From: a virus
Length of the DNA stretch: 24,954 bases
Strand: one strand, 5' to 3'
IMG/VR virus record: IMGVR_UViG_3300035670_007385
Span: 1 to 24,954 of that record
The notes beneath the pieces are model-generated. The model did not search any database. It had not been told where the DNA came from and worked only from the letters and a program-made list of their open reading frames with translations. The position numbers and the translations under genes are program-made. Below are positions 1 through 24,954 of this stretch, piece after piece. Numbering within the stretch: the stretch's first letter is position 1; every line of letters starts with the position of its first letter.

Positions 1-48
1 GGCACCGGGACCGCGCGGGCCTCGGTCAACTGGAAGGAAGTCCGGTGA
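1..48 (+). CDS. 3' end of an upstream late gene (partial)
   Basis: The first 16 codons are open in frame 1 and end at TGA 46-48, encoding the last 15 residues of a protein whose body lies left of the window. The tail is short and basic and cannot be assigned. In HK97-type phages the gene before the protease region is usually the portal protein, so a portal C-terminus is the best guess from position only. The stop overlaps the GTG of the next small ORF (GTGA), the same coupling seen at most junctions in this window. Confidence 0.5.
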   Translation, partial: GTGTARASVNWKEVR

Positions 49-167
49 TCCTGCTCCTGTTCACGCCCTATCCCGGCAAGGCGGGCGGCATCGCCGGCCC
101 CGTGAGCCCAACCCGACGCCGTCGGCGCGATACCGACGACGACCTGCTCCTGGCGGTGCTGCTGTGA
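45..167 (+). CDS. Small 40-aa protein of unknown function
   Basis: A GTG at 45 overlaps the upstream stop. A purine-rich GGAAGGAAG lies just before it and can serve as ribosome binding site. The 40-residue product has a hydrophobic start (VILLLF), a glycine/proline middle, a five-Arg run followed by an acidic Asp stretch, and a leucine-rich end. I do not recognise a family. The coupled start and filled gap argue that it is translated, but it could also be a chance frame. Its place before the head protein and protease suggests a head-module accessory role at most. Confidence 0.45.
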   Translation: MILLLFTPYPGKAGGIAGPVSPTRRRRRDTDDDLLLAVLL

Positions 168-194
168 CAAGGAATATTCACAAGGAGATCGGCC

Positions 195-653
195 GTGACG
201 GCTAGCAGATCTGGGCGAGCCTACGTTTCGGCCGTCCCCACCCTCGACACCGCTGCCTACGCGGCCGGTGACGTGCTGACCAACGCCTGCGTCAGCTTCG
301 ACGAGATCGTTCGGACGGACCAGCTCTCGGCCGTCATCCACCGGATGGTCGTCCACGACGCCGCCGGTCAGAACGCGCCGATGGAGCTGTGGCTCTTCGG
401 GACCAACGTGTCGGCCTCGAACGGCTCGAACCAGATCTTCTCGATGACGTCCAACGTCGCCGCGAACACGCTCGGCGTCATCGGCACGGGCCCGTGGGTC
501 TCGATGGGCTCGAACTCGGTCGCCATCGCGTCGAACATCGAGCTCCCGATCCTGCTCCCGACCACGACGCTCTACGCGCTCCCGGTCACCCGCGGCGCCC
601 CGACCTACGCCGTGAACTCGCTCAAGATCACGCTCGACGTCACGAGGGACTGA
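195..653 (+). CDS. Small virion protein, possible head decoration or stabilisation protein
   Basis: A 152-residue protein with GTG start at 195 and a good AAGGAG Shine-Dalgarno about 8 nt upstream. It is rich in Ser, Thr, Asn, Val and Ala, with alternating hydrophobic stretches typical of an all-beta fold and no membrane segment. The pattern is an N-terminal Ala/Gly segment (AAYAAGDVL), a central W-L-F strand, and a C-terminal segment ending in VTRGAPTYAVNSLKI. This resembles a widespread family of phage structural proteins of unknown exact role found beside capsid genes. It stands three bases before the protease gene, so co-expression with the head genes is clear. Decoration or stabilisation of the capsid is inference; the family resemblance is from memory of the pattern. 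Confidence 0.55.
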   Translation: MTASRSGRAYVSAVPTLDTAAYAAGDVLTNACVSFDEIVRTDQLSAVIHRMVVHDAAGQNAPMELWLFGTNVSASNGSNQIFSMTSNVAANTLGVIGTGPWVSMGSNSVAIASNIELPILLPTTTLYALPVTRGAPTYAVNSLKITLDVTRD

Positions 654-656
654 GCC

Positions 657-1316
657 GTGGACGCCCTCAAGGCCGAACAGCTCGCCACCTCGAAGTGGCG
701 AGTGCTCGCTATCCCGTTCGGCGGCCCGCTCGCGGGCGGCCGGGACCTCGACGGCGAGTTCTTCAGCCCGCGCACCGACGTCAAGGCGTCGTGGTTCAAG
801 GAGCGCCCCGTCCTGTTCCACCACGGGCAGGACGAGGAGCTCGGCGACGCCGAGCTCGGCATCGAGGGTGAACTGACCAAGCAGGATGACGGCTGGTGGG
901 CGCAGGTGTGGCTCAACCGCAGCCATCGCTACTGGTCGCAGGTCGATGCGCTCCTTCGCGCCGGCAAGATGTACGGCTCGTCGGGCGCGCTCGGCCACCT
1001 GGTCCGCAAGAGCCGCGACGGCGAGATCCTCGTCTGGCCGCACATCGAGCAGACGCTCACGCCGACCCCTGCCAATCCCTACGCCCGCGTCACCGCCGGG
1101 AAGGCGCTCGCGGGCTTCGACCTAGCCGGCATCGAGATGGACGCATCGCTCCGAGGCGTCCTCTCCGAACTGGACCGCTTGACGGGCGACCTTCGTCCTG
1201 ACCTTCCCGCACCCGGCGAGCCCTCGGGCGACCTTGGCGCGGGCGGCGATGACGCGGCGAGACGCCGACTCGCGGATGCCCTTCAGACGCTGGAGGCGCT
1301 GCTTCGCAAAGTCTGA
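657..1316 (+). CDS. HK97-type prohead maturation protease
   Basis: A 219-aa serine protease of the phage prohead (U35-like) group, which removes the scaffold-like N-terminus of the capsid protein during head maturation. The fold's landmarks are in order: FHHG with His55/56, then YGSSGAL with Ser108/109, then the HIEQTLTPTPANP segment with Glu131. In this family a His, a Ser and an acidic residue form the active site, and the 'TPTPANP' tail of the core is characteristic. The C-terminal third (after about residue 150) is Ala/Leu/Arg/Asp-rich and probably helical, as expected for a region lost after assembly. The GTG at 657 follows the upstream stop by three bases. The gene directly precedes the major capsid gene, the usual order. 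Confidence 0.85.
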   Translation: MDALKAEQLATSKWRVLAIPFGGPLAGGRDLDGEFFSPRTDVKASWFKERPVLFHHGQDEELGDAELGIEGELTKQDDGWWAQVWLNRSHRYWSQVDALLRAGKMYGSSGALGHLVRKSRDGEILVWPHIEQTLTPTPANPYARVTAGKALAGFDLAGIEMDASLRGVLSELDRLTGDLRPDLPAPGEPSGDLGAGGDDAARRRLADALQTLEALLRKV

Positions 1317-1368
1317 CCAATCCGGTGCTCACACGGGCGGTCCCTACCCGAAAGGAACCACCCGCGCC

Positions 1369-2652
1369 ATGAACGGAGACCTCGACCAGAAGGTCGAAGC
1401 CCTCACCAAGTCCATCATGGACCTGGCTTCGGAACTCAAGGACAAGAACGAACTGCCGCTCGACCGCGTGACCGCGATCGAGGCCGAGATCGCCGCCAAG
1501 TCGGCCGCGATGGACGACCTCATCGCCGAGAAGCGCGCCAAGGAAGTCGATGCGCGGCTCGCGCAGCTCGACGAGCGCCTCAAGGCGTACACGCGCGAGG
1601 CTGCCGAGTCCAAGACGGCCGCGATCCTCGCGGGCGTCGAGCACCGCACCAGCGGCGTCAAGTCGGTCGGCAAGTACTCCGAGACCAACTTCCTCTCCGC
1701 GCTCGTCGCGCGCCGCTACGGCGACACCGACGCGCAGGAGTTCGTGAAGGGCGTCCTCGGCACGTCGGCCGCGACCGGCCAGGCCATCGTCCCCGGGAAC
1801 TTCGTCGCGGACCTCGTGACGCAGCTCGGGCTCGTCAACATCTACCGCGGCCTGTTCGACGTCACCAACGGCGTCTCGGGCGCCGGGGTCAACGTCCCGT
1901 ACGAGGCGACCGCGGTCACCGCGGCGCTCGTGCAGGGCGCCTACGGCTCGAACAAGGACATCCGCGACTTCGGGTTCGCGTCCGCGACCGCCACGCTCTA
2001 CACGATCGCGCAGATCGCCGACATCGGCAATCAGCTCCTTCGCCAGAGCAACGGCGGGGCCGAGCGCGCCGCCCGTCGGCGCCTCGCGCAGTCCATCGGC
2101 ATGACCGAGGCTGCGTACGTCACGAACGGCTCCGGTTCGGGCGAGCCGCTCGGGTTCTTCCCGGCCATCATGGCCTACGGCGACGTCGCCGCGTTCAAGA
2201 CGGCCCTCTCGTCCGAGCCGCGGCTCGCCACGCTCGCCCGGGGCATCGCCGCCCTGGAGACGCGCGGCGTCATGCGCGACAACCTCGTCATGGTCACCGA
2301 CCCGACCACCTACTGGGAGATCGCGTCCGAGGGCCTCGGCTCCGCGTACGCCGGCGGCTGGGCCGTCGATCCCGCAGGTGGCGCGGCGGCCAACCCGCCC
2401 ATCACCTCGGCGTGGGGCGTCCCGCTCCGCTCCGACCCGAACTGGCCGTCCGCCGAGGCCGGCAAGCTGCTCATCATCGACCGGTCCGAAGTGGACATCT
2501 TCACCGGCCAGGAGTTCCGCATCGACGTTTCGAGCGAGGCGGGCAGCCGCTTCGACCAGAACGTCACGGGCTTCCGCGCCGAGGAGGAGTTCGCCTTCAA
2601 CGCCGAGCCCGCCGTTCGCACGGGCCGCGTCCAGAAGGTGACCGGCCTCTAG
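1369..2652 (+). CDS. Major capsid protein, HK97 fold
   Basis: A 427-aa coat protein building the icosahedral head. Residues 1 to about 85 are a charged heptad-like coiled coil (many Glu, Lys, Ala, Leu), corresponding to the scaffolding delta domain that the neighbouring protease cleaves. The remainder has the HK97 coat pattern: QAIVPGNF near residue 135, VPYE, a central helix with LLRQSNGG, a GSGSGEPLGFF turn, then ALETRGVMRDNLVMV and a C-terminal strand region ending at FNAEPAVRTGRV. I chose ATG 1369 because AAAGGAAC stands just upstream and the coiled coil starts there. The frame is open back to 1234, but that part overlaps the protease gene. Cleavage is expected in the region after the coiled coil; the exact site is not visible. 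Confidence 0.93.
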   Translation: MNGDLDQKVEALTKSIMDLASELKDKNELPLDRVTAIEAEIAAKSAAMDDLIAEKRAKEVDARLAQLDERLKAYTREAAESKTAAILAGVEHRTSGVKSVGKYSETNFLSALVARRYGDTDAQEFVKGVLGTSAATGQAIVPGNFVADLVTQLGLVNIYRGLFDVTNGVSGAGVNVPYEATAVTAALVQGAYGSNKDIRDFGFASATATLYTIAQIADIGNQLLRQSNGGAERAARRRLAQSIGMTEAAYVTNGSGSGEPLGFFPAIMAYGDVAAFKTALSSEPRLATLARGIAALETRGVMRDNLVMVTDPTTYWEIASEGLGSAYAGGWAVDPAGGAAANPPITSAWGVPLRSDPNWPSAEAGKLLIIDRSEVDIFTGQEFRIDVSSEAGSRFDQNVTGFRAEEEFAFNAEPAVRTGRVQKVTGL

Positions 2653-2708
2653 TCCCTCTCATCCGGCGGCCAAGCCCCGCAGCGTACCGGGCTACTGCCG
2701 TCGGCGCC

Positions 2709-2729
2709 TGACCCCACGTCACGGGGTCA
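2709..2729 (+). terminator. Hairpin after the capsid gene, possible attenuator
   Basis: A perfect 7-bp inverted repeat, TGACCCC / GGGGTCA, with a 7-nt loop lies 56 nt after the capsid stop. No run of T follows (CTTCC only), so full termination is doubtful. It could attenuate transcription so that capsid mRNA exceeds that of the downstream cassette, or protect the 3' end of capsid mRNA. Confidence 0.4.
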
Positions 2730-2735
2730 CTTCCA

Positions 2736-2799
2736 TGCCCATCGGGACGGCAGACGTCCGGGTTCGCCCGGAGTGTGAGCCGGCTGCCGTCCCGGGGCA
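2736..2799 (+). other. Long bulged stem-loop in the non-coding spacer
   Basis: Arms 2743-2753 (CGGGACGGCAG) and 2784-2794 (CTGCCGTCCCG) are perfectly complementary over 11 bp. The stem extends outward by five more pairs (2736-2740 with 2795-2799) after a 2-nt bulge at 2741-2742. Inside the loop is a second perfect hairpin, TCCGGG-TTCG-CCCGGA (2757-2772). The whole 175-nt spacer between capsid stop and the next likely start is otherwise without a gene. Such a nested structure is unlikely to arise by chance and suggests a functional RNA, for example a transcript stabiliser, an attenuator or a processing site. It is not a tRNA: no D or anticodon arms can be drawn. Confidence 0.6.
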
Positions 2800-2827
2800 C
2801 CCACCTTCTGCGGAGGGCTCACAACCC

Positions 2828-3553
2828 GTGGAACCGTTCACGCTCATCGAACGTCGCACGCCGTCGGGGCTCAAGTTCCCGGCGACCGAGCGGCACGGCA
2901 CCAACGACGGCGCCGTGATGTCGGCCATCCTGGGCGACGACGAGTACCGGCTGGCGTCGCTCTACCCGATCACCGGCTGGGTCCTCGACGTCGGCGCCCA
3001 CGTCGGCACGGTGGCGCTCGCCATCGCGCTCGACAACCCGGACGCCCGCGTCGTCGCGGTCGAGCCGCTGCCCGCCAACGTCGCGTCCATCGAGAAGAAC
3101 ATCGAGCTCGCCGAACTGGGCGACCGGGTGCTCGTGGAGGCCGCGGCGGCCACCGACACGCGCCACAAGACCATCGACGTCACCTTCAACTACGACTCGG
3201 TGACGGGCGTTGACCAGCGCTACCTCGACCAGTGCCGCTACGTCGGCAACATCTTCCGGCAGGTGCCGGACGGGCCGACCGTGATGTCGGCCTCGGTCAC
3301 GGTCCCGGGCATCTCGCTCCAGCGGCTGCTCACCAAGTACAAGATCGACCGGGTGACGCTGCTCAAGATCGACTGCGAGGGCTGCGAGTGGCAGTTCCTC
3401 CGCAGCAAGGCGATCACGCGGGTGGACCGCATCGTGGGCGAGTACCACGACTCGATGACGTTCGAGGATCTGCGGACCATCCTGGAGCCGACCCACGTCC
3501 TGACCCAATGGACGGAAGGGCCGGTCGGCCTGTTCGGGGCGGTGCTCCGATGA
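2828..3553 (+). CDS. FkbM-family methyltransferase (first of two)
   Basis: A 241-aa SAM-dependent methyltransferase of the FkbM type, a family that commonly O-methylates sugars or small metabolites. Visible motifs: the SAM-binding loop LDVGAHVGTVALA near residues 52-64, the acidic end of beta-2 in VEPLPANV near 77-84, and the family-typical LLKIDCEGCEW near 178-188 followed by GEYHDS. GTG 2828 is preferred because GGAGG lies 11 nt upstream. The frame is open to an ATG at 2735, but that would turn the structured spacer into a Pro/Gly-rich leader. It overlaps the next gene by ATGA. Context with glycosyltransferases suggests methylation of a glycan attached to a virion protein; the acceptor is unknown. 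Confidence 0.85.
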   Translation: MEPFTLIERRTPSGLKFPATERHGTNDGAVMSAILGDDEYRLASLYPITGWVLDVGAHVGTVALAIALDNPDARVVAVEPLPANVASIEKNIELAELGDRVLVEAAAATDTRHKTIDVTFNYDSVTGVDQRYLDQCRYVGNIFRQVPDGPTVMSASVTVPGISLQRLLTKYKIDRVTLLKIDCEGCEWQFLRSKAITRVDRIVGEYHDSMTFEDLRTILEPTHVLTQWTEGPVGLFGAVLR

Positions 3554-4239
3554 AGACCGAAGTCCTCCGGTCGCCGCGCGGCAAGCGCGCCGTCCTCTCG
3601 GCCCGCGACCAGACGACCGACCTCTCGGTCCTCGGCTGCTTCTTCGCGGGCGTGGCGGGCTCCCCCATCGACGACGAGTACGGGCTCGCGGACCTGTACC
3701 TCCGCGGCCGGTTCGTGGACGTCGGCGCCCACATCGGCGGCGTGACGGTGGCCGTCCTGCTCGACAACCCGCAGGCGACGGCCATCCTGGTCGAGCCCGT
3801 GCCCGAGAACCTCAAGGTCATCACGGCGAACCTCGCCAGCAACGGCCTCGCCGGTCGCTGCCAGGTCATCGCCGGCGCCGTCGGGACCGACAGCGTGTAC
3901 TACGGCTTCGAGGGCTCCGAGCACCTCATGTCGAACCGCTACATCGCCAACATCACGGGCGTGGTGCATGGCAAGCGGCCCCTGTCGGAGCACATCGCGG
4001 TCCGGCGGGTCGAGCTCGACGAGCTGCTGCCGTGCGACGTGATGAAGCTCGACTGCGAGGGCGGCGAGTACGCCCTCTTCGCGGACCCGCGCATCACGAC
4101 GGTGCCGTACATCTTCGGGGAGTTCCACGGCGACCCTGACGCCGGGGCCGAGGCCGTCATCGCGGCGCTCGGCGCCACGCACGACGTCGAGATCGTCAAG
4201 GGCGAGGACCAGGGCAACTTCCGGGCGGTGGCGAAATGA
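3550..4239 (+). CDS. FkbM-family methyltransferase (second of two)
   Basis: A 229-aa paralogue of the preceding methyltransferase. It has FVDVGAHIGGVTVA near residues 54-67, LVEPVPENLKVI near 78-89, VMKLDCEGGEY near 163-173, and GEFHGD close to the C-terminus. Shared wording around motif I (DVGAH-G-V, LDNP-A, VEP-P-N) indicates a tandem duplication followed by divergence. The substrate-facing middle differs strongly, so the two probably methylate different positions or sugars. Start ATG 3550 overlaps the upstream TGA, and its own stop overlaps the next ATG, so translation is coupled on both sides. The acceptor is unknown. Confidence 0.85.
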   Translation: MKTEVLRSPRGKRAVLSARDQTTDLSVLGCFFAGVAGSPIDDEYGLADLYLRGRFVDVGAHIGGVTVAVLLDNPQATAILVEPVPENLKVITANLASNGLAGRCQVIAGAVGTDSVYYGFEGSEHLMSNRYIANITGVVHGKRPLSEHIAVRRVELDELLPCDVMKLDCEGGEYALFADPRITTVPYIFGEFHGDPDAGAEAVIAALGATHDVEIVKGEDQGNFRAVAK

Positions 4240-5339
4240 CCACGGCGCTCGGCTACGGCATCCCGAACGTCCTGCTCCTGACGAGCCACAGCATCGCCGA
4301 GCACGACGACCTCGACATGTTCACGCGGATGGGCGTCCCGACGTTCTCCATCGGCGCGTACACCAACCCGCAGCGACCGGGCGACGACAAGCGGCCCGCT
4401 TTGTCAAACGCACCGTACTTTGCGGAGTTCGAGGCGCTTTGTCACGAACAACGGACAAAGCACGGCGACGAGCCCACCGACTTCGTCATCGACTGGGCCA
4501 AGGGCGACCTGCATCCCGATATCGTCGAGTGGGCCGACGTCATCATCGTCCACCACTTCCCCGAGGCGTGGATCGGCGGCAACTGGCCGAACATCGCGGA
4601 CAAGCGCGTCGTCTGGCGCACCTGCGGCCAGTCCGACCCGCGCCTTGAGCGGTCGATGTACCGCTACCGCCGCGAAGGACTGGAGATCGTCCGGTACTCG
4701 CCGCGCGAGCGCACCGTGTTCAGCCGCACTGACGCCTTCGCGGGCGAGGACGCGATGATCCGGTTCGGCAAGGACCCGACCGAGTGGGCGGGCTGGCGGG
4801 GCGACGTCGAGGTCGTCGGCAACATCACGCAGCACATGGCGCAGCGCGGCGACGCCTGCGGCTTCTGGTACTGGGCCGAGGCGACCAAGAACCTGCCGGT
4901 GCGGCCGGCGGGCCCGGGCTCCGACGCCATCGGCGGCATCGGGATACTCGGGTTCGAGGCGATGCGGGAGTACCTCCGCAGCATCCGCACCTACCTGTAC
5001 ACCGGCACCCGGCCAGCCTCGTACACCCTCGGGCTCATCGAGGCGATGATGACGGGCGTGCCGGTCGTGTCCATCGGGCGCGGCGCGTTCGGCTGCGACG
5101 GGCTCCTCGAGCCGTTCGGCATCAACCACGACGACCCGGCGGTGGCCCGGGCCGACCTCGACTTCCTGCTCCGCGACGAGCAGGCGGCGCTCGACATGTC
5201 GGTCGCCACGCGGGAGCGGGCCATCGAGCTCTTCGCGCTCGACCGGGTCATGCGCGACTGGCGCGAGTTCCTCGGCATCCCCGAGCCCTTCGAGGGCTGG
5301 ATGGACACGACGCCCTACTTCGAGGAGGGCGCGGCGTGA
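4236..5339 (+). CDS. Glycosyltransferase, GT-B fold (first of three)
   Basis: A 367-aa predicted sugar transferase. The N-terminus starts with a short Rossmann strand (NVLLLTSHS) and a helix. Residues 98-106 include DVIIVHHFP and 124-132 VVWRTCGQS, as in the acceptor domain of GT-B enzymes. The C-terminal nucleotide-sugar domain shows RTYLYTGTRP followed by GLIEAMMTGVPVVSIG near 265-280, the place where GT4-type enzymes carry the E-x-M-x-G-P signature. It uses an activated sugar and an unknown acceptor. It starts in an ATGA overlap with the methyltransferase and ends in a GTGA overlap with a zinc-ribbon ORF. An AT-richer patch with repeats lies in codons 54-76. Confidence 0.75.
   Translation: MTTALGYGIPNVLLLTSHSIAEHDDLDMFTRMGVPTFSIGAYTNPQRPGDDKRPALSNAPYFAEFEALCHEQRTKHGDEPTDFVIDWAKGDLHPDIVEWADVIIVHHFPEAWIGGNWPNIADKRVVWRTCGQSDPRLERSMYRYRREGLEIVRYSPRERTVFSRTDAFAGEDAMIRFGKDPTEWAGWRGDVEVVGNITQHMAQRGDACGFWYWAEATKNLPVRPAGPGSDAIGGIGILGFEAMREYLRSIRTYLYTGTRPASYTLGLIEAMMTGVPVVSIGRGAFGCDGLLEPFGINHDDPAVARADLDFLLRDEQAALDMSVATRERAIELFALDRVMRDWREFLGIPEPFEGWMDTTPYFEEGAA
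4397..4461 (+). repeat. CGCTTTGTCA direct repeats and inverted copy inside a gene
   Basis: CGCTTTGTCA occurs at 4397-4406 and 4435-4444, 38 bp apart. The second copy forms an 8-bp inverted repeat with GACAAAGC at 4454-4461 (10-nt loop). The patch uses TTG, TCA and CTT codons that are rare nearby. It may be a protein-binding or RNA hairpin site, or simply coincidence in a locally AT-rich stretch. Confidence 0.4.
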
Positions 5340-5500
5340 GCGAGCATCGGGTCGGCCCCGTGGCCGTCGTCATCCGCCGCTGCTCCGAGTGTCACGGCCT
5401 CCTGTGGCGCGAGCCACTCTGGACGTGGACACATAGCCGGTGCGAGGAGACCCGAGCCGATCGGGTCCGCTCCACGGTCCATCCGGCGGCACGGGCATGA
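5336..5500 (+). CDS. 54-aa zinc-ribbon microprotein in the glycan cassette
   Basis: GTG 5336 overlaps the previous stop (GTGA), and TGA 5498-5500 overlaps the ATG of the next gene (ATGA), so both ends are coupled. The product has C16-x2-C19 and a later H33/C36 pair, consistent with one small zinc site, within an otherwise Arg-rich sequence. No family is recognised. It fills the gap between two glycosyltransferase genes exactly, which supports translation. Function may be binding to a cassette enzyme or to nucleic acid; neither is shown. Confidence 0.6.
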   Translation: MSEHRVGPVAVVIRRCSECHGLLWREPLWTWTHSRCEETRADRVRSTVHPAARA

Positions 5501-6546
5501 GAGTCCTCGCCGACTTCCACCATCACGACCTCTTCGAGTCGCTCCAGATCGTGTTCCGCGACCGCTTCGGTTGGGAGCTCGCCCGCCCGGTCGGGATGGA
5601 GTGGTACGAGCAGGAGTATTGGAACCTCGAACGGGTCTGGCACGGTGACGCCGTCGCCCGCCAGTACCTCGGGCTCGCTGGCGATGACCGCGACCTCGGC
5701 GACCGCTGGGAGCGCGACGACCGGAGCCACATCGGGCGCACGTTCACGATGCTCACCGTCGAGCAGGCGCGGGCGTGGCAGCCCGACATCGTCATCGCCT
5801 CGGTGGCGCACAACCAGGAAGGGCTCACGCGCTTCGGCCGCGAGGTCGGCGCCAAAGTCGTGTTCCACCAGGGCAACGTCCGTCTCGACCCGCACGAGGA
5901 CCGCTGGGAGCTCGCGGACGCGGCCATCCTGACGACCACGACCAAGTACCCGACGCCCATCCCGCACGTCACCGTGCGACAGGAGTTCAGCCTCGACGAC
6001 TTCCGGTACGAGCCGCCGCCGCGGGGCGAGCGCCTCGCGGCCTCGTCCTTCGTCCAATGCCTAGCCGAGACCGGCTGGGCGTACGAGATGCTGCTCAACG
6101 TCATCCGGGCCGCGCCCGAGGTCGATTGGCGGGTCTACGGGTCGTACGGGAGCATCCCGCCCGACCAGTACGCCGCTGGCAACCTCAACGTCTGCGCCGA
6201 CATCGGCGCGGCGATGCGGGCGTCCGACGTCGCGGTCCACGTCAAGCGGTGGGGCGACGGCTTCGGCCACGTCATTCACAACTGGTTCGCCGTCGGGCGT
6301 CCCGTCTGGGGCACGGCCGACTGGTACGCCGACTCGCTCGCGGCGCCCTTGTGGGTCGAGGGCGTCACGTCGTTCGACCTGGCGGCCCGGAACACTCACG
6401 AGAACGCGGCGCTCATGCGGCGCTTCCACGAGGACGAGGACTTCCACCTGCGGGCGTGCGAGAACGCCGCGGCGCGGTTCCGCGAGGTCGTGGACTTCGC
6501 CGCCGACGCCGAGCAGATCCGGCGCCTGCTGGAGTCGGTCGCATGA
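5497..6546 (+). CDS. Glycosyltransferase-like protein, GT-B type (second of three)
   Basis: A 349-aa protein with ATG 5497 in the ATGA overlap. The sequence opens MRVLADFHHHDL. A W-rich segment and QPDIVIASVAHN (residues about 94-105) resemble the acceptor half of GT-B enzymes, and AKVVFHQGN follows. The C-terminal half contains VDWRVYGSYG, then SDVAVHVKRWGDGFGHVIHNWFAVGRP at about 240-267. This is the donor-sugar domain position, although the usual Glu of the E-x7-E motif is not obvious. It may therefore be a divergent or altered-specificity transferase. It sits between two other transferases and is coupled to both sides, so a role in building the same glycan is likely. Confidence 0.65.
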   Translation: MRVLADFHHHDLFESLQIVFRDRFGWELARPVGMEWYEQEYWNLERVWHGDAVARQYLGLAGDDRDLGDRWERDDRSHIGRTFTMLTVEQARAWQPDIVIASVAHNQEGLTRFGREVGAKVVFHQGNVRLDPHEDRWELADAAILTTTTKYPTPIPHVTVRQEFSLDDFRYEPPPRGERLAASSFVQCLAETGWAYEMLLNVIRAAPEVDWRVYGSYGSIPPDQYAAGNLNVCADIGAAMRASDVAVHVKRWGDGFGHVIHNWFAVGRPVWGTADWYADSLAAPLWVEGVTSFDLAARNTHENAALMRRFHEDEDFHLRACENAAARFREVVDFAADAEQIRRLLESVA

Positions 6547-7817
6547 AGCTGCTCATCTTCGGCCACTACTCGCACACGGGCTTCGGCGTCGTCACCGAGG
6601 CGCTCGGAGCCGAGTTCATCGCCCGGGGCATCGACGTGCGGGTCCTCGCGGTCAACCATCGCGGCGAGCCCGTCCGGGGCGCGCTCGCGGGCCGTGTCTG
6701 GCCCGCCGCCATGTTCGGGGATGCCTTCGGCGGCAACCTGTCGTCCAAGGCCATCGACGGCTCGCTCTGGCGGCAGCTCCACGGCGACGACGACTGGAAG
6801 CCCGACCAGGTGCTCGTCATCTCCGATATGTCCGGCTTCCAAGGGCACATCGGCCAGAAGGTGACGGAGCAATGGCTCTCGCTCCCGGTCTGGCACTACT
6901 GCCCCATCGAGGGCGACAACCTCCCGGTCTCGTGGCGCGACGTCTGGAACCGCCCGGGCGGCGCCGAGAGCCGGACCCCGTTCTGGCCGGTGGCGATGAG
7001 CGACTACGGCGCCCGCGTCATCAGCGAGCATCTCGGCCGCGGCGTGCCGCGCATCTACCACGGCGTCGACTCGGCGACCTTCCGGCCCGTGTCGGCGGCC
7101 GAACCGCTTGCGTACAAGGGCAAGTGGCTCCGCTCCAAGGACGACTGCAAGACGGCGCTCGGCTTCCGGGTGACCGACAAGGTCATCCTCAGAACCGATA
7201 GGCACGTCCCGCGCAAGTTCTACCACACGCTCTTCCAGGCGATGGAGCCCGTGTTCGCGGACGACCCGAACGCGGTGCTGGTCATCCATTGCCGGCCGCA
7301 GGACGAGGGCGGCAACCTGCTCGAAGAGATCGCGCGGCTGCCCAAGGACTACTGGTCCCGAGTGAAGCTCACGCAGGCGCATGACACCTGGCGCGGGCTG
7401 CCGACCGAGGAGCTCGTCGTCCTGATGAACGCGGCCGACCTCTACGTCTCGACCACGTCTGGCGAGGGCTTCGGCCTCACGCTCGCCGAGTCGCTCGCGT
7501 GCGAGGTGCCGGTCGTCACGACGGACTGGGCCGCGGGCCCCGAGGTCATCGGCCCCGGCGGCATCGTCGTCGCCCCGCTGCACGACCAGTACGGCGAGGT
7601 CGTCCGCTATCACAGCACCTACGGCATGGACTGGGCCGTCCCCGACGCCCGCGGCTTCGTGGACCCCATCCGCACCCTGCTCGACCGGCCGCAGCGCCGC
7701 CGCCAGATGGGCGAGGCGGGCCGCCGCCACGTCGCCCGCTCCTTCCGCTGGTCGGACGCCGCCGACCAGTTCGTCGCCCTGTTCGAGACCGCCCTACCCT
7801 CCGAGGTCGCCGCGTGA
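6543..7817 (+). CDS. GT4-family glycosyltransferase (third of three)
   Basis: A 424-aa retaining glycosyltransferase of the GT4 type and the clearest of the three. It begins with LLIFGHYSHTGFGVVTEAL, the N-terminal Rossmann strand and glycine-rich loop. The linker has PRIYHGVDSATFRP near 172-185, the usual 'NGVD..F.P' signature. The donor domain has LRTDRHVPRKFYH, then LYVSTTSGEGFGLTLAESLACEVPV at about 300-325, including the diagnostic E-x7-E (Glu in GEGFGL and AES). It ends in a C-terminal helix. ATG 6543 overlaps the previous stop, and its TGA overlaps the GTG of the head-tail connector gene. This directly couples the sugar cassette to a virion gene. Confidence 0.9.
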   Translation: MKLLIFGHYSHTGFGVVTEALGAEFIARGIDVRVLAVNHRGEPVRGALAGRVWPAAMFGDAFGGNLSSKAIDGSLWRQLHGDDDWKPDQVLVISDMSGFQGHIGQKVTEQWLSLPVWHYCPIEGDNLPVSWRDVWNRPGGAESRTPFWPVAMSDYGARVISEHLGRGVPRIYHGVDSATFRPVSAAEPLAYKGKWLRSKDDCKTALGFRVTDKVILRTDRHVPRKFYHTLFQAMEPVFADDPNAVLVIHCRPQDEGGNLLEEIARLPKDYWSRVKLTQAHDTWRGLPTEELVVLMNAADLYVSTTSGEGFGLTLAESLACEVPVVTTDWAAGPEVIGPGGIVVAPLHDQYGEVVRYHSTYGMDWAVPDARGFVDPIRTLLDRPQRRRQMGEAGRRHVARSFRWSDAADQFVALFETALPSEVAA

Positions 7818-8455
7818 GTCAACCGCTCGTCACCCTGACCGAGATCAAGGAATACATCGGCCTCGTCGGGACGGGCGATGACACGCTCTTGGCGTCCATC
7901 GCCTCGAACGCGACGGCCATCGCCGAGCGCCACACGGGCCGCGTGCTGGCCGTGACGTCCAACGTCACCCGGTACTACTCCACCGACGGCAACCGCGCGC
8001 TCGTCGTTCACGACCGCCCGTTCTCCGACTCGTCGCGGTCGGTGACGCTCAACGGAGTCACGCTCACCGAGAACACCGACGTCTGGTTCCTCCCCGACCG
8101 CCGGGGCGACGGGACCATCACCACGGCCATCCAGCTCGCGCCGTTCGACACGACGCACGCCTCCTGGTATCTCCGCGAGCCGCAGTGGTTCGACCGGAAC
8201 CTCGACCGGCTGTCCATCGGCGCCGGCGGCACGCCGAACGACCTCCGAATCCAGGGCGTCGAGGGCCACCCGGCCATCACCGGGGACACCCGGCTCGCCA
8301 TGCTCGAACTCACGGCGTGGCTGTACTTCCGCGCCAAGTCGGGCGCCTCGGGCGTGGCGGCGGTCGCCACCGACCTCGACATCTCATCCCTCCCGACGAC
8401 CTACCGCGAGTGGGTCGAGCAGTGGCGCGTCCGCGCCGCCGTGGCGCTCATCTGA
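7814..8455 (+). CDS. Head-tail connector protein (gp6-like)
   Basis: A 213-aa protein, GTG 7814 in a GTGA overlap. Its N-terminal 45 residues match the connector pattern: VTLTEIKEYIGL, then DDTLLASIASNATAIAERHTGR, an all-helical start that forms a ring under the portal in HK97-like phages. The remainder contains a beta-rich insertion (about 50-150) and a C-terminal helix with LTAWLYFRAKSG and a W-rich end, giving a longer protein than the 90-110 aa minimal connectors. It ends in a TGATG overlap with the next gene. Identity rests on the N-terminal motif and on position between capsid genes and tail genes. Confidence 0.8.
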   Translation: MSQPLVTLTEIKEYIGLVGTGDDTLLASIASNATAIAERHTGRVLAVTSNVTRYYSTDGNRALVVHDRPFSDSSRSVTLNGVTLTENTDVWFLPDRRGDGTITTAIQLAPFDTTHASWYLREPQWFDRNLDRLSIGAGGTPNDLRIQGVEGHPAITGDTRLAMLELTAWLYFRAKSGASGVAAVATDLDISSLPTTYREWVEQWRVRAAVALI

Positions 8456-8931
8456 TGGAGAACGTCAAGGGCACCAAGAGCCTCATCCGGCGGCTCAACG
8501 CGATTGGCGAGATGGCCGACACCGAGGCGCTGAAGGACTGGCAGGTCAAGACGACCATTCTCGCCAAGGAGAAGCACCGCCCGAACAAGAAGACGGGCAC
8601 CACGGCGCGGTCAATCCAGCCCGCCGACATCAGCCGGGACGAGGCGAGGGTCGAGGCGGGCGGCGCCGCCGTGTTCCTGGAGTTCGGGACCGCCCCGCAC
8701 ACGATCACGCCGCGGAACGGTCGCTTCCTCGTGTTCGCGCCGAACGCCGCCAACCGACGGCTCTCGGGCGCGCCGCGCAAGGGCACGAGCCGGTCGGACC
8801 TCGTGTTCGCGCGCAGGGTCAACCATCCCGGGACCAAGCCGTACCCGTTCATGGTCCCCGCCGGCGAGGAAGCGCGGGATGACATCTGGACGAAGGACGG
8901 CGCCATCAAGCGCTGGAACAAGGCGGGCTAG
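8455..8931 (+). CDS. HK97 gp10-like neck/tail completion protein
   Basis: A 158-aa protein. It has a helical basic start, then VFLEFGTAPHTITPRNG near residues 76-92, and VNHPGTKPYPFMVPA near 121-135. The 'EFGT..H...P' and 'HPGT.P.PFM.PA' motifs are diagnostic of the HK97 gp10 family, which sits at the head-tail junction or helps complete the tail. The start shares its first base with the previous stop. The stop TAG is immediately followed by the next ATG. Size and order (connector, gp10-like, terminator) match siphoviruses. Confidence 0.85.
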   Translation: MENVKGTKSLIRRLNAIGEMADTEALKDWQVKTTILAKEKHRPNKKTGTTARSIQPADISRDEARVEAGGAAVFLEFGTAPHTITPRNGRFLVFAPNAANRRLSGAPRKGTSRSDLVFARRVNHPGTKPYPFMVPAGEEARDDIWTKDGAIKRWNKAG

Positions 8932-9366
8932 ATGGCGACGACCTTCCGCAACGACATCGTGGACGGGATCATGACGGTCCTCAACGCCTACATCGCGGCC
9001 AACCCGACCCGCCTGGTCCGCGCCTACCGGTCCAAGCCGCTCAACGTGGCCGCCGGCGACCTGCCGTCGGTCTACGTGGACGTTCGGAACGAGGACATTC
9101 GCCACTCGGAGGGCACCCGGACGCGGGTCATGTCGCCCTCGGTCGTGGTCGTGGACCGGGCGACCGACAACATCGAGACGGGTGACCGGATGGACCCGCT
9201 CATCGACGGTCTGGTGGATGCGTTCACGGCGACCCCTCAGCTCATGACGGGGACGGTCTGGGACCGCATGACCATCCGCGACGTGCCGATCGAGATCGGC
9301 GAGTACGAGTACGCCGGGGTCCGCATCACCATCCCGGACGTCACCATCCGCGAGGGCCGCGACTAG
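8932..9366 (+). CDS. Tail terminator / minor tail protein
   Basis: A 144-aa protein. It has an N-terminal helix (FRNDIVDGIMTVLNAYIAANP), a beta-strand pair with LPSVYVDVRNEDIRHSEGTRTR, then VVVVDRATDNIETGD, a helix with MDPLIDGLVDAF, and a final strand pair (YAGVRITIPDVTI). This matches the alpha/beta plan of tail terminator proteins that cap the growing tail tube at the head-proximal end. The position before the major tail protein supports it. Its TAG overlaps, in a CTAG palindrome, the stop of the antisense HNH gene. A ribosome binding site lies within the 3' end of the previous gene (AACAAGGCGGG). Confidence 0.75.
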   Translation: MATTFRNDIVDGIMTVLNAYIAANPTRLVRAYRSKPLNVAAGDLPSVYVDVRNEDIRHSEGTRTRVMSPSVVVVDRATDNIETGDRMDPLIDGLVDAFTATPQLMTGTVWDRMTIRDVPIEIGEYEYAGVRITIPDVTIREGRD

Positions 9367-9905
9367 CCCCCTGCCCTCCTGCGCGGCGCGCTCCGTCCGA
9401 GTGGGCGGTCGCGGGTGACGGGCGGATACGGCACCGGCTCCACGTCGGGCCATGAGAAGCCCCGGACGATCTGGCTCACGTTCGCGCGGGTCGTGCCGTA
9501 GCGGGCGGCGATGTCGTCGTGGTAGTGGCCCGCAGCGGCCATGCCGCGGATGTGCGCCACCTGGTCGGCCGTGAGCCGCGCGTTCCGGTTGCGCTCACCC
9601 GCCTGCACCTGACCGACGAACGGCGAGAACCGCCGCCCGCGGTTGTCCATGTCCGCCATGTTGTCGCGTTGACTACCGAGGCGCAGGTGGTCAGGACGGA
9701 CGCACGGCGGGTTGTCGCACGAGTGCAGGACCGATAGCCCATCGGGGATCGGTCCATTGGTCAGTTCCCACGCCGCGCGGTGCGCCCGCGTTTGGCGCCG
9801 TCCATCCCAGAACACCCCGTAGCCGTCCCGGCGGTGGGTGCCTGCCCATTCCCAACAGCCGGGTCCCTTGGAGACACGGCTCCAGAAGTCGTCGTCAGCG
9901 GCCAT
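9363..9905 (-). CDS. Free-standing HNH homing endonuclease, antisense in the tail operon
   Basis: A 180-aa protein read from the minus strand. It carries the HNH_3-type arrangement: CWEWAG at 17-22, an arginine-rich strand with RAHRAAWEL at 40-48, then LHSCDNPPCVRPDHLRLG at 60-76, which supplies the catalytic His61 and zinc-site Cys63/Cys68. The C-terminus (about 120-165) has a helix-turn-helix-like segment, ADQVAHIRGMAAAG then DDIAARYGTTRANVSQIVRG, usual for DNA recognition by homing endonucleases. I chose ATG 9905 because a -10 element lies 7 nt upstream; an in-frame ATG at 9935 would lie upstream of that promoter. It separates tail terminator from major tail protein and probably arrived by homing. 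No Shine-Dalgarno is seen. Confidence 0.85.
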   Translation of the reverse strand: MAADDDFWSRVSKGPGCWEWAGTHRRDGYGVFWDGRRQTRAHRAAWELTNGPIPDGLSVLHSCDNPPCVRPDHLRLGSQRDNMADMDNRGRRFSPFVGQVQAGERNRNARLTADQVAHIRGMAAAGHYHDDIAARYGTTRANVSQIVRGFSWPDVEPVPYPPVTRDRPLGRSAPRRRAGG

Positions 9906-9912
9906 GTAGCGG

Positions 9913-9921
9913 AGTATACCA
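9913..9921 (-). promoter_or_regulatory. Extended -10 promoter for the antisense HNH gene
   Basis: On the minus strand the bases read TGG-TATACT, an extended -10 (TGn plus 5/6 match to TATAAT). The hexamer ends 7 nt before the ATG at 9905, so transcription would start at or next to the start codon and give a leaderless mRNA. No convincing -35 is present, as is common for extended -10 sites. The element overlaps the GGAG ribosome binding site (9911-9914) of the major tail gene on the other strand. Confidence 0.5.
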
Positions 9922-10940
9922 TGTCGCCAATCCAAGGGTTTACTAGGTTTCGCAAGAACCAGATCGGGGTCACGACGTCGCAGTCGTCAAACACGGGCTC
10001 CACCCGGCGCGTGCCGTGGCGGGGCGTCCCCGAGTACGACCCCAAGCGAGAGACGCCCGACGTGGACACGGGCTCGCTCGACCCCACGATGGCCGCCTAC
10101 CTTGGCGCCGCCGAGATCACGCAGTCGCTCGAAGGCAAGGCCGCGTACAACGACCTGCCGTACATCTACGCGCTCGGCATCAAGGGCGGCGTCACCGCCA
10201 CGGGCTCGGCCACCGGGCAGATTTGGACGTACCAGGCGGCCAGCCTGACCTCGGACGCCTTCGACTACGCGACGGTCCAGAACGCCGACGACGTGACCTC
10301 GGACTCCATCGTCGCGGGCGGCGGGGTCATCGACTCGTTCTCGTTCGAGTTCGACGACGAACTCGGCGCGTGGGACCTGTCGGCCGACTTCATCTTCTCG
10401 CGTGCGTCCTTCGGTGACGGCCTCACGGGCGGGCTCACCGTGGACGAGAGCCCGAACTGGCTCTACGGCGCCCACACGGTCATCTACATGGACACGGTCG
10501 CAGGGTCCATCGGCCTGACGCCCATCGCGGACGCCGTCCACGGGATGGAGTTCTCGGTCAACAACAACCTCGACCAGAAGCGGTTCGCCAACGGCTCGAA
10601 CGCGGGCTTCCAGCTCGCGGGCTTCGGCCGCGGCGGCCGGGAGATCGAGTTCGTCCTCACCGTCGCCAAGACGACCGCCACGGTCACCGAGGCGCAGACC
10701 ATCGACGACTCGCCGGTTCCCACCCGGTACTTCGACATCGTGACCACCTCGACCGAGATGGTCGCCGGCGGCTCCACGCCGTTCCGCAACAGCATCCGCT
10801 TCCCGGCGGAACTCGTCAGCCGCGAGGACGACGAGATCAACAACAACACCGTCCTCAAGTTGACCTATCGAGGGAAGTACGACTCGACCCTCGGGTACGC
10901 CCTCCTGGCGACCTGCACGAACGAACTCGCCACGCTCTAG
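9921..10940 (+). CDS. Major tail (tube) protein
   Basis: A 339-aa structural protein. ATG 9921 has GCGGAG 6 nt upstream and follows the divergent HNH start by 15 bp. It lies between the tail terminator and the two tail assembly chaperone frames, the standard place for the tube subunit. The sequence is beta-rich and acidic. Features include FRFRKNQIGVTT-like N-terminal strand, a long loop, DSFSFEFDDELGAWDLSADFI near 137-157, SVNNNLDQKRFANGS near 212-226, and a C-terminal strand region with KLTYRGKYDS. Tail tube proteins in siphoviruses typically carry such N-arm, beta-barrel and C-terminal parts. Length is above the 200-250 aa of minimal tube proteins, suggesting an added surface domain. Confidence 0.8.
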   Translation: MSPIQGFTRFRKNQIGVTTSQSSNTGSTRRVPWRGVPEYDPKRETPDVDTGSLDPTMAAYLGAAEITQSLEGKAAYNDLPYIYALGIKGGVTATGSATGQIWTYQAASLTSDAFDYATVQNADDVTSDSIVAGGGVIDSFSFEFDDELGAWDLSADFIFSRASFGDGLTGGLTVDESPNWLYGAHTVIYMDTVAGSIGLTPIADAVHGMEFSVNNNLDQKRFANGSNAGFQLAGFGRGGREIEFVLTVAKTTATVTEAQTIDDSPVPTRYFDIVTTSTEMVAGGSTPFRNSIRFPAELVSREDDEINNNTVLKLTYRGKYDSTLGYALLATCTNELATL

Positions 10941-10962
10941 CCCACCGGAGGCCATTGCTCAC

Positions 10963-11394
10963 ATGACCGAACCGATCCCCGTCCGGGTGCGCGACTGCGC
11001 GTGCCCGGGCGACCCCCATCCAGACGGCGACGTCGTCTACCTGCGCCCGCATCTCAACATCGACGGCGGCGAGGCGGCCGAGGCCGACCTCATCGAGTCG
11101 ATGGCCGACGAGCGCGAGCTCAAGCGCCGGTGGCTGCGGACGTTCGTGAAGCACGGCGCCGTCTCCTGGAACCTGACCGACGCGGAGGGCGAGCCCGTCC
11201 CGTTCGACGTGGACGCGATCCTCGACGACTGGACGCTCGCCCGCCCCGTTGCCGACAAGGCCGCCGACCTGTACACCCAGAGCGTCATCGCCCCTTTCGT
11301 GACGAAACCGGGAGCGCGATCGCCGACTGGACAGACGGCGCCTACGACCTCAGCCACCCGCGGGCAGACGCGCAAGTCGTCCGCATCGCGGTAG
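10963..11394 (+). CDS. Tail assembly chaperone, short (gpG-like) product
   Basis: A 143-aa protein with GGAGG 11 nt upstream of ATG 10963. It has an N-terminal Cys/Asp/Pro segment, then helices with AEADLIESMADERELKRRWLRTFVKHGAV and an acidic middle. It lies directly between tube protein and tape measure, where siphoviruses encode two chaperones that share an N-terminus and coat the tape measure during tail assembly. The last 31 residues past the slip site are Ser/Thr/Arg-rich and look non-conserved, as expected for the unshifted frame. Confidence 0.75.
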   Translation: MTEPIPVRVRDCACPGDPHPDGDVVYLRPHLNIDGGEAAEADLIESMADERELKRRWLRTFVKHGAVSWNLTDAEGEPVPFDVDAILDDWTLARPVADKAADLYTQSVIAPFVTKPGARSPTGQTAPTTSATRGQTRKSSASR

Positions 11395-11564
11395 CCCGGT
11401 ACTTCGGCTGGGAGGCCGTCGCCGGCCCGCGTCCGATGACGTGGATCGACTACGCGCTCGCCCGCCAGTACCTCGTCGAAGAGTTCATCGGCTCGCGCGT
11501 CCGCGAGGCGCAGGAGATCGAGCGCGCCCAGGCGCGCAAGACGGCCAGTCACTTGAGGAAGTAG
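10963..11564 (+). CDS. Tail assembly chaperone fusion (gpGT-like) by -1 frameshift
   Basis: After 112 codons of the short form, a -1 shift at the heptamer joins an 88-codon second frame ending at TAG 11562-11564, giving a 200-aa product. The second frame has no sensible start of its own. It encodes a helical, protein-like sequence (YDLSHPRADAQVVRIAVARYFGW, then DYALARQYLVEEFI), in contrast to the shifted Ser/Thr-rich tail. The fusion ends immediately before the tape-measure ATG. The ratio of short to fused chaperone is usually set by slip efficiency. The assignment comes from position, two overlapping frames, the correct -1 relation and a canonical slip site. Confidence 0.8.
11292..11298 (+). 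promoter_or_regulatory. -1 ribosomal frameshift slippery heptamer
   Basis: CCCTTTC fits X-XXY-YYZ with codons CCT and TTC in the zero frame. After slipping, both tRNAs re-pair with CCC and TTT, and reading continues at CGT (11298-11300). It is the only such heptamer I found in the overlap and places the fusion at the point where the second frame begins to look protein-like. Confidence 0.75.
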
Positions 11565-13604
11565 ATGGCATCAGCCGAGACCGCGAAACTCTTTGTCGCG
11601 CTCAACCTCAAGGACGGGCTCACCAGCGGCATCAAGAAGGCCACCGGCACCCTGACCAACTTCGACCGCGGCGTCGGCCGGGTCGGCAAGGGCGTCGGCC
11701 AGATGGGCCTCGGCTTCGCCCGCGCCGGGGTCATCATCGCCGGGGCCGCGGTCACCGGGCTCGCCGCCGCGGCGAAGGTCGGCGCGGACTTCGAGGCGCA
11801 GCTCAACATCATCAATACGATCGCGCGCAAGACGCCCGAGGATCTGAAGGTCGTCGGCGACGGCATCCGGGCCTTGGCACGCGACGGCCGAGGCGACCTC
11901 GCGGACCTCTCGGCCGGGTACTACGACATCCTCTCGGCGGGCATCGCCGCCGCGGACGCGCAGAGCGTCCTCGACGCCTCCACGCGACTCGCCATCGGCG
12001 GCCTGTCCACGACGGCGCAGTCGGTTGACCTCATCACGACCGCCATCAACGCGTACGGCCAGTCGGCCTCGATGGCGACCTATGACGCCGACCTGTTCGC
12101 CAAGTCCATCGAGCTCGGCAAGGTCACCGCCGACGAGATCGCCGCGTCGTTCGCCAACGTCGCGCCGATCGCCGCGCAGCAGGGCATCAACATCGAGGAG
12201 ATCGCCGCCGCGTATGCCGCGCTGACGGCACAGGGCACGCCGGCCGCCGAAGTCACGACCCAGATGAGCCGGGCGATCCTCGACCTGCTCAGCCCGAACA
12301 AGGAACTCAACGCCCTCCAGGAGAAGACCGGCAAGAACTTCATGGCGATCGCCAAGGAGAAGGGCCTCGTCGTGGCCCTCCAGGCGATGCGCGATGCGGT
12401 CGGCGGCGACGAGCAGGCGTTCAAGGATCTGTTCGGTCGCGTCGAGGGCTACAAGTTCGCTCTCCAGACGACCGGCCCGCAACAGGAGAAGTACAACGAG
12501 GCGCTCGCGGCGATGGGCGCCGCGGGCGGCACCGCGACGGCCCAGATGGCCGAGCGGATGCAGGGCCTCGCGTTCCAGACGGGCCGCCTCAAGGCCAACC
12601 TCATCGACGTCGGCATCGAGCTCGCCGCCGGGTTCACGCCCGCGCTCGGGCGGGCGGCCGATAAGCTCTCGACCTTCCTCTCGGACTCGGGCAACCGGAG
12701 TTCCATCCGGCAGCTCGGCCAGGACATCGGGTCGGCCATCGACTCCATCGACTGGGACAAGATGCTCGGCTTTGCCAAGGCGCTCGTCGGCGCGCTCAAG
12801 CCCGCCGTGACGCTGGCAACGACCATCGCGTCCATCGTGGCGAACCTGCCGCCCGGACTGCTCGGCGCGGGCGCCGGCCTCGTCGTGACGAACAAGCTCT
12901 CGGGCGGGCTCATCGCCGACGGGCTCGGCAACATCCTCGGCGGCCTCGGACAGACCGCGCTTGCGACCGCGACGGGCGGCGCCATCGGCGCCACGCCGGT
13001 CCGGGTCGTGAACTGGCCCGCGGGCGGGCTCGGCGGTGGGACGGTCACCGGCGGCAGGACCGTCGGCGGCGCGCTCGGAACCGCGGCAAAGATCGTGGCG
13101 CCGGTGGCCGTCCTAGCCGCCGGCATCCAGGCCACCGGGATCAACGATCCCGGCCGGACCATCGTCCCCGGCACGGGCAACGTCGCTCGCCAGTCCACGC
13201 AGAACGCCACCGTGGCGGGCAAGCTGGCGACCATCGACGCCTCGCTGAAGGCACTCGCGGGCCGCACGGATACCAACGCGCAGCGGCTCACCGCCCAGTT
13301 GCTGGCGGCGCGGGCGCAACTGGTCGCCAACAAGTCGGCGGCCACGCAGGATAGCCTCCGCGAGACGATGGCCGAGAAGCAGTCCATTGCCGCGCAGCGG
13401 ACCGCCGCGGCGACCACGGGCGCGAAGCTGAACACCGCCAACGCCCGCCTCGCCGCCATCCAGCGGAAGCGGACCTCGTTCACCAGCGTCACGAACGTCA
13501 GCATCCCGGTGACCATCCGCGACATCCAAGGCGCGCAGAACCGCCGCCGCCGCATCGTCAAGCGGTCGGTCCTTGAGGGGTCCACCGACCCGAGGTCGGT
13601 CTAG
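11565..13604 (+). CDS. Tail tape measure protein
   Basis: A 679-aa protein, the longest in the early tail region, starting immediately after the chaperone stop. Residues 45-75 are a hydrophobic Ala/Gly stretch, and a second one lies near 455-490. The core at about 90-260 matches the TP901-type tape measure domain: LSAGYYDILSAG, AINAYGQSA, LGKVTADEIAASFANVAPIA, and AAAYAALTAQGTPAAE. The C-terminal part is Ala/Gly-rich with helical Lys/Gln/Arg segments and ends in a basic tail. Using the usual 0.15 nm per residue, the tail would be near 100 nm. Its length sets tail length and it may help DNA pass the host membrane. Confidence 0.92.
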   Translation: MASAETAKLFVALNLKDGLTSGIKKATGTLTNFDRGVGRVGKGVGQMGLGFARAGVIIAGAAVTGLAAAAKVGADFEAQLNIINTIARKTPEDLKVVGDGIRALARDGRGDLADLSAGYYDILSAGIAAADAQSVLDASTRLAIGGLSTTAQSVDLITTAINAYGQSASMATYDADLFAKSIELGKVTADEIAASFANVAPIAAQQGINIEEIAAAYAALTAQGTPAAEVTTQMSRAILDLLSPNKELNALQEKTGKNFMAIAKEKGLVVALQAMRDAVGGDEQAFKDLFGRVEGYKFALQTTGPQQEKYNEALAAMGAAGGTATAQMAERMQGLAFQTGRLKANLIDVGIELAAGFTPALGRAADKLSTFLSDSGNRSSIRQLGQDIGSAIDSIDWDKMLGFAKALVGALKPAVTLATTIASIVANLPPGLLGAGAGLVVTNKLSGGLIADGLGNILGGLGQTALATATGGAIGATPVRVVNWPAGGLGGGTVTGGRTVGGALGTAAKIVAPVAVLAAGIQATGINDPGRTIVPGTGNVARQSTQNATVAGKLATIDASLKALAGRTDTNAQRLTAQLLAARAQLVANKSAATQDSLRETMAEKQSIAAQRTAAATTGAKLNTANARLAAIQRKRTSFTSVTNVSIPVTIRDIQGAQNRRRRIVKRSVLEGSTDPRSV

Positions 13605-15170
13605 ATGCCGCTGGAGTTCCGCTACCACGACCCGCAGGGCACCGACGAGCCGTCTGTCTGGGTGAGCCTCTCATCCAACGCGGTGCCGTTCGGCACGGTC
13701 CAGCTCTCGCAGGCCGCCGAACTCGGCGAGGCCGCCACGTCAGGGCTCGAAGTCGAGGACCCCGACGGCTCGTGGGACTTCGTCGGCCTCCGCGCGCTCA
13801 CGGTGTACGAGACCTCCGCGCCGTCGAACAACCAGGTGATCCTCCGCGGGCGCATCGGCGACCGGAGCGTATCGCGCGGCGACTCGGAGCTGACGGGCGC
13901 GGCCCGCAAGTGGTCGATGGACTTGGTCGATTACAACTACCACCTCGGCAAGCGCATCCACGTCGATGCCGACGCGAACCGCCCCGCCGAGACGGCGGGC
14001 GACCGGCTGCGGTGGCTGCTCTCGGCCGCGGCACACATCTCGCTCCATGACCACGGCCACGTCACCTATCCGACGCAGAGCGTGGACGCCACCGACTACC
14101 GCGGGCAGCGCCCGCTCGACCTTCTGGCCGACTGTGCCGTCGAGGGCGGCTACAACTTCTGGTGCGAGTGGAACGAGGCGCATAACTGCTCCGAGCTGTT
14201 CTTTATGCACCCGGGCGAGTCGGATTACTTCGCCGGGATCTCCATCTCGAACGTGCTCGCTGACATCGATGACGAGACCACCTTCGCGCCCGACGGCGAT
14301 GCGCGCCTGACCCGCTCGGCGGGTCGCATCGCGTTCGGCGTCTATCTCCCGTACTCGGGCGGCTCGGTGTACGTCCGCAATACGACCACGCGCGACCAGT
14401 TCACCGACATTGACCAGGCGGCGCCGATGTCGAACGTCAAGACGGCCGCTCGGGCTACCCGGGTCGCCAACAAGTTCCTCGCTGACCACGACACCGAAGA
14501 GGACAAGATCACCTGCTCGATCTGGCTCCCGGCAGCGATGGTCAACGACATCCGCCCCGGCCAACTCGTATCCGTCAAGTTCTCTCACTTCCCGGGCTAC
14601 GAGTCTGCGGTGTATATGCGCGTGACGCGCAGGACGGTCGCGCAGGAAGCCACGTCGGGCTCCTACGTCGGGTATGACGAGAACGCGGACGCGCGCTACC
14701 GCGTTGACCTCGAACTCTCGGAGGCGACCGACTACCCGATCGAGGAGACGACGCCAGCCGCCGGCTGCGGGCTTTCCGAATCCGACGCCTTCTACTGCTC
14801 GTATGTCTATGGTGACAACTCGACGTACAACAGCCAGACGAGCTACCCGGAGACGACCTTCTCGCTGGTGACGAACCAGCCCTATCGGCTGGTCGTGGTC
14901 GTGGACTCGGTGCTCCGCGGGCGCCCGACGGCCGCCACGGAGCTCTGGAGCCGGATGGAGTCCTATGGACCCACCGAGTCGTGGTCGCCCAACACCGGCG
15001 AGACGTGGATGTTCGACATGAATAACGCGATCTACGGGCCGGGGACGTACTACTCGGACTGGTACACGTGGCTGGGCGTCAGCGGCACGACGGGATACAT
15101 CGTGTCGCAGGTCACCGGGGCCGGCGGTCCCGCGAACATCCAGTACCACATCTGGGTGGAGTGCCAGTGA
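13605..15170 (+). CDS. Minor tail protein, probable distal tail / hub component
   Basis: A 521-aa protein starting at the base after the tape-measure stop. It has an N-terminal beta-rich region with VPFGTVQLSQAAELGE, EDPDGSWDFVGLRALTVYE and VILRGRIGDRSV. Such segments (small barrel describing an attached 'definition' domain) occur in tail-hub proteins that sit under the tape measure. Residues about 95-390 include DLVDYNYHLGKR, a GQRPLDLLADCAVEGGYNFW segment and RPGQLVSVKFSHFPGYES, all found in baseplate-hub folds. The C-terminal 130 residues are Tyr/Thr/Ser-rich. No separate Dit gene is seen, so Dit and hub functions may be merged here; that merging is inference. The stop overlaps the next GTG. 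Confidence 0.65.
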   Translation: MPLEFRYHDPQGTDEPSVWVSLSSNAVPFGTVQLSQAAELGEAATSGLEVEDPDGSWDFVGLRALTVYETSAPSNNQVILRGRIGDRSVSRGDSELTGAARKWSMDLVDYNYHLGKRIHVDADANRPAETAGDRLRWLLSAAAHISLHDHGHVTYPTQSVDATDYRGQRPLDLLADCAVEGGYNFWCEWNEAHNCSELFFMHPGESDYFAGISISNVLADIDDETTFAPDGDARLTRSAGRIAFGVYLPYSGGSVYVRNTTTRDQFTDIDQAAPMSNVKTAARATRVANKFLADHDTEEDKITCSIWLPAAMVNDIRPGQLVSVKFSHFPGYESAVYMRVTRRTVAQEATSGSYVGYDENADARYRVDLELSEATDYPIEETTPAAGCGLSESDAFYCSYVYGDNSTYNSQTSYPETTFSLVTNQPYRLVVVVDSVLRGRPTAATELWSRMESYGPTESWSPNTGETWMFDMNNAIYGPGTYYSDWYTWLGVSGTTGYIVSQVTGAGGPANIQYHIWVECQ

Positions 15171-17677
15171 GACCCACGGCCTTCGACGACCTCTATTCGC
15201 AGCAGCTCTCATTCGGCGGCACGCTGCTCGTGTCGTCCACCGGCTCGAACACGGCCACCACGGGCGGCGACATCGCGGGCGGCCCCGGTGACTACTCGGT
15301 CACGCGGTTGCGCTCCACGGTCTCGCTCGCGTCCAACCTCGCCACGGGCGTGTCGCTCGGCGATGTGCTGACCATCGTCCAGGCGAGCCCCGCCGTCGCC
15401 CAGTTCGCCACGCCGTCGAACGCGGCGGCCGTCAACGTGACGTACGACAACCTCGCGTCGGGAATGCTGGCGACCGAGGTTCAGTCGGCGATTGACGAAC
15501 TGTCCACCCTGCTCGGCTACGGTAGCGCCACCCTCGGGACGCTGACCGCGGGCGGATCGCCCGTGACGATCATCAACGACACATCGCACAACGGCTTCCC
15601 GGGCCTCGCGCGGCTCGACGCTGACCGAGTCATCGCCGTCTACCGCAAGGGCACGAGTCACCTCGAAAACGGGAAGATCTGCGCCAAGATCGGCACGCTT
15701 GCCGCCGACTACTCCAGCGTGTCTTCGTGGGGCGCTGAATATGACATCCTCGACGCCGCGGATGACCTGCGGCTTGAGGACGGCGTGTCGGTCATCGGCG
15801 GGCGCGTGGTCATCGTCGGGCGCCATTACGACGGCACCAAGAACATCGACCCGTTCATCCTCGTTTCGGACGACCTGGCCGCGGACCTGACGTCGTCCAC
15901 GACGTGGACGAGCTACGACATCACGATCACGGGCTACTCCTACACTGCCAACTGCAACGGGCGGATGCTCGCCCTCAGCGACGGGACGTACCTGATCGCC
16001 TACGTCGGCCAGGACACGGGACTCAACCGCGAGTCGGGCATCCTCATCTCGTCGAGCATGACCGACTGGAGCGCGCCGACGCAGGTCATCGTCGGCCCCG
16101 AGGGCGTGGGCGACCTCGCCGAGATCGACGTCGAGGAGCTGTCGGACGGCACGCTGCGGGCCAACCTCCGGCGCGAGGCGTCAGACGAGACGTACACCTC
16201 GACCTCGTCCGACATGGGCGCGACGTGGTCGGCGCCCGCCCTCGCCTATGACGGCACGGGCTTCCCGATGTTCCGCGAGCTGCTGTCGGGCTTCCTGCTG
16301 GCCGTCTACCGTGATGCCCCGGCGGGCGACAACGCTTGGCGCTACTCCGACGACCTCGGCGCGACCTGGAGCACCGAGACCATCCTCGACACGAACGGGG
16401 CGAGAAGCGAGTACGCCTCGCTGCTCCAGTTGACGCAGTCCAAGATCCTTGCCATCTACGGCGTCCAGATCACGGACGGCAACGCCGACATCTTCACGCA
16501 GGTCTTCACCGACTCGTCCCTGTTCGGCCCGTCGGAGACGCTCAACGAACTGTCCGACGTGAGCGTGCCGACACCGAGCGACGGCGATGCGCTGATCTGG
16601 GACAGCGGCACATCCCTGTGGATCGCAGCCTCGCCCGCCCCGGCCGTCGGGTCCAACAGCACGCACGTCCGCGAGACCTCAACCGCGGGTGCGTCCACCA
16701 CCCTGTTCAGCCCGTTCGACCACGCCCACGCGGGTATCGGCCAGATTACGGCCTCGTCCTCCAATACGCTCCAGCGGGGTACGGTCAACCTGCGGCCCGG
16801 GTCGAACGTGTCGTTCGGCCTGACCGACGCGGACGGCGACGGCGAGATGGACACGCTCACCGTCAACGCCACGGGCGGCGGTGGGGCCGGGACGGTGAGC
16901 GCCGGGTCCAACAGCAGCCACGTCGCGGAGGTTAGCTCGGCCGGCGCGTCCTCGACGCTGTGGAGCCCGTTCGACCACATCCACGCGGGCATCGCACAGG
17001 TCACCTCGTCCTCGTCGAACACGCTCCAGCGCGGCACCGTCAACCTTCGCGCAGGCACTAACGTCGGGCTAACGGCCTCCGACACCGATGGCGACGGCGA
17101 ACTCGACACGGTCACCATCTCGGCATCGGCTGCCGGCGGCGCGGCTGCCTTCGCGTTCACGGGCTTCGTCCTCCAGGCGTTCCCGTTCGGGTTCAGCCCG
17201 GGCGTCGGCGACACGGGCGGCAGCACGGTCAACGACGCATGGGCCAACCCGTACCAGATCCCGGGCGTGATGTACGTCCGGTCGCTGCGGATCAAATGCA
17301 CGGCGAGCGCGGCGGGCACCGTCCAGTGGGGCCTCTTCGACTACTCGACCAGCGCGACCGCAGCGACCAAGGTCGTCGGCGGCGCGGCGGCGCTGGGCTC
17401 GACGGGCTGGGTGGACATCGACGCCACCAGCGCCCCGGTGCGCGTCGAACCCGGCAACTACCTCATGGTGCTCAAGTTGCCGGCTGCCAACTCACCCACC
17501 ATCGCCTTCGCGCTCTATACGGGCACCATCGGCCCGGGCGCGGCGCGACGGTATCCAAGCTACACCTGGGACGACACGCCCGACTTCACGTCAGGCAGTT
17601 GGGCGGCCAACCCGTACGCCATCAAGGCCGTGCTCGTCGGTGACATGGACGCGAGCGGGCAGGAGTGGGCGCCGTAG
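15167..17677 (+). CDS. Tail fibre / receptor-binding protein with sialidase-like propeller
   Basis: An 836-aa protein, GTG 15167 in a GTGA overlap. The order is: an N-terminal attachment region, then a YDNLASGMLATEVQSAIDEL segment near 91-110 common in tail fibres. A beta-propeller region follows (about 135-455) with two clear Asp-boxes, SSDMGATW near 347 and SDDLGATW near 394, plus weaker ones. Then comes the DVSVPTPSDGDALIWD linker found in many fibres. Two 85-residue tandem repeats (495-664) each contain a DxDGDG-x2-D motif, possibly calcium-binding. A C-terminal beta-sandwich follows. The propeller resembles BNR/sialidase domains, which bind or cut glycans; I could not confirm the catalytic Arg triad, Tyr and Glu, so enzyme activity is open. 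It is the last gene before the terminator. Confidence 0.8.
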   Translation: MRPTAFDDLYSQQLSFGGTLLVSSTGSNTATTGGDIAGGPGDYSVTRLRSTVSLASNLATGVSLGDVLTIVQASPAVAQFATPSNAAAVNVTYDNLASGMLATEVQSAIDELSTLLGYGSATLGTLTAGGSPVTIINDTSHNGFPGLARLDADRVIAVYRKGTSHLENGKICAKIGTLAADYSSVSSWGAEYDILDAADDLRLEDGVSVIGGRVVIVGRHYDGTKNIDPFILVSDDLAADLTSSTTWTSYDITITGYSYTANCNGRMLALSDGTYLIAYVGQDTGLNRESGILISSSMTDWSAPTQVIVGPEGVGDLAEIDVEELSDGTLRANLRREASDETYTSTSSDMGATWSAPALAYDGTGFPMFRELLSGFLLAVYRDAPAGDNAWRYSDDLGATWSTETILDTNGARSEYASLLQLTQSKILAIYGVQITDGNADIFTQVFTDSSLFGPSETLNELSDVSVPTPSDGDALIWDSGTSLWIAASPAPAVGSNSTHVRETSTAGASTTLFSPFDHAHAGIGQITASSSNTLQRGTVNLRPGSNVSFGLTDADGDGEMDTLTVNATGGGGAGTVSAGSNSSHVAEVSSAGASSTLWSPFDHIHAGIAQVTSSSSNTLQRGTVNLRAGTNVGLTASDTDGDGELDTVTISASAAGGAAAFAFTGFVLQAFPFGFSPGVGDTGGSTVNDAWANPYQIPGVMYVRSLRIKCTASAAGTVQWGLFDYSTSATAATKVVGGAAALGSTGWVDIDATSAPVRVEPGNYLMVLKLPAANSPTIAFALYTGTIGPGAARRYPSYTWDDTPDFTSGSWAANPYAIKAVLVGDMDASGQEWAP
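16651..17160 (+). repeat. Tandem 255-bp repeat in the tail-fibre gene
   Basis: Two diverged copies start at 16651 and 16906 (period 255 bp, 85 codons). Shared parts are GSNS-HV, STLxSPFDHxHAGI, SSSNTLQRGTVNLR-G-NV, and DxDGDGExDT. The units are linked by a Gly-rich spacer. Copy-number change at such a repeat could alter fibre length. Confidence 0.8.
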
Positions 17678-17695
17678 CACGCTGAGACCAGACTG

Positions 17696-17723
17696 GCCCC
17701 CGGCTTCGGCCGGGGGCTTCTTT
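17696..17723 (+). terminator. Strong rho-independent terminator after the tail fibre gene
   Basis: A perfect 9-bp stem, GCCCCCGGC / GCCGGGGGC, closes on a TTCG loop with a C-G closing pair, an exceptionally stable combination. The tract TTCTTT follows. It lies 18 nt after the fibre stop codon, closing the late module. Confidence 0.92.
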
Positions 17724-17743
17724 GGCGTGTCCGAAAGTACCAC

Positions 17744-17773
17744 TTGACACAGCGTACGCGATGCGCGCATATT
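17744..17773 (+). promoter_or_regulatory. Early-module promoter, leaderless
   Basis: A perfect -35 TTGACA (17744-17749) and a -10 CATATT (17768-17773, 4/6 to TATAAT) are separated by 18 bp. The -10 ends 7 nt before the ATG at 17781, so the transcript would start at or right beside the start codon. No ribosome binding site precedes the ATG, which fits. It lies just after the late terminator, so it should drive the early genes to the right. Confidence 0.7.
17752..17770 (+). promoter_or_regulatory. Two palindromes in the promoter spacer, candidate operators
   Basis: GCGTACGC (17752-17759) and ATGCGCGCAT (17761-17770) are perfect palindromes of 8 and 10 bp, one base apart, filling the space between -35 and -10 and overlapping the -10. 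A protein bound here would block the polymerase. The excisionase-like protein encoded next is the obvious candidate, giving autorepression; this is inference. Confidence 0.5.
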
Positions 17774-17780
17774 TACGGGC

Positions 17781-17969
17781 ATGACAGTATCGGAAGCAGC
17801 GGCGGCGCTCGGGGTCAGGCCCTCGACGCTCCGTCACCAGATCAAGAACCGCAAGCTGCGGGCGCACAAGATGGGCTCGACGTGGTATGTATCGCCGCTG
17901 GAGGTAGAGCGGTATCGCGCCGAGTCGCTGGGGCGGTTCGCCTCGAGGGAGGATGCTCGTGTCGGATGA
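17781..17969 (+). CDS. Excisionase/MerR-like small DNA-binding protein
   Basis: A 62-aa protein with the compact winged helix-turn-helix of the excisionase (HTH_17) family: VSEAAAALGVRPSTLRHQIKNRKLRAHK then STWYVSPLEVERYR. The 'S-EAA--LGV---T---I--G/RKL-A-K-G--W-V--LEVERY' pattern is characteristic. Such proteins bind DNA as repressors, activators or recombination directionality factors. No integrase is visible, so a transcription regulator of the early operon is more likely here. It has no Shine-Dalgarno and a promoter ending 7 nt upstream, so it should be translated leaderless. As first gene of the early module it could bind the two palindromes in its own promoter. Confidence 0.8.
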   Translation: MTVSEAAAALGVRPSTLRHQIKNRKLRAHKMGSTWYVSPLEVERYRAESLGRFASREDARVG

Positions 17970-18078
17970 GTACCAGGTGATCGCCGGAGCCGCGGCTCTG
18001 CTGTTCCTCGCCCTCGCTGCGGCGATGGCGGTGACGGGCGGGCTCGCACAACTGGTCATGGCGCGGCTGTTCGCGTAA
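17959..18078 (+). CDS. 39-aa single-pass membrane protein
   Basis: A strong GGGAGG (17947-17952) lies 6 nt before GTG 17959; an in-frame ATG at 17953 touches the ribosome binding site and is less likely. The product starts SDEYQV and then has about 28 nonpolar residues (VIAGAAALLFLALAAAMAV and on), ending in a short MARLFA tail. It is one predicted transmembrane helix with a short acidic N-terminus. It overlaps the excisionase-like gene by 11 bp. Such small early membrane proteins of phages often act on host membrane functions or superinfection; a holin is possible but no endolysin is near. Function unknown. Confidence 0.6.
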   Translation: MSDEYQVIAGAAALLFLALAAAMAVTGGLAQLVMARLFA

Positions 18079-18106
18079 ACGAGATCGCACCGAGGGAGAC
18101 GGGACG

Positions 18107-18313
18107 ATGTACCGAGTCATCAGGAAGGCACACAAGCGGGCGGGGCGCCGGTTCAAGAAGGCGATGGCTGCCGGCGTGGCCGTGGACGGGCGGGCGCCCG
18201 AGACGCGGCTCTGGCAGGAGGCCGAGCGGCTGCTCGACCGGCTGGAGTGGGCGCAGAGGCGCGCCCGGTTCGACGAGTACCAGATGCGCGACCTGGAAGA
18301 GGTCGAGCGATGA
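18107..18313 (+). CDS. Small basic helical protein, unknown
   Basis: A 68-aa protein with GAGGGAGA just upstream of ATG 18107. The N-terminal half is strongly basic (KAHKRAGRRFKKA). The C-terminal half is an amphipathic, probably helical stretch (RLWQEAERLLDRLEWAQRRARF) ending in acidic residues. No recognised family. The basic half could contact nucleic acid and the helical half could pair. Its stop overlaps the next ATG (ATGA), so it is part of the early operon. Confidence 0.6.
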   Translation: MYRVIRKAHKRAGRRFKKAMAAGVAVDGRAPETRLWQEAERLLDRLEWAQRRARFDEYQMRDLEEVER

Positions 18314-18597
18314 GCCAGACGCAGGACGTGCTCGCGCTGCTCCGCACCCGGGGCACCGTCGGCCTGACCTCGCTGGAGGCGCTGCGCTACGTCGGGTCCT
18401 CCCGGCTGGCCGCGCGCATCTACGAGCTGCGCCGGTCGGGCTACGTCATCGATGAGCAGTCGGAGCGCACGCCCAAGGGCGCGCGGGTGAGCCGCTACAT
18501 CCTCCGCGAGACCTGCCGCGTGTGCGGGAGCCATCACCACGTCTTCTGCAACCGGATCACCGAGTCCGAGCAGCGGGCGCTGTGGGGCGATAAGTGA
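18310..18597 (+). CDS. Winged-helix protein with C-terminal zinc-finger motif
   Basis: A 95-aa protein, ATG 18310 in an ATGA overlap. Residues 4-50 match the helix-turn-helix domain found in many phage proteins: DVLALLRTRGTVGLTSLEALRYVGSS then RLAARIYELRRSGYVI, where the last helix and following strand form the wing. The C-terminus has C69-x2-C72 with H75-H77 and C80, a small zinc-binding candidate. The domain usually reads DNA. It stands directly before the nuclease/annealase pair and is coupled to them, so a regulator or a DNA-binding partner of early replication genes is likely. Confidence 0.7.
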   Translation: MSQTQDVLALLRTRGTVGLTSLEALRYVGSSRLAARIYELRRSGYVIDEQSERTPKGARVSRYILRETCRVCGSHHHVFCNRITESEQRALWGDK

Positions 18598-19391
18598 CCG
18601 GGCTCGTCGTGCGCGACGACCTGTCCACCAGGACCGCGCTCTCGAAGTCCACCCTGACCGGGTTCGATGCCTGCCCGACCAAGGCATGGCACGACATCCA
18701 CCATCGCCGCCCGCTCATCCCGGCCGAGAACATCACCTTCGGCTCGTCGGTGGACGCGGCGGTGGAAGCCGCCATCAAGTACCTCCGCGCCGAGCAGCCG
18801 GTTGACCTCGCGGTCTGCATGGCGGCGGCGCACGAGCCCATCGCCCGCGACGGGACCGACGTGGACCCGCTCGAGGTCGAGGGCGCGCTCGACCGCTGGA
18901 TGGTCACCATCGCGCCCGCCTATGACTTCCGGTTCGCCTCGGTCCAGCAGCGCATCAGCGGCGAGATCGAGGGGCTCGGGCCCGTGGACGGGCACCCGGA
19001 CGTGGTGCTCGGCGACGGCCGCATCTGGGACGTCAAGACCAGCAAGCGCCCGAAGAAGGAACAGGCGACGGTCGAGCTGGCGTTCTACGCGCTCATCGGG
19101 CGCGAGTGCGCGGGGCTCGCCGTGCCGTCGGTCGGCTACTGGACGTACGTCCGCACGCAGCGCCCGTACTGGCAGACCGTGGAGTTCACGGTCACCGACG
19201 CGCTGCTGGACTGGGCCGTCGAGAAGGGCGCCGCCTACGTCCGCGCCAAGAACAGCGACGAGATGTTGAACCGGGGCCAGGCGACCCCGGTGAATTGGTC
19301 GATGTCGGCCGGCCCGAAATACGGCTGCTCGACGTGCCAGTACACGGACATCTGCCGCATTCGAGAGGGGTCGAACGATGACGCAGCTTGA
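18594..19391 (+). CDS. Cas4/RecB-like PD-(D/E)XK exonuclease with Fe-S cysteines
   Basis: A 265-aa nuclease, GTG 18594 in a GTGA overlap. The core is HPD136-VVLGDGRIW-D146-V-K148-T, the PD-(D/E)XK active site, followed by a QATVELAFYAL helix, the QhxxY-like motif of RecB nucleases. A Cys27 near the N-terminus and C245-x2-C248-x5-C254 near the C-terminus are placed like the four cysteines that hold the iron-sulfur cluster of Cas4/AddB nucleases. Such enzymes resect DNA ends to give single strands. The very next gene is a Rad52-like annealing protein, so the pair resembles the lambda exonuclease and annealase arrangement: one makes single strands, the other anneals them. The two genes overlap by 14 bp. 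Confidence 0.85.
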   Translation: MTGLVVRDDLSTRTALSKSTLTGFDACPTKAWHDIHHRRPLIPAENITFGSSVDAAVEAAIKYLRAEQPVDLAVCMAAAHEPIARDGTDVDPLEVEGALDRWMVTIAPAYDFRFASVQQRISGEIEGLGPVDGHPDVVLGDGRIWDVKTSKRPKKEQATVELAFYALIGRECAGLAVPSVGYWTYVRTQRPYWQTVEFTVTDALLDWAVEKGAAYVRAKNSDEMLNRGQATPVNWSMSAGPKYGCSTCQYTDICRIREGSNDDAA

Positions 19392-20139
19392 GGCACTCAC
19401 TCGGCCATTTTCGCCGGATGAGATCCAATACCGGCCGGGGTCCGCGCTCTACGATCACAAGGACGCCTGTCAGGGGCCGCGATGCCGCGAGACGCACGAC
19501 CCTCGCAAGCACATGCAGCTCGCGTTTGTCGAGGACGAGGCGGTCATGGACCGGCTCGACACGGCGGTTGGGATCGGTCACTGGTCTGTGCTTGTCGATC
19601 CCGTCGCGGACGGCGTCGTCAAGGTCAGGCTCGGCATCGAACTCGACGGCCAGTGGACCTGGTACGAGGACTTCGGCTACGCGAACCGCACAGGTGGCGA
19701 AGTCCTCAAGGAAGCCGTGACGGACGGCATCCGTCGGTGCGGACGCTATCTCGGCATCGCGCGCGACCTCTATCGCAAGCAGGACCGTCCGGGGTCCGCC
19801 CACAAGTCAACGGCCGGGACTCCGGCCACAGGGGCGGCGGGGCGTTCTCCCCGTCCTGCCGCCCCGACCATCCCGCCCGAGCCCGACGACCTCGCGGAGA
19901 CGTTCCACGCGCCCGCCACAGCCACGGAGAGCCACGCGGGCGCCACGTCCGATGAAACCACGCGCGCCCGTTCGGGCGGCGCGTCCATGACCACCAAGGA
20001 GGTCCTGACCGCCGCCGACAACGTCGGCATCAGCAGCAAGGTCGTGGGTGACGCGGCGCAGCGGCTCTGGGGCACCCGGATGCTCAACAACCTCGACGGC
20101 GAGCAGCGCGCGGTCGTGTGGGCCGAGGTGCAGCGGTGA
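19378..20139 (+). CDS. Rad52-like single-strand annealing protein with zinc-knuckle insertion
   Basis: A 253-aa protein. Residues 46-135 fit the Rad52/Rad22/DdrA fold: MDRLDTAVGIGHWSVLVDPV, then VKVRLGIELDGQWTWYEDFGYAN, then GGEVLKEAVTDGIRRCGRYLGIARDLY, where 'K-A-TD--KR----G----LY' is the family signature. Between the N-terminal PF-P-EI-YR-G strand and this core lies C31-x4-C36-x3-H40-x4-H45, a likely zinc knuckle absent from typical members. A Pro/Ala/Thr-rich linker (about 138-205) leads to a C-terminal 45-residue helical part (TTKEVLTAADNVGISSKVVGDAA). It anneals single strands in recombination, working with the upstream nuclease. Overlaps on both sides couple its translation. Confidence 0.8.
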   Translation: MTQLEALTRPFSPDEIQYRPGSALYDHKDACQGPRCRETHDPRKHMQLAFVEDEAVMDRLDTAVGIGHWSVLVDPVADGVVKVRLGIELDGQWTWYEDFGYANRTGGEVLKEAVTDGIRRCGRYLGIARDLYRKQDRPGSAHKSTAGTPATGAAGRSPRPAAPTIPPEPDDLAETFHAPATATESHAGATSDETTRARSGGASMTTKEVLTAADNVGISSKVVGDAAQRLWGTRMLNNLDGEQRAVVWAEVQR

Positions 20140-20222
20140 CCGAGTTCCTGCTCTTCATCGCCCTGTTCATCGCGGTCATGGTCGTCTCGCTCTCGCTCGA
20201 CTCGCGGGACCGGCGGCGGTGA
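20136..20222 (+). CDS. 28-aa single-pass membrane microprotein
   Basis: GTG 20136 overlaps the annealase stop, and its TGA overlaps the next GTG (20219-20222), so it fills an 80-bp gap exactly. The product is about 19 hydrophobic residues (FLLFIALFIAVMVVSLSL) followed by a basic/acidic tail, DSRDRRR, a textbook single transmembrane helix with positive-inside end. Unknown family. The double coupling is the main argument that it is real. A membrane peptide inside a recombination operon is unusual. Confidence 0.55.
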   Translation: MTEFLLFIALFIAVMVVSLSLDSRDRRR

Positions 20223-20557
20223 CCGGCGTCCGCTGGACCGGGGAGGGCTTCGAGGGCCGCTGCGACGCCTGCTGCGAGTGGCTGCCCCTGGAGCCCGACT
20301 CCCGCGACGACTTCTGGCCCTGCAAGGGCCGCGGGCTCCGCATCTGCCGCGCCTGCGACCGGCTCAAGGCCAACGGCAGGGTGAAGGCGCTGCGCGAGAG
20401 CCCGGAGTACCGGGCGCGCGAACTCGCCTACACCCGCGCATACTTCGAGAGCCTCTCGCCCGAGGAGCGCCGCGCGCTGCGGCGCACCGACACGGCACGG
20501 CTCGACAAGCGCCGCGCCTACCAGCGCGAGTACATGAAGCGGAGGAGGGCCGCGTGA
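20219..20557 (+). CDS. Zinc-ribbon protein with basic C-terminal helix
   Basis: A 112-aa protein, GTG 20219 in a GTGA overlap. C15-x2-C18 and C43-x2-C46 (with further Cys at 19 and 35) form one zinc ribbon over residues 12-50. The rest is a charged, mostly helical region with FESLSPEERRALRR and a strongly basic end (RRAYQREYMKRRR). Similar small zinc-ribbon proteins with a long basic helix occur in phage early operons, perhaps as DNA- or RNA-binding factors; the specific role is not known. Its stop overlaps the next GTG. Confidence 0.65.
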   Translation: MTGVRWTGEGFEGRCDACCEWLPLEPDSRDDFWPCKGRGLRICRACDRLKANGRVKALRESPEYRARELAYTRAYFESLSPEERRALRRTDTARLDKRRAYQREYMKRRRAA

Positions 20558-20718
20558 GCGAGGGACAGGAACCCGAGGAAACGGCGCGCGAGGCGCTCGA
20601 CCGCATGATCGCCCTGCCGTACGAGGAACTCGAAGCCGCCATCGACGACGGTCGGTTCGAGGAAGCCCGACAGGCCTACATCCGCGAGCAGCGGGCGTGG
20701 CGGCGGGTCGAGGAATGA
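20554..20718 (+). CDS. Small acidic helical protein, unknown
   Basis: A 54-aa protein, GTG 20554 in a GTGA overlap, with GGAGGAGG about 9 nt upstream. The sequence is highly charged and helical: EETAREALDRMIALPYEELEAAIDDGRFEEAR. The pattern of a short helix, a turn (LPYEELE) and a second helix may form a helical hairpin. No family recognised. It ends in an ATGA overlap with the next gene. It may be an interaction partner for a neighbouring DNA enzyme. Confidence 0.6.
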   Translation: MSEGQEPEETAREALDRMIALPYEELEAAIDDGRFEEARQAYIREQRAWRRVEE

Positions 20719-20957
20719 TCCGCCTGCCCGGAGTCTGCATCGTCTGCCGCCAGCCGGTCGTCTGGACCGGGAAGCGGTGGGAGGAGTCGCCGCGCGGTCG
20801 CGGCATGGGCCGGCGCCACGCCTGCCCGGACGACCGGAAGGTGTGCGGCGCATGGATGCCGAACGCCCGAGAGCGGTGCGCCCGTGGCCCCGGTCACGGG
20901 TACGAGCACCGGACCGCCTACGCGCTGGAGAACGCGCGCCGACGGTGGGCGGCATGA
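20715..20957 (+). CDS. Small protein with two zinc-binding motifs
   Basis: An 80-aa protein, ATG 20715 in an ATGA overlap. The first site is C8-x2-C11 with H35-x-C37. The second is C44 with C55, H61 and H65 (C-x10-C-x5-H-x3-H), a pattern I associate with short zinc proteins of phages. Between them is a Trp/Lys/Arg-rich stretch (WTGKRWEESPRGRG). Nucleic-acid binding is plausible but not shown. The stop overlaps the HNH gene that follows. Confidence 0.65.
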   Translation: MIRLPGVCIVCRQPVVWTGKRWEESPRGRGMGRRHACPDDRKVCGAWMPNARERCARGPGHGYEHRTAYALENARRRWAA

Positions 20958-21250
20958 CCAGGCCGACGATCGACCAGGAGATGCGGCGGGCTGTGGCCGA
21001 AAGGTACGGCTGCCGTGACGGACAGCGCGTGGTCATCGGTTGCCACTACTGCGGAGACGCCATCGTCATCGACCGAACGGCACGCAATCGCACCAAGTTC
21101 CTCGACGAACTAGGACGCAGCCGACCGGAACTCGACCACGTCGAGCCGCTGTATTGGGGAGGCTCGCACCACGCCGACAACCTTGTGCCGGCTTGCCTGC
21201 GGTGCAACCGATCGAAGGGTCCGCGAAGGCTTCTGGGGACGGTCGAGTGA
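20954..21250 (+). CDS. HNH endonuclease
   Basis: A 98-aa nuclease, ATG 20954 in an ATGA overlap. Residues show C30-x2-C33, LDHV with catalytic His62, GGSHHADNLVPAC with Asn76, and C81-x2-C84-N85-x-S-K-G, a complete zinc-stabilised HNH (beta-beta-alpha-metal) motif. The remainder is short, so no specific DNA-recognition domain is attached. It stands directly before the probable replication initiator and could nick the phage origin, cut host DNA, or act in recombination. It is unlike the tail-region HNH in size and motif type and is on the operon strand, so an operon role rather than homing is likelier. Confidence 0.85.
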   Translation: MTRPTIDQEMRRAVAERYGCRDGQRVVIGCHYCGDAIVIDRTARNRTKFLDELGRSRPELDHVEPLYWGGSHHADNLVPACLRCNRSKGPRRLLGTVE

Positions 21251-21978
21251 GGGCCTATCACCGGGTTGACCCGCTCATGGACGAGCGGAAGTCCCACTAT
21301 TCGCCCGCCCAGTTCGGGTCGTTCCTCAAGGTGCAGCTCGTCGCCGGTCGGCAGCGGACACCTGGACGGTTCCGGTCGCTGGCCGCCCTGAAGGGTGCGG
21401 TCCCGGCGCCCTACCTCCGCTTCATCGACTTCCTCCTGGTGGAGGGCGACCTCGTGGTCGCCGATGACGGCTCGGTCTATGTCGATGGCTGGGAAGAATG
21501 GCAGGAAGGTGACCTGACGGTCTCGGAGCGGATGGCTCGACTCCGTAACAGGAAGCGTAACTCCGTCGTAACTGGCTCCGTATCGAATGACGTAACGCTC
21601 CCGTCACCTACCGCTAATGCGAGTGCTAATGCTCTATCTCGTAACGGGGAGGGGTATGGGGAGGGGTTCGACGGACGGGCCGACCTCGAAGCGTTCCTCC
21701 TGGTCCGTCACCGGCCACCGACGCCACGGCAACGAGAGCTGATGGACAACTACATCCGCGTCTTCGACGTCACCGGCCCGTCCCGGGCCGAGCGCATCAT
21801 CCTCGGCCATCCCGACGACCCCATCGGCGCGCTGAAGGCCGACCTCGACGCCTTCCGCGCCGAGCGGTCCGCCGCCGCTGCCGTGGCCGAGGCGCCCAAG
21901 CCGCGGCGGGCACCCGGCCTGACCGGCGCCAACGCCGAGCTCGCCCGGCTGCTCGCCGAGAAGGAAGGTGCGGCGTGA
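21247..21978 (+). CDS. Probable replication initiator / replisome organiser
   Basis: A 243-aa protein, GTG 21247 in a GTGA overlap. Residues 1-95 are probably a winged-helix domain (SPAQFGSFLKVQLVAGRQRT, then RFRSLAALKGAVPAPYLRFIDFLLVEGDLVVADDGSVYVDGWEEWQ), resembling the N-terminal part of phage replisome organisers. A Ser/Asn/Arg-rich linker (about 98-140) is encoded exactly by the repeat array. The C-terminal half is a helical domain with PPTPRQRELMDNYIRVF and ILGHPDDPIGALKADLDAF, ending in a charged helix. Like lambda O, a replication gene with iterons in its middle would bind its own coding sequence as origin. The family link is from the overall layout only, so the name is tentative. Confidence 0.55.
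   Translation: MRAYHRVDPLMDERKSHYSPAQFGSFLKVQLVAGRQRTPGRFRSLAALKGAVPAPYLRFIDFLLVEGDLVVADDGSVYVDGWEEWQEGDLTVSERMARLRNRKRNSVVTGSVSNDVTLPSPTANASANALSRNGEGYGEGFDGRADLEAFLLVRHRPPTPRQRELMDNYIRVFDVTGPSRAERIILGHPDDPIGALKADLDAFRAERSAAAAVAEAPKPRRAPGLTGANAELARLLAEKEGAA
21544..21645 (+). repeat. Helically phased CGTAAC iterons, candidate origin of replication
   Basis: CGTAAC occurs exactly at 21544, 21556, 21567, 21591 and 21640, with one-base variants at 21579 (CGTATC) and 21602 (CGTCAC). The first six are spaced 12, 11, 12, 12 and 11 bp, so all face the same side of the helix. They fall in all three codon positions, so repeated amino acids do not explain them. Between 21602 and 21640 lie two GCTAATGC direct repeats (21613, 21625) in an AT-richer stretch. 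The region is inside the probable initiator gene. Confidence 0.7.
21646..21666 (+). other. G-quadruplex motif next to the iterons
   Basis: Four runs of four G are separated by A, TAT and A on the + strand. This is a perfect intramolecular G-quadruplex pattern with four tetrads and very short loops. It is the direct repeat of a 9-bp unit (GGGGAGGGG) with TAT between. It starts at the base after the last CGTAAC. It encodes Gly-Glu-Gly-Tyr-Gly-Glu-Gly. Confidence 0.8.
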
Positions 21979-22457
21979 CCGACGACCTCCCGTTCGACTA
22001 CCCCAGCGAGCCGAACCTCGGCGCGGCGCCCCCGCGTCGGTGCGGCCACCCCAAGGACACCCGCCGCAGCGACGGCGACGGCGGGTGGGCCTGTGGGCGC
22101 TGCGGGCACGTCGTGAGCGGCGACCGGGTGCGGGCAGGGCGGCGCGTCCGCGCCCGGGGCAACGCCAAGGAGCGCGCCAGCGCCAAGCGCAACGGCACCG
22201 TGCGGACCGGCCAGCACGGCGGCAAGGACGACTACCGGGTCGGTGGGCTGTTCGCCTTCCAGAACAAGAGCATGGTCACGGCCCGGTTCCCCGGCTGGAT
22301 GACCAACGAACTCGACGCCGTGCGCGCCGCGTGGCCGGACCTGGAGCCGGTGCTGCACGTCGAGGAGTCGCCCGGGCCGGGGAAGCGCCCGCGGCGGATC
22401 TACGTCGTGGACGAGAAGACATGGATCGCCCTCCACGGGCCAGAGGGGATGGAATGA
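21975..22457 (+). CDS. Zinc-ribbon protein with Holliday-resolvase-like core
   Basis: A 160-aa protein, GTG 21975 in a GTGA overlap. Residues 23-45 hold C23-x-H25, C40-x2-C43 and H45, a zinc ribbon. Then follow a basic stretch and the motif set GN-x-x-E66-R, GGKDD86Y and FQ96NK98, followed by a helix with LDAVRAAWPDLEPVLHVEE and a final strand pair with RRIYVVDEKTWIAL. The E ... D ... (E/Q)-x-K arrangement with a following helix matches archaeal/phage Hjc-type PD-(D/E)XK resolvases, except that Gln replaces the usual Glu. The upstream annealase and exonuclease and downstream helicase support a recombination role. An alternative is an inactive or DNA-binding derivative. Confidence 0.5.
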   Translation: MTDDLPFDYPSEPNLGAAPPRRCGHPKDTRRSDGDGGWACGRCGHVVSGDRVRAGRRVRARGNAKERASAKRNGTVRTGQHGGKDDYRVGGLFAFQNKSMVTARFPGWMTNELDAVRAAWPDLEPVLHVEESPGPGKRPRRIYVVDEKTWIALHGPEGME

Positions 22458-23845
22458 CTGACTACGCGGAGTTCCTCGACAGAAAGACGCAACTGGACGG
22501 AGCGACCGGGTTCCAGCCGGATTGGACGCCGGACTTCCTGTTCCCGTTCCAGCGGTTCCTCACCGAGTGGGCCGTACGTCAGGGTCGCGCCGCGCTGTTC
22601 GCCGACTGCGGCCTCGGCAAGACACCGATGCAGCTCGTCTGGGCCGAGAACGTGCGCCGCCGGACCGGCAAGCCGGTGCTGATCGTGACCCCGCTCGCGG
22701 TCGGGTTCCAGACGATCGGCGAGGCGCACAAGTTCGGCGTGGACGCGGCCATCTCCCGCGACGGCAAGGCCGCCGGGCCGATCACCGTGACCAACTACGA
22801 GCGGTTGCACCTGTTCGATCGGTCCGACTTCGGTGGGATGGTCTGTGACGAGTCGAGCGCGATCAAGTCGTTCGATGGTGTCCACCGGGCGCTCGTGACG
22901 GACTTCATGCGCAAGATGGAGTACCGCCTGCTCTGCACCGCCACCGCCGCCCCGAACGATTACGTCGAGCTGGGCACGTCCTCCGAGGCCCTCGGCTACC
23001 TCGGACACATGGACATGCTCAACCGCTTCTTCCGCAACGACCAGAACACCAGCGACACCCGCGGGCAGTGGAAGGGGCACGCTGCTCCCCGGTCGTTCAT
23101 GGGCCAGCAGTGGCGGTTCAAGGGTCACGCCGAAGATGCGTTCTGGCGCTGGGTGGCGTCCTGGGCGCGGGCGATGCGCAAGCCGTCGGACCTCGGCTTC
23201 GATGACACCGGGTTCCGCCTGCCGCCGCTCGAGCACCGCGAGCACATCATCGAGGCGCGCACCAGGCCCGAGGGCACGCTGTTTGACCTGCCGGCGATCG
23301 GCATGGACGAGGAGCGTGCCGAGGCACGGCGCACCCTCAATGAGCGGTGCGAGGCCGTGGCCGACCTGCTCCACGGGGCCGACTCGGCCGTGGCGTGGTG
23401 CCAGCTCAACCCGGAAGGCGACCTGCTCACCAAACTCATCCCGGGTGCCGTCCAGGTCTCCGGGTCGGACGACCCCGACGAGAAGGAAGCCAAGCTGCTC
23501 GCGTTCAGCCGGGGCGAGGTCCGGGTCCTCGTGACCAAGCCGAAGATCGGCGCGTGGGGCCTCAACTGGCAGCACTGCAACCGGATGACGTTCTTCCCGA
23601 GCCATTCCTACGAGCAGTACTACCAGGCCGTTCGGCGCTCGTGGCGGTTCGGCCAGAAGCGCCCCGTGGTCGTGGACATCGTGACCACGAGCGGCGGGGC
23701 ACGCGCCCTCGCCAACCTCGAACGCAAGGCCGACCAGGCGAGCCGGATGTTCGACGCGCTGGTGGCGCACATGCACGACGCGATGGTCGTGGATCGGTCG
23801 CTCCAATACCCCGAGTCGGTGGAGGTGCCGTCATGGCTCGCCTGA
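22454..23845 (+). CDS. SNF2-type DNA helicase/translocase
   Basis: A 463-aa superfamily 2 ATPase, ATG 22454 in an ATGA overlap. It has the Q-motif Gln33 (FPFQRFL), Walker A DCGLGKT (51-57), a motif Ia near VLIVTPLAV, Walker B as DESS at 132-135, TATAAP (motif III), then LVTKPKIGAWGLNWQHCN and Y390-QAVRRSWRFGQKRPV (motif VI, with the arginine finger). These are features of SNF2-like enzymes that move along duplex DNA. The helical insert between the two RecA-like domains is longer than in minimal versions. Neighbours suggest a role in replication fork remodelling or recombination. It overlaps the MazG-like gene by 13 bp. Confidence 0.88.
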   Translation: MTDYAEFLDRKTQLDGATGFQPDWTPDFLFPFQRFLTEWAVRQGRAALFADCGLGKTPMQLVWAENVRRRTGKPVLIVTPLAVGFQTIGEAHKFGVDAAISRDGKAAGPITVTNYERLHLFDRSDFGGMVCDESSAIKSFDGVHRALVTDFMRKMEYRLLCTATAAPNDYVELGTSSEALGYLGHMDMLNRFFRNDQNTSDTRGQWKGHAAPRSFMGQQWRFKGHAEDAFWRWVASWARAMRKPSDLGFDDTGFRLPPLEHREHIIEARTRPEGTLFDLPAIGMDEERAEARRTLNERCEAVADLLHGADSAVAWCQLNPEGDLLTKLIPGAVQVSGSDDPDEKEAKLLAFSRGEVRVLVTKPKIGAWGLNWQHCNRMTFFPSHSYEQYYQAVRRSWRFGQKRPVVVDIVTTSGGARALANLERKADQASRMFDALVAHMHDAMVVDRSLQYPESVEVPSWLA

Positions 23846-24123
23846 ACCGGGGCGGGATCTACGCGCTGATCGACGCCGAGCGCGAGGCGCAGGCCGCCAA
23901 GTGGGGCGGGCAGCACGCATGGGGCCGGGGCGACTGCTCATCCCGCGAGGTGGACGAGACGGTCAAGGCGACCGTGCTGGCCGAGGAATGCGGCGAGGTC
24001 GGGCGGGCCGTGCTGGACGCGCGGCACGGGGACCTGCGGCGCGAACTGATCCAGGTGGCGGCCGTGGCCGTCGCGTGGCTGGAGTCATTCGAGGAAGAGG
24101 GGCCGAAACTATGGCAGTCCTAG
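23833..24123 (+). CDS. MazG-like nucleotide pyrophosphohydrolase
   Basis: A 96-aa all-alpha protein, ATG 23833 overlapping the helicase gene by 13 bp. It has an N-terminal helix with DAEREAQAAKWG, a loop with histidine, then E51-E52-x2-E55 (LAEECGEVGRA) and later RRELIQVAAVAVAWLES. The first part is the metal-binding ExxE pair of MazG-type enzymes. In the second the usual ExxD is ExxQ, a variant seen in phage versions of this family. The enzymes hydrolyse NTPs or modified nucleotides. With a methyltransferase next door, nucleotide pool cleaning during phage DNA synthesis or relief of host stringent signals are possible; the sequence does not decide. Confidence 0.7.
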   Translation: MARLNRGGIYALIDAEREAQAAKWGGQHAWGRGDCSSREVDETVKATVLAEECGEVGRAVLDARHGDLRRELIQVAAVAVAWLESFEEEGPKLWQS

Positions 24124-24954
24124 TCCAGCGGGTCACCGATACCTACGCCATCTACAACGGCGATTGCATGGAGGTCATGCCGACCCTGCCGACCGGATCG
24201 GTCGCGCTGTCGGTCTACTCCCCGCCATTCGCCGGACTCTACCAGTACAGCTCTTCCGAGCGAGACCTGTCGAACAGCCGCAACTACGACGAGTTCATGG
24301 CGCACTACGAGTTCGTGGTGCGGGAACTGCTCCGCCTGGCAATGCCGGGGCGGATGACGGCCGTCCACTGCATGGACATCCCACTCTCGAACACCGGCAA
24401 GGGCGACGCCCTGCTCGACTTCTCGGGCGACATCATCCGCCTGCACCAGCGGGTCGGGTGGGACTATGTCGCCCGGTACGCGGTGTGGAAGGAGCCGCTT
24501 ACCGTCCGCAACCGGACGATGATGAAGTCGCTCGCCCACAAGACGATCGTGGACGACTCGTCCCGCTGCTCGAACGCATCGGCCGACTACCTGCTCGTGT
24601 TCCGCAAGCGTGGCGAGAACCCGGTCCCGATCGCGCACCCTTCCGGGCTGACCGAGTACGCCGGGGCCCGAGAGATGCCGGCCGAGCTGCTGCGCTGGCG
24701 CGGCTGGACCGGCAACCAGATCGAGAACCGCTACAGCCATTGGATCTGGCGACAGTACGCCTCGGCGTTCTGGGATGACGTGCGGCTGGACCGGGTCCTC
24801 CCCTACCGGGAGAGCCGAGACGAGGAGGACGAGAAGCACGTCCATCCGCTCCAGCTCGACGTGATCGACCGGACGATCGTGATGTGGTCGAACCCGGGTG
24901 AGACCATCCTGACCCCGTTCATGGGCGTGGGCTCCGAGGTCTACTCGGCCGTCC
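24111..24954 (+). CDS. DNA methyltransferase, beta class (partial, runs off the window)
   Basis: An ATG at 24111 overlaps the previous gene by 13 bp; 281 codons are present without a stop. Motif IV is SPPF at residues 37-40, motif VIII-like parts follow, and motif I appears late as TPFMGVGS (268-275), the SAM-binding loop. Motif IV before I is the order of beta-class enzymes. Targets of this class are N4-cytosine or N6-adenine; SPPF fits either and sequence alone does not decide. The stretch of about 130-250 is the target-recognition region. It is probably an orphan modification enzyme protecting phage DNA from restriction, as no restriction nuclease is next to it in the window. Confidence 0.88.
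   Translation, partial: MAVLVQRVTDTYAIYNGDCMEVMPTLPTGSVALSVYSPPFAGLYQYSSSERDLSNSRNYDEFMAHYEFVVRELLRLAMPGRMTAVHCMDIPLSNTGKGDALLDFSGDIIRLHQRVGWDYVARYAVWKEPLTVRNRTMMKSLAHKTIVDDSSRCSNASADYLLVFRKRGENPVPIAHPSGLTEYAGAREMPAELLRWRGWTGNQIENRYSHWIWRQYASAFWDDVRLDRVLPYRESRDEEDEKHVHPLQLDVIDRTIVMWSNPGETILTPFMGVGSEVYSAV

Follow-up and report, generated by a model that had tools for sequence, protein, structure and literature searches.

A hairpin loop complementary to the next ribosome-binding site between the capsid gene and an enzyme cassette of uncultivated phages: a probable lock on translation

The 24,954-base viral record analyzed here is called the window. Its plus strand carries an HK97-type major capsid protein gene at 1369–2652 (Pfam PF05065, Phage_capsid, E 8.8e-20), and the RNA element under study lies directly 3′ of this gene. 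The element is followed, also on the plus strand, by a cassette whose first gene, at 2828–3553, encodes an FkbM methyltransferase (PF05050, E 7.6e-15) and starts with the GTG at 2828. The second cassette gene (3550–4239) encodes another FkbM methyltransferase (PF05050, E 7.9e-9), and the third (4236–5339) has no Pfam match at E 0.001; the start of each overlaps the preceding stop as ATGA. A Shine-Dalgarno sequence, GGAGG, can be read at 2812–2816 (+). A consensus scan for intrinsic terminators, i.e., a G+C-rich stem followed by a T run, found none on the plus strand at positions 1–6000. An ATG at 2735 is open and in frame with the GTG at 2828, and a 31-codon N-terminal extension through the hairpin is formally possible. 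It was rejected as a general start because the relatives L006 and L008 have no ATG at that place.

Folding places a 7-bp hairpin (P1) with the loop ACGUCAC at 2709–2729 (+), followed by a long hairpin (P2), in which the 5′ arm at 2736–2753 (+), with an AU bulge at 2741–2742, pairs through 2736–2740 and 2743–2753 with the 3′ arm at 2784–2799 (+), giving 16 pairs in total. Nested in the P2 loop is a 6-bp hairpin, UCCGGG-UUCG-CCCGGA, at 2757–2772 (+). An earlier note, made from the sequence, had described the 7-bp, the bulged 16-pair and the TTCG-closed 6-bp hairpins, and all three are present where it located them. Further 3′, the ribosome-binding site (RBS) itself forms a hairpin (P3) at 2808–2831 (+), with arms at 2808–2813 and 2826–2831 and six pairs, two of them G-U, which holds part of the Shine-Dalgarno sequence and has the start codon in its 3′ arm. 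The folding energy of 2690–2815 is −62.9 kcal/mol (z −2.14), and 4 of 200 shuffles fold equally well. Thus, the fold of the window alone is only moderately better than shuffles in its GC-rich background.

The P2 loop contains a segment, UGUGAGCC at 2774–2781 (+), that is complementary in 8 of 8 positions to GGCUCACA at 2816–2823 (+), which runs from the last Shine-Dalgarno base in the direction of the start codon. The predicted energy of this duplex is −13.0 kcal/mol, and none of 23 foreign RBS regions matches the window P2 loop equally well, while the P1 loop shows no match to the RBS (loop-shuffle p 0.997). Judged from the letters, P2 together with the predicted loop:RBS pairing is an H-type pseudoknot, or a kissing-loop complex if P3 is formed. 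The range of the element given earlier, 2709–2799, includes the hairpins and ends too early, as the kissing partner, P3 and the start codon at 2828 all lie further 3′. The suggestion of an “attenuator, RNase site or stabiliser” likewise took no account of the loop:RBS match, a feature indicative of control at the initiation of translation.

Near relatives were collected by a capsid protein search of IMG/VR, and L064 and L092 were added by RBS patterns; such pattern searches of viral contigs also matched unrelated places (6 of 15 stretches in one search and some in others). The near set consists of 23 distinct spacers of one kind, including the window, in which pairs were counted by script since the alignments A3 and A4 misplaced gaps. 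P2 is present in 23/23 spacers. Its inner ten pairs are standard in 228 of 230 cells, compared with 128.1 on average and at most 148 when the 3′ letters were shuffled (n = 2000), and as many as six pair types occur at one stem position. It is this comparison, and not the modest result for the window, that bears out the claim of pairing beyond GC-rich expectation. Near relatives have letters in common, and the GAGC:GCTC core of the kissing pairing is invariant among them, which makes most of their kissing pairs uninformative. The position immediately preceding the core is variable, and it pairs in 22/23 spacers (C:G in 10, T:A in 7, A:T in 5 and C/C in 1); shuffles give a mean of 11.0, and 0 of 20,000 reach 22. 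Compensatory changes thus occur in the stem and in the loop:RBS pairs, the latter as one variable position in near relatives and as other letters in far ones. Covariation, the lack of which would have spoken against a functional RNA, is therefore found in both parts, supporting a structured RNA where the capsid gene gives way to the enzyme cassette and a drop in expression would be expected. P3 with at least four contiguous pairs is found in 20/23 near spacers. The UUCG hairpin within the P2 loop is confined to the window and does not occur in the other 22 near loops as listed. When the whole upstream spacer is used instead of the loop, several near relatives do not exceed foreign regions (L007 22/35, L034 17/38, L002 10/39). 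The best run then falls within a loop in 31 of 55 spacers, with about 17 expected, and outside the loop in some near relatives.

Distant capsid relatives show the same plan in other letters, with matches of up to 11 bases; examples are L094 (ATCCTCTCTG:CAGAGAGGAT, 10 bp), L110 (TCAGCCCCT:AGGGGCTGA, 9 bp), L113 (GCCCGCCCC:GGGGCGGGC, 9 bp), L114 (8 bp) and L131 (GGGGCAG:CTGCCCC, 7 bp). For counting, a rule that was set only after the pattern had been noticed by eye required a hairpin of 8 or more pairs whose apical loop (closing bases included) forms an uninterrupted run of 6 or more Watson-Crick pairs with the 24 bases 5′ of the next start. This rule was passed by 34/55 spacers 3′ of the capsid gene versus 83/1982 foreign RBS regions. 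In 29 of the 34 passing spacers, no foreign region matched the loop equally well, and the others had some such regions (L002 1/24, L003 1/22, L007 6/27, L009 2/30, L100 2/33). In a control with hairpin-bearing spacers of 46 loci, 13/17 passed behind the capsid gene versus 4/25 before other genes, and the counts became 15/19 versus 2/23 after the mislabelled capsid spacers L113 and L131 had been corrected. L118 and L121 have 8 pairs and fail the rule, with hairpins that run into the 24-nt zone. The hairpin routine missed L118, L121, L015 and L157, and in L161 it picked another hairpin (9 bases, 0/55 foreign regions); these five loci were judged by eye and then folded. The loop-shuffle test did not detect the nested P2 of the window. 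Loci with identical spacers (L010, L013, L030–L032, L036, L037, L050/L095 and L130), L016 as a near copy of L015, re-fetched contigs and records ending in or just behind the capsid gene were left out, as were L025 (no gene assigned), L108 and L120 (no start assigned) and L075 (hairpin cut by the record end). L023, the spacer of which is too short for the 55-spacer set, was tested among the spacers behind small genes that are described below.

A hairpin with a loop:RBS match, for brevity called a lock, often has more than one target. Two separate targets of at least 6 bases, 7–26 nt apart, lie 3′ of the hairpin in 27/42 locks, whereas shuffled loops give a mean of 0.8 and at most 4 such loci in 500 rounds. 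The upstream target (copy 1) usually lies 5′ of the Shine-Dalgarno sequence, and for 23 of these 27 it falls between −31 and −23 relative to the start codon. Copy 2, at −19 to −7, lies between the Shine-Dalgarno sequence and the start codon or covers the Shine-Dalgarno sequence (L094, L118, L114). In the window, the upstream target is absent and only the RBS copy occurs. This arrangement raises the possibility of a two-site switch, in which the P2 loop would choose between copy 1, leaving the RBS open, and copy 2, closing it, toggled by a ligand, a protein, folding order or time. The window and other loci without copy 1 would then be lock-only versions. We regard this switch as a tentative reading that is somewhat less than an even prospect. 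The frequency of double targets argues for it, and so do both copies in far relatives with other letters (L101, L102, L111, L112, L114). Against it, no second target of at least 6 bases is found in 15/42 locks (including the window, L002, L003, L007, L026, L094, L110 and L131), the variable position pairs with the upstream copy in only 13/19 near relatives compared with 22/23 for the RBS copy, and no conserved unpaired ligand-binding core was noticed.

The position of copy 1 also bears on a reading by analogy in which pairing would activate translation by opening P3 or positioning the start codon. In pseudoknot-dependent plasmid rep genes, pairing activates translation. In repZ of IncB/IncI-alpha plasmids, a loop pairs just 5′ of the Shine-Dalgarno sequence, which activates and is blocked by an antisense RNA. 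Copy 1 in many relatives, though not in the window, resembles the repZ pseudoknot in its position; the activating effect and the antisense RNA belong to repZ and have no known counterpart in the phage element. In 20/23 near spacers, some of the Shine-Dalgarno sequence and, in most cases, the start codon are buried in P3, and hence something must open this hairpin. Copy 2 is the better conserved partner and sits where pairing should block ribosomes, and activation is therefore considered unlikely. An element acting at the DNA level, such as a recombination or cassette-insertion site, would suit a position at the border of variable gene sets. Compensatory changes in the stem, P3 and the kissing pairs, the other letters in distant members and the regular placement relative to start codons make this reading highly improbable.

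Regarding the genes controlled, passes of the rule differ with the gene directly 3′ of the capsid gene: 25/31 for an enzyme gene, 7/8 for another ORF and 2/16 for a small lysine-rich protein gene. In these counts, the enzyme class consists of sequence clusters of which some members were run against Pfam, L106 was classed as enzyme by eye, without a Pfam match, and the small gene of L126 was read as just 14 codons long. An association of the lock with the class of the 3′ neighbour of the capsid gene (Fisher p 1.8e-5) has been superseded, as the lock mostly sits behind the small gene where one intervenes. On a capsid tree of 54 tips, there are 9 changes of the loop:RBS match and 8 changes of gene class; among 6 independent pairs, 4.5 change in the same way and 0.2 in the opposite way (sign test, median p 0.125). 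In 17 contexts, the capsid gene is separated from the next genes by a small gene. Of 13 spacers tested behind this small gene, 10 pass the rule, compared with 16/395 foreign regions, none of which is as good for any of the ten; examples are L111 (CCCTGCCCTTT:AAAGGGCAGGG, 11 bases) and L103 (GTGCCCTCGT:ACGAGGGCAC). L015 has a 6-base match behind its small gene by eye, L116 and L126 have no match in that spacer, and no lock was seen in L096 and L107, where the small gene and its successor overlap. In L098 and L100, the hairpin lies in the capsid spacer, ahead of the small gene, and the loop complement GTGACGC is found beyond the small gene, between the Shine-Dalgarno sequence and the ATG of a gene that is FkbM-like by reading. 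In L103, L104 and L127, another short ORF directly follows the lock, and an FkbM-like gene comes next. Four later contexts gave 8-base matches in L157 and L161 (the contig of L109), both by eye, and none in L155 and L159.

When hand-checked cases are counted, 49/60 contexts have a lock: 34/39 (32 by rule plus L118 and L121 by hand), 13/17 (10 by rule plus L015, L098 and L100 by hand) and 2/4 (L157 and L161, both by eye), where the 60 contexts are not 60 independent events because close kin are among them (L103/L104, L020/L092). Lock-free contexts are L106, L115, L122, L125, L128 and L159 and, with a small gene, L096, L107, L116, L126 and L155; thus, the lock is not essential. In L125, L128 and L159, an FkbM-like gene adjoins the capsid gene, and a hairpin with a GAAA or GCGA tetraloop is found in place of a lock. 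The gene directly behind the kissing partner is followed by an overlapping start in 26/34 contexts, compared with 3/19 of the others (3 not scored; p 3e-5), and translational coupling could hence let one lock hold down a whole cassette. In near relatives, the element is also found ahead of unrelated small genes (L018, L020, L021, L026, L039, L092), which makes a ligand or feedback specific to the methyltransferase unlikely.

Taken together, the element probably locks translation of the cassette in cis, through a pseudoknot or a kissing loop. The sequence evidence pointing to such a lock comprises its position, the covariation of stem and loop, the same plan in other letters, the link to the first cassette gene and the ATGA overlaps. 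The steps that we infer begin with RNA read through from the capsid gene, on which P2 would present its loop. In the cell, the loop would pair with the stretch that separates the Shine-Dalgarno sequence of the first cassette gene from its start codon, giving a pseudoknot or, with P3, a kissing loop, and the 30S subunit would load poorly on the locked RBS. Since the pairing covers the ribosome landing site, repressed initiation at the first cassette gene would be its simplest reading. By coupling through the ATGA overlaps at which the following genes start, a lock on the first gene would reduce the entire enzyme set. The capsid gene would be translated freely upstream on the same RNA. Something would be expected to relieve the lock, and in many relatives, though not in the window, copy 1 could hold the loop instead, freeing the RBS. 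A point against the lock is that the match of L035 and the first target of L098 and L100 are situated 5′ of the Shine-Dalgarno sequence, a location at which pairing would not have to be repressive.

An attenuator, terminator, RNase processing site or 3′-end stabilizer of the capsid mRNA, with an incidental loop match, would explain why a strong hairpin follows the capsid gene in many lock-free relatives, some of which have the plain tetraloop. The plus strand here has no terminator-like site, the loop match is far above that of foreign RBS regions and covaries, and it is found ahead of the enzyme cassette even when the cassette does not adjoin the capsid gene. These points render such a role improbable.

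The hairpin might also act in trans, either after processing into a small RNA or by targeting other phage genes. In L024 (943–960) and L022 (2801–2818), a second RBS, GGAGGGCTCGCACCC, with a TTG start lies upstream of the capsid gene and precedes a 242 aa ORF that is glycosyltransferase-like by reading; no GCGAGC occurs in cis within 600 nt of the L024 site, which thus has no matching hairpin of its own nearby. This RBS with its TTG holds an 8-base complement of the P2 loop in L024, and L022 has the same RBS, which would fit action in trans, although the L024 site may be a cassette gene that moved together with its RBS. Another RBS-like 7-base loop match occurs in 9 of 36 records, including the window, where GCTCACA at 10957–10963 stands directly before the ATG at 10963, behind GGAGG, and matches 7 bases of the P2 loop. 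With three copies of GCTCACA in the window, the match at 10957 may be due to chance, and four of five window matches do not match the kissing segment. No such match is found in 27/36 records, most of which are fragments (the L118 scan was void). Action in trans is accordingly regarded as a doubtful prospect.

Shine-Dalgarno-sequestering pseudoknots are known from the preQ1-II and SAM-II riboswitches, T4 gene 32 and ribosomal-protein mRNAs. The phage element resembles these in that the predicted partner of its hairpin loop lies downstream, at or near the RBS, and it resembles H-type pseudoknots in that few loop bases flank the matching segment in many near relatives, as read from the loops. Unlike the named examples, it has no conserved aptamer letters, no known ligand and no Rfam match; the letters drift as long as loop and RBS match, two targets are frequent, and the element precedes capsid-adjacent cassettes. 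At the gathering score, Rfam gave 0 matches in the window and 19 related loci. A relaxed Rfam search gave four weak matches to unrelated families (E 1.6 to 3.6) for the spacer and none for L018. The lock is defined by complementarity and not by sequence, and would therefore be missed by databases of families with shared sequence. No report of the element was found among the matches listed in the open-access literature, and no capsid relative was found among 50,697 cultured-phage records. According to PMC2837412, Staphylococcus aureus RNAIII makes two loop–loop contacts with rot mRNA (5′ UTR and RBS) that are essential for repression, and it masks the RBS of coa mRNA by an imperfect duplex. The likeness to this system is the pairing of a hairpin loop with an mRNA hairpin loop, predicted in the phage element; RNAIII acts in trans, whereas the phage hairpin and its target are on one RNA. 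Thus, the principle of masking is known, while the phage variant is new and recurrent, possibly a two-site switch.

Across a large group of uncultivated phages, the element is a recognizable RNA signature of where the accessory enzyme cassettes beside the capsid gene begin, and it yields a rule for annotation, namely a hairpin loop complementary to the next RBS. It suggests that cassettes bring their own dose control. To our knowledge, the ways in which phages obtain very unequal protein levels from neighbouring genes on one late transcript have been worked out mostly in a small number of models. A two-site form that is truly a switch would add a very small natural toggle. A more speculative extension, which we consider possible and rather less than likely, is a recurrent sequence-agnostic RNA toggle or timer, with one loop and two mutually exclusive targets 7–26 nt apart around the Shine-Dalgarno sequence. 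It would delay cassettes of virion- or host-modifying enzymes until after capsid synthesis, would be re-formed in different letters whenever the cassette is altered or relocated, and might sometimes reach over an intervening gene (L098, L100) or to a second RBS (L024).

Further observations concern the hosts and the surroundings of the element. In a genome collection, no capsid relative was found with query A1; query A2 gave three decayed capsid-gene fragments in Chloroflexota-labelled bins (L148, L149, L150), a weak hint at the host group. In L110 (4430–4505), a sigma-70-like TTGACG...TACACT was seen by eye between hairpin and RBS; a transcript from it would be without the hairpin and would escape the lock. 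Behind the capsid gene of the distant relatives L041, L042, L054, L097 and L157 lies a conserved pair of small hairpins, of the CTTGCCGTGGGACATCAGGCAGG type and the GACTGRCC-nn-ACCTAA-nn-GGYC type, in a spacer that has no lock; this pair resembles P1 of the window.

Follow-up and report, generated by a model that had tools for sequence, protein, structure and literature searches.

We found that a slot with sugar-building genes, located between the gene for the major capsid protein (MCP) and that for the head-tail connector (HTC), is a core feature of a group of uncultured phages, one of which is represented by the IMG/VR record analyzed here in its entirety (24,954 bases; hereafter, the window). 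The cassette occupying this slot probably carries out cytoplasmic glycosylation of phage head proteins, the putative acceptors, with a variable O-methylated glycan.

In the window, the left border of the slot is formed by an HK97-type MCP gene at 1369..2652 (PF05065, 8.8e-20; phrog_10, 1.9e-26) and the right border by the HTC gene at 7814..8455 (PF05135, 5.3e-5; phrog_442, 2e-7). The six ORFs that the initial annotation had placed between them, at 2828-7817, are indeed open frames: the FkbM-family SAM methyltransferases FkbM1 (2828..3553, with a GTG start; PF05050, 7.6e-15; TIGR01444, 5e-24) and FkbM2 (3550..4239; PF05050, 7.9e-9), the predicted GT-B transferase GT1 (4236..5339), a 54-aa ORF of doubtful coding status with a CxxC...HxxC pattern (ORF54, 5336..5500), a second predicted GT-B transferase, GT2, from an unnamed family (5497..6546), and the GT4-type GT-B transferase GT3 with an EGFGLTLAE motif (6543..7817; PF00534, 4.8e-15; phrog_2170, 7e-25). 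The HTC gene is followed by a tail completion/Neck1 gene (8455..8931; phrog_5, 7e-9), and then by a tail terminator-like gene (8932-9366) and the tape measure gene (11565-13604), which flank the putative tail tube protein (9921..10940); the latter had no family match and is named by its position only. The genes from MCP to Neck1 and the putative tail tube gene are all on the plus strand. ARAGORN additionally reports a tRNA-Ser(GGA) on the minus strand at 16636-16731, antisense within an 836-aa tail gene, which is probably a false positive. A PADLOC search yielded no match for the cassette glycosyltransferases and only a weak one for FkbM1 (0.003), and a defence-system reading of the cassette was set aside.

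Consecutive genes from FkbM1 to HTC share a 4-bp overlap (ATGA/GTGA) at all six junctions, as described earlier, and it had been argued from this that translation of the cassette is coupled to that of the virion genes. While the overlaps themselves are confirmed, the argument is weak and we do not infer function from coupling: these operons have many overlaps, found in the window's relatives at 45 of 61 cassette-internal junctions and at 73 of 324 others (with start codons as chosen by our own gene caller); among GT3-HTC junctions, only 9 of 21 have a 4-bp overlap; and entry into the cassette proceeds not via an overlap, but through a structured leader, with 175 nt separating the MCP stop from FkbM1.

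Assignment of the enzymes as two FkbM methyltransferases and three GT-B transferases holds by profile for FkbM1, FkbM2 and GT3, and by predicted fold for GT1 and GT2. Both FkbM1 and FkbM2 score above the PF05050 cut-off (55.9 and 36.3 vs 22.7 bits), FkbM1 is also above that for TIGR01444 (85.4 vs 37.7), and GT3 exceeds the PF00534 cut-off (56 vs 26.4 bits), its EGFGLxxAE motif being conserved across 22 sequences. GT1, represented by a 24-sequence alignment, has no Pfam, PHROG or NCBIfam name and matches Pfam glycosyltransferase profiles below threshold only (15.7 vs 27 bits), and GT2, also aligned, has no match to these profiles. AlphaFold2 models of the two (pLDDT 92 and 93, respectively) gave best Foldseek matches to GT4-like enzymes for GT1 (E 3e-11), and matches to HepE and MshA for GT2 (E 1e-10); overall, the models resemble GT-B enzymes such as HepE, MshA, PimA and BshA with a TM of about 0.6, and we regard both with high confidence as transferases of predicted GT-B fold. 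It should be kept in mind that GT2 does not have the usual second glutamate of GT4 enzymes, showing there a DGFGHVIHN motif with an invariant His261, and its catalytic activity should be considered putative. The sixth member of the cassette, ORF54, had been listed as a zinc-ribbon microprotein and is weakly supported as such, with a GC3 of 0.81 vs 0.94-0.98 in its neighbours and no homologue in relatives; a different CxxC/CxxC ORF occupies the same GT1/GT2 junction in a contig from a metagenome-assembled genome (MAG) of Ca. Nanopelagicales (L043). The window's cassette enzymes have no clear membrane helix, and a family search of its cassette genes found neither a flippase nor a polymerase.

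To survey the slot, we scanned with MCP, GT3 and GT1 and, in a further and unbiased scan, with an alignment of the putative tail tube protein. This yielded about 100 loci, which were annotated by profile mapping, with near-identical contigs merged into groups. Most loci have the gene order MCP - FkbM - GT1 - GT2 - GT3 - HTC; some depart from it by insertions or by a minor rearrangement that puts GT1 ahead of FkbM. Conservation of the order is far beyond chance. GT3 was present in 53/53 and, in the tail tube scan, it precedes HTC in each of the 44 testable contig groups; among the 27 groups from that scan with both borders, GT3 was found in 27, GT1 together with GT2 in 24, and FkbM, by profile, in 23, with a copy number in relatives of one or two. 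The three that lack GT1/GT2 (L015, L068 and L100) have the slot filled with other genes, which in at least L015 are sugar genes. The MCPs of the group form two clades: those of clade A share 63% identity or more with that of the window, and those of clade B 38% or less. No relatives of MCP, GT1 or GT2 were found among 50,697 phage records. In clade B (for example, L031:6621-6764 and L032:5202-5363), a Lys/Ala-rich ORF of 47-66 aa lies directly after the capsid gene. The proposed correlation of the cassette with a 152-aa head protein did not hold up upon inspection: this protein occurs in the window and in L007 only, while the cassette is present in all, and it was dropped as a cassette partner. 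The Ca. Nanopelagicales contig contains GT1-GT2-GT3, but was not used for host assignment, as no tail-tube match was found in 396 genomes of its phylum.

Relatives add further sugar genes to the slot, including those for GDP-mannose dehydratase (3.8e-128), FdtA (5e-41), KAS III, SDR, GNAT, UDP-sugar dehydrogenase, epimerase and methyltransferases. L028 carries GDP-mannose 4,6-dehydratase; L031 carries an epimerase, a UDP-sugar dehydrogenase and a methyltransferase; L039 carries methyltransferases and a sub-threshold hexapeptide acetyltransferase; and L015 carries FdtA, GNAT, a ketoreductase, KAS III, GT2-type transferases and a protein that is ACP-like by eye, with no Pfam match. The slot is also occupied in unrelated phages. 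Four contigs (L040, L041, L049 and L050) belong to a lineage with a P22-type coat, in which a larger glycan island, with GT1, GT2, methyltransferase and GT-A genes, fills this slot from the coat to the head-tail adaptor (contig L041 stops before the adaptor). In the cultured Microcystis phage Mae-JY09, the genes between MCP and the head-tail adaptor include an epimerase and a homologue of GT3 (hmmsearch, 1e-24). Outside phages, GT1 homologues adjoin GDP-sugar genes on Bacillus and Paenibacillus chromosomes (L044-L048), and the GT1 family is therefore not virion-specific; in Bacillus the neighbours are GDP-mannose enzymes, a hint that GDP-linked sugars may be the donors. These Bacillus loci also contain repeated ‘ALEELALAHIMNAEAEKLQ’ proteins of unassigned family.

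Comparison of distance matrices sets GT3 apart from the other cassette enzymes. It correlates with MCP, HTC and the protease at r of 0.81, 0.87 and 0.81, respectively, which may be compared with 0.78 for MCP-HTC and 0.82 for MCP-protease, i.e. between head genes themselves. In contrast, correlations with MCP are 0.30 for GT1, 0.42 for GT2 and 0.13 for FkbM (a lower bound, owing to FkbM paralogues), even though these genes are located between MCP and GT3. Within clade B, GT3 yields 0.70 with HTC and 0.55 with MCP, and GT1, GT2 and FkbM yield 0.11-0.18 with MCP; within clade A, the GT3-MCP correlation vanishes (r=-0.04, n=10), and GT3 is not regarded as tracking head genes there. The A/B split can be placed on the trees of MCP, HTC, GT3 and GT2 with a single change, but takes four changes on that of GT1 and six on that of FkbM. 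On this pattern, GT3 probably reads a head protein, with GT1, GT2 and FkbM providing exchangeable outer steps.

From the observed gene content, predicted folds, universal slot and co-variation, we infer the acceptor, the order of steps, the identity of the sugars and the benefit as follows. The core module, residing in the late structural operon, would act in the cytoplasm on head proteins; GT3, as the proposed initiating transferase, would most likely place the first sugar onto a head protein; GT1 and GT2, exchanged between lineages, would extend the chain, and the FkbM enzymes would O-methylate it. Relatives would alter the sugar through slot enzymes of their own for sugar nucleotides, acyl groups and amino sugars, and each lineage would display on its particles a distinct methylated oligosaccharide, which would act as a shield or an adhesion surface. 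Decoration of the virion by a methylated oligosaccharide, as initially suggested, thus stands as the best reading of an inferred function, given the universal presence of the cassette, its fixed slot, soluble enzymes, GT3 co-variation and a slot shared with unrelated phages; as in a phage virion glycosylation system, phage-coded transferases are conserved together with virion genes.

MCP would be the default acceptor, and the main alternative, which is compatible with glycosylation of the head but which we consider to be distinctly the less probable choice, is a repeat protein rich in Ser/Thr, whose gene lies between those of portal and protease and which would form a mucin-like head decoration. 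About half of the contigs containing this region encode, immediately before the protease-like gene, a tandem-repeat protein with 17-28% S+T and frequently an acidic C-terminus, while MCP has 13% S+T; several clade B contigs, on the other hand, keep the cassette without any repeat protein. Such proteins are seen at L002:3838-5232, L011:7945-8955, L013:6154-7359 and L014:5142-5768. The window record begins inside this region, but retains at its very start a short plus-strand ORF (45..167) ending in ...RRDTDDDLLLAVLL, which resembles the acidic C-terminus of the repeat proteins upstream of the protease-like gene in relatives.

Enzymes of the GT4 and FkbM types are common in envelope glycan loci, and the cassette could instead act on sugars of the host cell wall or capsule, resulting in a superinfection block or lysogenic conversion. 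Such a role would agree with the grouping of Bacillus GT1 homologues with GDP-sugar genes and with the interpretation given to jumbo-phage glycosyltransferase clusters (PMC7824862), and location in the structural operon is compatible with late-infection use on host glycans. We nevertheless favour virion decoration, because the enzymes are soluble with no flippase or polymerase, reside in a structural operon, are universally present, and co-vary with the head, and we view action on the host surface as rather improbable. No membrane glycosyltransferase, flippase or lipid-carrier transferase was recognized in the slot, and the cassette does not show the combination of membrane flippase and membrane transferase typical of serotype-conversion (gtr-like) loci; an integrase is present in only 4 of 18 long contigs, indicating no tie to lysogeny; and a cassette that is universal, keeps a fixed position next to head genes across two or three unrelated types of phage and has a GT3 that tracks the head genes is unlike a moron. 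Glycosylation of phage DNA as part of base hypermodification is very improbable, even though phage glycosyltransferases act in this way in other systems (Pyle 2024, as cited in PMC12619734) and the window encodes a DNA N4/N6 methylase (24111-24953), since no other base-modification gene is seen in the window, thymidylate synthase, the sole family searched in relatives, is found in 1 of 18 long ones (records that may be fragments), and the head-gene slot, FkbM and sugar-synthesis genes are better suited to protein glycans.

The start of the cassette lies within a covarying RNA (2709-2833, plus strand) consisting of three hairpins. H1 (2709..2729) is formed by TGACCCC and GGGGTCA separated by 7 nt; H2 (2744..2793), the main hairpin, is formed by GGGACGGCAG ... 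CTGCCGTCCC and holds in its large loop an anti-tag, TGTGAGCC (2774-2781), which complements the cassette start; and H3 (2806..2833) encloses the Shine-Dalgarno sequence GGAGG (2812-2816), the tag GGCTCACA (2816-2823) and the GTG start at 2828. In 16 clade A contigs, the reverse complement of the 6-8 nt after the Shine-Dalgarno sequence is found upstream, and in most of them it is in the loop of H2, the stem of which spans 8-18 bp (12-14 as a rule), with the start codon lying inside H3; L007 was left unresolved by the hairpin search, and the H2 loop of the window is larger than those of its relatives and contains an inner hairpin. Stems were paired from the loop outward, since the MAFFT leader alignment misaligned L105. 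In clade A relatives, all 12 H2 pair positions counted are made by at least two kinds of base pair, and both partners vary; in H3, pairs 3-5 also show changes on both sides, and the stem covaries with ATG/GTG start codons.

The same motif, GCTCACA, recurs on the plus strand in the MCP leader (1327..1333) and at the start codon of the gene that follows the putative tail tube gene (10957..10963). Depending on the lineage, the tag is GCTCGC, GCTCAC or GCGCTC, and in most clade A contigs it is present in the leaders of MCP and tail tube and at the start codon that comes next; it was also recovered by a blind k-mer search, with a shuffle P of 0.005-0.015 in the six contigs having the tag in all four regions. 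Loops are more complementary to the leaders than their shuffled versions are (P<0.05) in almost every clade A contig tested, as well as in five clade B contigs (L028, L036, L094, L095 and L104), the loops of which are unrelated; the window was left out of this test due to its large H2 loop, and the Fisher P over all 35 contigs, about 3e-13, combines related and hence not independent contigs. The tail tube leader of the window is broken by a reverse-strand HNH-like ORF and has no tag near the start. This ORF, at 9363-9659 on the minus strand, has no Pfam match and possibly represents a homing endonuclease insertion. Covarying post-capsid hairpins with lineage-specific tags are seen at 2653-2833 in the window, L008:11291-11407, L013:10097-10218, L028:8223-8346 and in L094. 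The tail tube leaders of L008, L009, L011, L014 and L022 are about 95 nt long and look attenuator-like, with the hairpin GGCCCGCTCTGGGCC, a terminator-like hairpin with a T-run, and GCCCAGAG near the Shine-Dalgarno sequence.

A comparison with Rfam 15, with hits accepted up to E<=1, returned none near 2653-2830, and neither a tRNA nor an Rfam element could be placed at the MCP-cassette junction; a promoter scan gave nothing useful, and the tag is not viewed as a DNA operator, as H2 and H3 covary in the way that a folded strand would. With the case evenly balanced in our judgement, the capsid-cassette junction could be a regulatory RNA absent from the libraries searched, in which the hairpin loop pairs with tags at the starts of the cassette, the capsid gene, the putative tail tube gene and the next tail gene, either as a loop-loop contact in cis or by way of a small RNA derived from the 3′UTR; the relative amounts of capsid, tube and glycan enzymes would be set in this manner. 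Tag and loop may interact in cis, in trans or via a protein. If such an RNA operates, its tags at several late genes would constitute a new way to tune virion stoichiometry.

Phage glycosyltransferases are usually viewed as sporadic accessory genes, while here one is as constant as the capsid and co-varies with it, which points to a capsid-matched sugar coat indispensable to the group; that unrelated phages use this slot as well suggests that a glycan island between capsid and connector is a general arrangement. Mae-JY09 shares with the group a GT3 homologue and an epimerase in the slot, but has no GT1, GT2 or FkbM, and its MCP is unrelated. In mycobacteriophages Che8, Corndog and Myrna, phage-encoded transferases glycosylate the capsid or the tail tube (PMC12363180), and the Che8 system, gp108-gp110, which yields capsid glycans, is described by Freeman et al. 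2023 as reported in PMC12363180 and PMC11256854. The mycobacteriophage parallel drawn in the initial annotation is functional: Che8 gp108-110 likewise comprise three transferases and a methyltransferase domain, but are of the GT2/GT25 and TylF/Methyltransf_24 types rather than GT-B/FkbM, none of the cassette profiles match them significantly, and they are located at 56-59 kb, at the right genome end, far from the capsid gene rather than in a capsid-connector slot. Che8 may thus be regarded as a working precedent through unrelated enzymes, with glycans carried on its capsid. Chloroviruses glycosylate their capsid autonomously with virus-coded glycosyltransferases, GDP-mannose dehydratase and a predicted methyltransferase domain, yielding a methylated capsid glycan (PMC5408694), and their GT4 B736L (3oy2) is among the GT3 profile matches; they differ in having a eukaryotic host, an N-linked glycan, and genes outside any single capsid-side slot. 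The set in the L015 slot is comparable to the Pseudomonas flagellin viosamine island, in which ACP, KAS III, ketoreductase, acetyltransferase and methyltransferase build an acylated, O-methylated amino sugar that decorates a surface protein (PMC3927599), although that island serves a bacterial flagellin and its dTDP-viosamine aminotransferase has no counterpart in L015. Finally, glycosyltransferase clusters in jumbo cyanophages are sporadic (PMC7824862), whereas those of the window's group are part of the core gene set. Overall, the kinds of enzymes are known and their constancy is unusual, describing a variant of phage virion glycosylation combined with a possibly new RNA control element.
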